A DNA stretch of 64,000 nt, taken from positions 2,530,836 through 2,594,835 of the forward strand of contig NZ_CP028858.1 in assembly GCF_003058365.1 (NCBI RefSeq), in the 5' to 3' direction. This DNA comes from Halococcoides cellulosivorans. Its GTDB lineage: Archaea; Halobacteriota; Halobacteria; Halobacteriales; Haloarculaceae. Of the stretch, positions 1 through 64,000 are shown one piece after another. Position numbers and translations under genes: made by a program. Position 1 is the first letter of the stretch; each line of letters opens with the position of its first letter. The notes below the pieces were generated by a model, which saw only the letters and a list, made by a program, of their open reading frames with translations, did no database searches and had not been told where the DNA came from.

Positions 1-1917
1 GGCATCCTGGACGAACCGCATCTGCGCGTAGTTCAGGCCGAACTCGTCGGCCCACTCCTCGTCCATCCCATCCAATCGGTGGAACTGCTTGACTGCACAC
101 TGGTCCAAAATCGCCTCGGATTCGGCGTGTTCGAAGAACTCGTCGACGGTCTGCGTGACTAGCCGGATCGAGAGGTCGTGGTGGCGGTGGTGCCGGAAGA
201 CCGTCTCGAGGAACGCCAGGCTCGCGGCGTCCTGCATGATATACCGCGCTTCGTCAATGTAGAACACGACCTCCTTCTCTGTGACTTTCGCGCGCTCGTA
301 GACCAGCGAGATGAGCAACTGCATCGTCAGTGCCGTGCTGCTGTCGACGCTCCCCTCTTGTTGAGCGAGATCGAGATAGATGACTTTCTCGTTGCGAATG
401 TCGAAATCCGACGGCTGTCCGAGGTTGGCATGTCGACCACCCTCTTCGAACGGCCGGAGCTGGGTGAGCAGCCACGTCGCATCCTCTTTGACTTTGCCTG
501 CCTCCTCATCGGATCGGACGACGAACGTCTCGGGTTTGTCGACCATATCCTCAAAGACGTCCATCATATCGCGAATGGTTGGACTCGGGTTTCCGTGCGT
601 GGCGATGTCGTCGGTGATGCCGTTGCGTTTGTACGACCGCTTGAGACCGAGTTCCAGTGTCGTTCGGCGGTCACCCAGTGAGATACCCCGGAGTGCGAAG
701 AAGTTGGTGAGGAAGCTCATCGCGTCGTCGAGCTTCTCGTTGAATGGACTGGCGTCCTCGCCCATCGCTCGCTGGACGTGCTCGGGCGTTTTGCGGATCT
801 CCAAGGGATTGAGGCCGAGCGTTCCGCCGACGGTGATCCGTTTGGCATCGAGTGCTTCCGAGACGCCAGCCCAGTTGTTCAACGGTTCGAGAATGATTCC
901 GATACGGTCCTTACTCTGCTCGATTGACCGGATGAAGTTCTGTTTTGAACTGAACGATTTTCCCGACCCCGTGTCGCCGACCGTGAACATCGCGTACCCG
1001 TTATCTCTGGCGAACGGATCGATGACGACCGGACTCTGATTGTCCTTGTGAATCCCGAATTCGACTCCGCCCTCCTCGAGGATCGTCGCGTTGTGCGGTG
1101 AGGAGAGCAACGCACCGACGGCGCCGCCGAGTGCAATCGACGTGCGTCCGAACGCGTTGTCGCCGATGGGCGCGGCGGCCTGAAGGGCCAGATCCTGCCG
1201 AGCGATTGCGGTCTTTGGCGTCAGGTGCGCCGGATCGTCACGGAGTGTACTCTTGACCTTCTGGACGGCGTCCTGGAGGTCCGCCTTCTCGTCGGCTCGC
1301 ACCGTGATGAACATCCCCTGGTCGAAGACGCTTGCTCCGTTCTCGACGGCCGTGTACGTCGCCGCAGCTTCGTGCGCCCGTTCCTGGAGATACCCACTCC
1401 GGACACTCTGTTCGAGATCGGCGTCGACCTGAAGGTCATCAGCGATGTCCTGCAGTTCGTTTCGCGCCAATTCCTGGTTCTTCGGGGTAATATGGGCTGT
1501 CAGGTCGAATTTGACATCGCTCATCTCGAAGAGTTCACTGAGATACCCGTCTTTAGGGTAGTCAGGATAGTCAGCGATGGATAGCGTCGTCGTCCACTGT
1601 TCCCCGACCCGTGCGGATCGCGTTTCCCATTCGATGGCGGCTGGCGCCGTCACCGTCTTGTGCGACTCAGAAATATCGTCCAGGAGCTGGTGTTCGACTG
1701 TCGCCTGTTCGAGCGTCTCCTCGTCGAGAACATCGGAGAACTCGACCTCCTCGGTGTCGTTCTCGGTATACCAGTCCCAGAGGAGTTTCAATTCGATTGC
1801 GATCAGGGTGAGCAAGATGAGATAGAGAACCGCGCCTCCGAGAGAGAACGGGTTGGTGAGCCATTCGACGAGCTGGCTGATCAATCCGCCTCCCGCTTGG
1901 AGGACGACATTATGCAT
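1..1917 (-). CDS. VirB4/TraC-like conjugation ATPase (3' end outside window)
   Basis: Probable motor ATPase of a conjugation or type IV secretion machine, acting at the inner face of the membrane. Reading leftwards from ATG 1917 the frame is open to base 1, giving 639 codons with the C-terminus missing. The N-terminus has a hydrophobic segment (about residues 20-45), then a VirB4-type domain, a Walker A motif GDTGSGKS near bases 950-990 and a Walker B stretch FYIDEAR near 250-275. The start overlaps the stop of the upstream gene (1910) by 8 bases, as expected for coupled translation in a secretion operon. The family call is firm; the specific system is inferred from neighbours. Confidence 0.85.
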   Translation of the reverse strand, partial: MHNVVLQAGGGLISQLVEWLTNPFSLGGAVLYLILLTLIAIELKLLWDWYTENDTEEVEFSDVLDEETLEQATVEHQLLDDISESHKTVTAPAAIEWETRSARVGEQWTTTLSIADYPDYPKDGYLSELFEMSDVKFDLTAHITPKNQELARNELQDIADDLQVDADLEQSVRSGYLQERAHEAAATYTAVENGASVFDQGMFITVRADEKADLQDAVQKVKSTLRDDPAHLTPKTAIARQDLALQAAAPIGDNAFGRTSIALGGAVGALLSSPHNATILEEGGVEFGIHKDNQSPVVIDPFARDNGYAMFTVGDTGSGKSFSSKQNFIRSIEQSKDRIGIILEPLNNWAGVSEALDAKRITVGGTLGLNPLEIRKTPEHVQRAMGEDASPFNEKLDDAMSFLTNFFALRGISLGDRRTTLELGLKRSYKRNGITDDIATHGNPSPTIRDMMDVFEDMVDKPETFVVRSDEEAGKVKEDATWLLTQLRPFEEGGRHANLGQPSDFDIRNEKVIYLDLAQQEGSVDSSTALTMQLLISLVYERAKVTEKEVVFYIDEARYIMQDAASLAFLETVFRHHRHHDLSIRLVTQTVDEFFEHAESEAILDQCAVKQFHRLDGMDEEWADEFGLNYAQMRFVQDA

Positions 1918-3031
1918 CGAACTCGTCCTCCCGGTGCGAGTGGCCGATAATGGGCTGCTGGCGAACGAAGCGTTCTGCTTTGTCGTGGTCGTGTTCGCGC
2001 CCGTTCCAGAAATCCATATTCAGTACGAACAGCTCGACCGTGCTGAGCCGGCGTGCGGACCACCCTGCGGCTTGCTGGATGAATTCGGTGCGGACATCAT
2101 TCACCCGCTCGTCAAGCTTCTCGAACATCTGGACGCGGTGCTCGACATCGGTGAGGTCTTTTCGGCGGGTGACGAACGGATTGAACAGGAAGCCGATAAC
2201 GGGGAACTGCGTCAGCTTCTCGGCGGGCGTCCCCTCATCACGGTAGCGGTCATACACTTCGAGCGGCGTGACCTCGACGCCGAGATAGTACCGAACCTGT
2301 TGAATGCCTCGGTCGCGCATCTCCTTTGGTCGATTCTCACGGTACTCTTCGAGGAGTTCTTCGAAGATCGGGTTCTCTGTGACGTCCTCGTCGTTCAGTC
2401 GATCCTCGATGGTCTCTGTAATCTGTTCGACCGGGAACGATCGGGTCGTCGCATGGAGTTTGAGTTTTGAGTTCAGTTCCTTGTTGGCGAACTGTTCGCC
2501 GGCGTCCTGGAGCTGTGCCCAGTCGTCGGACATCGCGAAGTCCATGTTACCGGGATCGACCTCGATGAAAGCTTCCATCGACCCATCGGTGCGCTGTATC
2601 GCGTCAGCGCCCGGCCACGCCCGCTCGATGTTCGTGAGATCCTGTGTCCGCTCGTCCGGCTTGAAGGGTGTATAGTTCGCGAGCCCGCCCTCGTTGCGCT
2701 CTGTTTCGTTGGTGGTACTATCGGCGTCCTTTGGGGCGTTGAAGGTAATCCGGGGGCGCTTAAGGTACCGGTAGACATCTTTTGTCCACGTCCACGCGTT
2801 CAGGTGGTCGGGTGAGACGGAAACGATCGCGATGCCGAACCCGAACCCGCCTGCGACGAACGGCAGGGCCAGTGATTCAATGCCGGTGAGGCCAGCGATG
2901 AACAGGCCGACGACCGGGAAGGCAATTATCAGACCGACGTCGCCCTCCTCGATATTGAGGTAGGGAATGCGACTCTTCTCTCCGAATTGGTTCATGATCC
3001 GCCGTGCGGCTGCGTCTTGATCGGTAGACAT
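1910..3031 (-). CDS. VirB3/PrgI-like membrane protein of the secretion operon
   Basis: 373 residues. After a short cytoplasmic N-terminus there are two closely spaced hydrophobic segments (about residues 30-47 and 52-72), followed by a KDVYRYLKRPR-type basic stretch. This is the usual layout of VirB3/PrgI-family proteins that sit beside VirB4. The remaining 280 residues are soluble and acidic, longer than a simple VirB3, and end with a region rich in charged helices. It lies directly upstream of the VirB4-like gene with an 8-base overlap and 6 bases after the polytopic membrane gene. The role as VirB4 partner is inferred from position and topology; the C-terminal part is not recognised. Confidence 0.6.
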   Translation of the reverse strand: MSTDQDAAARRIMNQFGEKSRIPYLNIEEGDVGLIIAFPVVGLFIAGLTGIESLALPFVAGGFGFGIAIVSVSPDHLNAWTWTKDVYRYLKRPRITFNAPKDADSTTNETERNEGGLANYTPFKPDERTQDLTNIERAWPGADAIQRTDGSMEAFIEVDPGNMDFAMSDDWAQLQDAGEQFANKELNSKLKLHATTRSFPVEQITETIEDRLNDEDVTENPIFEELLEEYRENRPKEMRDRGIQQVRYYLGVEVTPLEVYDRYRDEGTPAEKLTQFPVIGFLFNPFVTRRKDLTDVEHRVQMFEKLDERVNDVRTEFIQQAAGWSARRLSTVELFVLNMDFWNGREHDHDKAERFVRQQPIIGHSHREDEFDA

Positions 3032-3037
3032 GGATGT

Positions 3038-4144
3038 TTACCTTCCAGGATCGTTTTCGGTCCGCCGGTAGGACGGGGTACCGCTGTTCCCTTCACTTTT
3101 CGAACGCCGAGCAGCAGCTTTCTGGGCAACAGCATGGCCAGCAGCGGCTTTTGGACCAAACCGGGCAGCGGTCGTCGCGACACCGGCGCCACCGATATAG
3201 GCTCCACCAGCTACACCGCCAATGAGAAGTGCCCCCTTGGCCCCTTTCGCTGTTCCCTTGGCTACTATCTTAGTCGCGCCCCCGAGTACTTTCGCCGTCA
3301 GTGGGGTCGCGTATTTGAACGTCTTCCACGTCAGGTAGACTGCGATTAGTGGGAGAGAAATTGCGACTAAATATCGTAAAAAGAGGCTATCATTCGGAAT
3401 CATTCCATTCTGGGAGTACAGGAGGTCGTATCCTTTGAATAACACTGCGGCAGGTAGAGGCAGGACAATTAACGGAACGAATTTCTTACAGAATTTCACC
3501 GCAATATCTGACAGTACGGGAACATTTCCGAAAGCAACCGCGAACGCAATCGGCATACCATACACGTAGATGTAGATCAATATCTCACGAATGTAGTAGA
3601 GGGCTTCCAAAGCCCACATTGAGAGCCCTCCAATGAGCGCGAAAATGAACGATAGCCCTGGGCTAAGCTCTTGGTTTGTCACAATCCCTTTCAGCAAGTC
3701 AAGCATCAATTTGTTCAGAGAGTCCAGACTCGGCATCATCACCAATGTAAATCCATTGATAAGGTAGAGTACGAGAATCGCAACCCAATACCAGGTGGCA
3801 ATCAAGAACGCACCGGCCCAGGCGGTTTTCTGAGTCCGTCTGTCTTCATATGTGCTACCGATATTGAAAATCCGTACTGTGTGACGTGCTTGGACGCACA
3901 TCACGAGAATCAGTATGGATATCAACATGATATCGCCACCGACGAGCGCGTCTTGAATTGACGGCCAGGGGGGATTCTGGGGTGCTCCAAATACGAACGC
4001 ACCATCCGTTTCGGGGGTGGGTGTACCGAACATCCCCTCGGTGAGCGATTCATAGCCGGATTGAAGCCCGTCCGTGAACTGGCTGGTCGTCCAATCGATG
4101 ATCTCTTTGAATCCCTCAAGAACGATGTCGATTAGATCAACCAC
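3038..4144 (-). CDS. Polytopic membrane protein, TrbL/VirB6-like position
   Basis: 368 residues with about seven or eight hydrophobic segments between residues 50 and 320, then a basic Ala/Gly-rich tail. The arrangement and place in the operon, just upstream of the VirB3-like and VirB4-like genes, fit a TrbL/VirB6-type channel component, but no signature motif is visible and the call is by topology. The gene is noticeably more AT-rich than the VirB4-like gene (codons such as ATA, AAT and TTG are common), as is the next lipoprotein gene. It begins 2 bases after the lipoprotein stop, so the two are almost certainly co-transcribed. Confidence 0.5.
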   Translation of the reverse strand: MVDLIDIVLEGFKEIIDWTTSQFTDGLQSGYESLTEGMFGTPTPETDGAFVFGAPQNPPWPSIQDALVGGDIMLISILILVMCVQARHTVRIFNIGSTYEDRRTQKTAWAGAFLIATWYWVAILVLYLINGFTLVMMPSLDSLNKLMLDLLKGIVTNQELSPGLSFIFALIGGLSMWALEALYYIREILIYIYVYGMPIAFAVAFGNVPVLSDIAVKFCKKFVPLIVLPLPAAVLFKGYDLLYSQNGMIPNDSLFLRYLVAISLPLIAVYLTWKTFKYATPLTAKVLGGATKIVAKGTAKGAKGALLIGGVAGGAYIGGAGVATTAARFGPKAAAGHAVAQKAAARRSKSEGNSGTPSYRRTENDPGR

Positions 4145-4146
4145 GG

Positions 4147-5022
4147 CTAATCCTCACTGATGGATATTTCACACCCATCTGACTCCTGCGAAGCTGAATA
4201 GTGGATGCTGTACGTTTTCGAAATTTGGCCCCCGCCAATCTTACTCTCCAATATTAGATCGAATTCACCGGTCTTTGAACTCTCTGAGCAGGACGTGCCT
4301 ATTCCAGGAACGAAAGCAAACGGCGAGCGTGAACTGTAGAGTGTAATTTGTTCACCTGGGGCGATGATGACCTGCTGGACTTCGGAGTCTGATTCCGGAT
4401 CGTATATCCCACTAACATCATCACTCTCCACATAATTTGTCCCCTCGTCGTCTGAGGGATAGGGAACATCACCGATAAAGTATAGTTTTGTAATCGCATT
4501 GGGGCCTGTCCCGTGGTTTTCGATGGTGACGAACACTTCCTCATCGGTGGTGAAGAACGCGTTTCGATCGGTATTATTTTCCCCGCCGTCCCACATCTTT
4601 TCAGGCTGATTTCTCCCGATTCCCATCTCATTTATCTCGACATTTGGTTGGATGGACACCGAACTTTCTCCAATACTCTCTCCATCACTGAGTGCAACTA
4701 TCGTATACTCGCCAGGAGCGTAGGATGCACCAAGTTCGTAGGACACCTGTTGAGTGCCAGTGGCGACATCCTGTTGTCCGAATAACTCTCCGTTTGGTTG
4801 AATGAGGTTGATTTGGTCTATCCCATCCTCTGATGAGTACTTAACTACGAGTTCTGTCTCTTCTATGGAGACTTGTCGAAAAACTCCCCCACCAGATTGC
4901 TCCAGAGCACCGCCGCCTGTGGAATCTTCGTCGTTGAGACATCCGGCCACGCTCACGAGAGCGGCGCCGGCGAATGTTCGAATGGCGTTTCGTCTGTTGA
5001 GCTGAGGATTGTCTTGAGTCAT
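4147..5022 (-). CDS. Tat-exported lipoprotein of the secretion operon
   Basis: Start chosen at ATG 5022, which overlaps the upstream stop as ATGA; the frame is open further upstream but only that start gives a signal peptide. The N-terminus holds a twin-arginine sequence (NRRNAIRTF), a short hydrophobic stretch and a lipobox ending SVAGC, so it should be exported folded and anchored by a lipid. The mature part (about 265 residues) is beta-rich and acidic, with no recognised domain; it may be an Ig-like surface module. Neighbours suggest a cell-surface part of the mating or secretion apparatus. Composition is AT-richer than the flanking VirB4-like and large secreted genes. Confidence 0.6.
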   Translation of the reverse strand: MTQDNPQLNRRNAIRTFAGAALVSVAGCLNDEDSTGGGALEQSGGGVFRQVSIEETELVVKYSSEDGIDQINLIQPNGELFGQQDVATGTQQVSYELGASYAPGEYTIVALSDGESIGESSVSIQPNVEINEMGIGRNQPEKMWDGGENNTDRNAFFTTDEEVFVTIENHGTGPNAITKLYFIGDVPYPSDDEGTNYVESDDVSGIYDPESDSEVQQVIIAPGEQITLYSSRSPFAFVPGIGTSCSESSKTGEFDLILESKIGGGQISKTYSIHYSASQESDGCEISISED

Positions 5023-6749
5023 GGGGGTTGCTGGATAGCATTTTCTGAACTGATCATCCGCAGGAGGTGCTTGCCGGCGTAGAACACTACGAAGAACGGC
5101 AGCAGTTGCCAACCAGTTTCGAATAACAGCGCAAACCAGCCGTCAATCGTCGCCAGTGGGTGCCAACGTACCGTCGCAGAATCGCTGACGTACGCCGGGT
5201 CGTGATCGAGCCACGAGCCCGGATGGTAGCGGGCCGTATAGATTCCCGATTCGTCGAGGGTCACGATAGCCTCTCCCGAAGCGTTGGTCTCGATGTGCCG
5301 GTCCCCGATCGTGATGTACCCGTTCCGGGTGGCGCCGCGAATGGGGTGTCCTCGACTTTTGTCGAGGATGATCGGTGCGTCTGTCTGGTTGTCTCGTAGT
5401 TCGAGGCGGAGGGTCGCCTGTGACTGGTTCTGATCGACGATTTCCGCCGTGAGATTACTGCGACGGAGCTGCCGATTAGATCCAGCATTTGGCTCAACGA
5501 TCGACGCGTTCACGCCCCGGACGATTCCAGACACGTGCAGCGCCTCGCGGTCGACGCGCTTGGCGCGAACGGCGACGCCGTACGTCGTCGTGTACGGCTT
5601 GTTGACAATGTCGATGTTGATATTCTCACCGAGGGTGCCGACCGGTGACGGGCGGTCTGTCCCCCAGCTATCGAGGAGTTTAGGGCCGTCTCGAACTGGC
5701 TCTGCACGCGGGCCGATTCGAGATGGAAAGGCGTGGACGTAGACCGGAATCGCATCAGACTGAACGGTGGCACTGTCAGTCCGCTTCGACCGGACGAGCG
5801 TATCCCAGTTGGTGTTCCGAGCCGTATAGAACCGCCAGAGTCCACGAACTCGTGTCTCACCGTCCGCTGTGAGCGAATATCCCTGCCACAACTGGGATTG
5901 GAAGATGGCCACGCCGGTATCGCCGTTTGGATACTCAGCATAGTACGGAGACGCCGAGATGTCGTAGACTTCGACGGCGATCGAATCGGAGACGTTGCGT
6001 GATTCAGTCCGGTAGGAAACGTCGGTGGTTGTCTGGTTGCCCAGACCACTCGTGATGGCCTTCTTGAGTCGGACGCTGATCTCTGCTTCCAACGTGAGGG
6101 TCGTTTCCTGATCACCCACGATCTGGTAGTCGAGAGCTGGAGTATGAGACCCGTCATGCTCGGCGATGATCTCTCCGTCTTTCTTCAAGCGAACCTCATC
6201 GATCTCGTGTTCCGTGATTGACCAAGTGATGTTCGTGTAGGCGGGTGAACTCTCGTTGGGCACTCGAACGCGGTAATCAACGAACCCGCGCATCGTCCCG
6301 TTCGGTGCGATGTAGAGTGGGGTATCGCCGGGCTCGATGTGCCCACGGGTAGCAGGCTGGACCGCGAAGATCGTCGCGTGGGCGTCCTTGATGAAGACGC
6401 TATCTTCTAGGTTCGCATGGGGTGGATGGACGGACGTATTCGTGTCACCTGCTTCGAGGTCCTTGAAGTCGTTTCGCGTCCACGTTGCAGCGGTTGCCGG
6501 AGGACGTTTGAACGTGATATCTGTCCCACTGGCCAACTGATCAATCGCTGAACGGTCTTCGCCGTACAACTGGCCCGACTCATTGTCGTTGAAGTTGTCC
6601 GTATCACGGGACCACAGTGTTGCCGTCTCGTTTTCTGTGAGTCCGTTTCCTTCTGTCCCCGGCCGTGGCGGATCAGCGGCGACGACGCCCGAGACGAGAC
6701 TCGTCACGAGTAGGCCGATCATGAGGGCGGAGGGGACGTGGTAATTCAT
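5019..6749 (-). CDS. Large secreted protein with C-terminal membrane anchor
   Basis: 576 residues. It has an N-terminal Sec-type signal (hydrophobic residues about 8-24, ending near VVAADP), a long extracellular acidic region with many N-x-S/T sequons, and one transmembrane segment close to the C-terminus (about residues 545-562) followed by a short basic tail. This topology is typical of haloarchaeal surface proteins. It is the third gene of the secretion-like operon and overlaps the lipoprotein start by 4 bases. No catalytic motif seen. A role as an extracellular adhesion or mating-contact component is only an inference. Confidence 0.55.
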   Translation of the reverse strand: MNYHVPSALMIGLLVTSLVSGVVAADPPRPGTEGNGLTENETATLWSRDTDNFNDNESGQLYGEDRSAIDQLASGTDITFKRPPATAATWTRNDFKDLEAGDTNTSVHPPHANLEDSVFIKDAHATIFAVQPATRGHIEPGDTPLYIAPNGTMRGFVDYRVRVPNESSPAYTNITWSITEHEIDEVRLKKDGEIIAEHDGSHTPALDYQIVGDQETTLTLEAEISVRLKKAITSGLGNQTTTDVSYRTESRNVSDSIAVEVYDISASPYYAEYPNGDTGVAIFQSQLWQGYSLTADGETRVRGLWRFYTARNTNWDTLVRSKRTDSATVQSDAIPVYVHAFPSRIGPRAEPVRDGPKLLDSWGTDRPSPVGTLGENINIDIVNKPYTTTYGVAVRAKRVDREALHVSGIVRGVNASIVEPNAGSNRQLRRSNLTAEIVDQNQSQATLRLELRDNQTDAPIILDKSRGHPIRGATRNGYITIGDRHIETNASGEAIVTLDESGIYTARYHPGSWLDHDPAYVSDSATVRWHPLATIDGWFALLFETGWQLLPFFVVFYAGKHLLRMISSENAIQQPP

Positions 6750-6776
6750 AGCTCGTGACGAGGGAATTCTGGGTGT

Positions 6777-7199
6777 TCACCAAGGGACGAGATCGATGCA
6801 CTCCGCCAGCGGGAGCCCCATTATCTCCCCTGCGACAGAGTATAATGGACCGAGGACGAGGAGGATGACTGCGGACTTCATTGCGGATCGCTTGTGCCGC
6901 TTGAGTCCCTTTTTCTGCTCGGGATTGAAGGTGAACATCTCCATGAGGGAATCAGCCTGCCAGACGATCACGAGACCCATGATCCCCAGTGCGGTGGTTA
7001 TCTGGAAGAACCCCTCAATCATACTCGGGAGTTTGTCCGCGCTACAGACTGCGCTTTCTTCTGCGGCAGCAACCGGTTGGGCAGCGAACAAGGTCAAGAA
7101 GACGACGATGAGCGCTACCTGCCGAGGGATTTTTCTGGTCAGCTGTGCCTCGATATCGGTGCTACGGGTAGTTTTGGGGGAAGACTGGTCTTGTGACAT
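6777..7199 (-). CDS. Small membrane protein, possible VirB2-like pilin
   Basis: 140 residues. The N-terminus is basic and then hydrophobic with an alanine-rich cleavage-like site (QPVAAAEES near residue 45). Two further hydrophobic segments follow (about 66-82 and 110-128), separated by a basic loop (EQKKGLKRHKR). Signal plus two helices linked by a positively charged loop is the layout of VirB2/TrbC-type pilins, and it sits near the head of the secretion-like operon. No residue signature confirms this, so pilin is a topology-based suggestion. Two cysteines lie in the extracellular parts, C52 and one near the C-terminus. Confidence 0.45.
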   Translation of the reverse strand: MSQDQSSPKTTRSTDIEAQLTRKIPRQVALIVVFLTLFAAQPVAAAEESAVCSADKLPSMIEGFFQITTALGIMGLVIVWQADSLMEMFTFNPEQKKGLKRHKRSAMKSAVILLVLGPLYSVAGEIMGLPLAECIDLVPW

Positions 7200-7205
7200 T
7201 GTGGG

Positions 7206-7484
7206 CTAGTAATCCGGCGCATCTCCAGGTGTTCGATGGGTCTGCTGGTCTTCGACGAGCGACTGGAGATCAGCCATCCGGTTGGTGTTTTCAACAACAT
7301 CGTCGAGTGTATAGCCTTGCTCGAGGGCCCGTTCGAGGAGTTCACGGAGTTCATCGGGATCGACACCGCGAACGTCCATCTCTTCGCGGAGGGCTTGGCG
7401 ATACAGGGCAGAGGCATTGATGTGATCGTTCCACATCAGATACAGATCATCGATGTCTTCGATGGTAACTGACCTCGTAATCAT
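7206..7484 (-). CDS. Small acidic protein, first gene of the secretion-like operon
   Basis: 92 residues from ATG 7484; the frame extends upstream but those residues are basic and look non-coding. Helical and acidic with no hydrophobic segment. The N-terminus (MITRSVTIEDIDDLYLMWNDH) resembles small DNA-binding or antitoxin-like proteins only in general character. It lies 6 bases before the pilin-like gene and is probably co-transcribed. Function unknown; a regulator of the operon is one possibility suggested only by its first position. Confidence 0.5.
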   Translation of the reverse strand: MITRSVTIEDIDDLYLMWNDHINASALYRQALREEMDVRGVDPDELRELLERALEQGYTLDDVVENTNRMADLQSLVEDQQTHRTPGDAPDY

Positions 7485-7544
7485 ACGTGTTGATATGTGT
7501 CTGCACCGGCTGAATCCCGGTACATACTGGCGAGATTGTGAGGT

Positions 7545-7625
7545 AGTTAACAAATACGTATCGATTATAGGTTAATACAAGATAAACTAATAACTCAAAT
7601 ACATGTATTCCGTTTCTGTGTAAAT
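7545..7625 (-). promoter_or_regulatory. AT-rich candidate promoter region of the secretion-like operon
   Basis: About 80 bases with much higher A+T than either flank, in the only gap upstream of the leftward operon. Read on the minus strand it contains several TATA-like runs. The distance to the chosen start at 7484 implies a 5' leader of about 60 bases or a start further upstream. No single box can be fixed by eye. Confidence 0.3.
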
Positions 7626-7668
7626 GAGAAAGTTGCGACTCTGTTCTGGGCACCTTTGAGGAACGTCT

Positions 7669-10074
7669 CTATTCGAATCGACCTAGCACGACGTCCAAAA
7701 TCTTCGTCGTCGCCTCGCGATGCAACGGCTCGTTCTCGTTCCCACAATCCGAACTCATCAGGCAGGACGGACAGCCATCGACTCGGCCACAGTCACAGTC
7801 CGCCACCCGCTCGCGCGTCCGTTCAGCGACCTGCTCGACGTGTTCGTAGATGCTGTGTGAAAACCCGACGCCACCCTCGACCGCGTCGTGGATGAACCAG
7901 ACTGGCGATCCGACTTCGGGGTGTGACAGGGTGCTCAACCCGCCCATGTCGTCGGTGTCCAGCCGAAGTTCAAGCGGCGACATCTTGATCATGCCGTGCT
8001 CGGCGCCGTGGAGTCCGCCGGCGAGCGTCCATTCCGCCTCGCTCATCGCCACGTCTCCAGATGCTGACTGCATCGCGTCAGCGGGTATCGTCTCGATGAC
8101 TCTCTCGAGGTGCTCGCCTGGGATCTCGATCCACATCAGCTGGGTTCGGAGCGTGATCGGATCCAGATCGATTGGCTCGGGAAGCCCAGTCGCCGATCCG
8201 GAGTCCATATCGATCCGCTTGAACGAGTGATAGTCGATCGAAACGGTTCCCATGCCGGCGTGAAGCTCAATCCCGTTGCCGAGATCGACGTGCCGTTCGC
8301 TCACGATGTCGTGAACGCGCTTGTCGCTGAGCGTCTTCGTGTACTTCCGTGTCGAGACGCGCTCGACCTCGACGTACGGCTGGGGACGATCTTCGACGAC
8401 GTCGACCACCTCGTACTGCTCGCCGTCGTAGAGCTTCAGCGCGCCAGGATGGTAATCTCGGTAGACCCGCTCCTTGTCCAGCGGTTCCATGTCAATCTCG
8501 CCGTCGACACACCGGACCTGATACTGGTCGTCGGTGGTCGCGTACATCGAGATGTCGGTCTGGGGACGCGGCGGGCCGTCGTACTGCGCACCGCGATCGA
8601 GATCGCCCACGATCTGCCCGGCGTCTCGCCACATCGCGATCGCGCGTTCGAGGCGCTCTTCCGGGCCGAACCACGCTGCGTCGTCCCGCGTCAGCGGCCG
8701 TTCCGCCGCTGCACAGAGAACGTGTCGTGCGTAGACGGCGTTGTTCGAGAGATCGACGACCGCGTCCTCGACGTCGTCGCTGAGCAGGTACTCCGGATGG
8801 TCCAGGATGTACTGGTCGATCGCGTCGCCACGCGGGACGAATACCGACAGCGCGTCCGACGTCCCCCGTCCGGACCGGCCGACCTGCTGCCAGAACGACT
8901 GTCGCGTGCCGGGATAGCCCGTCAACACCGTCGCGTCGACCGAGCCGATGTCGATCCCCAGCTCAAGGGCGTTCGTCGAGATCACGGCGTCGAGCTCGCC
9001 CGTTTTCAGGTTGTGCTCGATGGCGCGGCGTTTCTCCTTGCTGAGGCCGGCGTGATAGGGTTCGACGTCGAGATAGCCGGAGTCGGGGTGGTCGGTGGCA
9101 GCGCTGACTGCTTGCTTCACGCCGATTTCGGTCCCTTGCCGGGATTGGGCGAAGGTGAGCGTCTGGACGTCATTGAGGCCCAGATGCGCCGTTACGTTCG
9201 ACGCCTCGTTGCCGGCGCTGCGCCGCATCGCCGGGACGGTCTCCTCGATCGTTTCGAGGTCGTCATCGTCGATCGGCGGCTGCCAGAACGCGATCTCACG
9301 CGTTCCGCGGGGACTGCCGTCCTCGTCGACGACCGAACACTCGGCCCCGGTCAGCGTTTCGGAGTGGCTCGCCGGGTTGCCGATCGTCGCCGTCGAACAG
9401 ACAACCTGTGGGTCGGCCCCGTACGACTCGAGTATTCGCCGGACACGCCTGAGCGTCCACGCGACGTGCATGCCGTGGACGCCAGTGTACGTGTGGCTCT
9501 CGTCGGCGACGAGCAGCTGGCAGTTCTGGAAGCAGTCCCGCCACTTCCGGTGGTGATCGAGATAGACGTTCAGCCCCGCGAAGTTGGTGATCACGACGTC
9601 AGCCCGCTCGCGGATCAGCGGTCGGCGGTCGCTCTGCGTGTCGCCGTCGTAGGTCTCGGCGGTGGCGTCGATGTCGAGTTCTTTGAACAGATCGTTGATC
9701 GCCGTCTCCTGATCGGAACTCAGCGCCTTCGTTGGATAGACGAACAGCGCGCGGGCATCGGGATCCTGGCGTTTCAACAGGGCGTAGTAGAGTGCGAACA
9801 CCCAGGTCTTCCCCGACGAGGTCGACGTCGCGACGGTCACGTCGTCGCCGTCACGAAGGCGCTCGATCGCCTGTGCTTGGTGGGTGTACAGATCGTATTC
9901 GAGTTCGTCTGCGATCGAGCCAGGGAGCACTTCGTCATTTGGGACGCGATTGGCTTCGCGTGGCTCCTGTGTGCGGACGTGTTCCAGCTGATCTTCGTAC
10001 TGGGGGAACGTCTCTCGAAGCGACTCCGGACTGAGGAGGGTTGCCGTCTCGGACGTGAGGCGTTCGTTGCTCAT
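7669..10074 (-). CDS. mrfA: DEAD/DEAH helicase with DUF1998 C-terminus, MrfA/Hrq1-like
   Basis: 801 residues, usual family length. Probable ATP-dependent 3'-5' DNA helicase of the YprA/MrfA-Hrq1 group. Visible motifs: Q-motif-like THQAQA near 64, motif I ATSTSSGKT (82-90), a DESH box (191-194), SAT motif III, and a motif VI QVGRSGR. The C-terminal DUF1998/MZB part ends in a zinc-type cluster with cysteines at 760, 762, 768, 771 and 777. In Bacillus subtilis MrfA works with the exonuclease MrfB in excision of mitomycin-type lesions (established knowledge). Here the MrfB-like gene is immediately upstream, stop touching start, which supports the same pairing. Confidence 0.8.
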   Translation of the reverse strand: MSNERLTSETATLLSPESLRETFPQYEDQLEHVRTQEPREANRVPNDEVLPGSIADELEYDLYTHQAQAIERLRDGDDVTVATSTSSGKTWVFALYYALLKRQDPDARALFVYPTKALSSDQETAINDLFKELDIDATAETYDGDTQSDRRPLIRERADVVITNFAGLNVYLDHHRKWRDCFQNCQLLVADESHTYTGVHGMHVAWTLRRVRRILESYGADPQVVCSTATIGNPASHSETLTGAECSVVDEDGSPRGTREIAFWQPPIDDDDLETIEETVPAMRRSAGNEASNVTAHLGLNDVQTLTFAQSRQGTEIGVKQAVSAATDHPDSGYLDVEPYHAGLSKEKRRAIEHNLKTGELDAVISTNALELGIDIGSVDATVLTGYPGTRQSFWQQVGRSGRGTSDALSVFVPRGDAIDQYILDHPEYLLSDDVEDAVVDLSNNAVYARHVLCAAAERPLTRDDAAWFGPEERLERAIAMWRDAGQIVGDLDRGAQYDGPPRPQTDISMYATTDDQYQVRCVDGEIDMEPLDKERVYRDYHPGALKLYDGEQYEVVDVVEDRPQPYVEVERVSTRKYTKTLSDKRVHDIVSERHVDLGNGIELHAGMGTVSIDYHSFKRIDMDSGSATGLPEPIDLDPITLRTQLMWIEIPGEHLERVIETIPADAMQSASGDVAMSEAEWTLAGGLHGAEHGMIKMSPLELRLDTDDMGGLSTLSHPEVGSPVWFIHDAVEGGVGFSHSIYEHVEQVAERTRERVADCDCGRVDGCPSCLMSSDCGNENEPLHREATTKILDVVLGRFE

Positions 10075-11517
10075 CTAAAAATCACTCAGAGTTCCTTGGG
10101 CGGTGTTGGTGGGTGTGCTTCCGCTGGCGTTCGTCTGCCGCTCCGTCCTGACTGGCGCGTCGATCGCATCGTAGACGTGCGCAAGTGCCCGGACGTCGTC
10201 CTCACAATAGCGTTCGTGGCGCTCCCAGTCGAGTTCAGTCTCGGGGCTGGGATCGGCTGCCCATTCTTGGAACCGACGGCCGACCGTCGCGCCGCTCAGT
10301 CCGGTCTCGTCGTGGTCCCAGCCGAGTCCGCTCGCCACGTCTTCGAGGCGGTTCGTCCGTCCGGGGAGGAAGGCGTTGTCCCGAACCGTCGCCCAGAAGT
10401 ACGGATCGACGACTCGAGCGTCTTCGAACGCATCGAGATGCTCCGGACAGTGCCGTTCGATGTGTTCTTCGAGGATCGGAATGTCGAACTTGCGGCCGTT
10501 GTACGCGACGAGTGGCCGGTCGGCGGCGTTCGCCGACCACCACGAGGCGAACGCCTCGACGGCCTGGCCGGGCTCGTCAGGATCGCGGGCCAGGAACGAC
10601 ATGTAGCTCTCACCACCCTGGCGGTTGAGAACTCCGATCAGCCACACCATCGTCGGCGTGAGGCCGTCCGTTTCGATGTCGATGAAGACAGGCTCGGCCG
10701 ACGGGAGCGTTGCCTCGCTGCGCCGCTGCACCTCGCCGTCGACGATCGCCCGAGCGCTCGCGATCATCGTTTCGGCGGTCGGGCGCCCGATCCCCGAGGG
10801 CGAGCTGAGATCCTGGATGTCTGCTCGCGCGATATCGGACCGATCGCGATACCCCTCTTCCCAGAGCTTCGTGACTCGGGAACGGCCCACCTGCTTGACG
10901 GCCCTGAGCCCAAATCTGTCGGCCGACCGCGCTTTGGCGCAGATCGTGCCGTCCGCGTGGAGGTCGAGATGGGCGATGTCAGTCTGATGGCGTCCAAGCC
11001 GTTCGGTCGCACCGGGCATGACGCCGCGAACCGTAAGCTCACCCCACTGGTGGTGGTAGGTTGGATGGGCTTCTGTCGTGAGGTGGGTGTACGACCCGTC
11101 CAGATCGGACGTTGGGAACGCGTCTCGATACGCGTCGATCCCGTCCAGCCGGCTCTCAAGGTTGATCGGATCGATCGCGACGGCGAGCTGGTCCGACAGC
11201 ACGTAGGTCTCGCCGGTCGGGTCGAACGTGTTCTCGGATTCGAGGGCGATGAGGGCGGAGAGTGCCGCAATGTCCGAGACGTGGACGAGGGCAACCGATC
11301 CGCTGGTGGACGTCGCTGGGCCCGTCCCGCGAGGGCGGTGGAGGACGATACTGTCGGTTTCTGGCGGGGCCAGGCGCTGGACGGTGCGCTCGTGATGGGG
11401 ACTGGGAATGGCAACGACATCTGGATCGAAGTACTCGATCGAATCTTGGAACTGGGCGTCATCCAGCTTCAAGAGCGCGTCATTCGAGTAGATTGTCAGC
11501 CCCAACCGCCCGGTCAT
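10075..11517 (-). CDS. mrfB: RNase H-fold exonuclease, MrfB/YprB-like
   Basis: 480 residues. The C-terminal half is a DEDDy-type 3'-5' exonuclease: D280 and E282 (FIDIETDG), D345 (YNGRKFDIP) and Y437/D441 (YCEDD). A helix-hairpin-helix-like stretch lies at about 215-255, as in YprB proteins. The N-terminal 200 residues are haloarchaea-like and unassigned. The gene is transcribed with the helicase gene directly downstream. The pair matches MrfAB, which repairs bulky adducts independently of UvrABC in Bacillus; function in this organism is inferred. An inverted repeat lies 89-134 bases upstream of the start and may regulate the pair. Confidence 0.75.
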   Translation of the reverse strand: MTGRLGLTIYSNDALLKLDDAQFQDSIEYFDPDVVAIPSPHHERTVQRLAPPETDSIVLHRPRGTGPATSTSGSVALVHVSDIAALSALIALESENTFDPTGETYVLSDQLAVAIDPINLESRLDGIDAYRDAFPTSDLDGSYTHLTTEAHPTYHHQWGELTVRGVMPGATERLGRHQTDIAHLDLHADGTICAKARSADRFGLRAVKQVGRSRVTKLWEEGYRDRSDIARADIQDLSSPSGIGRPTAETMIASARAIVDGEVQRRSEATLPSAEPVFIDIETDGLTPTMVWLIGVLNRQGGESYMSFLARDPDEPGQAVEAFASWWSANAADRPLVAYNGRKFDIPILEEHIERHCPEHLDAFEDARVVDPYFWATVRDNAFLPGRTNRLEDVASGLGWDHDETGLSGATVGRRFQEWAADPSPETELDWERHERYCEDDVRALAHVYDAIDAPVRTERQTNASGSTPTNTAQGTLSDF

Positions 11518-11605
11518 GAGTTCGAATTTCTGCTGTCAGCACCAAGAGACTGGCTATGGGAACTCCAGATGGAAATGTCGAACTCTCCCCGATTCGCCGG
11601 CTGAA

Positions 11606-11651
11606 CCTTATGTAATATTTGGACCCCATCCACCTCAATTTTTACATAAGG
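11606..11651. promoter_or_regulatory. Inverted repeat, copy 1 of a shared TTATGTAA/TTACATAA element
   Basis: Perfect 10-base arms, CCTTATGTAA at 11606-11615 and TTACATAAGG at 11642-11651, separated by 26 bases. It lies between the MBL gene stop and the mrfB start. The same arms recur at 13597-13645. It may be a regulator-binding site overlapping the mrfB promoter, because the left arm sits in an AT-rich TATA-like run; a REPIN-like mobile doublet is the alternative. Confidence 0.6.
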
Positions 11652-11689
11652 CGACGCCGGTCTGCTCACACAAGCGTCGGACAGACAGG

Positions 11690-13480
11690 TCACGGCTCCG
11701 TCTCGTCTTCCTCGCGGATCGCTGGCTCGTCATCAGTCTGCACTGCAATCTCGATCGTTTGCCCGTGTTCCAAATCCTCGGCGATCGAATCGTCGGTCAA
11801 CCGGAGAAGCATGACCCCGTCCCCTGCGTCGACGACGGTCGCAGTGGTCGTCGTTCCGGTTACGGCGGCTTCGATCCGATCGAGTCGTTCGAGGATGTCC
11901 CCATACGCCTCTGCATCGATGGCATCGGCTGCTTCCTCGATACTTGATGGCAAACTGGCCGACTGATCTTGAGTCGGTTCCTGACTCTCCTCGCGATCTA
12001 CCGCCGTTGATCCATCGGCGGCGACCACGTCCGTTTGCGATGCTTCTTCTGCATCTCCTGGAGACGAACTCACTGTTTGCGCACTCTCATCGGCGGGATC
12101 ACCCTCTGGGGCGGGCGCCGAGCCATCGACATCGCGGTGCAGTGCGTCATCCAGACGGTCGGTGTCGAGTCCTTCGGCCTCGAGGTCAACGTCTTCGAGG
12201 CGTTCGACGGTTGGCAGTCCGACATCGATCGAACCCATCACCTGTCCCATCGCATCAGTCTGGGTATACTGCCTGGACATGACGCGCCGGTGTGTCGCGT
12301 CGTTCACCCACGGTGGTCCCTCCCATCCCTCGTCGTAGAGCGTGTACTGATCGTCATCATTGGGGGCCCACACGAAGCTGTTGTACCTGTCTTTGTACTT
12401 ACGGGCTGCACGGCCCTGCGCGTGGGTCACGACGACGTGGATCGGCTCGTACTCCTCGACGACTGCGTCGATCGTCGCCTCGTCCGGGTGGTTGCTCAAC
12501 TCGTACTCATGGACGGTACAGCTGGCAGAGTCGATCTCGTCGAAGGCTCCACTCGTCACCTGGATCAGTGTCGCTCCGCCGTCGTCTCGCATCGCCTCGA
12601 ACAGTCGCTTACTACTCCCGGCGATGGGGACTTCTGGCCCCGCGATCGTCACACTGCCTGGCTGGAGCACGTCGGCTGGATCGTCGAACACGGAGACCGC
12701 CTCGACGGTGGACCGATCGTACTCGAGTGTGTCCCACACCGTGGCAACTCGTCCGGCGACGGTGACAGGTATCGAACGATCGGTGGTCTGGCTCAGGCTA
12801 TCGAGCAAGTACGCGAGGTGGACACCGGTCGTCCCACTGGCCGTCGCCAGGACGGTCGAGCCGGCGTGCGCTCGCTGGACGATGGTCTCGACAGCGCCGG
12901 TCAACTGGTCGGGGAACTCGGCGTTCGACGCGACAGTTAGGAAGACCGCGTCGATCGGAATCTCCGTGGCCAGGCCCGGATAGCCCGCGGCTCGGCGTGT
13001 CGTGAAGTCGCCGCTCGCGAGCAGGTTGTACGAGTCCTCGCCGTCGTCGAACTGGATCACGAACCCACTGGCGCCCGGGGCGTGCCCGGCCGGCACCGGA
13101 TGGATTCGAACGTTGGGAGAAATCTCCGTCCAGTCTACGATCGGCTCCAATGCGTCTCGAACGTCGCCTGAGAGGTCGAGATCGTCGTGGTCAGCGTTGG
13201 TCTGGAGACGTGTTTCGATCGCTGCGGCCGTCTCTCTCGTCGCGTAGATGGTGGCCTGATCACGAAGGTTCGACCCGAGTGTGCGGTAGTGGTCGAGGTG
13301 AGCGTGCGTGAGGAGGATCGCTGAGAGGTATTCGTCGTCTCCGAGGAGCTCGTCGACGTCGACGCCGTTGCCCGAGTCGATGAGGATGCAGGTCGTCTGG
13401 TCGTGAATTTCGTCGTAGAATCTGAGGAGCACGGACTCGCGACCGCTGTGGGGGTTCGCATGGTGGTAGCTGACCTGCAT
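11690..13480 (-). CDS. Metallo-beta-lactamase-fold hydrolase
   Basis: 596 residues from ATG 13480; the frame continues upstream but is basic and non-coding in character, and a TATA-like CTATATT (minus strand, 13511-13517) lies 31-37 bases before this ATG. The MBL metal site is seen as THAHLDH (H59, H61, D63, H64), with a later SGDF motif and a conserved-looking VVTHAQG near the end of the catalytic part, suggesting a nuclease-type MBL protein of the beta-CASP kind. The last 190 residues are acidic, low-complexity and probably unstructured, ending in a helical segment. It may act with the MrfAB pair with which it shares an upstream repeat; this is inference. Confidence 0.7.
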   Translation of the reverse strand: MQVSYHHANPHSGRESVLLRFYDEIHDQTTCILIDSGNGVDVDELLGDDEYLSAILLTHAHLDHYRTLGSNLRDQATIYATRETAAAIETRLQTNADHDDLDLSGDVRDALEPIVDWTEISPNVRIHPVPAGHAPGASGFVIQFDDGEDSYNLLASGDFTTRRAAGYPGLATEIPIDAVFLTVASNAEFPDQLTGAVETIVQRAHAGSTVLATASGTTGVHLAYLLDSLSQTTDRSIPVTVAGRVATVWDTLEYDRSTVEAVSVFDDPADVLQPGSVTIAGPEVPIAGSSKRLFEAMRDDGGATLIQVTSGAFDEIDSASCTVHEYELSNHPDEATIDAVVEEYEPIHVVVTHAQGRAARKYKDRYNSFVWAPNDDDQYTLYDEGWEGPPWVNDATHRRVMSRQYTQTDAMGQVMGSIDVGLPTVERLEDVDLEAEGLDTDRLDDALHRDVDGSAPAPEGDPADESAQTVSSSPGDAEEASQTDVVAADGSTAVDREESQEPTQDQSASLPSSIEEAADAIDAEAYGDILERLDRIEAAVTGTTTTATVVDAGDGVMLLRLTDDSIAEDLEHGQTIEIAVQTDDEPAIREEDETEP

Positions 13481-13596
13481 CGCTTGACGAATCGATAATG
13501 ATTGATGAGGAATATAGGTTTGGTGGTGAGTGTCTCGTGTGTACGGGTTCAGGCGTCGCGAAAGATCTCTGGAATGCTGTTCGGTTGGTCTGCTTA

Positions 13597-13645
13597 GCCT
13601 TATGTAACATTCAAGCCGCTTGAGGGCACAGGTGTTACATAAGGC
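13597..13645. promoter_or_regulatory. Inverted repeat, copy 2 of the TTATGTAA/TTACATAA element
   Basis: Perfect 12-base arms, GCCTTATGTAAC at 13597-13608 and GTTACATAAGGC at 13634-13645, separated by 25 bases. The right arm ends directly against the ATG of the DUF6788 gene (13646), and the repeat also lies upstream of the leftward MBL gene. Core and spacing match copy 1 while the spacer sequence differs, so the arms are what is conserved. Confidence 0.65.
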
Positions 13646-13975
13646 ATGGACACTCCCGACCCGCCGTCGTCGCTGCCGAACTACCTCGCCGAGGGCATTC
13701 CGAAGCAGGACGTTGAGACGCTTCGAGCGATCCGGCAGTTCGTCGACGAGCTGATCGAGTATCGAACCCAGTCTGTCTATCCCGACGAACTCCCGAACAC
13801 CGCCGAACCCGTCGAGGACGATTCGAGCAGCGGGAAGGGGACGGTCGTGAAAGAGATGGTCACCTGTGGCGACGAGAACTGCGCGTGTGCTGACGGAGAC
13901 CTTCACGGCCCGTATTTGTACCGCTACTACAGAGTGGACGGTGAGTTGACCTCCGAGTACCTGGGGAAGCCCTGA
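13646..13975 (+). CDS. DUF6788-like small protein
   Basis: 109 residues. The C-terminal half has the pattern of this family: a CGDENCAC cysteine cluster, then HGPYLYRYYRVDG and a final YLGKP. The N-terminal half is a charged helix. The family has no established function; the Cys pattern suggests metal binding. The start abuts an inverted repeat, so transcription is probably leaderless and controlled by whatever binds there. It converges with the SNF2 remnant 10 bases downstream. Confidence 0.6.
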   Translation: MDTPDPPSSLPNYLAEGIPKQDVETLRAIRQFVDELIEYRTQSVYPDELPNTAEPVEDDSSSGKGTVVKEMVTCGDENCACADGDLHGPYLYRYYRVDGELTSEYLGKP

Positions 13976-13985
13976 ACAGACGATC

Positions 13986-15017
13986 TCATTCCAGCTGGTT
14001 GCCGAGGAATTCGTCACGCCACCGCTGGATGGCCGAAATGTCGTCCACATCGCCCACCGCTCCCTGAGGCGTAACACGTGCGAGTGTCGTGGTCCGACTC
14101 CAGCCACAGACGAGTGGGACACTGATCGACTCCGATCGGAACGCGTCCACCTTCGGCAAGCGCAGAGGCTCGTCGCTCGCAGAGCGAAGCGTCCGAACTA
14201 GTCGATCGAGCAGGGGATTCCCGGGAGCGAGATACTGGATCGACGGAAACTCGTCGGCACACTCGCTGTCGAACGTGACGGCGACCGTGCCGTCCGCCGG
14301 CGCGATCGCCTCCGCGAGTGTCCCACCGTTCTGTCCTGTCTGTTCGTCGAGGGCGTCCCACTCGAGGCGATACGTCGCGCCATCGAACTCGAAGCCGGAC
14401 CCGTCTGTCGCAGCGCTGGTGTCGATGTCGGTGGCCGGGACGAACGTGACGCCGGCGTCCGAGAGCGTCTCGTTGCCGACCAGGATCGCCTCGACACCCG
14501 CGACGTGGAAGGGCTCGGGATACGCGTACTCGTCGTCCCCGACGTCGACGAGATCGGGGTGGCGGAACGACGCCCAGGCGTCGAGTTTCGCTTCGTCGAC
14601 GACATCTTCCTCGAGGAGCGTGTCCACGGAGTCCAGTGACTCGCCGACGTCCACCCGATCGGTCTGGTCCTGGTCTTCGACCTGCTCGGAGAACTCCCGA
14701 TCGGCGGCTTCGACGGCCTCGGAACTCGACTCGGCGTCGGTTTCCAAGGTCGCGGCTCGAATCTGATCGCTCACGCCCGATAGCACGGGTTGCATCTCCC
14801 CGACGACGCTCTCGAAGAGGTTGATCCGATCGTCCAGCCGGTCGTAGATGTCAGTCTCGACGGTGTCCTCGTAGCTGTAGTTGAGGATCGTGATCTCGTC
14901 GAACCGTTGGCCAATGCGGTCGATCCGGCCGATCCGCTGTTCGACGCGCATCGGGTTCCAGGGGAGGTCGTAGTTGATCATCGCCCCACACTCCTGGAGG
15001 TTCAGACTCTGACTCAA
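13986..15017 (-). pseudogene. C-terminal fragment of an SNF2-family helicase
   Basis: 343 residues beginning inside helicase motif [22 protein letters not shown] followed by [12 protein letters not shown]. Everything N-terminal (Walker A, DEAH, motifs III-IV) is absent, and upstream bases carry unrelated sequence, so the gene has lost its 5' half. The remaining C-terminal region (acidic, about 300 residues) is intact in frame. It is not a copy of the complete SNF2 helicase at 40.0-43.0 kb, whose motif VI surroundings differ. It may be the relic of a DISARM-type or orphan RapA-like helicase; the first methionine may still allow translation of a partial protein. Confidence 0.7.
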
Positions 15018-15077
15018 TCTTCGGGATCAACCTGACGATAGTTACTTCGAGTTAAAGTGAGAACGCGATGCATAGAA

Positions 15078-15590
15078 ATGGTGCTACTGGAACTCCATGT
15101 CCGTGTTAAGCATAGTAAATACAAACCTTGGCAGGTCTACCTGCTCGCAGCAGCTATCATACTCTGTCTCATCCTCTACTTCGACATCGGCCCACTCACC
15201 GATACCCTCCGCTCGCTTGAGGCTGCCGCTTCGGGGTTCCAATGGGTCGTGATTCTAGCCATCCAAGGAGTCTTGATCGGGTTCGTCGCTGAGTATCTGT
15301 ATGAGCAAGGGGATGAGTATGCGAAAGTTGGGAGCAATGAGTTCGACTCAAAAGACAAAACCCTCGTCGCTCGCGTAGGCATTATGACCGGCGTGTCAGC
15401 TGTCATCACTCTCGCTGTACCCAACGTTGTCCGGACCGCCGCCGAATATCTCGTAATCCAAACGGTGGGCGCAGTAATCGTCCTCGGTATCTTGCTCGTT
15501 CATGAGAGCTCCAGTGACTGGAATCCGAAAACTGAGCTGCCCGGACTCGTTGCTGGACTATTGCTCGCAGTAGCACCAACCGTCCTTTAG
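15078..15590 (+). CDS. Small multi-span membrane protein, unknown
   Basis: 170 residues from ATG 15078; a GTG seven codons upstream is possible. Four or five hydrophobic segments are visible (about residues 18-38, 55-75, 97-120, 125-140, 155-170 of the longer form). No motif recognised. It is divergent from the truncated SNF2 helicase and convergent with the next leftward gene. Confidence 0.5.
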   Translation: MVLLELHVRVKHSKYKPWQVYLLAAAIILCLILYFDIGPLTDTLRSLEAAASGFQWVVILAIQGVLIGFVAEYLYEQGDEYAKVGSNEFDSKDKTLVARVGIMTGVSAVITLAVPNVVRTAAEYLVIQTVGAVIVLGILLVHESSSDWNPKTELPGLVAGLLLAVAPTVL

Positions 15591-15645
15591 GAACCGGGGT
15601 ACCATTCTCAATGTGCTTTCCCAATCGTTGGGTTCCCGAACACCC

Positions 15646-15990
15646 TTACTCGTCGTCCATTCGCATCCGCGCCTCTTCGAATCGAAGTAACCGTCCTTTG
15701 GTCTCCTTGAAAGCCTCCTCTGTCTCTTCGTTCAGCACGTGGCCATACTCGTCAAGCAACTGCATCAGCGACGCGATCCCAACCGAGGCGATGAACGCCG
15801 GTTCGTCCTCCATCGTCTGCGGCGTCACAGCGGTATACCCGTAGGCTGGCGTGCCGTAGAGGTCGAGTGCTGTCTCGATGCTCTCTTGGACACTCTCCGC
15901 GTCCCGCACGGAGTCGTACTCCACGAACATCGAAATCGCTTCCACACTATCCGAGTCAACGCTCGTCTCAAACTCGTCAGAATCTTCCAT
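15646..15990 (-). CDS. Small acidic hypothetical protein
   Basis: 114 residues from ATG 15990 (an upstream in-frame ATG at 16008 would add six residues). Very acidic, helical, ending in an Arg-rich helix (RLLRFEEARMRM). No recognised domain. It follows the 229-residue membrane-anchored gene in the same direction with a gap of about 25 bases, so it may be its operon partner. Confidence 0.45.
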   Translation of the reverse strand: MEDSDEFETSVDSDSVEAISMFVEYDSVRDAESVQESIETALDLYGTPAYGYTAVTPQTMEDEPAFIASVGIASLMQLLDEYGHVLNEETEEAFKETKGRLLRFEEARMRMDDE

Positions 15991-16015
15991 AAGAGTCCTT
16001 TCAGCCACTGGTCTG

Positions 16016-16705
16016 TTAAGGATTGGTAACTGACCGGGTCAGAATTAGAAGTCGAGACAGGGCTATTTTCCCGACTGACAGACTCTTCTCCATCTCGTCA
16101 ATTGTGTCGTCGCACATCTCAACAATTACCTCCGCACCCTTCTCAGCCGGCATCTTGTTGTCCTCGGGAACCTCAAACTTGTTTAACGAACCCATGAACG
16201 TGTGAAATAGTAAATTTTCGATCTCTTCCCGCATCTCATCACTCAAATCAACATCCGTCGTCGACACGTGAGTGAGTAACTCATCGTAGAGAATGTCCAT
16301 CTGCTCCAGTTGTCGGTTGTACGCCGCCTCCTGATGTCTCTCGAAAAGTTCCTCCATGTGTTCAGCCGCCTCCTCCGGAATCGACGAATCGGACTCGACA
16401 TCAGGCATGTCCATCTCTTCCCGGTCAACATCGAACTTGTCCGTATACGTCTTCGTGACCGCGTGAGCAAGCGCGATCCGTCGGGCCAATGCTCGCAACT
16501 CGTGGTACCACTCCAAGTCGTCACGAACGGCCTGCCGACGCCTCTTTAGGCCCGAGGAGACCACGTCCCACACCATCTTCAGCAGAAATCCCAGAATGAC
16601 CGAGACAACAGCGGTCGGGAGATCGAATCTCGACACCAAATTGATGACAGGGTCGATCATATTCGAAGATACTTCCCCTACTGATAAAACCAAATTGGTG
16701 AACAT
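16016..16705 (-). CDS. Single-span membrane protein with cytoplasmic helical domain
   Basis: 229 residues. One transmembrane segment near the N-terminus (about 29-47), then a basic stop-transfer sequence (GLKRRRQ) and a long acidic helical domain. The layout resembles the next upstream protein (one N-terminal span and a helical tail), and the genes are 8 bases apart, so the two probably form a membrane complex. No family recognised. Confidence 0.5.
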   Translation of the reverse strand: MFTNLVLSVGEVSSNMIDPVINLVSRFDLPTAVVSVILGFLLKMVWDVVSSGLKRRRQAVRDDLEWYHELRALARRIALAHAVTKTYTDKFDVDREEMDMPDVESDSSIPEEAAEHMEELFERHQEAAYNRQLEQMDILYDELLTHVSTTDVDLSDEMREEIENLLFHTFMGSLNKFEVPEDNKMPAEKGAEVIVEMCDDTIDEMEKSLSVGKIALSRLLILTRSVTNP

Positions 16706-16713
16706 ACTACCGG

Positions 16714-17124
16714 CTACAACCCGAGCGAATCCTTGAGCTTATTCCGCATCTCATCGTTCCGCTCTACCCGACCCTGTTGAAGTGAGTTCGACAGACCAAC
16801 CAACTGCTTCTTCGCCTCCAACACGTCATCCCGTGGCGGAACGAGTCTCACCCTCACCCAAATCCCATACAGCGGAATGTCATCAATAGTCGCCTTCAAA
16901 TCCGACGCGTGACTCCTGAAGGTTTCCTCCGCTTCATCAATCCGATCTGACTCGCCGCTCCCCGGGTTCCCAATTAGGTTCCCGTAATATTCTAAATCCC
17001 GTGAGACATCTCGGCGAACTTGCCGGTATTCTTGAATCGGGTCTACGATGAAAACCTTTGTCGCATACGTACCGAGGCCACCAGCTGCGAAGAGGCCGGC
17101 GAGAAGGGCGAGGACAGACACCAT
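16714..17124 (-). CDS. Single-span membrane protein, unknown
   Basis: 136 residues with a hydrophobic N-terminal segment (about 3-25) followed by a charged helical domain containing a PPRDDVLEAKKQL stretch. It lies immediately upstream of the 229-residue membrane protein gene. The N-terminus could be a signal anchor. Function not recognised. Confidence 0.5.
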   Translation of the reverse strand: MVSVLALLAGLFAAGGLGTYATKVFIVDPIQEYRQVRRDVSRDLEYYGNLIGNPGSGESDRIDEAEETFRSHASDLKATIDDIPLYGIWVRVRLVPPRDDVLEAKKQLVGLSNSLQQGRVERNDEMRNKLKDSLGL

Positions 17125-17257
17125 AATTCATCTTTCGGACGGAATGTAATATAGCACCGGGGAGCGATGTCTCCCACTCGGTTGCCCGCTCACTACTATA
17201 CATTCTTGACCTTGGTACTGGTCGGCGAGTAGGGTAGCTTTCCCGGTCAAGCTCCTA

Positions 17258-17836
17258 CTACGCATCCACTAGCCCTTGACGCACCGACCGCCACCCGAAC
17301 CACAGCACTCCGAGAACGAGACCGGTCATATGCGACGACACCGACACGCCCCCCGGTCGAGGCTCAAGGCCGACGAACCGCTGTACAGTCATCCACGAGT
17401 CTACGCTCAAGTAGACCAAAACGAGCAAAATCCCGAGTCCGACGGCCACCTCCTTTGCATCGCACTCGAAGGACTCGATCCGCTTGGCGAGATCGACGAG
17501 TAAGACCGGAAATACGTATCCGGTTAGCGCCATTGTCAACCCGCTCGCTCCTCTCGACAACTCACCGTACTCCAACACGACTGGGAGATGTAGAGCGAGA
17601 TAGGGAATCATCACAACGAAGAAGAGGAAGGGCAACCAGCCCACCCGATGCTCCACCCACGCACCGAGAACGACGAAGACGAGAAGATTCTGCCAGATGT
17701 GTCCGAAGCCTGCGTGCATCCACGGGGCGAGGAGCGTATAGTTCAACGGCGTGATCGCGGGCGAGACGAAGTAGACAACTACCATCCCAGTCGCGAGAGC
17801 AAACGTCACCCACGGAACGTCGTTGATTGTCACCAT
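17258..17836 (-). CDS. Rhomboid-family intramembrane serine protease
   Basis: 192 residues with about six transmembrane segments. The rhomboid signature is complete: H41-x4-H46-x3-N50 in the second span (HAGFGHIWQN), the GASG catalytic serine motif with S98, and the catalytic histidine H169 (SSHMTGLVLG) in the last span. Rhomboids cleave substrates within the membrane; the substrate here is unknown. The gene stands alone, leftward, with about 130 bases before the next gene in that direction. Confidence 0.8.
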   Translation of the reverse strand: MVTINDVPWVTFALATGMVVVYFVSPAITPLNYTLLAPWMHAGFGHIWQNLLVFVVLGAWVEHRVGWLPFLFFVVMIPYLALHLPVVLEYGELSRGASGLTMALTGYVFPVLLVDLAKRIESFECDAKEVAVGLGILLVLVYLSVDSWMTVQRFVGLEPRPGGVSVSSHMTGLVLGVLWFGWRSVRQGLVDA

Positions 17837-18229
17837 CTATATCGATGACTCATCTTCGGCATATATCCCCAGGTATCGACGAGACAGCACGAAACTTCGT
17901 TAGCTATGGAAGAACGCGCATTCCTTTGTCATATAGATTTGAGTATCACCGATTGACGATCCCTCGCATTTCCCACCCGGCTTGACGTTATCGCACACCA
18001 GTTCACCACGTCGCGGACACTTGTCCACCGGGTTCCATTCATCAAGCATTCCACCTAACAGTTCGCTGTGGGAAATGGTAGATGCCGACACGCGAAATGA
18101 GAACTCGTTGTAGGTCTTCGGCTCTTATGGTCAAAACCAGGTGATGATGCGCACCTGTACCCGGATACCTGGTCTCCTCGATCCGCTTTTCCCTATCAAC
18201 TAAGTGGTGTGGATGGTTCGAGATGATAT
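17837..18229. other. 393-base gap before the BREX locus
   Basis: Contains only the possible small Cys-rich gene on the minus strand. The last 60 bases before brxA are AT-richer (CTATCAAC, GATGATATATG) and should hold the BREX promoter, but no clear TATA box stands at the leaderless distance. No repeats seen. Confidence 0.4.
17900..18049 (-). CDS. Possible small Cys-rich protein
   Basis: 49 residues from ATG 18049. Four or five cysteines are spaced as in small zinc-binding proteins (DKCPRR, LVCDN, GKCEG, KECAF), and the codons look plausible. It lies in the gap between the rhomboid gene and brxA. There is no supporting neighbour, so it could be chance. Confidence 0.3.
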   Translation of the reverse strand: MLDEWNPVDKCPRRGELVCDNVKPGGKCEGSSIGDTQIYMTKECAFFHS

Positions 18230-19072
18230 ATGACTCTTCGCACCGACGGGAGGGGAACTTCCCTACCGTCGCTTGGCTCGACATATTCTCACGACGAGGT
18301 GTCGATGGCACTCACCAGATGCGGACTCCTCGTGGATAGAGCGGAGACGCTCGCTCGGCTGTACGCCCACCATCGGGACTGGACTGTCGTCGAAGAGAAA
18401 TGGGTTGAAGAACGCTTCGACGAGCGCAGCACGCGTGGGAGTTCGAAAACAATCTACCGGGCTCTCAGTTCCCGTTTCAAGACTGCTGGTAGCGAACTCC
18501 CGTCTATCGTCCAACTCCCCTCCGTCCTCGACCAGTGTGAGACGGTGCGCGACAAAGCTCAGGTGCTGTACTTCTACTTGCTGGAGGACGACCCACTCGT
18601 GAAGTACACCGTTCACCGGTACGTCGACCAACTTCAGGAATCCGGTGTCGAGGGACTGAATTTCGAGCAGGAGACGGTCAATCGCCTTCTGAACGAGTTC
18701 CACTACGACGACGGAAGCGAGTTTGACTATGCGGAATCGACGACCCGTCGATGGGGAGAAGGACTCCGATCGGTGATGCGAGAAATCGGTGTTCTCGATA
18801 CCCAGCAGTCTCTTCGAGGGCAAATTCCCAACATGGGAACGACGCCACTACTCGTGGCGTCAGGTTACTCGTGGGAGACCCACGGGGATGACTGGCTCTC
18901 CCAGCCGACTGGCTGGCTCTACCTCTTCCAATCGGAACAGTACTGGGACTCCTTGGCCGAACGAGTGAGCGACGATTCAAACTGGGAAGCGAGTGGGATT
19001 CACGGTGAGCTGAGACTCCAGCCGGTCAGCGATACATACGACTGGGCCGAACCATGGGAGGGCAAAGTATGA
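18230..19072 (+). CDS. brxA: BrxA, DUF1819 family BREX protein
   Basis: 280 residues. The N-terminal pattern (SMALTRCGLLVDRAETLARLY, then SSKTIYRALSSRFK) matches DUF1819/BrxA proteins, which are small helical proteins needed for many BREX systems and bind DNA in characterised bacterial cases. It is the first gene of the rightward BREX operon and overlaps the next gene as ATGA. The start at 18230 is the first ATG in frame; an internal ATG 25 codons later would cut into the family core. Confidence 0.8.
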   Translation: MTLRTDGRGTSLPSLGSTYSHDEVSMALTRCGLLVDRAETLARLYAHHRDWTVVEEKWVEERFDERSTRGSSKTIYRALSSRFKTAGSELPSIVQLPSVLDQCETVRDKAQVLYFYLLEDDPLVKYTVHRYVDQLQESGVEGLNFEQETVNRLLNEFHYDDGSEFDYAESTTRRWGEGLRSVMREIGVLDTQQSLRGQIPNMGTTPLLVASGYSWETHGDDWLSQPTGWLYLFQSEQYWDSLAERVSDDSNWEASGIHGELRLQPVSDTYDWAEPWEGKV

Positions 19073-22000
19073 CTGACGAGAGCTGGTTCGCAACCGATGT
19101 CGGGAGCGATTTCGAGGAGTCTGTCCGCATTGACCGCGAAGACGACGGTCGTGATCACCGGCTGCAATCAATTGATACCTACCACGTGACGGCGGAGTCC
19201 GAGGAATTCATGTCCGACTTCTTTTCGCGCCTGCTCGGCCGTTCCGAGGATATGCGGTCGGGTGCGAACTACTGGCTCTACGGGTACTACGGGAGCGGAA
19301 AGAGTCACCTCCTCAGCGTGCTTCGTGGCCTGCTGGATAGCGAATGGCTTCGAGAGCGCGAGGATGTCTGGGAGCAGCTAACCGACGGTCGTGAGCTGGA
19401 CACGCTTAAGTCCATCTGGTCATCGATCCACGAGGAATACGAGATCATTCCGATCTCGGTGAACCTCTTGAAGCATCAGGGCCAGAAGAAACTGAGTTTC
19501 AGCGAGATCGTGCTCCGAAGCGCTCACACGTCGGAACGGCTCACCGGTGTCGATGGGGGGCTCTCGTCGCAGCTTGACGTCGCATTCTTTGAGGACTGGT
19601 ACCGGACGACCGACGCATGGGATGACCGGACGATCAACACCCAAACGGCACTACGGAGTACGGTTGACAGCCCCGAGAAGTACGGCTGGGAGGACGTCCA
19701 GCAGTACAACGCCCTCGCGGACGCCGTTCTTCCCACGCTCTTCGAGCAGGAAACCGGCACCGGGGATGGTCTAGAGGACTTGGTGCCGTCCGATCTCGAC
19801 CCGCAAGCGATGGTCGAGCGCCTCGAACAGTTGCGGAGCGATCGCGCAGAGGAACTTGGTCACCCGGTCAAACTCGTTCTACTCCTCGACGAGGTCAGTC
19901 TCTTCATCGGGACGGATTTCGACCGTCTCACCGAGTTACAGACACTCGCCGAGAGCGTCGACGAGATCGGTGACGGCGACATCCAACTGGTGGCGACGGC
20001 ACAGGCCAAAATCGAGGACGTCCAACCGCAGTTTGCGGCTCGCGGGGCCGACTTCAGTATCGTTAAAGATCGCTTCCCTCACCGGTTCGGACTCCCGAGC
20101 AGACACGTCGGGGAGATCTCGACCCAGCGACTGCTCAAGAAGACCGGGGACGGCAGACGGGCAACGGAAAGCGTCCTCGAACGCACCAGTAACGAACCAG
20201 AGACGCTGCTCGTGTATTCGGGTATCGAACAGAACACCGAACCGCCGCTTGACGACATCGACCGCGAGCGACTCGTCGAGTTCTATCCGTTCCTCCCGTA
20301 TCAGCCACCGCTGTTCCTCGACATTCTCTCGAACCTCCGGCGGGAAGCCCGCGATCCAGCCAAGTCGATCTTCTCAGGGACTGCCCGGGCCATTCTGGCA
20401 CTCGTCCACGGCCTTCTTCAGGAGTGGATCGAGGTCGGCGAAGAGGCACATCTCGTTTCGCTTGTCGATTTTTACGACCTCATCGAACCGGAACTCGAAG
20501 ACATCACGCCGCAGGACGTTGCCGTCATTGAGGAGATCGAAGGCCAACAGGAACAGGGCGAACTGGAAGACCTCGACGTGGATGTCGCGAAGGCCGTTTT
20601 GCTCCTCCAGCACGTTCCCGAGACGATTCCCATGTCCGAGCGGAACCTTGCGGTGGCCATACTGAGCGACCTCGACGGCCCGACTCAGTTCCAAATGGAA
20701 AACCGAGTCGAGGATTCACTCCAGCGTCTCCGGAAATTCATTCGGCCCACGCACGACGAGACAGGGCCGAAGTACGCCTTCACCCACCCGGAGGAGCGGG
20801 AGATTATCGAGACCGCCGAGCAGAACCTCGACGACCCTGACTGGGAGGCTATCATCGAGTCCGTCGACAACTACCTCTGGGACGACGTTGTCCGCGATCT
20901 CTCACTTCCAACGTCCGTCGAGTACGCCAACACTGGCGAGCAGTATCCTGTTCGCTACGACTTCAGCGTTGACGGCATCGCTTTCGATACGACCGCCGAG
21001 GCCGACGACGCGCTCGATGTCGAGGTCGCCATCGAAGGATTGTCACCCGAGGTATCGGAGGTCGACTATGATAGCAATCCGCTCGAATGGAGGATCAGCA
21101 GGGACGGTCTCGAAGATCTCCGTGATAACCTCATCGAGTGGTGGTCGCTCAGGGCCGCCGTCGGCGACCACACGCTCCCGCAGTCTGTGGAGCGTGATCT
21201 CTCGGATCGGGCGACGCGCGTCCGAAGCAAGCTCGTCGAGACCCTCAAGAGTGGCTCGTTTGCCGTCAAGGATCGGACTGACCTTCGTGGACTGGCCTCT
21301 GCGGTCGAAGAATTTGTCGATGTTCGCTATCCCGACGACTTCCACCCCGTCATGCTGCAGATTAGCGATGAGCACCTCCAGGAACTCCGAGGACTCTCGG
21401 CCCAAGACCCGCTGCCTGCGTGGGCTCGACAGATCGAGGTTGCGACTGAGGATCCGGAGACCCACGGCGGTTCCATTCAGAACAACGTGCGGGCATTCAC
21501 CGGCCAGCAATTGAAGCAGAGCCACGGCAGTCTCGCGATGACTACCATTATCGACGGGATTGTGGAGAAGGAAAATCAGCAGCGTCAGAAGACCTCTGAA
21601 CTCGCAGTGTATGGCAATACCCGGCCAGCATTGTGTGCCATCATCTGGGGGCTCTGTCGCAAGGGTGACTTCCTCCCCGTCGACGAGACAGGGGATTCTC
21701 TCGAACTCGATTCGGTCATCGATCTAAACGAACTGATGACTACGCGCCTCAAGATTGCAGGAGGGAGTGGCGTCCGCGAGGTACTCGAGGCTGGTGGCTT
21801 CATCGACTCGACGGAGACGATCCCGGACGGAATGGTCAGGCTCCAGTCTGCGAACGACACGCTGGCCAGCCGCCTTGGGAGCCTCATCGAGGACGTGAAA
21901 CTGGTCGCAGAAAGCGATGTCCAGACCCAACACATTCAGAATCTGCTCGATTCGTTTGTCGACGCTCTTGAAGACAAGCAACAGGACGCTTACGACCGCC

Positions 22001-22779
22001 ACGAGGCTGTCAAGTCCCGCGACACCGACTGGAAGCGGGTCGTCGAAGCCACTAACGCCGCCCAGGAGTGGTATGATGACGCCAAGGAGGTGTGGAACCT
22101 CCGCCTGCCGGCACTTGTACAACTCGATGCCCAGCTCACTCTCGCTCGACAGTCCTTCGACTGGCTGACTGACGAGTGCGAAACTGCCAGCCGGACGCTT
22201 CGGGACACTATTGCTGAGTACGACGACGAGTGGTGGACGCACGACGGATGGGACCGGTTCAACGATGCTCGCACTGTCTCGCCGTCATTGGACGACGCCA
22301 TTGAACATGCGTGGCAGGCGTTCCGAGACTCGACTGACGTCGATGCGCTCGTAAGCGAACTCGATGACCACCCGTGGATACGACCACCGAGCGAATTCGG
22401 GTCGAACGTCCGTCCCGCCTTCGGGAACGAATACATCACGCCGCTTCGCCGTGCTGTATCGTGGTACGAAGACATTTCGGGGGCTATCGATACCGTGACT
22501 GGCGGTACGACGGGCACCGAGGCGGATGCCCTCATCCGAGCGACGGACACGGTTGTCGACACGGAGCCTCTCCGCGTGGTCACAAGCAGTGGGGTCAGCG
22601 AACTTCGGGCTACGTTCGAACAGTTGCAGACAGTCGTCGGCGACCAGCTACCGTCGAATGTCATTGCGATCGGTGTGCTTCCGTCTGATCGGGGGTCCCT
22701 GGACGCTGAACTCGAGCGATTGGCCGAACGGCGCGATCTCAGTATCGAGCGGACAGAAACGGGGGTGATCGTCCGATGA
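19069..22779 (+). CDS. brxC: BrxC/PglY-type P-loop ATPase, first copy
   Basis: 1236 residues from ATG 19069, chosen because it overlaps the brxA stop by 4 bases. A Walker A motif GYYGSGKS lies at residues 72-79 and a Walker B LLLDEVSLFI near 260. The rest is long, helical and acidic, as in BrxC/PglY (DUF6079-type) proteins. BrxC is an essential ATPase of BREX exclusion. Two brxC/pglY copies in one locus are a hallmark of BREX type 5, described from haloarchaea. The 3' end overlaps brxB by 4 bases. Confidence 0.85.
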   Translation: MTDESWFATDVGSDFEESVRIDREDDGRDHRLQSIDTYHVTAESEEFMSDFFSRLLGRSEDMRSGANYWLYGYYGSGKSHLLSVLRGLLDSEWLREREDVWEQLTDGRELDTLKSIWSSIHEEYEIIPISVNLLKHQGQKKLSFSEIVLRSAHTSERLTGVDGGLSSQLDVAFFEDWYRTTDAWDDRTINTQTALRSTVDSPEKYGWEDVQQYNALADAVLPTLFEQETGTGDGLEDLVPSDLDPQAMVERLEQLRSDRAEELGHPVKLVLLLDEVSLFIGTDFDRLTELQTLAESVDEIGDGDIQLVATAQAKIEDVQPQFAARGADFSIVKDRFPHRFGLPSRHVGEISTQRLLKKTGDGRRATESVLERTSNEPETLLVYSGIEQNTEPPLDDIDRERLVEFYPFLPYQPPLFLDILSNLRREARDPAKSIFSGTARAILALVHGLLQEWIEVGEEAHLVSLVDFYDLIEPELEDITPQDVAVIEEIEGQQEQGELEDLDVDVAKAVLLLQHVPETIPMSERNLAVAILSDLDGPTQFQMENRVEDSLQRLRKFIRPTHDETGPKYAFTHPEEREIIETAEQNLDDPDWEAIIESVDNYLWDDVVRDLSLPTSVEYANTGEQYPVRYDFSVDGIAFDTTAEADDALDVEVAIEGLSPEVSEVDYDSNPLEWRISRDGLEDLRDNLIEWWSLRAAVGDHTLPQSVERDLSDRATRVRSKLVETLKSGSFAVKDRTDLRGLASAVEEFVDVRYPDDFHPVMLQISDEHLQELRGLSAQDPLPAWARQIEVATEDPETHGGSIQNNVRAFTGQQLKQSHGSLAMTTIIDGIVEKENQQRQKTSELAVYGNTRPALCAIIWGLCRKGDFLPVDETGDSLELDSVIDLNELMTTRLKIAGGSGVREVLEAGGFIDSTETIPDGMVRLQSANDTLASRLGSLIEDVKLVAESDVQTQHIQNLLDSFVDALEDKQQDAYDRHEAVKSRDTDWKRVVEATNAAQEWYDDAKEVWNLRLPALVQLDAQLTLARQSFDWLTDECETASRTLRDTIAEYDDEWWTHDGWDRFNDARTVSPSLDDAIEHAWQAFRDSTDVDALVSELDDHPWIRPPSEFGSNVRPAFGNEYITPLRRAVSWYEDISGAIDTVTGGTTGTEADALIRATDTVVDTEPLRVVTSSGVSELRATFEQLQTVVGDQLPSNVIAIGVLPSDRGSLDAELERLAERRDLSIERTETGVIVR

Positions 22780-23357
22780 CGAGCAAGCGACCGCTCCACG
22801 ACTTCACGGAGCGACTCGCCCGGTTCGCGGACGGGAGACGCGGCATCCGGAACCCGTTCGTAATCGTCCCTGTCCAGCCGAAATACGAGCGACGCGTCGC
22901 CAACCGCCTCGTCGAGTGGGCTGACAACCCACACGAAACAGAAGAGTTCCCCAAAGATGGTACCGTCCAAGTTCTCCGCTTGGACGAGTTGCTGGTGGAG
23001 ACCGAGGTGTTCGATCTCGCGGTTGACCTCGGCAAGGAGACCGAGCCGGCAACGATCAAGGACACGATGCAAGATCGACTCGCCGAAGAGCTGGTCGAGG
23101 TCATGGTCGAAGAAATTTCCGCTCCCAATCAGCAGCGTCACGTGGTCGTCTTGACCCATCTCGGAAGTCTCTATCCCTTCACGCGGGCCTCGGAGCTGCT
23201 GGACGAACTCGACCGTCGCAACGTCCAGTCGACGATCGGCATTCCGTTCCCCGGAGACATCGTCGGCGGGAAGTTGAGCTTTTTCGGCGAGGAATCGCGG
23301 AACTACTATCCCGCCCACCAGATCGACGGTCGTATCGAGGAGGTGCATCTCCAATGA
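22776..23357 (+). CDS. brxB: BrxB, DUF1788 family BREX protein
   Basis: 193 residues. The DUF1788 pattern is clear: VVVLTHLGSLYPFTRASELL, a GIPFPGD turn, a KLSFFGE stretch and a final YYPAHQI. BrxB is a small core protein of BREX with unresolved biochemistry. Placed between the two brxC copies with ATGA overlaps on both sides, so the four genes are one translation-coupled unit. Confidence 0.8.
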   Translation: MTSKRPLHDFTERLARFADGRRGIRNPFVIVPVQPKYERRVANRLVEWADNPHETEEFPKDGTVQVLRLDELLVETEVFDLAVDLGKETEPATIKDTMQDRLAEELVEVMVEEISAPNQQRHVVVLTHLGSLYPFTRASELLDELDRRNVQSTIGIPFPGDIVGGKLSFFGEESRNYYPAHQIDGRIEEVHLQ

Positions 23358-26300
23358 GTGACCACCGAATCCACGACATCTTCCAGCAGCCACCGACCCG
23401 CGAACTCGAGGAAGTCCAGAAGGTCAACGCCAGAGCGCAGGCCGAGAACGACGTGCGCGAGTTCTACGAAACCGACAGCGCACGGAGTGTTCTCACGACG
23501 CTCGGGAATCTCGTCGACAAGTACCCCCAGGAGGAACCGCGCTTCCTGTACATCTCCGCGACGTTTGGATCGGGGAAGACCCACCTCCTGAAACTCGCCG
23601 GTTTCGCCGCGGATACCGAGTCGGAGTTCGCCGATCTCGGCGAAGAGCTGGCGAGCCGGTGGCCGGGCTTTCAGTCGTTCAGACAGAGCATCGCGGACTC
23701 TCACGTCGACCGCCTGAAGCCGGTCTTTCTCAACCTCCTCAACAGAGACGCATCACAAGAGCCGCCACTCCCCTACCTCATCTACGAAGCCATCGGTCGG
23801 GAACTCGGGTATCCGACCGATCCAAACTGGCTGCTGGAGTGGGCGTGGCAGCTGGAGATGAATCACGGCGACTGCTGGGAGCAACTTCAGGAGATCGAAT
23901 ACGACGGGCGGACGTTCGACGAGGTGTACGACGAGCGTGCCTCGCTGCGAAGCTGGCTCTATGGAGCCGTTCCCACACTCGACGACTCGCCGTATCGCTC
24001 CAGCGACGAGGTGAAACGCTCGATCGACGACGCCATCGACGAGGTCGACCCGGACGAGTTCGACCCCGACGAACTCGTCGACCGGATCGAGGCGGCGCAG
24101 GCGGCGCTGAGTACGCCCGAGACAGAGACGGAGCTGTTGATCGGCCTTGACGAGGTGGCACTGTTCATCGGCGACGGCCGCCACCGCTACCGGGAGTTCC
24201 AAGAGACGATGGAGGCCCTGACTAACCCTGTGACGGGGCCGAACCCACCCATCGTCGGGACGGGACAGTATCCCTTCGATCGCATCCACGGGGAGTTCGA
24301 GGATTCCGACGTCACCAACGAGCCGTGGTGGGGCGAGCAGGAGCCACTGGAGGGGGCTGACACAGAGATCATCGTCCGCAAACGATGGCTCCAGAAGGAC
24401 GGCGACAGCGAACAGGTGGTCGACGCGACAGTTCAGGAGCTTTCCGACCTCACGCTCGATACGTACGCGGACATCACGGGCGCGGATCCCGATGCCGTCG
24501 AGTCGTATCCGTTCCGCGAGTACGACCTCGGGCTGTTACGCACGGTGATCCAGCAGTTGATGCCGCGGGGTCGCGTGACCGAGGAGGAGTACGTACAGGG
24601 CCGGGCCCTGCTCATCCTCGTGCGGTCGCTGTTCACCCGGTTCGAGTGGGGCGAGAAGTCCGTCGGGGCGCTCGTCACGTGGGACGAGTTGTACGACCTG
24701 CTGGTCGAGGAGACGACCTATGTCCCGCTGTGGGTGCAGGAGATGGTCGAGAACAAGCTCGTCCCGTCCGCAGATGGGGATGAAGGTACGTTCTCGGTGC
24801 GGGTCGCGAAGGCGCTATACCTCCTGAATCAGGTTCGCTCGGAGGTGCCATCCACGCCGGAAAACCTCGCCCGGCTGATGGTTGGGTCGACTGACACGTC
24901 ACTCGGAGACGTCCAAGACGACGTCGAATCGGCGCTGGCAGACCTCGTCGAGGACCGTAAAGTACTGACCGAGACGAACGACCGCGGCGACGAGGAGTAC
25001 TTGCTCGTCTCCGAGGAGCAGGAAGACATCCTAACACGAGCGAAGACACGTGCCCAGCAAATCTCGTCGCACCGGCTGTCGGCCAAGCTGGAGACGTACC
25101 TGCAGGATGGAAACGATCACCTGCTTTCGGAGGGCAGTCGCCACGAGGTCGACCTCGACAGCGAGCGTCGGGTACCGCTCCGGTTGGAATACTCCGTCCT
25201 CGATCCGATCGAGCGGGCCCCTACTCCGGAGTTCGATGCGATCCGCATTCGGCTTGTCGCCGATCGCCCCGACACGGTAACCGATCAGGTGGACGCGTGG
25301 CAATCGACCAACGAGGGGCAGGACGGCGGCGAGCACGTCCTCGTGGCCGTGGAGGTCTCGGAGTCGACGGTCGAGCGTCTGCGGGACGTGATGGGGATGC
25401 AAGAAGTCCTCTCGGAGGAGACGGAAACCTATCCGGACTTGGAGTCCGACCACCGCGACGATCAGCGTGCGCTCGAGTCGACGGTGCGTAACCAACTCGA
25501 GGAAGCCGACGTCTACGTCCGAATTGGTGACACGAGGGGTCGTTACGGCGACGTGTTCGAGCAGGTCGTGACGAGTCAGGTGCAGTCGGTCTTCGGCCAG
25601 ACGAGGCACGCTTTGACGAACGGGATCACCGAGGTCGACGATGCGAAGCAGATGGCGCGGTTCTTCCGCGGTGTCGACGACTGGCCGCTGTCGAGTGAGG
25701 ATGCCGTCACTCTCGGTGTGGACACCGATCGGGGAGAACTCGCCGACGGCTGGTGTCAGGAGGTCATCGACGACTACGAGAACACCCAGTCGCTCCGTGG
25801 TGAGGACTTGCTCGCCCAGACCGTCCAGCGCGGGGGTAACTACCGTGGGACACCGCGGGAGTCTATCGCGGCGCTACTGATTACACTCGCCACGGCCAAC
25901 GAGATTGCGCTCCGGCGCGACGACGAGTACATCACCGAACCCGGGGAGATCGGACGGGCGGTCAGGAACAAGACGAATCTGACCGACGTTCAGATTCGCT
26001 TCGAGTCTTTGGAGGGCATCGATCCCGACCAGATTCGGGACACCGTCCGGACGGTTATGGACGAGTCCCCGGAGGGGAGCGACCCGGACGCGTGGCTCTC
26101 TGGGCTGGCCGAATGGGTCAAGGAGAACAGCGTCCTCGTGAAACGCGTCTTTCGGGGCGTCAGCAGAGAGTTCGGCGAGGGTGCGTCGCTGGATGAGCTT
26201 GAGGACGCTCTTGAACAGGCACTCGGCGGTGAGGCGCTCGAGACCGAAGACTTCGCGACCGATGCGGTCGAGCGACAAGCCGAACGGTTCGCTCGGGCCA

Positions 26301-27196
26301 GGGGGCTGTTCCGTCCGGACGAGGACGGTGAGACGCTCTGGGATCGGTTTAGCGAAAGGACGGCCGAGATGCAGCGGCTGCATCCCGGTGCGGACGTCAC
26401 CGGCGATATGCAGAGCACTGCCGGCGGTAGCGAGGTGCCCGACGCCGAGCGACTGCAGACATTGATCCACGAGGCAGACGTCCACAGACAGCGCGTTGTT
26501 CGGGAGCAGTACGAGCGCATAACCGGTGAAACGCCGGCCGATGAGGCGCCCGAGAGCGTCGTCTCCAGCCTCACGACGTGGCTCTTTGCCCACGACGCGA
26601 GTAGTAAGGAAATTGGTGACCGCGTCTCGGTCGAATTCGAGGGCCTAACCATCGATGAATTGTACGCCCTCTTCGAGACGGCGTGGGAAGGCGACTCGTT
26701 CTCGGAAGAGAAACTCGTTGATCCGACGGTCGTCCAGCAGGCCAAGCGATACTCGAAGGCACGAGAGCTCCTCGAATCACCCGACGGTGAGGCCAGTCTC
26801 TGGTCGCAGCTTCAAGACGCATCGAGGCGGCTCGATGAGGAGTATCCGAACCACCCGGTCACGAGTAACGTGGAGGAGACACTTGCCCAGTCACGACCGC
26901 CGTCCATTACTGAGGTCGAGGAATTGCTTGAGGCAGCCGAGAAACCATTTGATATCGACGAACGATTGGAGAAATTGGCCAGTGAACTCCAGTCGGAGTA
27001 TCCGGACCACGATACGACCAAAGACATTGTCGCTGCCGTCGAAGCAGACAGCCCACCAGGTGATGAGCGTGTGCGGGAGTTGATCTATGCTGCCGAACAG
27101 TTGCTTGATGGCGGCGACGGGAGGTTGAAGCAAATTCGGGAGACGATGGATGCTCTCGACGATGGCTCAGTTGTGTTGATCGAATCTCTCGAATGA
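23354..27196 (+). CDS. brxC: BrxC/PglY-type P-loop ATPase, second copy
   Basis: 1280 residues. Walker A ATFGSGKTH at about 69-77 and Walker B IGLDEVALFIG near 260, at almost the same positions as in the first copy, but the proteins are only distantly alike. The C-terminal third contains repeated helical units, each with a KRYSKARELLESPDGE-like or RARGLFRPDEDGE-like element. Last gene of the uninterrupted BREX transcript; 61 bases separate it from the nuclease gene. Confidence 0.85.
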   Translation: MSDHRIHDIFQQPPTRELEEVQKVNARAQAENDVREFYETDSARSVLTTLGNLVDKYPQEEPRFLYISATFGSGKTHLLKLAGFAADTESEFADLGEELASRWPGFQSFRQSIADSHVDRLKPVFLNLLNRDASQEPPLPYLIYEAIGRELGYPTDPNWLLEWAWQLEMNHGDCWEQLQEIEYDGRTFDEVYDERASLRSWLYGAVPTLDDSPYRSSDEVKRSIDDAIDEVDPDEFDPDELVDRIEAAQAALSTPETETELLIGLDEVALFIGDGRHRYREFQETMEALTNPVTGPNPPIVGTGQYPFDRIHGEFEDSDVTNEPWWGEQEPLEGADTEIIVRKRWLQKDGDSEQVVDATVQELSDLTLDTYADITGADPDAVESYPFREYDLGLLRTVIQQLMPRGRVTEEEYVQGRALLILVRSLFTRFEWGEKSVGALVTWDELYDLLVEETTYVPLWVQEMVENKLVPSADGDEGTFSVRVAKALYLLNQVRSEVPSTPENLARLMVGSTDTSLGDVQDDVESALADLVEDRKVLTETNDRGDEEYLLVSEEQEDILTRAKTRAQQISSHRLSAKLETYLQDGNDHLLSEGSRHEVDLDSERRVPLRLEYSVLDPIERAPTPEFDAIRIRLVADRPDTVTDQVDAWQSTNEGQDGGEHVLVAVEVSESTVERLRDVMGMQEVLSEETETYPDLESDHRDDQRALESTVRNQLEEADVYVRIGDTRGRYGDVFEQVVTSQVQSVFGQTRHALTNGITEVDDAKQMARFFRGVDDWPLSSEDAVTLGVDTDRGELADGWCQEVIDDYENTQSLRGEDLLAQTVQRGGNYRGTPRESIAALLITLATANEIALRRDDEYITEPGEIGRAVRNKTNLTDVQIRFESLEGIDPDQIRDTVRTVMDESPEGSDPDAWLSGLAEWVKENSVLVKRVFRGVSREFGEGASLDELEDALEQALGGEALETEDFATDAVERQAERFARARGLFRPDEDGETLWDRFSERTAEMQRLHPGADVTGDMQSTAGGSEVPDAERLQTLIHEADVHRQRVVREQYERITGETPADEAPESVVSSLTTWLFAHDASSKEIGDRVSVEFEGLTIDELYALFETAWEGDSFSEEKLVDPTVVQQAKRYSKARELLESPDGEASLWSQLQDASRRLDEEYPNHPVTSNVEETLAQSRPPSITEVEELLEAAEKPFDIDERLEKLASELQSEYPDHDTTKDIVAAVEADSPPGDERVRELIYAAEQLLDGGDGRLKQIRETMDALDDGSVVLIESLE

Positions 27197-27257
27197 TCGA
27201 ACCACTACGATTCGCCATGTTGAAAAGTATTAGTCGGTCGTGGTTGTCTGCCCGACT

Positions 27258-27902
27258 ATGGTCGACATCGAATGGTCGCTGAAGCAACTCGATCAAATTC
27301 ATCATTCTGAAGATCATTTCAAGCTCTCGCTCGGCGCTGAGCTGGCTCAGATGTATGGGGACGAACGCGTCCGGTTAGAATGGCAGCCAGCAACGCAAGC
27401 ACAAGTTGACATCGGGATCAGGCGGAGCGGCGTGACAATTCCTGTCGAACTCAAGTACAAGACTGATGCTGCGACAGTTGAAGACGATGTATTTAACGAA
27501 TCTTTCACACTCGCATCACAGGGCGCTCAATCGGGTGCTCACTATTGGATTTTTGAGGACATCAAACGCATCGAGAACATCGTGAACGAGCAGGGGCGAT
27601 ACGGGTACGTCGTGGTGTTGACCAATGACTCGAACTACTGGTCGGAGCCATCAGAACCGTACGAGGCCCTCCACGATGCATTCCGAATTCACGAGGGGCG
27701 GACCGTCGAGGGAACACTGGAGTGGCGTGACCGTAGAGACTGGATTGAAGACAACGGCATGTCTGCGCCGATCGAATTGAGTGGTCGATATCAGATGGAG
27801 TGGTCAGACTACAGCTATCGGGACGAAATTTCCGTCCGGAACAATCCAACCTTTCGGCATCTGGTCGTTCGGGTTGACTCGGCAGACGTGGGAGAGGGGT
27901 AG
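27258..27902 (+). CDS. PD-(D/E)XK nuclease-like protein nested in BREX
   Basis: 214 residues from ATG 27258 (an upstream in-frame ATG would add six residues). A PD-(D/E)XK core is visible: D51 (QVDIGI), then E64-x-K66 (PVELKYK), preceded by a helix with E29. The gene follows brxC copy 2 by 61 bases and ends 14 bases before the antisense kwaB stop. It could be a BREX accessory nuclease or part of the same insertion that brought Kiwa. Codon use is less GC-rich than in the brxC genes, which favours insertion. Confidence 0.55.
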   Translation: MVDIEWSLKQLDQIHHSEDHFKLSLGAELAQMYGDERVRLEWQPATQAQVDIGIRRSGVTIPVELKYKTDAATVEDDVFNESFTLASQGAQSGAHYWIFEDIKRIENIVNEQGRYGYVVVLTNDSNYWSEPSEPYEALHDAFRIHEGRTVEGTLEWRDRRDWIEDNGMSAPIELSGRYQMEWSDYSYRDEISVRNNPTFRHLVVRVDSADVGEG

Positions 27903-27916
27903 CGACCTGATGGTAT

Positions 27917-28927
27917 CTATCCGGCGTCTTGCTTTGAGAGTGAGATGTACTGCTCGTCTGTGAGTGGCGAGTCAAGGTGATCATCGTTGAAGAAGCGAAG
28001 TACAGCCCACACATCCCGCTTGTCGTCCATTTTAACCGCCATCTCTCCCTCATCGTTCTCTTCAAACTTCACGTCGGTGTCGAAATTGTCCCGGATGTAC
28101 TTCGCATCGTCAGAGTCCAAATCCTCGTAAGTCCCTCGCTCGTGAACCTTGTACATTAGCCGGAGAACCCGGTTGTTTCCATAGACAGCATCTTTGAACA
28201 TCCCGAAGTCGTGGAAGGGAATGTCAGTGTCGTCAATTGCGTCGATGACCTCGTCGGCGCAGCGTTCATATTCGGCCAGATAGTCGAAGACCTTCTCAAA
28301 CTTGGATTGGTTGAAGATGTACATCAAATCGTCGTAGTAGACGGCATCGACACGGTCGGGGATGGAGATTAGGGATTCGTCTACCTTTCTGTGTTTTTCA
28401 CTCCCGACCTTCATGCGGGTCCAAGAAGTTCTCCCCATAATCTGCCGCCGACTGTAGTGGAGAAACGCAATCGCCATCTCATCATTATCCTCGTCACGCA
28501 ACCGGATTGCTTGGAATTCCGGTTTAGGTGGTTCAGTGTATGTGGTATGGTTGAACCGCTGCCCTTCCAGCAACCGTCCGAAATTGTCGAACTGAGGGAT
28601 GTTGTCGGAAAACTCGTACTGGACGAAGGTCTGATCCCGATCGCGATTTTCGAGGCTGTATTCCGAGAAACGGATGCTCTCATTTTCCAGTGCGGATCGC
28701 TTGCTTTCGACCTTCTCGCGAAACAGCCCCTCCAATTCCTCGGGAATCTCTTGATCTAACGAGATGCGCTCGAACTTGTAGTCGTAATCCTCAACGCTAC
28801 CTTCGTCTAAACGAGCCAGTAGGAGATCGATCCCGAGTTCGTTGGTATCGACGATCTCAATCCGTCGGAGAAAATCGACCAGTCTGTCGAATTGATCTCG
28901 AGCGTCGCTCCGGCTCGCTGAACTCAT
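27917..28927 (-). CDS. kwaB: KwaB, DUF4868 protein of a Kiwa defence pair
   Basis: 336 residues, close to the usual KwaB length. The sequence has the overall DUF4868 character: an N-terminal helical part, a central beta-rich part (FQAIRLRDEDNDEMAIAFLHY, then IPDRVDAVYYDDLMYIFNQSKFEKVFDY) and a C-terminal part ending in LTDEQYISLSK. In Kiwa, KwaB binds DNA and works with the membrane sensor KwaA against phage (established). Here a membrane protein gene directly upstream overlaps by 4 bases, reproducing the kwaA-kwaB order. It is antisense to BREX. Confidence 0.7.
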   Translation of the reverse strand: MSSASRSDARDQFDRLVDFLRRIEIVDTNELGIDLLLARLDEGSVEDYDYKFERISLDQEIPEELEGLFREKVESKRSALENESIRFSEYSLENRDRDQTFVQYEFSDNIPQFDNFGRLLEGQRFNHTTYTEPPKPEFQAIRLRDEDNDEMAIAFLHYSRRQIMGRTSWTRMKVGSEKHRKVDESLISIPDRVDAVYYDDLMYIFNQSKFEKVFDYLAEYERCADEVIDAIDDTDIPFHDFGMFKDAVYGNNRVLRLMYKVHERGTYEDLDSDDAKYIRDNFDTDVKFEENDEGEMAVKMDDKRDVWAVLRFFNDDHLDSPLTDEQYISLSKQDAG

Positions 28928-29496
28928 TGCCTTGTAGTGATATACACTTCACTACTAATTCTTGCGGTGTTGATTGTGATGTCATTGCCATCCAGCCGAT
29001 CTTTGGTTAGAAGAATTCGTTTATCTTGCTCTGTCTCGACTTCATAAACTCGGTAACGGAAGGCGACCAGCACAGGGTTGACAAAGAGACGATTAGACCG
29101 GATCACAATCGCTGCGACCGTGACAAACAAAACCAGAAATGCCGCTACATCGAACACGTTAGCGAATTCGAAGACGATGAACGGGAAGATATAGACCAAC
29201 AGATATTCCGTGAACATGTCCGACCGATTTCGGTACTGTTCGATCTCGCTCAATTGGCCCTGACGCGTACGGTTCATCCGGATCATGATGGTCAAGAAGG
29301 CGACGCTGACAACAGTCAAAATCAAGGAACCAATCGAGAGATAGGACAACTCGAGAAAGCCGACAGCGACTGGTTCAAGCCGGTATCCCAGAATCGAATG
29401 GACGGCGTCGTGGGCGCGAAGTGCGACAATGATGTAGAGCGGGCTGTAGGAACTGAGGAAAAGGACGACCTTAGCCCAACTCGGTATGCGCCCCAT
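28924..29496 (-). CDS. kwaA: KwaA-like four-span membrane protein of Kiwa
   Basis: 190 residues from ATG 29496; a TTG three codons upstream is possible. Four hydrophobic segments are visible (about residues 9-28, 44-70, 97-115 and 117-135), with a soluble basic and polar C-terminal tail. KwaA proteins are four-span membrane proteins of similar size. The identification rests on topology, size and 4-base overlap with the DUF4868 gene, since the sequence itself has few signatures. Together the pair would form a membrane-associated anti-phage module. Confidence 0.6.
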   Translation of the reverse strand: MGRIPSWAKVVLFLSSYSPLYIIVALRAHDAVHSILGYRLEPVAVGFLELSYLSIGSLILTVVSVAFLTIMIRMNRTRQGQLSEIEQYRNRSDMFTEYLLVYIFPFIVFEFANVFDVAAFLVLFVTVAAIVIRSNRLFVNPVLVAFRYRVYEVETEQDKRILLTKDRLDGNDITINTARISSEVYITTRQ

Positions 29497-29660
29497 TAGG
29501 TGCAATAGATTCTATACGGAAGTCAAAGTGACTTTTGTATCAATTCTTCTATCAAGATTTCAGAAAGTAGGCAGCGATTCTATCAGCGATGGATGAGGGC
29601 GTTGATAGACAATCTTCAAGACACTCCCGTGGTTCTCAACGAGACATCGCTGACCTTCAT

Positions 29661-32600
29661 ATGGACGGGAATTCTGCCACACCACGGAAGGCCCAGCTCG
29701 ACAAGGAAGAGCGCGAACATCTCGAAGACATCGTCACCGAGATGCGCGAGCGCGTCGAGGCAAACGTTCGTTACCAACTCGATGCGTACGACCTCGACGA
29801 GCGTCCCGACGAAGACGCGTCCCTGAGCGACGAGGAGGAAGACCTCGTCGAGGCCATCGAATTGGAAGCCGTCGACGGAAATGACTGGGATGACGGCTAC
29901 GAGCAGTATATCACGGGCGTCGGTTACACCATCGTCAACCGGCTCGCTGCCCTCCGCTGTATGGAGGTTCGGAACTTCATCGACGAGGAGGTAACTCGGT
30001 TCCGTGAGGATGGACTCACGCCAGCAGCCGACCGACTGGTCACCGAGGAGTTCATGCTCGAGGAAGAAGCCGTCCTCGACGCCTACCGGAACGCGTGCGA
30101 CGACCTCGCCGAGGAAATCGAGATTCTCTTCGACCGGTCGACTGCCTACAGTCTGATCGATCCCGACGACGACACCTACGAAGACCTCTGTGGGATGCTC
30201 GACGAGGTTTCTGACGAGGTCTGGCGTGCCGACGACGTGCTTGGCTGGGTCTACGAATACTACAACATCAAACTCCTCGACGATCTGCGTCGGAAGGGCG
30301 ACCGCGAGGGGCTGGAGCCCGAAGACGTGCCGGCAGCGAACCAGTTCTACACGCCGCACTGGGTCGTGCGGATGCTTACCGACAATTCTCTCGGGAAACT
30401 CTATCTCGAAGATAGGGGGGCACTACAGGAGACCGTCAAGCGACAGGACTCGATGTCTCCCGACGAGCGCAAGAACCGCCCGCTCACCCCCGACGAATCT
30501 CCGGATATCGCGGACTTCTGCACCTATCTCGTTCCATCTGAAGAGGAAGGGGAGCCACCGGAGTTCGACGGCCCCGAAGACATTCGCGTCATCGACCCAG
30601 CCTGTGGGAGTGGACACTTCCTGTTGTACGCGTTCGACGTGCTGGAGCGCATCTACCGAGCCGAGACCGACCTCGACCACGCCGAGATTCCTCGGGAGAT
30701 TCTGCGGAACAACCTCTACGGCGTTGACCTCGACATGCGGGCCTGCCAACTCGCCGCGTTCAACCTCTATCTGAAGGGGCGTACGCGTGCCGAAGCGGAG
30801 GGGGCGAATGGCTTCGATATGCCGGAGGTCGGCATCGTCTGTGCCGACGCGAAAGTGGTCGATGTTGAGGGTGTCGAGAAGGTGTTTGACGAGGTGGCTG
30901 GCGACGACCGAGAAGTGCAGCAGGCGCTTGACCGCATTCTCGACGCCTTTGAGGAAGTCCACGGTCTCGGCAGCCTGCTTGACGTACGCGGCACCCTCGG
31001 CGATTTGTTCGAAGACGACGCTGATGTCGGCGGTATCCAGTTGACTCTCGGTGACGACCCACGGGAGAGTCACACGCTCGGACAGGTGCTCCACAGTCTA
31101 CATGGGGCTGTGGAGGAGCATCGAGAGGCTGATTCGTTTCTCGCACAAGACTTGCGGAGCTTCGTCCGATTACTAGATATTCTAGCACAAGACCATGACG
31201 TGGCGCTGATGAATCCTCCATACGGGTCGCAGAATCGCATGCCCGATTCTGTAGAGGAATATGTCGAAGAGAATTATCAATTCAGGCCAGAATTCTATGT
31301 AAATTTCTATGAAATATGCGAAAATCTGTCGGTAGATAACGGTCGTATCGGTATGCTTGTGCCGCGGTCGTTTATGTTCAAACGGACTCTGCAAGATTTC
31401 CGGGAAGGCATCTTGAGAAGAGGGGCAGGTGTGGACTTTTTGGCTGAATATGGTCTCGGAGTTTTGGATAATGCGACAGTCCGAACTGTTGGAACTGTTA
31501 TCAAAACAGGAGTAGAGGAAGAAGATGAAATGACTGGTCGATTTATACGCCTTCATGATATTGACGGTTCTGAAAAAGAGAATGTCTACCTGAATGAGAT
31601 TCTATCCGACACATCTGGCCAAGATATACAGAGGTTCTTTGAAATTGATATTTCTGAATTTGCCAAGGTTCCCGGATCTCCGATTTCATATTATACGCCG
31701 GAGGAAATCCGGGCTTTGCACGATACTGAGACAAAAATTGACGCTGAACGGGCAGGGATTGATGGAGAAAACATCGCTGATGCAGTTCAGGGCCTCTCTT
31801 CGGGGAACAATGACCGTTTTCTCCGAAATCACTGGGAAACAATAGGCGTAGAAGGTTACCGTCCGATTTCACGTGGTGGGTCGGATGCTTGGATACAGCC
31901 ACACACAACTCAAACAGCATATTGGAACTCCGGAAAAGAAATAAAACGGACTTCTGGTTCGTTAGTACGGAACGAACAGTATTATGGCAGGGAAGGGCTC
32001 ACTTGGACGTATATTAAGGAGACTGGCCGTAGATTCGGCTACTTCCCTGAAGACGGTCTTTTCGACTATGCAGGGTCAATGTTGTTCCCGCGAGGGGACA
32101 GATCCCTGTGGAGTATGCTGGCTGTTCTGAATTCTAATCTATATCACGCACTTATAATCTCGATTACAATTGAAAGACATTGGAATGTCGGAGAGTTGGG
32201 CAGACTTCCTTGGAAAGATGCTCTTGAAGAGAACAGCCAGTTAGCAGAATACGCAAGAAAGCAATACGAACTTATAACTCAGCTGCGAAGCGGAGACCCC
32301 ACAAGTCCATATTATGAAGGGCCAACGCTTCTTCTTCCGAATCAATCTACTCAGTTTTACTACAGCCACCCACATCTAGAAACGATAGATACGACTCAGA
32401 AAGATCTCCCAGATGGAAGTCCACAGGATCTAAAGAAATCTGCCAGAGAGTGGGAGAAGAAACGACTGAGATTGGAGGGTCGTATAGAGAAGCTTGCATC
32501 GAAGATGGACGCTTTGGTGTTTGACCTCCTTGGTCTGAGTCCGGATATACGCGAGGAGGCAGAACAAGAAATCTTCCTCCGTACGTCCGAGTCATCAGAA

Positions 32601-33983
32601 GACCGAGAATTCCCCGATCCTGAATCTGTCCCCGAAGTCCCTGACAATCTCGACGAGCAGGTCAAAGACCTCGTCCACCACTTCGCAATGGAGGCCGTCC
32701 GCGAGGAAGATGACGGCATCATCCCACTCGAAGGCGCGGAAAACCAGGCAGACATGCTCGACCGCATTGTCGAGCGGTTCGAGGACGCGTACGGTGAGTA
32801 CGCCGAAGACCGCCTCGTCGAGGTCGACGACATCCTCGGGGCCGAATCCGCCGGCGACGAGGCATATCCCAACCTCCGGTCGTTCATCGAGGACGACCTC
32901 TTCGCCTACCACGTCGATACGATGGAGAATACGCCCATCGTCTGGAAGCTCAGCACCGAACGCCTCCTTGCCGACGCGAAAGGCGAGGGCTTCGCGTGCT
33001 TCGTCGACTACCACCAGTTCGACGCCAGCCTGTTCGACCGCCTGAGCAACCAGTACCTCGAACCGCGGAAGGCCGAACTCCGCGACCGCCTGTCGGCAGC
33101 GAACCAGCGCCGGAACGACGAGTCACTCTCGACGAGCGACCGCGCCGATGCGACCGACGAGTTCGAGTTCTGTTCGAGTGCCCTCGAACAGATCGCCGAA
33201 TTCGAAGCGGTGATGCAGGAACTCGGTGCCACCAACGAGCGGGACTTCGACGCGGACGACCGCGAACTCGTCGAGGAACTCGCACCCAAGGTCGCCGCGT
33301 TCCGCGAGGAGACCGCCGAGCGTATCGACACGCTCGCCGAACTCCGTGAGATGAACGGCGAGGAGTGGTTCCAGGACACTTTCTCCGATGGCTTCTGGGA
33401 CAAGGTCGACGAATGGCGCGACGAGTGGCTGGACGCCCTCGAAGAACTCGAACACGCCTGCGAGGAGTACGCCGAGCCCAGCGACGAGTCAGTCGAGGCC
33501 CATCTCGCGGACCTCTTCGATTACTTCAACTGGCGGCTCAAGGGTTCGGATCACTACTCCAGCACGGGCATCCTCTTCATGACCTACTACTTCGAGCGAG
33601 AGGGTGCCGACTTGCTGAACGACGATGGGGGCCCCTTCGAGAATCTAACTGAGGACGAACGAATGCTTGCCTCGCTTGCGACGGGAGTCAACGATGCGTC
33701 CATAATCGACGAGGAGTATCTCGAGCAGGTTGCGGACGATGAAGATGTCGACGATGTCGATGACTTACCGCCGCTAGCGGAGTTCAAGGCGCTGGCCGAG
33801 GAGATCGACGACCGTTGCCAGACCGTCGATAAACAGGTTCCCTCCGATTGGTCTGATCGGGCGCTGTCGGAGATTACGACGGCCGGCTACCAGCCGAACC
33901 ATAAGCACGGCGTCGTGATCAACATCACACCGCTTGCAGAGCAGAGTGTTGTTCCAGAGATAATTGAAAATAAGGTATTATAA
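29661..33983 (+). CDS. pglX: PglX, BREX DNA adenine-N6 methyltransferase
   Basis: 1440 residues from ATG 29661; an in-frame ATG at 29589 adds 24 Arg/Ser-rich residues with atypical codons and was rejected. Motif I DPACGSGHF begins at residue 312 and the catalytic NPPYG at 518, the pattern of N6-adenine methyltransferases of the PglX type. PglX marks host DNA and sets the site that BREX tolerates. The flanks of the gene are GC-rich, but bases from about 31140 to 32590, covering the catalytic loop and likely target-recognition part, are strikingly AT-rich, suggesting a swapped specificity segment. It needs its own promoter because Kiwa separates it from brxC. Confidence 0.88.
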   Translation: MDGNSATPRKAQLDKEEREHLEDIVTEMRERVEANVRYQLDAYDLDERPDEDASLSDEEEDLVEAIELEAVDGNDWDDGYEQYITGVGYTIVNRLAALRCMEVRNFIDEEVTRFREDGLTPAADRLVTEEFMLEEEAVLDAYRNACDDLAEEIEILFDRSTAYSLIDPDDDTYEDLCGMLDEVSDEVWRADDVLGWVYEYYNIKLLDDLRRKGDREGLEPEDVPAANQFYTPHWVVRMLTDNSLGKLYLEDRGALQETVKRQDSMSPDERKNRPLTPDESPDIADFCTYLVPSEEEGEPPEFDGPEDIRVIDPACGSGHFLLYAFDVLERIYRAETDLDHAEIPREILRNNLYGVDLDMRACQLAAFNLYLKGRTRAEAEGANGFDMPEVGIVCADAKVVDVEGVEKVFDEVAGDDREVQQALDRILDAFEEVHGLGSLLDVRGTLGDLFEDDADVGGIQLTLGDDPRESHTLGQVLHSLHGAVEEHREADSFLAQDLRSFVRLLDILAQDHDVALMNPPYGSQNRMPDSVEEYVEENYQFRPEFYVNFYEICENLSVDNGRIGMLVPRSFMFKRTLQDFREGILRRGAGVDFLAEYGLGVLDNATVRTVGTVIKTGVEEEDEMTGRFIRLHDIDGSEKENVYLNEILSDTSGQDIQRFFEIDISEFAKVPGSPISYYTPEEIRALHDTETKIDAERAGIDGENIADAVQGLSSGNNDRFLRNHWETIGVEGYRPISRGGSDAWIQPHTTQTAYWNSGKEIKRTSGSLVRNEQYYGREGLTWTYIKETGRRFGYFPEDGLFDYAGSMLFPRGDRSLWSMLAVLNSNLYHALIISITIERHWNVGELGRLPWKDALEENSQLAEYARKQYELITQLRSGDPTSPYYEGPTLLLPNQSTQFYYSHPHLETIDTTQKDLPDGSPQDLKKSAREWEKKRLRLEGRIEKLASKMDALVFDLLGLSPDIREEAEQEIFLRTSESSEDREFPDPESVPEVPDNLDEQVKDLVHHFAMEAVREEDDGIIPLEGAENQADMLDRIVERFEDAYGEYAEDRLVEVDDILGAESAGDEAYPNLRSFIEDDLFAYHVDTMENTPIVWKLSTERLLADAKGEGFACFVDYHQFDASLFDRLSNQYLEPRKAELRDRLSAANQRRNDESLSTSDRADATDEFEFCSSALEQIAEFEAVMQELGATNERDFDADDRELVEELAPKVAAFREETAERIDTLAELREMNGEEWFQDTFSDGFWDKVDEWRDEWLDALEELEHACEEYAEPSDESVEAHLADLFDYFNWRLKGSDHYSSTGILFMTYYFEREGADLLNDDGGPFENLTEDERMLASLATGVNDASIIDEEYLEQVADDEDVDDVDDLPPLAEFKALAEEIDDRCQTVDKQVPSDWSDRALSEITTAGYQPNHKHGVVINITPLAEQSVVPEIIENKVL

Positions 33984-34044
33984 CTTGGTCCAATTTGAGA
34001 GGTCAGAACCAAGCTCTTTGTAGTAACCGGACCCGGTCAAGGAT

Positions 34045-36045
34045 ATGAAAGAGGAACTCCGAGAGCAGGCATGGGACACCCTGCACCAACAGTACGACGA
34101 GAACCGTATCGTTGAGAAGCCAGAACTGCTACATACATCCGCTAGACCTGATTTTGGGATCCGCCATGAAGACAGTCGAGATCTGCTCGTCTTGGTCAAC
34201 GTTAGTTCCATGAGGACCCGGCACCGGAGACGTGAAGATATCGAGTCTCTCAAACGGATGTTAAATAAAGCAGATGTCGCGTTTGGAGCTCTAATTTCAG
34301 ACAATATAGAATATATTTTCGAACTAACTGAATATGATGGAGAACAAGTGGAGCGAGAGATTCCGGATTACCCAGATAGCCGGGATAGCGAGTTCGAAGA
34401 GATGTTATCAGCGGCAGAACTCGAATTCCGCTTGTGGCGTGCTGCGGATATTTTGCGCGACCAGATGCCCCAGAATGAATATTCCTACCAGCTATTTCAC
34501 GCACTCTTCCGAAAATGGATAGCAAACGAGCATGGGGAGGAAATCGATATTCAAGCTATCGACGAACGGTGGCTTGACGAAAAAGACTCTCAAATTGAAG
34601 ATCGGTTTTCGGCGTACACACCAAGCGTTGCCCCCCGTAACGTTGAGGTTCATCGTCAGATTCTCCGGGCCTTCGAGGAGGTGAACCTTAGTGCGATTCA
34701 GCCAAGTGCTGCCCGGGCTTTCGTGGAACTCGTCGAATCATCCCGTTCAGATTCTGCATCGATGACACCGATTCGCGTTGCTGATGCACTTGTTGACCTT
34801 GCTAGGCCTGCTGATGGGGATCTCTTTCTGGATCCGGCGGGGGGAATCGGGAATGTTGCTCGTGAAGCTGCCCATCGAGGAGCCGACGTCTTGGCGGTCG
34901 ATATCAACCCTGAGGCTGTGAATAGTGGTCTCTTTCTCAGTGCGGTCCACGACGTCGATGTATCGTACACTGTGGCTGATTTCTTGGAGGCTGCTCAATC
35001 CAACAGCTCTACTCTTCCTGATGATCTCGATAAAGTTGTTATTGACCCACCATTCGGGCTTCATTACGAGCAACCGGATGGGTCCCATGTCCGGAATGCC
35101 GAAGAATTGTTCATCCGAGAGTCGCTTAAACGATTGAAACCAGGCGGCACAGTTACCGTTGCCGTTCCTCAAGGAAGTTTATTCAAGCGTCAGTGGGCAG
35201 ATTTCCGTGACTTGATCACGGACGAGTACCGACTTTCGACCATAATCGAAGTGAATAAGCCTGTTTTTCAGCACACTGCTGTCCCGACTGCAATTATCCA
35301 GATTGTCAACGAACCTGCTGAGGACTCATCTGAAGTTGAGTATGATATCGTTTCAGAATCAGACGCAGAGCGGGGACTGGCAAGATCCGTCGATAATATC
35401 TTGAAGTCTTCCACTCCATCACTGCAAATCCGAGAGTTACGCGAGGGGTCGTTCCTCCCGAGCGAGATTATTGGTAGACAAGAAATTGTTGAACGAATTA
35501 ATGATAATTACACCCAGCTGGATATTGTTGAACTTGGGGATAGAGCCAATGATATCCGATCAGGGATTAATCCCTCAGAATCGTCTACGGAGCAGACTCC
35601 GAACACAGTTCCTTTCCTACGCCCCAAGGACGTAAACGATGGTGGTCCAGAAGAGTATATACCTGCAGAAGAAGCAAATGTAATTGCGGATATTGGTGAT
35701 GTTCTTGTATCCGTAAAGGGGTCTCCATCTGTCGTTCATGCACCCAGAGAAGCTATTGTTCCTTCCTCAAGTTGGGCTGTCATCCGAGTTGAGTCCCCAG
35801 ACGTTGCGTTGGTCTATGCAACCTACATTGATTCAGAACTTGGCCGAGACCAGTTAGAAATGATGCGTGGTGGTTCGAGCATTCCATATATCTCGCTACG
35901 GCGTTTACGCGAGCTTCTCGTTCCCGACTTCAAAGACTCAGAAATCATAGAGAAAGCCTCGGAGATTCGCTCTCTCAAAGAAGAGATTCAAGACCATGAG
36001 CGGCGGCGTGAGGCGCTTGAAAATGAGATCGAGGATCTCGTGTGA
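34045..36045 (+). CDS. Adenine methyltransferase fused to HsdS-like specificity domain
   Basis: 666 residues. Order: an N-terminal 110-residue segment resembling a degraded restriction-type nuclease domain (ARPDFGI, then VLVNVS where an E-x-K would be expected); a helical linker; a methyltransferase with motif I DPAGGIGN (263-270) and motif IV DPPF (334-337); then a target-recognition-like domain (PFLRPKDV, GDVLVSVKGSP, SIPYISLRRLRELLVPD) ending in a coiled coil. This is a self-contained M-S protein like type I or IIB/IIL enzymes without a restriction subunit. It lies between pglX and pglZ in an AT-rich cassette with the next gene 9 bases downstream. Confidence 0.7.
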   Translation: MKEELREQAWDTLHQQYDENRIVEKPELLHTSARPDFGIRHEDSRDLLVLVNVSSMRTRHRRREDIESLKRMLNKADVAFGALISDNIEYIFELTEYDGEQVEREIPDYPDSRDSEFEEMLSAAELEFRLWRAADILRDQMPQNEYSYQLFHALFRKWIANEHGEEIDIQAIDERWLDEKDSQIEDRFSAYTPSVAPRNVEVHRQILRAFEEVNLSAIQPSAARAFVELVESSRSDSASMTPIRVADALVDLARPADGDLFLDPAGGIGNVAREAAHRGADVLAVDINPEAVNSGLFLSAVHDVDVSYTVADFLEAAQSNSSTLPDDLDKVVIDPPFGLHYEQPDGSHVRNAEELFIRESLKRLKPGGTVTVAVPQGSLFKRQWADFRDLITDEYRLSTIIEVNKPVFQHTAVPTAIIQIVNEPAEDSSEVEYDIVSESDAERGLARSVDNILKSSTPSLQIRELREGSFLPSEIIGRQEIVERINDNYTQLDIVELGDRANDIRSGINPSESSTEQTPNTVPFLRPKDVNDGGPEEYIPAEEANVIADIGDVLVSVKGSPSVVHAPREAIVPSSSWAVIRVESPDVALVYATYIDSELGRDQLEMMRGGSSIPYISLRRLRELLVPDFKDSEIIEKASEIRSLKEEIQDHERRREALENEIEDLV

Positions 36046-36054
36046 GGTGATATA

Positions 36055-36894
36055 ATGAGTGATGCTTCTATCCCTATTGACGATTCACCGGCTGTAAGCG
36101 AGGAACTCATTCAAGATCAAATCGATACCTGTAACGACCGTGTAGCGGAAATAATTGGAGACCGTCTGGATCTGGAAGACGAGGACGACATCTACCAAGA
36201 TATCGACGGTTTTCTTGGTCAAGTTGAGGATGCTACTCTCGATTGCTTTTCCGACCGATACCAGACCTCCACTTTATTTGACCAGCTCAAGTTCTTTCTC
36301 CGAGCTTTGATTAAAGAACGGGATTTTGAGGACAAGCTTTTCCGAGAAGAACGAGGCCAGCAGAAGATCCAGGATAACCCAGTTGACCTATGTCGCTGGA
36401 TTAAACTGTATGCTACAATCGCACTGGACTCCCCAATCGAGATCGAATATATCTTTGCAATTGAACAGTTCAACCTCTATCGGGAGGGGTACATCTCTCA
36501 CCCTTCGGATTTACCCACTCCAGGGCAGGAAACTGATCCCACTCTCTTGAGCTCAATTCTTCTCATTTGGTACGCAATGGAGGAAATAATTGATATCTGG
36601 GGAGAGATTTTAGACCTCGAAGAAAGCGATCCATCAAAAAATATAGAAGATATATTGAGTGGCACTGAATTACAAGTCGGATATATTAGCATGCTTGAGG
36701 AGCAACGCGGCTTCATCAGGACGTTCCAGGAGGGTGTCGGAGGCCAAGATCTGAGAATTGAGCCAAACCATATCTCGTATTTTGCTTCTGAGGGAGATAT
36801 CGTCCAATTTGAAGCACCCGATGGTTATGGCTCTGCGGGACACCATGCGTATGACCCAGATGATGAGTCAATTGAGGTCGAAAAATATATTTGA
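36055..36894 (+). CDS. Unknown partner of the methyltransferase-specificity protein
   Basis: 279 residues, acidic and mostly helical, without a recognisable motif, signal or span. It starts 9 bases after the M-S gene stop and shares its AT-rich codon use, so both probably arrived together and are co-translated. The tight pairing suggests a restriction effector, inhibitor or chaperone for the methyltransferase, but nothing in the sequence selects among these. Confidence 0.55.
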   Translation: MSDASIPIDDSPAVSEELIQDQIDTCNDRVAEIIGDRLDLEDEDDIYQDIDGFLGQVEDATLDCFSDRYQTSTLFDQLKFFLRALIKERDFEDKLFREERGQQKIQDNPVDLCRWIKLYATIALDSPIEIEYIFAIEQFNLYREGYISHPSDLPTPGQETDPTLLSSILLIWYAMEEIIDIWGEILDLEESDPSKNIEDILSGTELQVGYISMLEEQRGFIRTFQEGVGGQDLRIEPNHISYFASEGDIVQFEAPDGYGSAGHHAYDPDDESIEVEKYI

Positions 36895-37003
36895 ACCAAC
36901 TCTAACCAATTCCAGAATTATTGGCGGTGTTCAGTTAAGCATGAATAGTGAGGCGATGTAACTGCTCAAACACGGACATCAATCTCAAGAGGCCTAATTA
37001 ATA

Positions 37004-39196
37004 ATGCAAGCATCCAAATCTCTCCCAGAAGCCGCGAAAGACACGATTCGCCGCAAATTCGATGGAGCAGAGTCGGAAGATCCGATAGTCCTCTGGTGGG
37101 ATGATGGCAACTACCTTGAAGACATCCTCCAGCAGGCTTGCTCCGAACTGGGTGTCCCGCTGAAGACTGCTGAAAAGACACCGCTCGAACTCCGTTCTGA
37201 CCCCGTCGACGGCGAACAGGTCTGGTACGTCCCACACGTCAAAGAACCAGCCGATAGAGAGGGCGACTACGACTGGTTCCGCGACGTCCAGCATACGGGC
37301 AGCGAGGTAGAGATGAGCATCGAAGACCTCACCGTCCACGCGTTTGAGCGCGGGCAACTCGATGCGTGGAAACTGAAGAACGCTACCGAGTCCGACGACC
37401 CACAGCAGCGCCGGGAGATCGCGCGAATTCTTCATGAGCAGCTCACCGGTGGCCAGCTCCCAACGCTCGAACAACTCCAGACCCAAATCGTCACCGGTGG
37501 GTACACCGATCCCGTGGCGTTCGTGCTGGAGAACGGCTGGGCAGATATCGACGACGACCCCCAGACCATCGACCAGATGAAGGACTTGCTGACCAGCGAG
37601 GGCGTCGACGCGGTCGCCGACGAGACTGATCCCACAGTCATCGAAACCCAAACGCGTCGGTGGGCGGTCGCGGAGTGGTTGATTCACGCCGGCGCCGACG
37701 CCGACCGCTTCCCTAGCGAGTTCCGGGCCGAAACCGCGGGCGCTCACGACCTCCCGGAACTCAAGTCCCTGCTGAACAACACGACATCACCTGACCTGAT
37801 CGCTGACCGCTATCTCGGTGAGGCGATGTGGCCCGACGTCATCGATTCCATCGACGATCCGTGGGAACTGTCGAGTTGCATTGTCGACGCCGCACTCGAA
37901 CGCCGTCTCTGGAAGGAGTGGCACGCGTCCTTCGACGCAGGCGACTACAAGGAGTGTCTCGACCGAGCAGAGGAACGGTACGAAACCCTCCTCGGGAGCG
38001 AAGACAGACACGGGAACTACCGAGGCGCCTTTGGCCCAGACAGTCCGTGGACACAAACGTGGGAGCAAGCCGCCGAGGTCGCGCGTCTCGCACATCAACT
38101 CGACACGTGGGACGAACGCGTGAACGACGACGTCGTCTCCCTGTACGCGGACGATGACGATGGCACGTGGCAGATCGACAACGCCGTCCTCAATCTCGTC
38201 GTCTCAGGCGAACCGGAGACCGACCTTCCTGGTGACCACCCGGCGACCGAGACGCTCAATGACCTCCGCACCCAGCTCCAGTCGGACTACGTCGACTACC
38301 TCGAAGACCTCGGCGACCTCGTCACTGAGACCGTCGAGGCAGGCGCTCCCTTCGTCGATGAGGATCACGCCTACCAGTTCTTCACCAAGGAGTCCGACGG
38401 CCTCGAAAGCGGGCAGACGGTCGCGCTGTTCGTGATCGACGCTCTTCGGCTTGACCTCGCCCGACGCCTTGCGGACGAACTCCGCGAGTACGTGGCAACT
38501 CTCCCAGCCGACGCGCCCGAGTTCGCCGTCGAAGAGAGTGTCTGGCTGGGGACGCTCCCCTCGGAGACCGAGTTCGGGAAGGCCGCTCTCACGCCTGGCG
38601 AAGTGCAGATGTTCGACATCTCGCTCGTCGACGGCGAGCTGCTACCGCTCCGCAACAACCGAAAAGTCACTCCAAACCGACGAAATTCGCTGTTAGACGG
38701 CGACGGCTGGACGGTCACCCGCGAGCAAGACGACGGCTGGCAGTCCACGCGTGTGGCCTACTTCAAGAACGACCTCGACAATATTGGCGAGACGGAACTC
38801 AGCGACCTCGAAGCAATGCTCGCCCAGCGTGTCGACTCGCTCGCGGAGTTCATTGGGACGAAAATCGAGCAGGGCGAGTGGGATCAGGCATACGTCTTGA
38901 CTGATCACGGGTTCGTTCTCCTTCCTGACGACGTAACCCCGGAGAAGATCTCGCGGCCGTCAGAGGCGTCGGACTCCGGACGTCGGTGGATCGCCGGCGA
39001 GGACGTCGACGAGGACTCACCCGGTGTGCTGCTCGACGCCAGCACTCGGTTAGGCTATCTTGACGCCAACGTCAGCGCCTTTGCGAGCCCACTCAAGCGA
39101 ATCAGCAAGCAGGGCGTCGGCGACGCCCGCTTTTACCACGGTGGGCTTCTCCCCCAGGAGTTTGTGCTCGACTTCATCAGTATCACGCAGGGTTAG
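37004..39196 (+). CDS. pglZ: PglZ, BREX alkaline-phosphatase-fold protein
   Basis: 730 residues. The PglZ metal site is seen as VIDALRLDLAR (D479) and VLTDHG (D634, H635), with a LPSETEFGKAAL stretch between them, typical of PglZ. The N-terminal half is helical. PglZ is the one component shared by all BREX types and is a metal-dependent nuclease or phosphatase-fold enzyme in characterised cases. GC-rich composition returns abruptly at this gene after the AT-rich cassette. Confidence 0.88.
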   Translation: MQASKSLPEAAKDTIRRKFDGAESEDPIVLWWDDGNYLEDILQQACSELGVPLKTAEKTPLELRSDPVDGEQVWYVPHVKEPADREGDYDWFRDVQHTGSEVEMSIEDLTVHAFERGQLDAWKLKNATESDDPQQRREIARILHEQLTGGQLPTLEQLQTQIVTGGYTDPVAFVLENGWADIDDDPQTIDQMKDLLTSEGVDAVADETDPTVIETQTRRWAVAEWLIHAGADADRFPSEFRAETAGAHDLPELKSLLNNTTSPDLIADRYLGEAMWPDVIDSIDDPWELSSCIVDAALERRLWKEWHASFDAGDYKECLDRAEERYETLLGSEDRHGNYRGAFGPDSPWTQTWEQAAEVARLAHQLDTWDERVNDDVVSLYADDDDGTWQIDNAVLNLVVSGEPETDLPGDHPATETLNDLRTQLQSDYVDYLEDLGDLVTETVEAGAPFVDEDHAYQFFTKESDGLESGQTVALFVIDALRLDLARRLADELREYVATLPADAPEFAVEESVWLGTLPSETEFGKAALTPGEVQMFDISLVDGELLPLRNNRKVTPNRRNSLLDGDGWTVTREQDDGWQSTRVAYFKNDLDNIGETELSDLEAMLAQRVDSLAEFIGTKIEQGEWDQAYVLTDHGFVLLPDDVTPEKISRPSEASDSGRRWIAGEDVDEDSPGVLLDASTRLGYLDANVSAFASPLKRISKQGVGDARFYHGGLLPQEFVLDFISITQG

Positions 39197-39251
39197 TAAC
39201 GACCGGACGGGCGATCACCTTTTTGTCGAAGGTCTATCTACCACCACGGAA

Positions 39252-39971
39252 ATGGCGTCTGATAAAAGAGTCGAGAATTACTTGAATCGAATCTGGAACA
39301 ATTGGCAGTTCGGTTCCGGCCCCTGCCAAGATTGTCCTAACCGGGACAATGCAGGATGCTATACCCCCTACTACGGTGACGGCATTCTTGATGCTGAGAT
39401 CGCCTTCGTGGCGGAAACCCCCGGAGGCGGTCGAGACATCCAAAATGAAGATCAACTCGACTGGGAGCTACCCGGGAGCTTTAGTGCCGAACGAGGCGGG
39501 GCCAGCAAACCGGGCTGGATTACAGACGGCAACAGAATTCCGGACGAATTTTTTGACAGTGTTGATGCTTGGTTCGAAGGAACGGGGCAGTATGACCGCG
39601 GGATCTATTTCACGAACGCCAAAAAGTGCCAAGACATCGATGGAAAAGACATGGAGTGGAAGAACATCAAAGCCAAACTGCATTGTCGTGAGTACTTAAA
39701 GCCTGAAATGAATGCTGTCGACCCAGAAGTTATAGTGGTCTTCGGGGAGAAGGCAACCGATACTACCTTTGATCTCTATGATGTCGACGAATATATTGAG
39801 GCTTTCAACGACGTTGCGCTCTCGGTGTACCGCGATAACGAGCCCTATGTAATACCTTCATATCATTGGAGTAACCTTTTCCGAAATCTGCGTCATATTG
39901 ACGGCATCGACAACCACGACGCTTACTGGGAATCGTTAGCTGACACCATTGAATCCACGCTTGATTCGTGA
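39252..39971 (+). CDS. Uracil-DNA-glycosylase superfamily protein nested in BREX
   Basis: 239 residues from ATG 39252 (frame open upstream but non-coding). It fits iron-sulphur family 4/5 UDGs: C25-x2-C28 at the N-terminus, FVAETPGGGRD in place of GEAPGxxED, IYFTNAKKC with C126, and LHCREYL with C145, so all four cluster cysteines are kept. The usual HPS motif is replaced by IPSYHWSNL, and a 25-residue insertion follows motif 1. This suggests a divergent glycosylase that may recognise a modified base rather than plain uracil. It lies 55 bases after pglZ and 72 before the helicase gene, less GC-rich than both. Confidence 0.7.
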   Translation: MASDKRVENYLNRIWNNWQFGSGPCQDCPNRDNAGCYTPYYGDGILDAEIAFVAETPGGGRDIQNEDQLDWELPGSFSAERGGASKPGWITDGNRIPDEFFDSVDAWFEGTGQYDRGIYFTNAKKCQDIDGKDMEWKNIKAKLHCREYLKPEMNAVDPEVIVVFGEKATDTTFDLYDVDEYIEAFNDVALSVYRDNEPYVIPSYHWSNLFRNLRHIDGIDNHDAYWESLADTIESTLDS

Positions 39972-40043
39972 GGTGTCGATAGTAGTGCACAAAACCGCTG
40001 ATAACTTTCAAGAATCTGTGCTTCGAAGGTGCAATATCCTTCG

Positions 40044-42959
40044 ATGACGGACGCCACCTTCTCGCCCGGACAGCAGATTGTTCTCAACGGCACGTCCGCG
40101 GAGGTCATCCAGAGGCGGACAGTTGGTGACATCGAGTATCTTCGAGCATACATCGACGGCGAGGGCGTCAAGACGGTCTGTCTGGACGACATCGATGTCC
40201 AACCACATCAAACTGGACTGGAGCGTCTCCCCGGACAGCAACTCGATGATCTCCATCCGGATCACGACTCCGTGTCCGCGCAGTGGTTCGATCTTCACAC
40301 GCAGGCGACGAAACTGAAACTCGCCCACGAACAGGGGCAACTACTGAGCATCTCGAACTCGCTCGTTCGACTGGAGCCCTACCAGCTTGACGCCGTGAAC
40401 TGGGTGATGCAGAAGCTTCGCCAGCGCGCACTCATCGGCGACGACGTCGGGCTCGGGAAGACGATCGAGGCAGGGCTCATCCTCAAGGAACTCTCGGCCC
40501 GCAATCGGGCCGACCGCGTCCTCTTCGTCGTCCCTGCCCACCTCCAGAAGAAGTGGATTCGAGACATGAATCGCTTCTTCGATGTCGATCTCACCGTCGC
40601 AGACCGGGCGTGGGTCGAAGGTGAGCGTCGACGACTCGGCGAGGAGGCCAATATCTGGAACCAAGACCAGCAACAGCTCGTCACCAGCATGGCGTTCCTG
40701 CGGCAAGACGAGTTCCGACCCGCACTCCGGGACGCGTTCTGGGACGTGGTTGTGGTCGATGAGGCACATAAGGCCGCAAAGCGGGGCGAGTCGCCGAGCA
40801 AGACGGCAAAGATGGTTGATACTGTCACGGGGAACTCCGACTCGCTGCTGCTCCTCAGCGCGACGCCCCACGACGGGAAGGGCGAAGCGTTTCGCTCACT
40901 CGTCGAGTATATCGACCCGTTCCTCGTCGCCGAGAACCGGGAACTCTCACAGGAGACAGTCGACCGCGTCATGATCCGTCGCGGGAAGACCGACATCTAC
41001 GACGAAGATGGTGAACGCGTCTTCCCAGACCGAGAGGTCAACTCGGTATCCGTCTCGATGACGCACGACGAGCGGCAGTTCTACCGGGCGGTCACTGACT
41101 ACGTCAAAAACGTCTACAACCGCTCGGAGAAACTGAACGAACCCGCGGTCGGGTTTGCGATGGCGCTCATGCAGAAACGGCTGGTGAGCAGCGTCGGCGC
41201 GATTCACGCGACGCTCCGTCGACGACTGGACGACCTTCTCGACGAAGAGGCAGAAACGGATGGCCTTTCCGAGGAAGCGCGGGCCTACCTCGACGGCGAG
41301 GATCTGGACGAGGACGACAAGCAACACGCGGAAGACGAGATCGGCGGTTTGACCGTCACCAGTACCGACGAACAGCTCCAAGAGGAGATCGATACGCTCC
41401 GCGATCTCGTCTCGCTGGCGGAGGACTTACCGGTCGACTCCAAGGCCCAGAAGGTCAGACGGTTCATCTCCCAACTCCTCGAGGAACAACCGGACGAGAA
41501 ACTCCTGTTGTTCACGGAGTACCGAGACACGCTCGACTATCTCCTCGAGTTCGTGCAGGACGAGCCGTGGGCCGACGAGATTCTCGTGATTCATGGCGAC
41601 GTAGACAAAGAGGAACGGGCGCGGATCGAAGACGAGTTCAACCACGGCCAGTCGCGGCTCCTGTTCGCGACCGACGCAGCGAGCGAGGGTATCGACCTCC
41701 AGCACAGCTGCCACATCATGGCCAACTACGAGCTGCCGTGGAACCCGAACCGGCTCGAGCAGCGGATCGGCCGCATCCATCGCTACGGACAGGAGGAGGA
41801 AGTCAAAGTCTGGAATTTCCTCTTCGACGACACCCGCGAGAGCGAGATCTTCGAGATGCTCCAAACCAAGGTTGAGGAGATCCGTTCCCAGCTCGGTAAC
41901 ACGGCGGACGTGCTCGGCATCCTCGACGACATCGACGTGGACTCGCTCATCATGGAGTCCATCGAGAACGACGAACCGCCGAGTGCGACCAAAGAGGAAC
42001 TCGAGGAGATGATTGAAGAACGTCAGCGGACGCTCGAGGAGTGGTACGAGCGAAGCCTCGTCGATACGAGTACGTTCGACGCCGAGAGTCGCCGGCAGAT
42101 TCAGGAGGTCGTCGACGAGTCAGAAAATGTCTACGGGAGCGAGGGAGACATTCGGGAGTTCTTCGAGCGAGCTGTGGAGGCCTTCGGAGGCGAATTCGAG
42201 AAGCGCGGCACCAATCTTTATCAGGCCGAGTTACCGGACGAAATCAATTCGCCTGGCCAAGATACAACGTTCGGTCCGTTCACGTTCGACCGCGACTTCG
42301 CGATGGATCACGAGGATATCACCTACCTCGCTCCAGACACGGACGTCCTGCAACGGCTCATGGCACGCGTGTTGGAGGACGTACGCGGTGAAGTCGGACT
42401 CAAACTACTCCCGTTCGTCGACACGCCGGGGATCACCTACAACTATCGTGTGGCGTTTGAGGACGGCACCGGCGACGTGATTCGCGAGGAGACCATCCCC
42501 GTCTTCGTAGATGCTGCGCAAGAGGACGCTCAGCAGGCGCTCGGTGAACGTATTATTGAGGGCGACTCGGTAGCAGCAAAGCCCGACGTCGACGACCTAC
42601 GAGCGGTTCTCGACGCTCAATCCGACTTACGGACGGCTGCCGATCGGTATGTGAGCGTGCGGGTCAACGAGATCAAGAACCACCTTCAAGAGAAGCGTCA
42701 CGAAGAGACCGCTCGGGAGCTGGAGAACCTCAAGGAATACGCGCAGGCGGAACGGGAACGCATCGAGTCCTTCATCGAGGAATACGAGCGCAAAGCCGAC
42801 GCCGGATCGGATATGGACATCGCGATCCGTGGCCAACGAGAGCGTCTCGAACAGCTCGAGGAGAGAATCGAAACGCGTCGCGACGAACTCCGGCGTCGGG
42901 AGCAGATCATCTCACTTGCACCCGAGGTCGAGAACTACTGTCTTACGCTCCCTCTTTGA
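40044..42959 (+). CDS. brxHII: SNF2-family helicase, BrxHII-like
   Basis: 971 residues from ATG 40044 (a GTG five codons upstream is possible). All SNF2 motifs are present: GDDVGLGKTIEAGL, VVVDEAHKAA, LLSATPHDG, TDAASEGIDL and EQRIGRIHRYGQ. The C-terminal 300 residues are acidic and end in a long coiled coil. HepA/SNF2-type helicases are the brxHII component of BREX type 5 and type 3 loci. As the last BREX gene it completes the type 5 set in this window. Confidence 0.82.
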   Translation: MTDATFSPGQQIVLNGTSAEVIQRRTVGDIEYLRAYIDGEGVKTVCLDDIDVQPHQTGLERLPGQQLDDLHPDHDSVSAQWFDLHTQATKLKLAHEQGQLLSISNSLVRLEPYQLDAVNWVMQKLRQRALIGDDVGLGKTIEAGLILKELSARNRADRVLFVVPAHLQKKWIRDMNRFFDVDLTVADRAWVEGERRRLGEEANIWNQDQQQLVTSMAFLRQDEFRPALRDAFWDVVVVDEAHKAAKRGESPSKTAKMVDTVTGNSDSLLLLSATPHDGKGEAFRSLVEYIDPFLVAENRELSQETVDRVMIRRGKTDIYDEDGERVFPDREVNSVSVSMTHDERQFYRAVTDYVKNVYNRSEKLNEPAVGFAMALMQKRLVSSVGAIHATLRRRLDDLLDEEAETDGLSEEARAYLDGEDLDEDDKQHAEDEIGGLTVTSTDEQLQEEIDTLRDLVSLAEDLPVDSKAQKVRRFISQLLEEQPDEKLLLFTEYRDTLDYLLEFVQDEPWADEILVIHGDVDKEERARIEDEFNHGQSRLLFATDAASEGIDLQHSCHIMANYELPWNPNRLEQRIGRIHRYGQEEEVKVWNFLFDDTRESEIFEMLQTKVEEIRSQLGNTADVLGILDDIDVDSLIMESIENDEPPSATKEELEEMIEERQRTLEEWYERSLVDTSTFDAESRRQIQEVVDESENVYGSEGDIREFFERAVEAFGGEFEKRGTNLYQAELPDEINSPGQDTTFGPFTFDRDFAMDHEDITYLAPDTDVLQRLMARVLEDVRGEVGLKLLPFVDTPGITYNYRVAFEDGTGDVIREETIPVFVDAAQEDAQQALGERIIEGDSVAAKPDVDDLRAVLDAQSDLRTAADRYVSVRVNEIKNHLQEKRHEETARELENLKEYAQAERERIESFIEEYERKADAGSDMDIAIRGQRERLEQLEERIETRRDELRRREQIISLAPEVENYCLTLPL

Positions 42960-43040
42960 ATTCCGTCAAAAACTAGTCTGCACGTGACGTTGTCAGCAAA
43001 GGACAACGTTAAGACGCTTCTCCTTACCCTTTACATCCGT

Positions 43041-43472
43041 ATGGTGGAAAATAGAGGGCAGCGGTTCAAAGAGATTGCAAGAACCGTTCGCAACAGGGAT
43101 GCAGGACGCTGCCTCCATTGTGATGAACCGGAAAGAGAGGAATTCCTTAGCGTCCACCACTTGGTTCCTGAATCAGACATTTCGGATGAGTTTGACCCTC
43201 ACCTTCCAGTGAACCTCGTCACACTTTGCCGGGAATGCCACAGCAAATTCGAAAACCAATCCCTCCCCTCACAGCTTAGACAGCTTGATATTGAGGAGCA
43301 CTCAGACCTGATGATTACTGACGCCGAACGGAGGGCCCTCAACAAGCGCTTGAAACAGATAGGCACCGAAATCCGCAAAGTCAAGAAGATATCTAAGTCC
43401 GAGTCACGCGAGTTATATGAGTACTACGTGGATAGAAACGGCGCACAAAGTGGACTATCCGATTTTAAATAG
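43041..43472 (+). CDS. HNH endonuclease
   Basis: 143 residues from ATG 43041. A zinc-type HNH core: C24-x2-C27 (CLHC), H39-H40 (SVHHLVP), N58 (VNLVTL) and C63-x2-C66-H67 (CRECHSKF). The C-terminal half is basic and helical, suitable for DNA binding. It lies 80 bases after brxHII and is less GC-rich. It may be a defence nuclease riding with BREX or a free-standing HNH; nothing ties it to BREX beyond position. Confidence 0.75.
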   Translation: MVENRGQRFKEIARTVRNRDAGRCLHCDEPEREEFLSVHHLVPESDISDEFDPHLPVNLVTLCRECHSKFENQSLPSQLRQLDIEEHSDLMITDAERRALNKRLKQIGTEIRKVKKISKSESRELYEYYVDRNGAQSGLSDFK

Positions 43473-43806
43473 CTACTCTCTTTTATATGTTGATTCACGG
43501 TGGTTCTGTTCCATAGTCATTGCTTCGCCAATCCGAATTCGGTCAATACTATCAACATGGCTCAAACGTCAAATCGTCAGACCAGCCACAGATTGACATC
43601 CTAGCTCGAACGGCAGGCCCTACTTGAGGACGAACTGGCGTCGCTTCGCGAGGATATCGAGGCTGTCGCGGACCAGCAATAAGGGAGACCACAGAGCCCC
43701 ATTCATCGATATCCTACGCTATTCTACCCTGCCTGTATTCGGGGAACAGTCACTGTTGGTGCTCTAACGGACGACACGCGAGACGAAAGTAGTCCCGCCA
43801 CTAGAC
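43473..43806. other. 334-base gap with gene remnant
   Basis: Holds no intact gene. A short reading frame from ATG 43557 stops after 15 codons; beyond that stop, in another phase, lies the 79-base remnant annotated separately. The remaining bases, including those between the remnant and the leftward gene at 43807, show nothing recognisable. Confidence 0.5.
43604..43682 (+). repeat. 79-base gene-end remnant, copy A
   Basis: Encodes the tail LERQALLEDELASLREDIEAV then ADQQ and a stop, with a stop codon just upstream in the same frame, so it is a stump. It aligns without gaps to 57999-58077 (63 of 79 bases identical by hand count), in the same orientation 14.4 kb away. Both encode a coiled-coil C-terminus of an unknown haloarchaeal protein. 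Confidence 0.6.
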
Positions 43807-44118
43807 CTAATCCCCTTCGTGGACGAGTTCGACGTGGTCGGCGTCGCTGATCAGGATCTGGATCTCGTCGAGTTTCTCGTAGCCCCGCTCCTTGCCGAAG
43901 ATTTTGTACGTGTTTCCTTTCTCCAGTCTGAGGTCAGGGTCGTAGACGACGAACTTCCGGGGTTCGATCCCCCGTGAACTGTCGTCCCCGAGCATCCCCT
44001 TCTGATAGGGTTTGTGCGCGTCGAGATCCTCGATGTAGGTCACCCACGCGTACACTACGATGTAGTTGCCAGTCGGTTCTACTTCGTCCAGGTCCTTGAC
44101 CTGCACTGACGAGGCCAT
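43807..44118 (-). CDS. Small hypothetical protein, possibly OB-fold-like
   Basis: 103 residues. Predicted mainly beta from alternating hydrophobics (YIVVYAWVTYIEDL, KFVVYDPDLRLEKGNTYKIFGKERGY), which recalls small OB-fold proteins, but no family is recognised. It starts one base after the stop of the upstream gene, so both are one operon. Confidence 0.5.
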   Translation of the reverse strand: MASSVQVKDLDEVEPTGNYIVVYAWVTYIEDLDAHKPYQKGMLGDDSSRGIEPRKFVVYDPDLRLEKGNTYKIFGKERGYEKLDEIQILISDADHVELVHEGD

Positions 44119-44119
44119 C

Positions 44120-44548
44120 TTATGCCCCTCCCTCGAATCGAACGGTCACTCCGTTCTCCATCTCGACAGTCGGTGAGCGATTCTGGCACCAGCGGCAGAT
44201 CGACTCGACAGTGTCGAATCGGTCGAGGTTCCCCCACTCAGCGCACCGGCCAAGATGGTCAGTGTCGAGCGTATCATAGTTCGCAGGCCAGACACTGGTA
44301 ATCTGGCTGTTCTGGACTCGGAAAACGACGTCACACGGAGCGTACAGCCGTGCCCCCTCACACGCCTGCTGCGAGGCTCCGACCACGACCGACTCCTGCC
44401 ACGCCGTCTCGATGTCGATGTCCGCACGAGGCGCACGCTCGGCCCAGCGCGTCCGTGCGTGGTCGGTGACTGGGGGCAGCGCTCCCCCCGTTCGCGTGTT
44501 TGGTCCGGCTCGGTGCGTCTCTTCGCGGAGAGATTTTGCAGCCGACAT
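44120..44548 (-). CDS. Hypothetical protein with C-terminal Cys pair
   Basis: 142 residues from ATG 44548; GTG 44551 is an alternative. Central stretch DHARTRWAERAPRADIDIETAW then ARLYAPCDVVFRVQNSQITSVWP resembles small toxin or immunity-type folds but is not assigned. The C-terminal part has a CRWC pair that could bind metal. It is first of a two-gene operon with the 103-residue protein. A TATA-like box lies at the leaderless distance upstream. Confidence 0.5.
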   Translation of the reverse strand: MSAAKSLREETHRAGPNTRTGGALPPVTDHARTRWAERAPRADIDIETAWQESVVVGASQQACEGARLYAPCDVVFRVQNSQITSVWPANYDTLDTDHLGRCAEWGNLDRFDTVESICRWCQNRSPTVEMENGVTVRFEGGA

Positions 44549-44575
44549 CACAGTACCATGATTGTTAGGTAGGGA

Positions 44576-44585
44576 CTTAAATTTT
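44576..44585 (-). promoter_or_regulatory. TATA-like box for the 44120-44548 gene
   Basis: On the minus strand AAAATTTAAG, 28-37 bases before ATG 44548, a suitable place for a leaderless or short-leader archaeal transcript. Confidence 0.4.
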
Positions 44586-44651
44586 GGGTATAGAGGCCTT
44601 CTAACTCCATAATATGGGCCTTAACAATATACTACGAGCATTATAATTCGG

Positions 44652-44683
44652 GCGCGATCGGACGCCCGCGCGCCCGATCGCGC
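44652..44683. repeat. GC-rich perfect hairpin
   Basis: GCGCGATCGG at 44652-44661 pairs with CCGATCGCGC at 44674-44683 across a 12-base GC-rich loop. It lies in the gap between the leftward operon start and the HEAT-repeat gene end. It could be a terminator of the HEAT gene or a protein-binding palindrome; no T-run follows on the minus strand. Confidence 0.45.
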
Positions 44684-44818
44684 ATATATGTGGGGCGGTG
44701 GTAATCGACAAAGAGGGGGAGCTGGGACCCCGTCACTTCTCACAGGAATTCTGAGCAGAATAATGCGTTTCACCTGGTCTAGGACCCCCCCGAAACTTTC
44801 GGGATTGATCCCTGGCCG

Positions 44819-46336
44819 TCACTCGAGGTCGTTTCGAGTCTCCTCAAGCACTGGCTCAAGCGTCTCTGGAGCGCCTTCCGACATCGCTCGAAGCAATTCC
44901 ACAGCACCCTCTACGTCACTATCGGGGGTCCGAGCGACGAGACGTCGCCCAAGGGCTGCAGCCCTCTCTGGATCGTTCTGAGCGACCGTGACAAGGGGGT
45001 CCGCTGCCGCGTCGTCTGACTCAGCCTCCCAGTGCGCGCTCAGAATATCACCAACAGTTTGCACCGCTGTCGAATCGGGTGCCCGATCGACGTTTTCGGC
45101 GAGCACCGTAGCTGCACGGACCCGAACTGTCTCGGCCGGGTCGGCGAGCGCAGCGTACAGCCCGTCCATCGGCAGATCAGTCTCCGGTGCGGCGTCGAGC
45201 GACTCTTCGATGAGGTCGAGCGCGCTCTCCTTCCCGAAGGAATCGCCGGCGAACACACGATTCGACGCCGTGCGGGTTGCTACTGACGCAGCTGGTTCAG
45301 CGAGTTGAGGGTACTGCTCGAGGAGCCGGGAGAACGCGTTGACGAGGTTTCGGTCAATCTCTGTGTCTGGTGATAGCTGGGTCGCCGTCTCGCCGATGGC
45401 CTTGAGCTCCGTCACGATTTCCTCCCCATTGTCGGATGGAGAGGTGAACAGCGAGGAGTTCCTCCAGAGAAGTTCACTGGCTCGGCGTCGAACGACCGGT
45501 GAGGACGACCCCAGAGACTCGTTCAACCCCCGTGCGATCCCCGGCGCGAGCGCAACGATCTCTTCGGGTGGCTCGGTAGCGGGACGGACCTCGGACAGGG
45601 CTTGGCGGAGCCCATCGAGTGCAGTGCGCTGGATACCGACACGGTCATCAGAAAGTCCGTCACGGTATGCATCGATCGCCGTCCGGAACCCATCGGGATC
45701 GTCGGACGACTCAGGTGCCCTGAGAGCGGCGAGAGCGTGTCCGCGGACGAACGGGTCGTCATCCCTGGCCGTCGCTGCAAACTCTTCGAGGTACTCCGTC
45801 AGATCCGAATCGAGCAGCGTGAGCACACCGTCGTTGTCCCGGCACTCGACGATCGAGAGTGCGGCCCCACGTCGAACCGTTCGGTGCTCGTCCGAGAGCG
45901 CATCCACGATCGCGGGAATCAGTTCGTCTAGGACGTCGCGAGGGAACAGATGGCCTGACGCGTACGGCGCGAGCCACCGGACGGCACAGACCACACCAGC
46001 ACGAACGACGATATCGTCGGCGGAGATGTCCCCGACGAATCGCTGGTTGTCCTCACCACGAATCCTTACGAGGTGGTCCCCTTTGGCGGTAGAAAGCTGC
46101 TGTATCCGCTGTCGAGCCGCGATTCGAACCGATCTGGACTCACTCACGGCCGCGATCGCGAGTCCATACAGGCCATCGATCGGCCGGTCGTCAGTCCCGA
46201 CCTCGAGCACCGTCTCCATCGCACGGCGGACATCCTCGGGATCGTCCGGATTGAGATCTGTCCCCGATGGACGGTCAACGGCCTCCAGAACGGATGCAGC
46301 CACTACTGCACGGGCCGTCTCGAACTCAGTGCTCAT
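44819..46336 (-). CDS. HEAT-repeat protein
   Basis: 505 residues from ATG 46336. Composed of repeated two-helix units with a hydrophobic-Ala pattern and recurring D-x-V-R-x-x-A/R-A elements (for example DEHRTVRRGAALSIVE, DDPFVRGHALAALRA, ADPAETVRVRAATVLAE), which are HEAT or armadillo-like repeats used as protein scaffolds. It overlaps the end of the upstream 125-residue gene by 11 bases, so the two are likely coupled. Specific function unknown. Confidence 0.65.
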   Translation of the reverse strand: MSTEFETARAVVAASVLEAVDRPSGTDLNPDDPEDVRRAMETVLEVGTDDRPIDGLYGLAIAAVSESRSVRIAARQRIQQLSTAKGDHLVRIRGEDNQRFVGDISADDIVVRAGVVCAVRWLAPYASGHLFPRDVLDELIPAIVDALSDEHRTVRRGAALSIVECRDNDGVLTLLDSDLTEYLEEFAATARDDDPFVRGHALAALRAPESSDDPDGFRTAIDAYRDGLSDDRVGIQRTALDGLRQALSEVRPATEPPEEIVALAPGIARGLNESLGSSSPVVRRRASELLWRNSSLFTSPSDNGEEIVTELKAIGETATQLSPDTEIDRNLVNAFSRLLEQYPQLAEPAASVATRTASNRVFAGDSFGKESALDLIEESLDAAPETDLPMDGLYAALADPAETVRVRAATVLAENVDRAPDSTAVQTVGDILSAHWEAESDDAAADPLVTVAQNDPERAAALGRRLVARTPDSDVEGAVELLRAMSEGAPETLEPVLEETRNDLE

Positions 46337-46703
46337 CGATATCGAACCCGTATTCCCTGCACACGTAATCGTAGGCCCTGGCATGGCCGTGGGCCGTGTA
46401 GGTCTCCACGTGGGTCAGCTCCCCATCGATCCGCTCGAAATACTCGAGTGTGGCGTCCATGGTCGTATCGTTGTACTCGACCCAGCAGGCTCGGTCGATC
46501 TGTTGGGTCGGTTCGATCGCTGCTATCAGATCGTCATGGCCCTGCTCGTACCACTCGTAATCTGGGCCGGAAATCAGAACTACCCCGTCTCGGACGCGGA
46601 CGGTCGCGTCACCGATTCCGTCGAACTGCTCCGCTAACGTCGTCGGTTGGATGCCGTCTCTGGGCTCTACGGTGAATTGCCGCCGTTCAGTACTGGTGGA
46701 CAT
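46326..46703 (-). CDS. Hypothetical protein upstream of the HEAT-repeat gene
   Basis: 125 residues, acidic, mixed alpha/beta. No recognised domain. Its 3' end overlaps the HEAT-repeat gene by 11 bases, implying co-expression. Divergent from the 112-residue gene at 46764, with 60 bases between starts. Confidence 0.5.
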   Translation of the reverse strand: MSTSTERRQFTVEPRDGIQPTTLAEQFDGIGDATVRVRDGVVLISGPDYEWYEQGHDDLIAAIEPTQQIDRACWVEYNDTTMDATLEYFERIDGELTHVETYTAHGHARAYDYVCREYGFDIDEH

Positions 46704-46763
46704 ACTGCCGCCGTGGAATGCCTGATCGTTAAGCGCTTTCGTCCCGCTCAGTGAATTCCAAAT

Positions 46764-47102
46764 ATGGCTGAGGACTGGGATGCAACTGAATACGACCTTG
46801 ACTACGACTTATTGGACAATCCGGAAGGCTACCCTGCCGAGGGCGTGGAGATCGATGATGAGCGGTTCGAAGCACTTGCTAATCACCTCGAGGATGAATA
46901 TGGCCACCCCGGAAAACGACATTTCCGGGTAGAGGACCTTGAGTACATCGAGCCCGATGTGTACGCCGTTTCGTTTTCCGTGATCGGCGGCGGGGCGACG
47001 GTACCGGGCACCGCATGGGCTGCTATCGCTGTCTGGGAGGACACCGCCGGAGAATGGACGCTGGAAGATGTCGAGAAGCTTTACGCGAACAGCTTTCATT
47101 GA
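46764..47102 (+). CDS. Small acidic hypothetical protein
   Basis: 112 residues, extremely acidic N-terminus followed by a compact beta-rich part (VYAVSFSVIGGGATVPG, then AAIAVWEDTAGEWTLEDVEKLY). Looks like a real haloarchaeal cytoplasmic protein; no family recognised. Confidence 0.5.
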   Translation: MAEDWDATEYDLDYDLLDNPEGYPAEGVEIDDERFEALANHLEDEYGHPGKRHFRVEDLEYIEPDVYAVSFSVIGGGATVPGTAWAAIAVWEDTAGEWTLEDVEKLYANSFH

Positions 47103-47197
47103 CTGACTTTTCCGACCGTATGGCTGTCGGGTCCCGCACGGGACCTTCGCAAAAGCACCGATGCGGAACCGGTGTAGGGCCACCAGCTTGAGATACT

Positions 47198-48475
47198 TCA
47201 GGATGATCCGGTCAGCGGCTCGTCTCGGTCTTGCCACAGCGAGCCATTCTGACTCCAGTTCGGGAGTCCATGGAACTGTTGACAGAGACTCGGATCGTCG
47301 ATGTCGTCCATACGGTAGAATTCGATCGGATTTTCCTGGTGATCCTCAGAGAGGATTGTCAGCGTGAGGAACTCGTCGTTCCACGTGACCCCGTTCGGTC
47401 GAGTTCCGAGTGGTGTGCCGTCTTCGTCGACGAGTCGTCTGATAAACTCGCCGGTCTCAGGAACGTACAATCGATGGCCGTCACGCTCGACGTGGAGTAC
47501 CTGGCAGGCCTGTTGCGTCCAGAACGACTGTCCCGTTAGTTTCGTGTAATCGAGCGGTTCGAGGTCCTCGGCCCCGAACGGTGAGTGGTCGGGACAGATG
47601 ACGAGATCGCTCCCGATCTCACCATCATCGAGTGAGCGAAAAGGATCCAGGTGCTCGCGCTCATAGTTTGCGAGGATTCGTTCGCGCTGCTCGTAGAGAT
47701 TCGGCATTGGGCGACCATCGAATACGTACGCTGCAGGATCGACGAAATCGCCGTCGAGACAGAAGTCTCGGCGTTCTCCGACACCAGTCGGTGGGAGTTC
47801 GGTTCGCCGGATCAGGACCGCGCCAGTCGACAGCTCTCGTGTTTCCCACGCCGGCGTCTCCAGCAGGCGGTCGCGTCCGCCGAGGTGTCGATACCACTCC
47901 TCACCGAACACGCTCACCCAGGGGAGCCGGGACAGTTCAGCTGTCGACGGTGGCCCGTCCGGCGTCGACACGCCTCCTTCAGCGGTGGTTCCGATAACAC
48001 CCCAGGGAGTTGTGGCTTCGGAAAGAGCGACGATCCCATCGATCAGCGTGTCGGCACGCCATGTTGCTGCCTCTGGTTGGACATCGATCAGTTCCACTCG
48101 ATCGTTATCGTCCCAGATGAGGACCGGAAATGCGTTCTTCGGGCCCCAAACGCTTATTGGAATATGTGCCAATCGACCATCGTCGTCCGGTCGGATCTCG
48201 ATCGGGACCTCTAATCCATCGAGGTACACTGTGAGAAACCCACCGCTAGCAGCAGTTTCCCGGCAGGCTCGCGAGATATCGAGTAGCGTGGACTCATTGG
48301 GCCTCGGGCCGCACTTGATCGTGTCCGGAAGTCCCTCCGAAGCGTCGGTTGATGGGGTCTTGGGTAACGCAGTGAAGCCACTCCGAAATAACCCCTTCAC
48401 CATTCGCGAGAGGGCATCCACGTCGGTATCGGCCTCGAGGAGATATGCCGCGAACCGGTGAGTGTAATCGACCAT
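47198..48475 (-). CDS. Hypothetical protein, 425 residues
   Basis: Acidic soluble protein without spans or a signal peptide. A few cysteines and a VICPDHSPFG stretch are visible but no known motif. It stands alone between convergent and divergent neighbours. Codon use is typical of the GC-rich host genes, so it is not obviously foreign. Confidence 0.5.
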   Translation of the reverse strand: MVDYTHRFAAYLLEADTDVDALSRMVKGLFRSGFTALPKTPSTDASEGLPDTIKCGPRPNESTLLDISRACRETAASGGFLTVYLDGLEVPIEIRPDDDGRLAHIPISVWGPKNAFPVLIWDDNDRVELIDVQPEAATWRADTLIDGIVALSEATTPWGVIGTTAEGGVSTPDGPPSTAELSRLPWVSVFGEEWYRHLGGRDRLLETPAWETRELSTGAVLIRRTELPPTGVGERRDFCLDGDFVDPAAYVFDGRPMPNLYEQRERILANYEREHLDPFRSLDDGEIGSDLVICPDHSPFGAEDLEPLDYTKLTGQSFWTQQACQVLHVERDGHRLYVPETGEFIRRLVDEDGTPLGTRPNGVTWNDEFLTLTILSEDHQENPIEFYRMDDIDDPSLCQQFHGLPNWSQNGSLWQDRDEPLTGSS

Positions 48476-48556
48476 TGTGGCTGGTGTATCGTTGTGAGTG
48501 ATGAATATTGATCGGTCGGTTCTCTCGAGAAGTCATTCTGACTGCGGTCTAAATAT

Positions 48557-48763
48557 GTGTTCTGCCAGGACGAGTTCATGGGCGAGTCGATCCTGAACTA
48601 CCGGATCAACTCGAGTGACACCGAGCCGTTCACGCCCGACTGTGCCTGGACGCCGGAGACGATGGAGGATCGCGAGCTTCTCCTCGACGGCGAGTCCGCA
48701 CCGATCATTGTGGCGCCGTCAGGGATGAAAGCGCCGCAACGGCCAGAAGGTGTTCGCCGGTGA
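48557..48763 (+). pseudogene. Fragment of a beta-CASP MBL ribonuclease-like protein
   Basis: The in-frame stretch VFCQDEFMGESILNYRI ... APIIVAPSGM resembles the beta-CASP region of MBL exoribonucleases (IIVAxSGM motif). It has no MBL core upstream, and the frame ends shortly after the motif. A neighbouring frame continues with KVFAGDKGAADSRPC, suggesting a frameshift or deletion. A decaying fragment rather than a gene. Confidence 0.4.
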
Positions 48764-48885
48764 CAAGGGCGCCGCGGACTCCCGCCCTTGCACCGAGGAC
48801 GTCAACGTAGGACCGTAAGACCATGATCTCGACGGATTTGAGGCCCTTCCCGATTGATCTGAGTGTTATAAGTGCGTGGGAAGGG

Positions 48886-48892
48886 TTTATAA
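48886..48892 (+). promoter_or_regulatory. TATA box for the 48915 gene
   Basis: TTTATAA preceded by GAAGGG, 29 to 23 bases before ATG 48915. This is the ideal BRE/TATA position for a leaderless haloarchaeal transcript and supports that start over upstream ones. Confidence 0.6.
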
Positions 48893-48914
48893 GGCCATCC
48901 TCGGTGTATTCTGT

Positions 48915-49397
48915 ATGCCAATCAACGAAGATTCTGAAGAGTGGAAGGAGGGCCGCCGACTGGATCCGCTTCAAGTCCACATTTCTAATATTCTACGTCG
49001 CAATGATGAGCAGGCCTTCACATTGGAAGAAATAACAGATCACATTATCGAGGACGAGGCGGATGCCCTGTTCCTGTTAGACAGCGTCGATGAAGAGCAG
49101 GCACTCGAAGAAGTGGACGAGGAGACGTACGGATTGATTAAGTCCCGTATCGCGATGAAGCTGGAAGATCTTGGTTGGAGAAATTTCATCGAATGGAAGG
49201 TCATAGGGTACGAAGACGCCGATATCGGCACGGTCTACTTTACGAACTCGGACAAGGAATCGGTTTCCCCGATCGCCAAGATTGTCGATGTCTATCCCCG
49301 CAAGTTCAGTAGCATAGAGGAAGACATTGAGGATCTCGCTGACGATGTCGAGGAACTGCAGTACGGAGTCAACAATCTCCGTGGAGAGAATTATTAA
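48915..49397 (+). CDS. Hypothetical protein, winged-helix-like N-terminus
   Basis: 160 residues from ATG 48915, fixed by the TATA box just upstream. The N-terminal 100 residues (LQVHISNILRRNDEQAFTLEEITDHIIED ... LGWRNFIEWKVIGYEDADIGTVYF) look like a winged helix-turn-helix. The C-terminal 35 residues are an acidic coiled coil (IEEDIEDLADDVEELQ). A transcription regulator or protein-interaction adaptor is plausible. The target is unknown. Confidence 0.5.
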   Translation: MPINEDSEEWKEGRRLDPLQVHISNILRRNDEQAFTLEEITDHIIEDEADALFLLDSVDEEQALEEVDEETYGLIKSRIAMKLEDLGWRNFIEWKVIGYEDADIGTVYFTNSDKESVSPIAKIVDVYPRKFSSIEEDIEDLADDVEELQYGVNNLRGENY

Positions 49398-49670
49398 CCC
49401 TAAGAATTTATGAATATTGTCCGAAAATTCGTAGAGAGATCCTGAAATACATCTACGAAAAGTTCTATGCTAACGCAGCCCCGACAAGCTTTCCGGATAA
49501 CATTATTTCCGCCCAATATATAGGCGCTGTATCGAGAGGCTGCCCGAAACCGAGCTAAAGCAATTTTACCTGACCCTGTCTCCCCACCCCGCTCCTCCCT
49601 GCGTCAAGGTACGATCGACACGCACCGTTCACGGGATGAGTTTCGCAGTACCCCTCAGAGAAATGCCCCG

Positions 49671-51065
49671 CTATGAGTCTCTGAGAGCTGTCACAACGTC
49701 CGCCACCGAAAACAGATGCACATCGTCACGGGTTTGTGCGGTTTCTTCCAGTGCATCGGTGAAGCCAGACCGGCTAAACAGACAGTACTGTCGGGTCACT
49801 TCCGATTCGTTCGGTGGTGTCCACTCAATACGCTTCGTTCGCGTTTCGACATCGTCTAGGTGTCCCGGATGCATCGGACTCGCAGTGAACTTCGACTCAC
49901 CACCGACGATGCGTCCAGTGTGATCGAGTCCAACGACATCCAGTTCACCCTCTGAGTCCCACCACCCACCGATGCGACTGAACGACGCTTTCGGGAACAG
50001 CACCGGGAGCGCGTCACGACATACGTCCTCGAAGACACGCCCAACGTAAGCCGAAAAATCCGGGCGAATCTGCTCCGTGAACGGATCGTCAGTAGTGATG
50101 TGCTGTGGGTTCTTCCCGTAGAGGAACCGGAACCAGAACCGGAACAACGGCTCCTGAATGCGATACCGTTTCGGGCTCGACGTCTCTTCCGTGACTGGTT
50201 GGTCTTCCTCGATCACTCGGAGCTGTTTCAGTCGCTCAGCATACCGCCAGACTCCCCTCGAGTCATCAAATCCCGCGTAATCGGCAATCTCACTTGTTTC
50301 ACGTCGCCCGTCGGCAAGTGCCCGGAGAATGCTCATGTATCGCTCCGGCTTCCGCACACTCTCTGTCTGAAGAATCGTTTCGGGTTCACCGTGCAGTCGC
50401 CCGTGCTGGCTGATAATATGCCGGTTCACGTTCGTCGCAAGCGACTCATCTGGCGAAATGAGCTGGAGATAGAATGGTGTGCCGCCAAAGATACTCCAAC
50501 TTTCGAGGATTCCAATCGGGTCATCTGCCGGGGCAGGGTAGTACGGGGCCGCATCACCGAGCGATAGCGGTGCGAGATCCAATCGAACCGTGTCTCGGTT
50601 GTACAGCGGGGCATCCTGCTCCGTGATTTTGTTCGTCATGATGCTGATCGCCGACCCGACTACGACAAGCGTCATCTCCGTTTCTTCAAGTTCCGTATCC
50701 CACACGCGCTGGAATTTCGTCGGAACGCTACTATCTGCCTCAACGAGGAACGGCCACTCATCAATGATGACTGTGGCGTTCTGATCGCCGAGATACCCGA
50801 GCAATGCTTCCCAGTCTTCGCGAATCCGTTCAATTCCAGAATACACCGCTTGGGCTTCCTGGATGAAGTCAGATATCTGAACTGCGTCGGTGTCCCGTGT
50901 GGCTTGGTAGTAGACGGTATTCTCGTCCGGGATTGATTCGCGGACAAGCGCCGACTTTCCAATCCGTCGGCGTCCCAGGATGACAATGAACTCGGCGGAA
51001 TCGCTCTCATAAGCCCGCTGAATCCGCGACAACTCTTCCGAGCGGTTGACGAACGAGGGTGGCAT
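49671..51065 (-). CDS. Archaeal AAA-type ATPase with DUF234 C-terminus
   Basis: 464 residues from ATG 51065 (ATG 51092 would add nine). Walker A GRRRIGKSALVRES near residue 30 and a Walker B-like ATVIIDEWPF near 105 mark the archaeal STAND-like ATPase family. The C-terminal DUF234 region contains a PD-(D/E)XK-like site (EGELDVVGLDHTGRIVGGESKF). Such proteins are common in archaea next to mobile and toxin-like genes; function is not established. Alone on the minus strand. Confidence 0.75.
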   Translation of the reverse strand: MPPSFVNRSEELSRIQRAYESDSAEFIVILGRRRIGKSALVRESIPDENTVYYQATRDTDAVQISDFIQEAQAVYSGIERIREDWEALLGYLGDQNATVIIDEWPFLVEADSSVPTKFQRVWDTELEETEMTLVVVGSAISIMTNKITEQDAPLYNRDTVRLDLAPLSLGDAAPYYPAPADDPIGILESWSIFGGTPFYLQLISPDESLATNVNRHIISQHGRLHGEPETILQTESVRKPERYMSILRALADGRRETSEIADYAGFDDSRGVWRYAERLKQLRVIEEDQPVTEETSSPKRYRIQEPLFRFWFRFLYGKNPQHITTDDPFTEQIRPDFSAYVGRVFEDVCRDALPVLFPKASFSRIGGWWDSEGELDVVGLDHTGRIVGGESKFTASPMHPGHLDDVETRTKRIEWTPPNESEVTRQYCLFSRSGFTDALEETAQTRDDVHLFSVADVVTALRDS

Positions 51066-51169
51066 ACACGGGTATGTGATCGACGAACCCATAAGTATTC
51101 CGATGGCTGAACACGATATGTCTGAACACGGTATGTCTGAATACGATTCGTAGAGTTTGGACTATCATC

Positions 51170-51574
51170 TCAGTCTAACCGCCGCGTTTCAGGAGAGGCA
51201 TCAAAGGGCAGCACAACAATGCTGGACCTCGAGGATGGGCCCACGTCCGAAGAGCGCGTTTTCCTCGCGAAGACCGACTTGACGACATCGGAATCGAGAA
51301 TGGTCTCGACATCGATGTCATCCTCCCGTGGCCATTGCCGAAGTATCCGGGCGAGCCCCCGCCCGACCTGCGCGACCTTGAGAGAGTGGGACAGCCGATC
51401 GTGGTACAGGTACGATTCGCCAGAGCGGGCCACCTGCGTGACGTCCTTCAGGCGACGGAGCTCCCGTGTGTAGAGGATCCGGTCCCGGTCGCGTTCGAAC
51501 TCTGACCGGGCCCACTCGTCCTCCAACTCGTTCACGAATCGCTCAGTGCGGTCTTCCGACTGTGTGTCGCTCAT
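51170..51574 (-). pseudogene. Truncated dNTP triphosphohydrolase (dGTPase)
   Basis: The first 95 residues read as a dGTPase N-terminus (RDRDRILYTRELRRLKDVTQV, then HDRLSHSLKVAQVGRGLARIL). The protein then leaves the family just before the HD metal-binding pair, and the last 30 residues are unrelated. Full-length enzymes exceed 400 residues, so the catalytic core is gone. dGTPases include known anti-phage proteins; this one cannot be active. It is preceded by an HTH gene 17 bases upstream. Confidence 0.65.
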
Positions 51575-51591
51575 CGACGGACCGAAGAACG

Positions 51592-51813
51592 TCAGGCCTT
51601 GCTCCGCCGGGACTCGCGATAGCGCCAGTCTGGCGTGCTCGTGATCTTGCCGCGCTCCATCAGCTCCTCCAGAATCCGTTGCACGTGCCGGGAGGAATAG
51701 CCGGTCTCTGAGGCGAGTTCCTTGACGCTCTTCCCGGTCTCTTCGTTGATCTGCCCGAGGACGTGGTCCAGTTCCTCGGGGTCCACGTCAGAGCCCGCCG
51801 TGCGCGGTGCCAT
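51592..51813 (-). CDS. Small winged-helix regulator
   Basis: 73 residues from ATG 51813. A MarR/ArsR-like helix-turn-helix is visible: LDHVLGQINEETGKSVKELASETGYSSRHVQRILEELMERGKI. Located directly upstream of the truncated dGTPase gene with 17 bases between, so it probably belonged to that unit. The residues before this ATG are Pro-rich and look non-coding. Confidence 0.6.
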   Translation of the reverse strand: MAPRTAGSDVDPEELDHVLGQINEETGKSVKELASETGYSSRHVQRILEELMERGKITSTPDWRYRESRRSKA

Positions 51814-51907
51814 TGTGGATGGGTAAGGGGGAAACGTGCTTATAGGTGGTGGTTGTTGCATTCTTTTGTACTGCGACTAAGGTAAATAAGCCGGAGAAGA
51901 TCTAAAA

Positions 51908-51969
51908 CGTCTAAACAAGTCCCTTCCTAGTATCTTCGACAATTATACGCTCTTACTAGCGTCTAAACA
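51908..51969. repeat. Two direct copies of CGTCTAAACA
   Basis: Copies at 51908-51917 and 51960-51969, 52 bases apart, in the AT-rich 233-base gap between the leftward HTH gene and the rightward HEPN-like gene. A spacing of about five helical turns would suit a regulator bound twice on one face. Weak evidence. Confidence 0.3.
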
Positions 51970-52046
51970 CGGCCCCTTGTGGTCCTTTCCAGAATTTTGA
52001 AGAGACTCCGGTAGATACAGGTGGCTGATCACTGAATTATTCGACT

Positions 52047-52850
52047 ATGTCTCAGGATTCAATGCAGGCTCTCATCGGCCAATTCTCCCGATTCGCCGTC
52101 GAAAACAATATCACGAAAAATGATTGGGAGATGGCCGCGACTGAATTTGGAGTCCACGGCAAAGCAACTAATATCGACCGCTTCTACCGGAGCTGGCACT
52201 TCGGAGACGACGACCGACAAGTAACTGCAGCACGTTTCCTACGGTCAGTAGCTGACGATGACGAAGACGTCGCACTCGGGATTATGCGGCGAATGTATAC
52301 GATGGCAAATTCCGACGAAGAAACGCTCCAACAGTACCCAGCCCTGGAGGTCTTGGAAGACGACGACAGAGAACCAGCTGGAATCACTGCACCTCAAATC
52401 TCAATCCACTCCGAACAGTTCCTCGACATCGACAACGTACCCGGGACGTTCTACCCGGACCTCGTGGAGAACATCAACCGGTGCTACAGCCTCGGGATCT
52501 ACGACGCTACCCTCGTCCTGACACGGAAGCTCCTGGAGAACCTAGTTATCGACATCCTCAGAGACCAATACGGAAAGCAGGAGATCAACCTGTACTACCT
52601 CCCCGACAACCACCGATTTAGTAAGTTCAGCGACCTTATCGACAGCTTCGAGACTAACCTTGGCGACTTCAAGCATCTTTCCGGAGGCCTTGACAGCGAC
52701 TTCATTGACGAACTGAACTCTTTCAGGCAGGACGCTAACGCAGAGGCCCACTCTATCGAGACAAACATCACTGAAAGCGACATAGAGGGGTACCGGGAGC
52801 AGGCCCAACACGCTTCTAAGGTCCTGTTTCGGGTGTGGCGGAATATGTAG
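52047..52850 (+). CDS. HEPN/DUF4145-like C-terminal domain protein
   Basis: 267 residues. The N-terminal 110 residues are helical (WEMAATEFGVHGKATNIDRFYRS ... DEDVALGIMRRMYT), reminiscent of AbiJ-type N-terminal domains. The C-terminal part (YPDLVENINRCYSLGIYDATLVLTRKLLENLVID, ending FRQDANAEAH with R227 and H235) matches the HEPN/DUF4145 pattern, a fold used by RNases in abortive infection. It converges with the Argonaute gene 60 bases away. Whether R227/H235 are catalytic is uncertain because the spacing is longer than the classic R-x4-6-H. Confidence 0.5.
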   Translation: MSQDSMQALIGQFSRFAVENNITKNDWEMAATEFGVHGKATNIDRFYRSWHFGDDDRQVTAARFLRSVADDDEDVALGIMRRMYTMANSDEETLQQYPALEVLEDDDREPAGITAPQISIHSEQFLDIDNVPGTFYPDLVENINRCYSLGIYDATLVLTRKLLENLVIDILRDQYGKQEINLYYLPDNHRFSKFSDLIDSFETNLGDFKHLSGGLDSDFIDELNSFRQDANAEAHSIETNITESDIEGYREQAQHASKVLFRVWRNM

Positions 52851-52910
52851 TTGGGAGAATTTTCCCTCACTCTTCTAATCCAGTGGTCCATATGGATAAG
52901 CCACTACTAG

Positions 52911-54323
52911 TCACATGTAATAGTAATAATGGGTCTGTAGGTTGATGTCGTCCGCGTTCGGTTCGGCGAGAATCTCACTCACGGCATTTGCGATTCCGAT
53001 GGTGACGGGGAGCCGCTTGCAGAAATCCGAACTGTTCCAGTCCAGTTTGGTGAAAGTGAGTATCTCACGGCAGAGGCGTCGGTAATCGCCGCTGAAGTGC
53101 TCCTCGTGAGGTCTAACGACGATGGGAGTGGGCACGCCCGGCCCGTTGTACACGGACTGCTCGGGTACGTATCCGGTAGTGTAGAGGTACCCTTCGCTCC
53201 GGTCAGGAGGGAGAGCAAGTGTGCCCCGCAACGGCGGATTGTCGCCTTCTGGAAAGAGGCGGAGTGGGTGGTGGTTCCTGATGGTGACGAATTCTTTCAC
53301 GTCCACTTGGGCGGCACCGTCATCGAACCCTTCACTCTCCTTCGGCCAGAAGTTGGACGACTTGTGAAGTACAAGTCGATTCGGTTGCGAGTCTCGATAG
53401 TCGCCGTACTTCTCAAGAATACTTTCAACCAACCGCTTGGCGTCTGCGTACGAGAGGTGGGTCTGCGCTTCATCGCTGGCGATGTCTTGCACGGGATCTC
53501 CGCGAATGACGAAGTTCTCTCCGCCCTCTATGAATACCTGTGCGATCGACGCCCTGACGTCTGGATCGGCGCCCCGCTCTCTGTAGAACGAAATACCCGC
53601 GTAACACTGCTGGCTGTCAAAACTCGCCGTCTTCCAAGGCCTTCCCTCACGGGCTTTGTAGAGCATCCCGACGGCGATGTTCCACGCGAACTCAGAACGG
53701 TGCTGTACATCAGGACCCCCGCGCAGCGCTTTCGGTGACATCAGTTGCGTGGGGGTGCCAACTTCCATGCCTGCGAGCTTGACCTGACTCCGGAAATCGC
53801 TGTTCTCCGTTTGAATCCGGCCGGTGTCCGTATTCGGATCGCCACAAAGTTCCACGAAACGCTCGGGGATGGCAACGAATGTGATGTCGGGCGGTGGCGT
53901 CTGTGACCCGAGTCCTGCGATTTGGTGTTTCAGGTGTCTGATGGCGGGTTGGACGCGTTCTTGCCGGTCGGGTATCTCGGCAATCGTGTCCATATCCTTC
54001 TGACGGATGCGCCCCCTCCACTTTTCGTGCGTTTGGTAGTCGAACTGGAGGCGCGAGTCGACTCCGAGTCCTGGGAATGGTTGTCGCCATCGTTTCCGGT
54101 TCGAGTTGCTCGGAATACCGGTTCGCATCTTGCGGAGCAGTTCCTCCATCATTGAGATCGACCGACTGTCTCCGACAATCCCGACGTTCACGACCTCTTC
54201 CTCTATATTGGCCCGAGGGCGGGGGCCATACTTCAGCAGCCCTCCGCGCGGATCCTTCGCCGTTTCGCCATCGGCGAATAGCAATTCAGGCTCCATAATC
54301 CGGCGGAGCTTGAAATCGCTCAT
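52911..54323 (-). CDS. Short prokaryotic Argonaute (MID-PIWI), catalytic residues lost
   Basis: 470 residues, the size of short pAgos lacking N and PAZ domains. N-terminal EPELLFADGE...DPRGGLLKYGP is typical of the family. The MID part carries SQVKLAGMEVGTPTQLMSP, and the PIWI part begins WNIAVGMLYKAREGRPW, then CYAGISF where an active enzyme has D in place of S245. VLHKSS (318-323) replaces the second catalytic Asp region. So it should bind a guide but not cut. It overlaps by 4 bases with the nuclease gene upstream, as in effector-pAgo defence pairs. Confidence 0.78.
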   Translation of the reverse strand: MSDFKLRRIMEPELLFADGETAKDPRGGLLKYGPRPRANIEEEVVNVGIVGDSRSISMMEELLRKMRTGIPSNSNRKRWRQPFPGLGVDSRLQFDYQTHEKWRGRIRQKDMDTIAEIPDRQERVQPAIRHLKHQIAGLGSQTPPPDITFVAIPERFVELCGDPNTDTGRIQTENSDFRSQVKLAGMEVGTPTQLMSPKALRGGPDVQHRSEFAWNIAVGMLYKAREGRPWKTASFDSQQCYAGISFYRERGADPDVRASIAQVFIEGGENFVIRGDPVQDIASDEAQTHLSYADAKRLVESILEKYGDYRDSQPNRLVLHKSSNFWPKESEGFDDGAAQVDVKEFVTIRNHHPLRLFPEGDNPPLRGTLALPPDRSEGYLYTTGYVPEQSVYNGPGVPTPIVVRPHEEHFSGDYRRLCREILTFTKLDWNSSDFCKRLPVTIGIANAVSEILAEPNADDINLQTHYYYYM

Positions 54324-55891
54324 TGTTTCACCACGGTTTCACCTGCCATCAGTGCGTCTCGTTCCTCGGTGTTCTTGGGTGGCCGCTCTCGGAGATGAAC
54401 GTCGATCGCGTCCTCGAAAGTCATCCGCTGCCCGCCCGTTCCTGGGATTGCCGCATAACCACCCCGTCCTTCATCGAGACCGAGGTAAGCTCGCCACTGT
54501 CTGAACTGACTTTTCTGGTTGGGGTTCCGAGATAGTGAGTTCTTGTCCAGTTGATTGTGGAGCTCGTCAGCACGGTCGCCACTGATGAACGAATCGCCTT
54601 GCCCACGCTCGGTGAACAACCACCCTGTCTCAACGAAGACATAGTATTGGTCGCCGTACTGTTTCACAACGGGCCTCCCGTACCGGTGTGCGTAGGCATT
54701 ACCCCAGTCCTTTAGTGCGACGTATCCCTTGAACTTCTGATTGGCTTCTGAGTCGTTCTCGCCAGAGGGTCTTAGAGCACCTGACAATTCTTGCTGCCTG
54801 GTCTCGTCGGAATTCTGGTCGATGTCTCTGTCCCTCTGAATAATGAGTTTATGTCGGCCACGGTGACGGATGCTGACGCAGCGGTCGTGGCGGCTAACAC
54901 CGCGCCACAGCACCTGCCGATTCAACAGGGCGGTTACTCCGCGATTGTGTTGGTCTCCTGTCTGACTCATCCATTCCGTGAAGTCGTGACACTCCGACGT
55001 GTCCGTCTTCACGAACTGTACGAGTGAACCAGGCATTTCCCCAGGTGGTAGTAGGCTGTACATCTGACCACTTTGGAACCAGATCGGAAGATAACGCGGA
55101 TTTTGATCATACACGTCATGGTACTCGGGGGCCAGACTCCGCAGTGTCCAGATCTTGTCGGGGAGGTCAACGATTCGGACGAAATTTGGCGTGGGATTGC
55201 CGCGCTCCTTTACAGGTTCGTTCTCACGAGTGTAGAAGTCCCACTTCTTGTCTCCACGATTCTGTGACTCGCGATCTTCAATGAGTTCGCCTAGTCGCTC
55301 GTATCCCGCTTTTTTGATGCTGACTCGCTCCAAAAATCGCCAAAACTCCCGAAAATCGAGTGACTCGAATTGGTCTGCTTCCGCTTCGTTCAGATTGTGC
55401 CTCTCACACAGTTCCTCGTAGTAAGTCCGCACCTCTTCTTCTTTCCTAATACGATCGTGGAAGATGTCTTTCCACCGCGACTGACTGGCGTAGTCCTCGG
55501 CGAATACGATGAATTCGAACTCTCCCCTCTCAGAGCGCGAAAAGTCGATAAACTGACGGGCTAATTCGTCGATAAAACCGTTGTCGAACAGTGAGAGTTT
55601 GGTGTTCTTGGTCTCGACACGGAACCTCTTGTCCTCTGCGTGAGCCGGTCGGGACAATACAATATCAGAGGTTCCTGCATAACCGTCACCAACCTCCAAA
55701 TATTCGCCAGCTTCGAGGTAGTCCCGAACCCGCCGCCGATACATCTCTGCTTTGTGGTGGCTGGACTCCTGTTCCCCCTCGAGATTCTCGAACGTCACTA
55801 CCGTTGCATACCGCGGCCCAGAGCAAAAAATGTCGGGTGCAGCGAAAAACCGCTCCCGTAGCGGATAAGACGGAGGCGCAGTAACACCCAT
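54320..55891 (-). CDS. PD-(D/E)XK effector nuclease paired with the short pAgo
   Basis: 523 residues. The N-terminal part has a nuclease core: D76 (TSDIVLSRP) and E93-x-K95 (RVETKNTK), followed by a helix with an Arg-Gln pair. The C-terminal 300 residues are unassigned but contain W/Y-rich strands (YGDQYYVFVETGWLFTERG) that could be an APAZ-like adaptor to the Argonaute. In SPARDA systems a PD-(D/E)XK nuclease with an APAZ domain is unleashed on cell DNA when its short pAgo detects invader nucleic acid. This pair would be a haloarchaeal equivalent; the APAZ assignment is not shown. Confidence 0.65.
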   Translation of the reverse strand: MGVTAPPSYPLRERFFAAPDIFCSGPRYATVVTFENLEGEQESSHHKAEMYRRRVRDYLEAGEYLEVGDGYAGTSDIVLSRPAHAEDKRFRVETKNTKLSLFDNGFIDELARQFIDFSRSERGEFEFIVFAEDYASQSRWKDIFHDRIRKEEEVRTYYEELCERHNLNEAEADQFESLDFREFWRFLERVSIKKAGYERLGELIEDRESQNRGDKKWDFYTRENEPVKERGNPTPNFVRIVDLPDKIWTLRSLAPEYHDVYDQNPRYLPIWFQSGQMYSLLPPGEMPGSLVQFVKTDTSECHDFTEWMSQTGDQHNRGVTALLNRQVLWRGVSRHDRCVSIRHRGRHKLIIQRDRDIDQNSDETRQQELSGALRPSGENDSEANQKFKGYVALKDWGNAYAHRYGRPVVKQYGDQYYVFVETGWLFTERGQGDSFISGDRADELHNQLDKNSLSRNPNQKSQFRQWRAYLGLDEGRGGYAAIPGTGGQRMTFEDAIDVHLRERPPKNTEERDALMAGETVVKQ

Positions 55892-55905
55892 TCAGAAATC
55901 CGGCG

Positions 55906-56769
55906 ATGCCCGACTCTCTCGATTTAGACGATGTGGCCGCACTGTTGTTCGACGAGCGGCGTTACAACGGCGACATCCGGCCTAAGGCCTTCCACAAGAT
56001 CCTATACTTCGCAAAGGAGGAGTTAGACAGAGAATGTGTCGATGAAACCATCGACACGTACTGGTATATGTGGGGTGCGGTGGTAGCGACGTCTGATTCG
56101 TCTCTCGAAATAAGAGAGGGGACTGATGGGCAACGGGTGATATGTGAGACAGAGGTTTCCGACATTGATGCCCCTCGTACTACTATTCGACGCGCCCGAC
56201 GAGCGATCTCCAGCACACTAGATCGCTACTATGACCGCGGCATCGAAGGATTAACCGACGAGATGTATGACGAGGCCCCGTACGATGTTCAACGACACTT
56301 TCGGGAATTGGACAAGCAACTCGACGCGGCTGGCGACTCTAAACAGCTGACGATCACCCTCGATCGGAACGAAAAGCGCACTCGGGAAACGCTCCACAGA
56401 TTCGTCCAGAGCTTCCCGATTGACGACTTCCCCCAGTACGAGGACGATCTTCACATCTGGTACCGATTGATGAGTGCTGAGTTAGACTCGGAGGACTACG
56501 ACCCTCAGACCGCAGAGATGCTTGCGAAATCATTCTGGCGACTGTACTGTCTTGAACTCGCGTGTAGAGCGGACAATCTCTCCCGGTCGGAAATTGCCGA
56601 AGAACGAGGCGTCGGCAGCGTCGAAAGTGCTAAAGAAGAGATTCGTGAGCGCCTCCGCCGGAGGGAGCGCGAGAAGGCGAGGCGGAACTCGAAGGATACT
56701 CGGGTCGCCAAAGAAGCGGCCGACGCTTTCGTCGTGCCATTCATCGACAACGACCTACTTCTGCACTAA
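55906..56769 (+). CDS. Panacea/DUF4065-like protein with HTH tail, partner of PIN gene
   Basis: 287 residues. The N-terminal RPKAFHKILYFAKEELDREC ... DTYWYMWGAVV stretch resembles the Panacea/DUF4065 antitoxin fold (xPLKLQKLLYFA...). The C-terminal part has a helix-turn-helix-like segment (LSRSEIAEERGVGSVESAKEEIRERL) and a very basic end. Its stop overlaps the PIN gene start as TAATG. Start codons of this gene and the divergent pAgo-effector gene are only 14 bases apart, so promoters must lie within the opposite genes. Antitoxin or regulator role inferred. Confidence 0.5.
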   Translation: MPDSLDLDDVAALLFDERRYNGDIRPKAFHKILYFAKEELDRECVDETIDTYWYMWGAVVATSDSSLEIREGTDGQRVICETEVSDIDAPRTTIRRARRAISSTLDRYYDRGIEGLTDEMYDEAPYDVQRHFRELDKQLDAAGDSKQLTITLDRNEKRTRETLHRFVQSFPIDDFPQYEDDLHIWYRLMSAELDSEDYDPQTAEMLAKSFWRLYCLELACRADNLSRSEIAEERGVGSVESAKEEIRERLRRREREKARRNSKDTRVAKEAADAFVVPFIDNDLLLH

Positions 56770-57533
56770 TGGCTCGGTACTTTCTTGACACCGGTGTTCT
56801 CGTTGGCCTGACGTTCCTCCACGACCTGTGGCACGACGACGCCGAACGACTCTACGATACCGATAACGGCCTCTACACAAGCCGAGCAGTCGTTTACGAG
56901 TACTGCAACAACAGCAACTCGAGCAGACTTGAGGACACAGTCGTGGACTGGGACACGGATGCGGGTCTTTTCGGGGCAATCTTAGCGAAGGTTCGCGCTG
57001 CCCAGATGAATCTCAACTTACGAATGGATGGGTACGAAGACTACGAACTGGATATTGAAACGCTCGTTGAGGCTTTTCTCGAAGAGACTGACGTGATGGG
57101 TAGCATCAAGCCGGAAAGACTAATCGAAGAACACATCAAAACTAATATTAGAAACGAGTTGGAAGATACACTCGCTGACGAAGAGGTCACTACCGCGTCG
57201 GCCCGACGTGCCTTGGACAGCCTGTGTGACACCGTTATATACGAAGCACACGAGACGAAGCAAAAGCTCCAAAACCGGGTCACACAAGGGCCCTCCGGGT
57301 CCCTCGGTAAGTTTGAGCGCAGACAGCGTCTTGGATTCGTGGACGGGTATATGGACAAGGTAATCCTATCCGACGCTGCGCATCAGAACGACCGAAATCT
57401 GGTCAATAAGGTGGTGACCGCAGACAAATCAGATATGTACGGGCACCGTGAACGGATTAATGCCGAGTTGGGAATCCGAGTCGTCTACATCAAAGACGAT
57501 TTTGCCGATCCCTGTTGGCCTGACGGTGAATGA
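56769..57533 (+). CDS. PIN-like ribonuclease, probable toxin
   Basis: 254 residues. PIN fold signs: YFLDTGVLVGLTF with D7, SRAVVYEYCNN with E44, and a late acidic patch DKVILSDAAHQNDRNLVNKVVTADKSDMYG that would supply the remaining acidic residues. It is longer than classic VapC (about 130 residues) because of a central helical insertion of about 100 residues. Translationally coupled to the Panacea-like gene, as in toxin-antitoxin pairs. Next to the Argonaute operon, so it may be an added effector layer. Confidence 0.6.
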   Translation: MARYFLDTGVLVGLTFLHDLWHDDAERLYDTDNGLYTSRAVVYEYCNNSNSSRLEDTVVDWDTDAGLFGAILAKVRAAQMNLNLRMDGYEDYELDIETLVEAFLEETDVMGSIKPERLIEEHIKTNIRNELEDTLADEEVTTASARRALDSLCDTVIYEAHETKQKLQNRVTQGPSGSLGKFERRQRLGFVDGYMDKVILSDAAHQNDRNLVNKVVTADKSDMYGHRERINAELGIRVVYIKDDFADPCWPDGE

Positions 57534-57998
57534 GGAGCTGTAGATGCGATGCTCCTCCTCCACGGACATGCCTGAAACGACTGCTTTTATCACCTTTGGG
57601 GATGACTCACACTTCTCCAGTTTTGACTCTAAAATAATCCAATCTGAATTCTGTAATCACCTGCTGCGTTGGTTGGCTAGGTGTGACACATTGTGTTTCC
57701 GGTGGTAACTACCGGCACTCCGGATAATCTGTCGCCCGGCGCCGGATTTGTTAAAATCCATACTGGAATGCTCTGGACGAATATCCCCGCGGTAATTGCG
57801 AATGCCAAGATTGCTGTATAGGATCTGACCTCTGGATGAGGTCGTTATAATAGTGACGAGAAGGGAAGTGGAGGTCGGTATATCGGCTTCATCACCAATC
57901 AACCCAGAAACTAGAATATGAATGTGATCCGACCAAGTACGACCTTACGTGCGGCGCATATTACAGTCCGTGGTCGTCTCTTCAAACATCGAACGCCT
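57534..57998. other. 465-base gap, no intact gene
   Basis: Moderately AT-rich. No repeat, RNA gene or convincing reading frame, apart from the coding remnant that begins at its right edge. A T-rich stretch (CGACTGCTTTTATCACC near 57579) after the PIN gene could end transcription. Confidence 0.4.
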
Positions 57999-58077
57999 GC
58001 TCGAACGGCAGCCCGGCTTGGAAGACGAACTGACGTCGCTCCGCGAGGATATCGAGGAAGCCGCGGACCGGCGGTGA
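57999..58077 (+). repeat. 79-base gene-end remnant, copy B
   Basis: Encodes LERQPGLEDELTSLREDIEEA then ADRR and a stop, homologous to copy A at 43604-43682. Here the frame extends a little further upstream (SSNIERL) before it degenerates, and its stop overlaps a GTG start of the next gene (GTGA), so the original gene was coupled to it. Confidence 0.6.
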
Positions 58078-58436
58078 ATCTGGCTAATCGTCCGGTGACG
58101 GAACGTGAAACGAGCCGTTCAGGCATCTTCAGCGACGACGTCGAGAAGATCCCACTCGAACTGGGCGAGGTCCTGGGCGACAGTGCTGTCCTGGCTAATC
58201 TGGTACATGGGACTTCCGTTGACCTCTCTCGTCTGCTCGACGACGCCGAGATGGAGTTCGTTCGGGATGCACTGTGGGACAAGTTGCGGGCAGAATTCGA
58301 CAGTACCCATGTTCACGTCGAGCTAATTCCGGATACCGACCTGGATCTGGAGGCTGTTTTGAGGGCAGTCTCGACTGAATGGGACGGAAGGAAGGCGGAT
58401 ATGTTTGTATCGGGCCGATCTGACTGGGTGTGGTGA
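58074..58436 (+). CDS. Small hypothetical protein, start GTG 58074
   Basis: 120 residues. The start is placed at GTG 58074, which overlaps the stop of the preceding remnant; the longer frame upstream has basic, non-coding composition. The protein is acidic and mixed alpha/beta (LGEVLGDSAVLANLV, FDSTHVHVELIPDTDLD). Family not recognised. It was apparently the second gene of a two-gene unit whose first gene has decayed. Confidence 0.5.
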   Translation: MNLANRPVTERETSRSGIFSDDVEKIPLELGEVLGDSAVLANLVHGTSVDLSRLLDDAEMEFVRDALWDKLRAEFDSTHVHVELIPDTDLDLEAVLRAVSTEWDGRKADMFVSGRSDWVW

Positions 58437-58462
58437 GTGGCAGGGACAGTGTCAGCGCCACT

Positions 58463-60091
58463 TCATTCAATCAACTCGACGTGATTGACTGCGAGAGACG
58501 GTTCTCCGTCCGCACTCTCGTAGATGAGGAGGTTGTCCTCCCGCCATCGAAGCAGTTCCTCGTGGATCGTCTCGACGGCGATACTGGCAAGGGGAGCCCG
58601 GTCGCTGCTCCTGATCACACTGTCTAATTCAGTGAGATAGAGACACAGTGGGTCGGAGTCCTCGTGTTGGAAGGCTGCAACGACACGGTCGCGAGTAGCT
58701 GACTCGTCCGCCCCAAGCAGTTGGGGAGCCCGGAGTGAACGAAATACCACCTCATCTGTTTCGTCAGTTTGGCGGGCGCGATCAGCTGCGATCAAACGAC
58801 ACTCCTCCTCAGTGGTGTCCTTGTCCACAGCGACTGCATTCCCGTTCTCGCTCAACCGGACTTCATTCGATTCGTGGGCCCTCACGGTGTCTCCGGAAAG
58901 TTCCGTGCCCCCACGTTTCTCCCGCTGTCGAACGTGCTCTCGGACGGTGGAAGCCGAGAGTGGAGGCTGTAGTCCGTCGCCGGGGGTCCGGACCTTGGTA
59001 ACGGCTGCGACAAGTACGTCTTCGATGTCAGCTCCCGTGTAGCCCTCTGCAGCCTCCGCGATACGATCCAGCCAGTCGGATTCCGCTGGTGTCGTTACTG
59101 CGTGGGAGAGGATCTCGTCGAGGTCCCCCTCGTCGCTGACGCGAATCTGTTCCAAGTAGTGGTGGAAGATGGCCTTTCGTTCAGTAGCGGTCGGCCGGTG
59201 GAACTCAATCGGCTGGTTTCCGAGCCTCCCCGGTCGAAGAAGCGCCGGGTCAAGAACTTCCGAGAGGTTAGTCGACGCGACGACCCTCGGTGCGTCGTCG
59301 GTTTTCGCGTCGACACCATCGAGGAGCACTAGGAGTTGGGCGACCAACTGTGCGCTGTGTTCGTGGGACGAGGCACTCCGACTCCGGGCGATCGCGTCGA
59401 TCTCGTCGATATAGAGGACCTGTGACTGGCTCTCCCGGGCCTCTTGGAACTGCTTGCGGAGCATCCGTTCGGACTCACCGACCCACTTGCTGAGAATCTC
59501 CGGTCCGGAGATCGTCACGGGCATTCCACCGAAGAGCTCTTCGCAGGTTTCCATGACGAGCTCTGTCTTCCCGGTCCCCGGTGGCCCTTCGAGCAGGATC
59601 CCCGTGCGATGGGCGAGCCCCCAGTCGTCATTGTCTGCCTGGAAGAATCGGCGGAGGGCTTCCTTCTGCTCCGAAAGCCCTGCCACGCGTTCTGATGACA
59701 GTGGGTGGACCGTTGGACAGTCCAGTGAACTGGCCAGTGTGTCGCCATGTATCTCGAACCTGTCTGCTGGTTCTGTTGGGTGGCTGCCCGGGACCTCGAG
59801 GAGCAACCGGAGGTCGTTCGCTTCCGAGGTGCTGGACTGGTCGAACTTGTATCGCTGCCACACTTCGTGTGCCAACGAATCGCCCTCGACCCGTACACGG
59901 TGTCGTCGTTGCGCTTCCTGCTGATCCGCCCGTTCGAACGTGAAGGCATCGTCGTCATCGACCGAATTCGAGAGCTCCCGGTGTGAGAACCGCCCCTCGT
60001 CGTCGCGAACGCCGACGCGAATACCGGTCGTGGTCGGATCCAGCTCTAGCCGATCCTGTAGTCCCTCGTGGTTCTCGTTCGAATCAGACAT
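58463..60091 (-). CDS. Cdc48-like AAA+ ATPase of a three-gene module
   Basis: 542 residues from ATG 60091, overlapping the upstream stop by 8 bases. One classical AAA+ domain: Walker A EGPPGTGKTE (168-177), Walker B VLYIDEIDAI (225-232), a SKWVGESE pore-type loop (201-208), an RPGRLG arginine-finger region and a GADIEDVL sensor 2. The N-terminal 130 residues and C-terminal 170 are specific to this protein. Such ATPases unfold or remodel protein complexes. Coupled to the two upstream genes, so probably their motor. Confidence 0.75.
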   Translation of the reverse strand: MSDSNENHEGLQDRLELDPTTTGIRVGVRDDEGRFSHRELSNSVDDDDAFTFERADQQEAQRRHRVRVEGDSLAHEVWQRYKFDQSSTSEANDLRLLLEVPGSHPTEPADRFEIHGDTLASSLDCPTVHPLSSERVAGLSEQKEALRRFFQADNDDWGLAHRTGILLEGPPGTGKTELVMETCEELFGGMPVTISGPEILSKWVGESERMLRKQFQEARESQSQVLYIDEIDAIARSRSASSHEHSAQLVAQLLVLLDGVDAKTDDAPRVVASTNLSEVLDPALLRPGRLGNQPIEFHRPTATERKAIFHHYLEQIRVSDEGDLDEILSHAVTTPAESDWLDRIAEAAEGYTGADIEDVLVAAVTKVRTPGDGLQPPLSASTVREHVRQREKRGGTELSGDTVRAHESNEVRLSENGNAVAVDKDTTEEECRLIAADRARQTDETDEVVFRSLRAPQLLGADESATRDRVVAAFQHEDSDPLCLYLTELDSVIRSSDRAPLASIAVETIHEELLRWREDNLLIYESADGEPSLAVNHVELIE

Positions 60092-61904
60092 CGTCGTAGA
60101 GCCTGGTGATGAGGTCCGATGCAGTCTGGAGGCCAATGCAGCGACTCTCGCTCAAGCAGGGAACACACAGCCGAACTCGCAGCGTCTCGAAGATGTCTTC
60201 CTGATTCTGGACGAGCCTGTCGAGGTGACGGGCCTGTCGTTCGCCTCTGTATAGAAGTCGTGGCGGAACCACGACGAAGAGCGTCTCCACGGACTGAGAT
60301 TCCTGATATTTCTCGACCGACTCGACGAGCTTTCGGTACCCGAACGCGGCCTCGGAGAAGCCTGTCTCGAATTCAATCGCCAACGGAGCCTCGTGCTCCT
60401 GCCTGTCGAGAAACCCGTCGAGTTGGTCGGTTGGCAAGCGCCGATCTTCGTCGAGAAACACGTCGGCAATCACGCTGTCGTCGTCTTCGACGCCGCTACT
60501 CAGTACGTGTTCTGTCGCGAGTGGTCCGTCATTGATGAGTGACTCTCGCACGAACGTCTCGAACGGCTGGTCCCCGTCCCTCGCAGCATTCCAGAGCGTC
60601 CGCGCGAGTCCTTCAGCGACGAGGGCCTTCCAGTTGTAGTGTCGACTACTCTCTTCACCGTAGGACTGGCGCTCGGTGAGGGCGACCTTCGCCCACCGAT
60701 CCGCTCGCAGGGCGGCCGTGAAGCTCGCGTCGAACTGTGAGATCGTCTCGTAGGCCGGCGCGTTCGTGAAGCCGAAGTACTGTGCGACGCGTTCCGCAAA
60801 GCGGTCAGCATCGGTCACTCGCGGCCGAGCGACAGTGACGGGTGCCGAGCGGAGCGTTTCGAACGCTCCAGTGGTATTATCGTTGTCCTGAGGCGGCGCG
60901 GCGTCGGCCAGGTCTGCGATGAGGTTCTCGACGAAATTCCGGCGTCGATACGTTGACTCCCATTCTTGAGGAACGTTGACGACCAGGTAGCCGAGGTTGC
61001 CAGAGTAGAGGGTGTCCCCGTGGTCCCTGAGTGCTGGGACGACGTCGACCCCGCCCCGTTTGATCGTGGGACTGCCGTTCTCCTCGGAGGCGGTCCACTC
61101 GTCGTCTGTCAGATCGAGCGTGACAATTCGCCCGCTCACAGTCGGGATCTGGACCTCGTTCGCGACGAAGTCTACCTGCTCGACTGTGGGTTCGCCACCC
61201 TGGAGTTCGGTAAACGTGTCCCGGAGCGCGTGCTGGAGGAACGAGAAGGACTGGATCTCGTCGTCGCTGTCGGCACAGTGGAGGATCAGCGTCGGTCGAT
61301 CCGAGTCGTAGGGTTGACCGCCGCGCCAGCCGAACACTGGATCGGCGTCTTCGATGTCGTCGAGCAGTACCTGTCCTCCGCCCTGAACCACTGACTGCGC
61401 CGTCGGGCGGGACTGGCTGTCGATCCTGTCCGCTGATCTGGTGACCTCGATGTCGCGTCCTCGAACGGGTTTCTCTCGGCGCCCAGTACTCTGGTTCTGG
61501 CGTCGGAGTTGCAACCCTTCTACGGATTGCTCCCGACGCCGCCCCACGGTCACTTCGTGTGCCGATATGTGGGTTTCGTGCCTCGACACTGGAGGTGTCG
61601 GACGCACTGCCGTCGCGACGGTATCCTGGGCTCGCCGCAGGGAGATTCCGGCTACGTCGGGCGCGGGCGGTTCGGATCGCTCGATGGCGGGAATCGGCCT
61701 GCTTCGTTCTTCGATCGCGTCTTCCGAGCTCGTGATCGCTAACTGTTCACGCTCTTCGAGTGACAGCGGGCTGCTGGGCTCTTCGTCGTCCTCCCCAGAC
61801 TGGGTCGCACTGGAACTCACACCCGTCACTTGATCGGCTATCTCTGCCTCTTCCGGATTGTCGACGTCCATGCGACGACCCCGTTTGTCACGGGAGTTAG
61901 TCAT
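60084..61904 (-). CDS. Protein with disordered N-terminus and nuclease-like C-terminus
   Basis: 606 residues. The first 170 are low-complexity, charged and Arg-rich, probably unstructured. A folded middle follows. The C-terminal 150 residues hold a pattern like restriction-type nucleases: acidic DEDRRLPTDQLDGFLD, then PLAIEFETGFSEAAFGYRKLVESVEKYQ (E-x-E core with a following helix) and TLFVVVPPRLL. Overlaps 8 bases with both neighbours, so it forms one unit with the AAA+ ATPase and the 360-residue protein. Nuclease assignment is tentative. Confidence 0.5.
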   Translation of the reverse strand: MTNSRDKRGRRMDVDNPEEAEIADQVTGVSSSATQSGEDDEEPSSPLSLEEREQLAITSSEDAIEERSRPIPAIERSEPPAPDVAGISLRRAQDTVATAVRPTPPVSRHETHISAHEVTVGRRREQSVEGLQLRRQNQSTGRREKPVRGRDIEVTRSADRIDSQSRPTAQSVVQGGGQVLLDDIEDADPVFGWRGGQPYDSDRPTLILHCADSDDEIQSFSFLQHALRDTFTELQGGEPTVEQVDFVANEVQIPTVSGRIVTLDLTDDEWTASEENGSPTIKRGGVDVVPALRDHGDTLYSGNLGYLVVNVPQEWESTYRRRNFVENLIADLADAAPPQDNDNTTGAFETLRSAPVTVARPRVTDADRFAERVAQYFGFTNAPAYETISQFDASFTAALRADRWAKVALTERQSYGEESSRHYNWKALVAEGLARTLWNAARDGDQPFETFVRESLINDGPLATEHVLSSGVEDDDSVIADVFLDEDRRLPTDQLDGFLDRQEHEAPLAIEFETGFSEAAFGYRKLVESVEKYQESQSVETLFVVVPPRLLYRGERQARHLDRLVQNQEDIFETLRVRLCVPCLSESRCIGLQTASDLITRLYDDV

Positions 61905-62979
61905 CGTTCACTGGATGCCCGAACTCCTCAATGAGCTCCCCTATCGCCTCGGACTCACTACTATTCCCGTAGTTGCTCTGATCTTCGAACACCACGTTAG
62001 ACCTCGAAATCCTGGTGGGGAGGCGAAACGCGTATTCGGTGAATCGATACTCCTCGCCCTCTCCGATGTCGTCCCGATTCTGCGCTTTTCGGAGCCACTT
62101 CTGTTCGTTAGAAAACCGGTTTGTATCTCGTGCCCATGCGCGATAATAGGCGTACTGCAGCTTCGTCAGATCGCCTTTGTCGTGCTCGAGATCGAACTCG
62201 AGATCGAACGGCGGCCTGATTTGCAGCAGCGTCGACAGCGACTCGTGATAGTCCTCGTTGAACGCCCGGGCCTCGGGCTCCGAACTGTCGAACACCCCCA
62301 GTTCAGTGAGCCGCTCGAGTTCGTCACCATCGAGGACTCGGTCAGCGTGTCGACGCTCTACGTTCGCATTGACGCGGAAAAGCGCCGTCAGTTCCGGACA
62401 CCCCGGCGGACACAGGTTTATCATCCGTTCGAACCAGGTCTCGAAAGACTCGCTGGTGGCTATTCGCCCTTCCTCCGGAACGACGAACAGCTTCTGGGGG
62501 AGCTCGAACTCCGAAAGGTCCGCTTCTCGATCGTGCTCAGTCGGATCACTCACGGCGTTCGTCAGGGTTTCCTCGAGCGTCGCAAACGCCTCGAGCCCTT
62601 CTACCACTGATGCCGCACTGTTGAGGGTGATATCCTCCACGCTCGTCGAATCTAGCGGGTACTCCTCGAATTGGTCGAGAGACCGGTCGTCGATGGTCAG
62701 GGTATCCAGCGGTTCCGCGGTAACGGTCCACTTGAATCCGTCTAACCACCACGGAAGCCGTTCCTCGTCGGGATCGGCGTAGCCGACCAGATCACCGTGG
62801 TCGTCGAGGATCTCTTCGTACGTCCGCCCCTCGATATCGACTGTCGAACTGAGAGCTTCTTCGACGCGGCGTTCGAACTCACTTCCGGTCGGCAACCGGC
62901 GCAATTTCGCAGCGACGTTGGCCAATCGCTCCTCGTCCAACCAATCGAATACTTGAGACGCTTCGGTCGCAGTCGACAT
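61897..62979 (-). CDS. Unknown protein, first gene of the AAA+ module
   Basis: 360 residues, acidic. A CPPGCPEL motif with two cysteines near residue 195 and many aromatic residues in the C-terminal third (QYAYYRAWARDTNRFSNEQKW) are the only notable features. It is first in a three-gene unit with 8-base overlaps. No family recognised. The 159 bases upstream contain a TATA-like CTATAATTC on the minus strand about 115 bases before the start. Confidence 0.5.
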   Translation of the reverse strand: MSTATEASQVFDWLDEERLANVAAKLRRLPTGSEFERRVEEALSSTVDIEGRTYEEILDDHGDLVGYADPDEERLPWWLDGFKWTVTAEPLDTLTIDDRSLDQFEEYPLDSTSVEDITLNSAASVVEGLEAFATLEETLTNAVSDPTEHDREADLSEFELPQKLFVVPEEGRIATSESFETWFERMINLCPPGCPELTALFRVNANVERRHADRVLDGDELERLTELGVFDSSEPEARAFNEDYHESLSTLLQIRPPFDLEFDLEHDKGDLTKLQYAYYRAWARDTNRFSNEQKWLRKAQNRDDIGEGEEYRFTEYAFRLPTRISRSNVVFEDQSNYGNSSESEAIGELIEEFGHPVNDD

Positions 62980-63138
62980 GCTTTCTGGTACCGTGGACTC
63001 ATGTTAAGTGCTTGCGAATCGACTAAAGAAGAGCGTAGACTGTGGCAGCCTACAACTCCGATGATCGGTCCTGATCCCAACCTCAGGATAGAATTATAGG
63101 TTCGGTTTTGGGTAGTCGTGAGCGGCAATGCAATCTTC

Positions 63139-64000
63139 TCAGTCGAACGTGATACGGAGATAGCCTCCGCGGATTGTCCGTTCTAAAGTAGTAGCGACGA
63201 TACAATCCACAACGTTGTCAGGCACGTCCTCAACTGCCTGTAGATCTAGGTCAGGGAGATACGCATAGAGGTCTGATGGCGTCCAGAACGTAACGCCTGG
63301 TGCTAACGTGACCGACATTGAATCTAAGGAGCCAACTTCGTCACCTACGACGCGAACCAATTGGATGCGATACGGGACATCATGACGAACAAACTTCAGC
63401 GCTCGGCGGAACTCATTTACCGTGAAGCGAACCGTATAGGGCGCCTCGCCTACAACAGCCTTTACTTCGACCGGAGTTGGTTGTGCGGTTGTATCCACAG
63501 CTGTTCCTGCGACCCGCCCTGTGATATCGAGGATATCGTACCCTGGGCCCCGCTCGTCAGCGGCGACGAAGGCGAGACGGGGCGGATCGTCGGATCGAGT
63601 CGTCTTACCGGCTTCGATGGAATGCTGAAGACGTCTGGCGAGTCTCTCAGGGGTTCGCTCCAGGCGGTTGAGGTCGCTGCAACGACCAGGGTTATGCCAA
63701 GGGCATGGACTCGACTCGTTGACAATCGGCTGGAGATGCTCCCCCAGTCGCTGTTGCCAGTCGTCGGTTTCATTGGCCCATGTCTGTAGCTGGCTGCAGA
63801 CAGAAGCGAAAATGACCTCCTCAGCGAACTCTGGCCGGTCGGTGAGTTCGCTGCTCCCGCCGCTTCCGTATCCGGCATCTCGAGATTGAATGCGACCGCT
63901 CACCTCGACACTGTCGCGTGCATCGAACCGTATCGGTTCGGCTAGAATAGTCTCAAAAGCTTGTTCTCGCACTCTTCGTGTATGTGTCTCTTCGGGACCC
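63139..64000 (-). CDS. DUF3883 domain protein, N-terminus outside window
   Basis: The frame is open to the window edge, so the start is probably upstream of base 64000 (a GTG at 63972 is inside the window but need not be used). The C-terminal part matches DUF3883: ERGPGYDILDITG, then VEVKAVVGEAPYTVRFTVNEFRRAL, a PD-(D/E)XK-like fold with D in the first and E-x-K in the second stretch. Upstream lies a PCPWHNPGRC cysteine pair. DUF3883 often ends large defence ATPases and helicases. It is in the same direction as the AAA+ module. Confidence 0.6.
   Translation of the reverse strand, partial: GPEETHTRRVREQAFETILAEPIRFDARDSVEVSGRIQSRDAGYGSGGSSELTDRPEFAEEVIFASVCSQLQTWANETDDWQQRLGEHLQPIVNESSPCPWHNPGRCSDLNRLERTPERLARRLQHSIEAGKTTRSDDPPRLAFVAADERGPGYDILDITGRVAGTAVDTTAQPTPVEVKAVVGEAPYTVRFTVNEFRRALKFVRHDVPYRIQLVRVVGDEVGSLDSMSVTLAPGVTFWTPSDLYAYLPDLDLQAVEDVPDNVVDCIVATTLERTIRGGYLRITFD

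What the first reader, a model, noticed from the sequence alone, without database searches (positions are those of the whole stretch)
27917..29496. Kiwa pair inserted antisense inside BREX
A DUF4868 (KwaB-like) gene and a four-span membrane gene overlap by ATGA in kwaA-kwaB order and oppose the BREX operon between brxC and pglX. Kiwa has been described mostly in bacteria; BREX and Kiwa are reported to cooperate in E. coli, so physical nesting in an archaeon would be striking.
Basis: partly seen in the sequence, partly recalled or inferred. Interest (0 to 1): 0.75.

Follow-up and report, generated by a model that had tools for sequence, protein, structure and literature searches.

The report
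Kiwa defence pair nested inside archaeal BREX
A two-gene antiviral system called Kiwa sits back to front inside a second antiviral system, BREX, in a salt-loving archaeon; the same nesting recurs in seven further haloarchaeal genomes and plasmids, which suggests that the two systems are inherited and moved together.

Summary
They overlap by ATGA and lie antisense between brxC2 and pglX of a type 5 BREX locus in a haloarchaeon. Identity rests on PADLOC and Pfam profiles, sequence matches to solved Kiwa chains, and AlphaFold/Foldseek matches to the KwaA-KwaB structures.

The case is not unique. In 392 Halobacteria genomes, 27 carry KwaB; seven of these pairs lie in the same brxC2-pglX gap (six antisense, one sense). 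An eighth lies on a Halobacterium plasmid. The gap is a cargo slot, 21 bp to 7.7 kb long in 45 loci, holding many unrelated genes. The eight nested pairs form one strongly supported clade whose divergence tracks BrxC2 (91/90%, 53/54%) but not PglX. Both genes are intact in all eight; dN/dS is at most 0.11 among the seven antisense pairs. kwaA and pglX diverge across about 164 bp with separate conserved promoter-like blocks.

Best reading: a dedicated, co-inherited Kiwa module adding a membrane-sensing, DNA-binding layer to modification-based BREX. Kiwa also lies inside type I R-M operons in two other archaea. Functional coupling is untested. The claimed BREX-Kiwa cooperation in E. coli was not found in the papers available.

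The parts
28924..29496 (-). kwaA, 190 aa, four predicted membrane spans; membrane sensor of Kiwa
   Evidence: PADLOC KwaA 4.8e-26; NCBIfam KwaA 4.9e-21, below the equivalog cut-off; PDB 9mrg KwaA, phmmer 3.1e-6, profile 5.3e-14; AlphaFold model (pLDDT 82) vs 9mrx_A, E 1.2e-10, TM 0.78; hydropathy spans
27917..28927 (-). kwaB, 336 aa, DUF4868 / KwaB; DNA-binding effector of Kiwa; ATGA overlap with kwaA
   Evidence: PADLOC KwaB 1.3e-20; Pfam PF16162 8.5e-16 over cut-off; profile vs PDB KwaB 9mrx_K 1.2e-7; AlphaFold model (pLDDT 80) vs 9mrx_D, E 7e-11, TM 0.59
29497..29660 (.). divergent kwaA / pglX intergenic region; kwaA-proximal 19-bp motif TCAAAGTGACTTTTGTATC at 29523-29541 (inverted repeat CAAA-N6-TTTG) and a pglX-proximal leader block
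   Evidence: alignment of seven antisense loci and comparison with non-Kiwa BREX-5 loci
27240..27902 (+). 220-aa ORF (start perhaps 27258), convergent with kwaB with 14 bp between the two ORF ends; PD-(D/E)XK-like motif D-x12-E-x-K; relatives in other BREX-5 loci
   Evidence: no profile match; motif read from the sequence; relatives L110 (76%) and Halorarius/Halocatena plasmids
18230..19072 (+). brxA (BREX-5)
   Evidence: PADLOC BrxA 3.8e-168
19054..22779 (+). first brxC (brxC1)
   Evidence: PADLOC BrxC 2380 bits
22776..23357 (+). brxB
   Evidence: PADLOC BrxB 1.1e-117
23354..27196 (+). second brxC (brxC2); left edge of the cargo slot
   Evidence: PADLOC BrxC 2475 bits
29661..33983 (+). pglX (BREX-5 adenine methyltransferase); right edge of the cargo slot; longer ORF from 29589
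   Evidence: NCBIfam NF033454 2273 bits; start from profile alignment and conserved leader
34045..36894 (+). cargo of the second slot (pglX-pglZ): methyltransferase-specificity fusion (666 aa) and a 279-aa acidic protein
   Evidence: PADLOC/Pfam N6 MTase and type I specificity matches for the first, none for the second
37004..39196 (+). pglZ (BREX-5)
   Evidence: PADLOC PglZ 1445 bits
40029..42959 (+). brxHII helicase
   Evidence: PADLOC BrxHII 2093 bits

Best explanation
This is a complete Kiwa system (KwaA + KwaB) carried in the brxC2-pglX cargo slot of a type 5 BREX locus and oriented divergently from pglX. It belongs to a Kiwa lineage that lives in this slot and is inherited and transferred with the BREX-5 core as one island. 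Shown here: identity of both genes, location, recurrence, one clade, co-divergence with BrxC2, purifying selection, separate conserved promoter-like blocks. Inferred: BREX-5 methylates host DNA and blocks unmethylated viral DNA. KwaA, in the cell membrane, senses virus entry and recruits KwaB, which binds entering DNA and stops its replication and late expression, as published for bacterial Kiwa. Kiwa would thus be a modification-independent second layer against viruses that escape or inhibit BREX. The divergent arrangement would let it be expressed without interrupting the brx genes.
For: Profiles, solved-chain matches and folds for both proteins. Slot anatomy in 45 BREX-5 loci, 21 bp to 7.7 kb. 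Kiwa in the slot in seven sampled genomes plus the plasmid NZ_CP070334.1. KwaA+KwaB of all eight form one clade (100/99). KwaB and BrxC2 distances correlate among the seven antisense loci (Mantel r = 0.72, p = 0.0006); KwaB and PglX do not (r = 0.04). dN/dS 0.02-0.11 where dS is not saturated; no internal stop codons. Window and G030 lie in different families yet share 91% KwaB and 90% BrxC2, so the unit moves together. The pglX leader is conserved whatever the cargo; the kwaA motif occurs in front of all seven antisense nested kwaA and otherwise only as two weak matches. Kiwa mechanism from PMC12904381 and PMC13190303.
Against: No expression, methylation or infection data. On the BrxC2 tree the Kiwa label needs at least six gains or losses, so Kiwa is optional for BREX-5. 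L062 and L075 share closer Kiwa (88-90%) than BrxC2 (78%), so some exchange is independent of the core. Scores are below NCBIfam's equivalog cut-offs. KwaB is only about 12% identical to the solved bacterial KwaB in the structural alignment, and residues 164-186 of the model are of low confidence. KwaB is very acidic (pI 4.5), as halophile proteins are; DNA binding was not tested. Bacterial Kiwa is tied to RecBCD (PMC11514479), and a counterpart in haloarchaea was not examined.
Confidence: 0.78

Rival explanations
1. Kiwa is merely one of many passenger defence genes in a BREX-5 hotspot. It is retained by chance linkage and recombination at the conserved brxC2 and pglX ends, with no functional relation to BREX.
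For: The two BREX-5 slots hold more than 60 protein clusters, including NucS-like and OLD/Toprim-like proteins and TBP. Kiwa is present in only 7 of 45 slots and was gained or lost at least six times. Outside linked loci, Kiwa and BREX-5 do not co-occur more than expected (3 of 18 Kiwa genomes; Fisher p = 0.72).
Against: All eight nested pairs are one dedicated clade and co-diverge with BrxC2. Kiwa also sits in or beside type I R-M, BREX-1 and Hma/BREX-related loci.
Confidence: 0.4
2. The composite is regulated as one unit: the kwaA-pglX divergent region couples Kiwa expression to the methyltransferase, so that Kiwa is raised when modification is low or inhibited.
For: About 164 bp divergent region; conserved 19-bp inverted-repeat motif beside kwaA and conserved leader beside pglX; tight convergence of kwaB with the upstream cargo gene, 2-73 bp between ORF ends.
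Against: The two conserved blocks are separated by unconserved sequence, and the pglX block is present without Kiwa. In the Halobellus-type locus (L065) Kiwa is in sense orientation. The motif may be only the kwaA core promoter.
Confidence: 0.2
3. The pair is not functional Kiwa but a derived membrane protein plus DUF4868 protein with another role.
For: Scores below the NCBIfam equivalog cut-offs; low identity to bacterial Kiwa.
Against: Both proteins match Kiwa at sequence and fold level, in kwaA-kwaB order with ATGA overlap; the Pfam KwaB cut-off is passed.
Confidence: 0.05

Closest known systems
Kiwa (KwaA-KwaB), solved bacterial system, PDB 9mrx/9mrg/9mtn
   Same: Two genes in the order kwaA-kwaB; KwaA with four membrane spans; KwaB DUF4868; both folds match the solved complex.
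   Different: About 20% (KwaA) and 12% (KwaB) identity in the structural alignments; host is a haloarchaeon; the pair is nested in BREX-5 and belongs to a slot-dedicated clade.
BREX type 5 of haloarchaea (brxA, two brxC, brxB, pglX, pglZ, brxHII)
   Same: All genes present; pglX far over the BREX-5 cut-off.
   Different: Carries Kiwa and a PD-(D/E)XK-like ORF between brxC2 and pglX, and a methyltransferase-specificity fusion between pglX and pglZ.
Auxiliary effectors embedded in BREX loci (Rakesh and Krishnan 2026, PMC12839542; BrxU of E. fergusonii)
   Same: Extra defence genes inside or beside BREX core loci are a known theme.
   Different: That survey lists nucleases; Kiwa and DUF4868 are not mentioned in its text. 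Here the cargo is a membrane sensor plus a DNA-binding protein, antisense and co-inherited.
Kiwa inside type I R-M operons of other archaea (L148, L150, found here)
   Same: Kiwa lodged inside a modification-based operon.
   Different: Sense orientation, between hsdS and hsdR; only distantly related Kiwa.

Membership tests
Kiwa | kwaA gene: membrane protein matching KwaA models | tested here: met
   PADLOC 4.8e-26; PDB KwaA 3.1e-6; four hydrophobic spans
Kiwa | kwaB gene with DUF4868/KwaB domain | tested here: met
   Pfam PF16162 58.9 bits vs cut-off 26.3; PADLOC 1.3e-20
Kiwa | Adjacent co-directional kwaA-kwaB pair | tested here: met
   ATGA overlap at 28924-28927
Kiwa | Folds of the solved KwaA and KwaB | tested here: met
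   All Foldseek hits below E 0.001 are Kiwa chains: best KwaA 1.2e-10, best KwaB 7e-11
Kiwa | NCBIfam equivalog score (a naming threshold, not a biological defining feature) | tested here: not met
   KwaA 75.4 of 100 bits, KwaB 60.7 of 200 bits
Kiwa | KwaA tetramer with KwaB dimers, DNA binding, virus defence | not testable with these tools
   needs experiment; no complex was modelled
BREX type 5 | PglX of the BREX-5 family | tested here: met
   NF033454 2273 bits vs cut-off 900
BREX type 5 | brxA, brxB, two brxC, pglZ, brxHII in one locus | tested here: met
BREX type 5 | Active host methylation and virus exclusion | not testable with these tools
   no methylome or infection data

The most novel reading that the evidence does not exclude
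Kiwa is a plug-in layer for DNA-modification systems in archaea: a BREX-5-dedicated Kiwa lineage works with BREX as one composite system, and unrelated Kiwa lineages have entered BREX-1, Hma/BREX-related and type I R-M loci independently.
Probability: 0.35. Interest if true: 0.75.

Novelty: new variant of a known kind. Interest (0 to 1): 0.62.

Why it matters
Most defence systems are linked only loosely in islands. Here one two-gene system is lodged at a fixed place in another, across several haloarchaeal families and a plasmid, and co-diverges with its core while the methyltransferase is exchanged. That offers a natural test of whether physical nesting reflects cooperation between a modification-based system and a membrane-sensing one. 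It also places Kiwa in a host without the Gram-negative outer membrane, where its sensing mechanism, still unknown, can be studied in a different envelope.

Tried and rejected
Viral contigs: no relative of the nested KwaB found, so a viral carrier is not supported. Single-sequence search of KwaB against the PDB found nothing; the profile did. Single insertion with strict vertical descent rejected: at least six changes on the BrxC2 tree and the L062/L075 mismatch. Genome-level co-occurrence beyond linkage rejected (Fisher p = 0.72). 'Kiwa is essentially bacterial' rejected for Halobacteria and the wider phylum. A census of nested Kiwa by degenerate patterns in GTDB found only two loci, a limit of the method. 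The Cell 2025 Kiwa paper was not held. The L149 Kiwa turned out to be appended after pglX, not nested between core genes, because pglZ and brxL lie on the opposite strand beyond brxC.

Full report
OBSERVATION. The window lies in a 2.72-Mb single-contig haloarchaeal genome, at G000:C1:2530836-2594835. Two minus-strand genes, kwaA (28924-29496, 190 aa) and kwaB (27917-28927, 336 aa), overlap by ATGA and stand antisense between brxC2 (23354-27196 +) with a 220-aa ORF (27240-27902 +) and pglX (+). The pglX start is best placed at 29661: the PADLOC PglX profile begins at residue 25 of the longer ORF, and the leader conserved in other BREX-5 loci ends there.

IDENTITY. KwaA: PADLOC 4.8e-26; KwaB: PADLOC 1.3e-20 and Pfam PF16162 over its cut-off. 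NCBIfam KwaA/KwaB models match (4.9e-21, 1.3e-16) but below their equivalog cut-offs. KwaA matches the solved KwaA chain 9mrg (phmmer 3.1e-6; profile 5.3e-14), and a KwaB profile matches 9mrx_K (1.2e-7). AlphaFold models built from window and locus sequences (KwaA pLDDT 82; KwaB pLDDT 80) hit Kiwa chains and nothing else below E = 0.001 in the PDB: KwaA vs 9mrx_A 1.2e-10, TM 0.78; KwaB vs 9mrx_D 7e-11, TM 0.59. The host locus is BREX-5: PglX 2273 bits on NF033454, with BrxA, two BrxC, BrxB, PglZ and BrxHII.

RECURRENCE. KwaB occurs in 27 of 392 Halobacteria genomes, and BREX-5 PglX passes its cut-off in 60 of 392. Mapping 20-kb loci shows seven Kiwa pairs in the brxC2-pglX gap: antisense in the window, G253 (L062), G241 (L064), G030 (L066), G290 (L071) and G376 (L075); sense in G349 (L065). 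Two records were named by a separate scan, Natronosalvus hydrolyticus and Halobellus rarus, on contigs of the same lengths as those of G253 and G349. An eighth, antisense, is on the 106-kb circular plasmid pBOL4-2_105.9 of Halobacterium sp. BOL4-2. Two more pairs, of a different Kiwa clade, follow brxHII of BREX-5 (L080, L081). Under uniform placement about 0.002 KwaB genes would fall in these gaps; this is only a rough guide, because the loci are related and one is the window itself.

THE SLOT. In 45 BREX-5 loci the brxC2-pglX gap runs from 21 bp to 7.7 kb (median 2.0 kb). Occupants include a 347-aa NucS-like protein (PADLOC PDC-S11), an HTH protein with a DUF6036 nucleotidyltransferase, an OLD/Toprim-like ATPase, TBP paralogues, an 83-aa protein with hydrophobic stretches placed antisense where kwaA otherwise sits, and the 220-aa ORF. 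Kiwa occupies seven of the 45. The second gap, pglX-pglZ, is also variable; in this window it holds a methyltransferase-specificity fusion and a 279-aa acidic protein.

EVOLUTION. KwaA+KwaB of all eight slot loci form one clade (100/99), apart from all non-slot haloarchaeal Kiwa sampled; the nearest outside include L072, next to an Hma-like DUF499/DUF1156-methyltransferase system. KwaB identity follows BrxC2 identity (window/L066 91/90; window/L064 82/81; L064/L071 96/93; window/L065 53/54). PglX does not (L071/L075 54% while BrxC2 is 88%). Mantel among the seven antisense loci: KwaB-BrxC2 r = 0.72, p = 0.0006; KwaB-PglX r = 0.04 (six loci with a full-length PglX). dN/dS is 0.02-0.11 wherever dS is not saturated, and no copy is broken. 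Window and L066 are in different families, and L071 and the plasmid share KwaA 99%, KwaB 95%, BrxC2 91% and PglZ 93%, so BREX-5 and Kiwa move as a unit. Yet on the BrxC2 tree Kiwa needs at least six gains or losses, and L062/L075 share closer Kiwa than BrxC2. The balanced view is long co-residence with frequent loss or replacement and some independent exchange.

ANATOMY OF THE JUNCTION. Between kwaA ATG (29496) and pglX ATG (29661) are about 164 bp. Beside pglX is a leader block (..GACAATCTTCAAGACA..) present in window-like BREX-5 loci whatever the cargo, which marks the right edge of the slot and suggests that pglX has its own promoter. Beside kwaA is a 19-bp motif, TCAAARTSASTTTTGTATC across the seven, with the inverted repeat CAAA-N6-TTTG in most copies. 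At up to four mismatches it occurs in all seven antisense nested loci just upstream of kwaA, and otherwise only as two weak matches elsewhere. The sequence between the two blocks is not conserved. kwaB converges on the upstream cargo gene with 2-73 bp between ORF ends. Base composition differs: kwaA 49% and kwaB 51% G+C against 55-62% for the brx core genes, in keeping with acquired cargo.

HOW IT PROBABLY WORKS. Published bacterial Kiwa forms a membrane lattice of KwaA tetramers and KwaB dimers; infection at the membrane brings KwaB to entering DNA, which it binds, stopping replication and late transcription without cutting (PMC12904381; PMC13190303). BREX methylates host DNA and excludes unmodified phage DNA (established knowledge of BREX). 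The most economical reading is two layers in one island: modification-based exclusion, and entry-site binding that does not depend on modification. This step is inferred; nothing here shows interaction. That KwaA works without an outer membrane follows from general knowledge of haloarchaeal envelopes.

BROADER PATTERN. In the wider phylum Kiwa was found between hsdS and hsdR of type I R-M operons (L150: hsdM-hsdS-kwaA-kwaB-hsdR; L148: hsdS-kwaA-kwaB-hsdR), and appended after pglX in a BREX-1 locus (L149; pglZ and brxL lie beyond brxC on the opposite strand). In Halobacteria, Kiwa adjoins type I R-M (L067), a type IIG-like methyltransferase with BrxHII-like helicase (L082) and Hma (L072). No background rate was measured, so this is a lead.

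COMPARISON WITH THE KNOWN. Rakesh and Krishnan (PMC12839542) describe nucleases and OLD/TOPRIM modules embedded in BREX loci as backup effectors; Kiwa and DUF4868 do not occur in the text. Searches for Kiwa with haloarchaea, BREX with Kiwa and synergy, and Kiwa with nested R-M turned up no paper whose title or abstract reports this arrangement. The library lacks most subscription papers and the Cell 2025 Kiwa paper, so prior description cannot be excluded. NCBI annotation of the plasmid already labels both KwaB and BREX-5.

VERDICT. The finding is real and correctly identified. Kiwa and BREX-5 are known kinds; the dedicated, co-inherited nesting is the new element.

Noticed in passing
window:34045-36894 (+): Between pglX and pglZ: a 666-aa N6-methyltransferase fused to a type I specificity-like region, then a 279-aa acidic protein without any match; possibly a compact R-M module inside BREX.
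   Followed up: partly
window:27240-27902 (+): 220-aa protein with a PD-(D/E)XK-like motif and no library match; relatives lie in other BREX-5 loci and on bacterial plasmids.
   Followed up: partly
window:42984-43472 (+): HNH endonuclease directly after brxHII.
   Followed up: no
L150:5039-13601 and L148:250-6058: Kiwa lies between hsdS and hsdR of type I R-M operons in two other archaeal genera, in sense orientation.
   Followed up: yes
L149:8377-19672: BREX-1 brxC-pglX followed by a TIR-like gene, kwaA, kwaB and a gene matching pAgo/SIR2-Aga profiles, all on the same strand.
   Followed up: partly
L086:10245-10496 (and L096, L103, L105, L129): 83-aa protein with hydrophobic stretches, antisense immediately upstream of BREX-5 pglX, in the place otherwise held by kwaA; the two did not occur together in the 45 slots.
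   Followed up: partly
L075 vs window (pglX): BREX-5 pglX alleles are exchanged (54-58% identical) while neighbouring BrxC2 and PglZ stay 80-90% identical.
   Followed up: partly
L111:9326-9871 and L158:8374-8925: TATA-binding protein paralogues recur as cargo in or beside BREX-5 loci.
   Followed up: no
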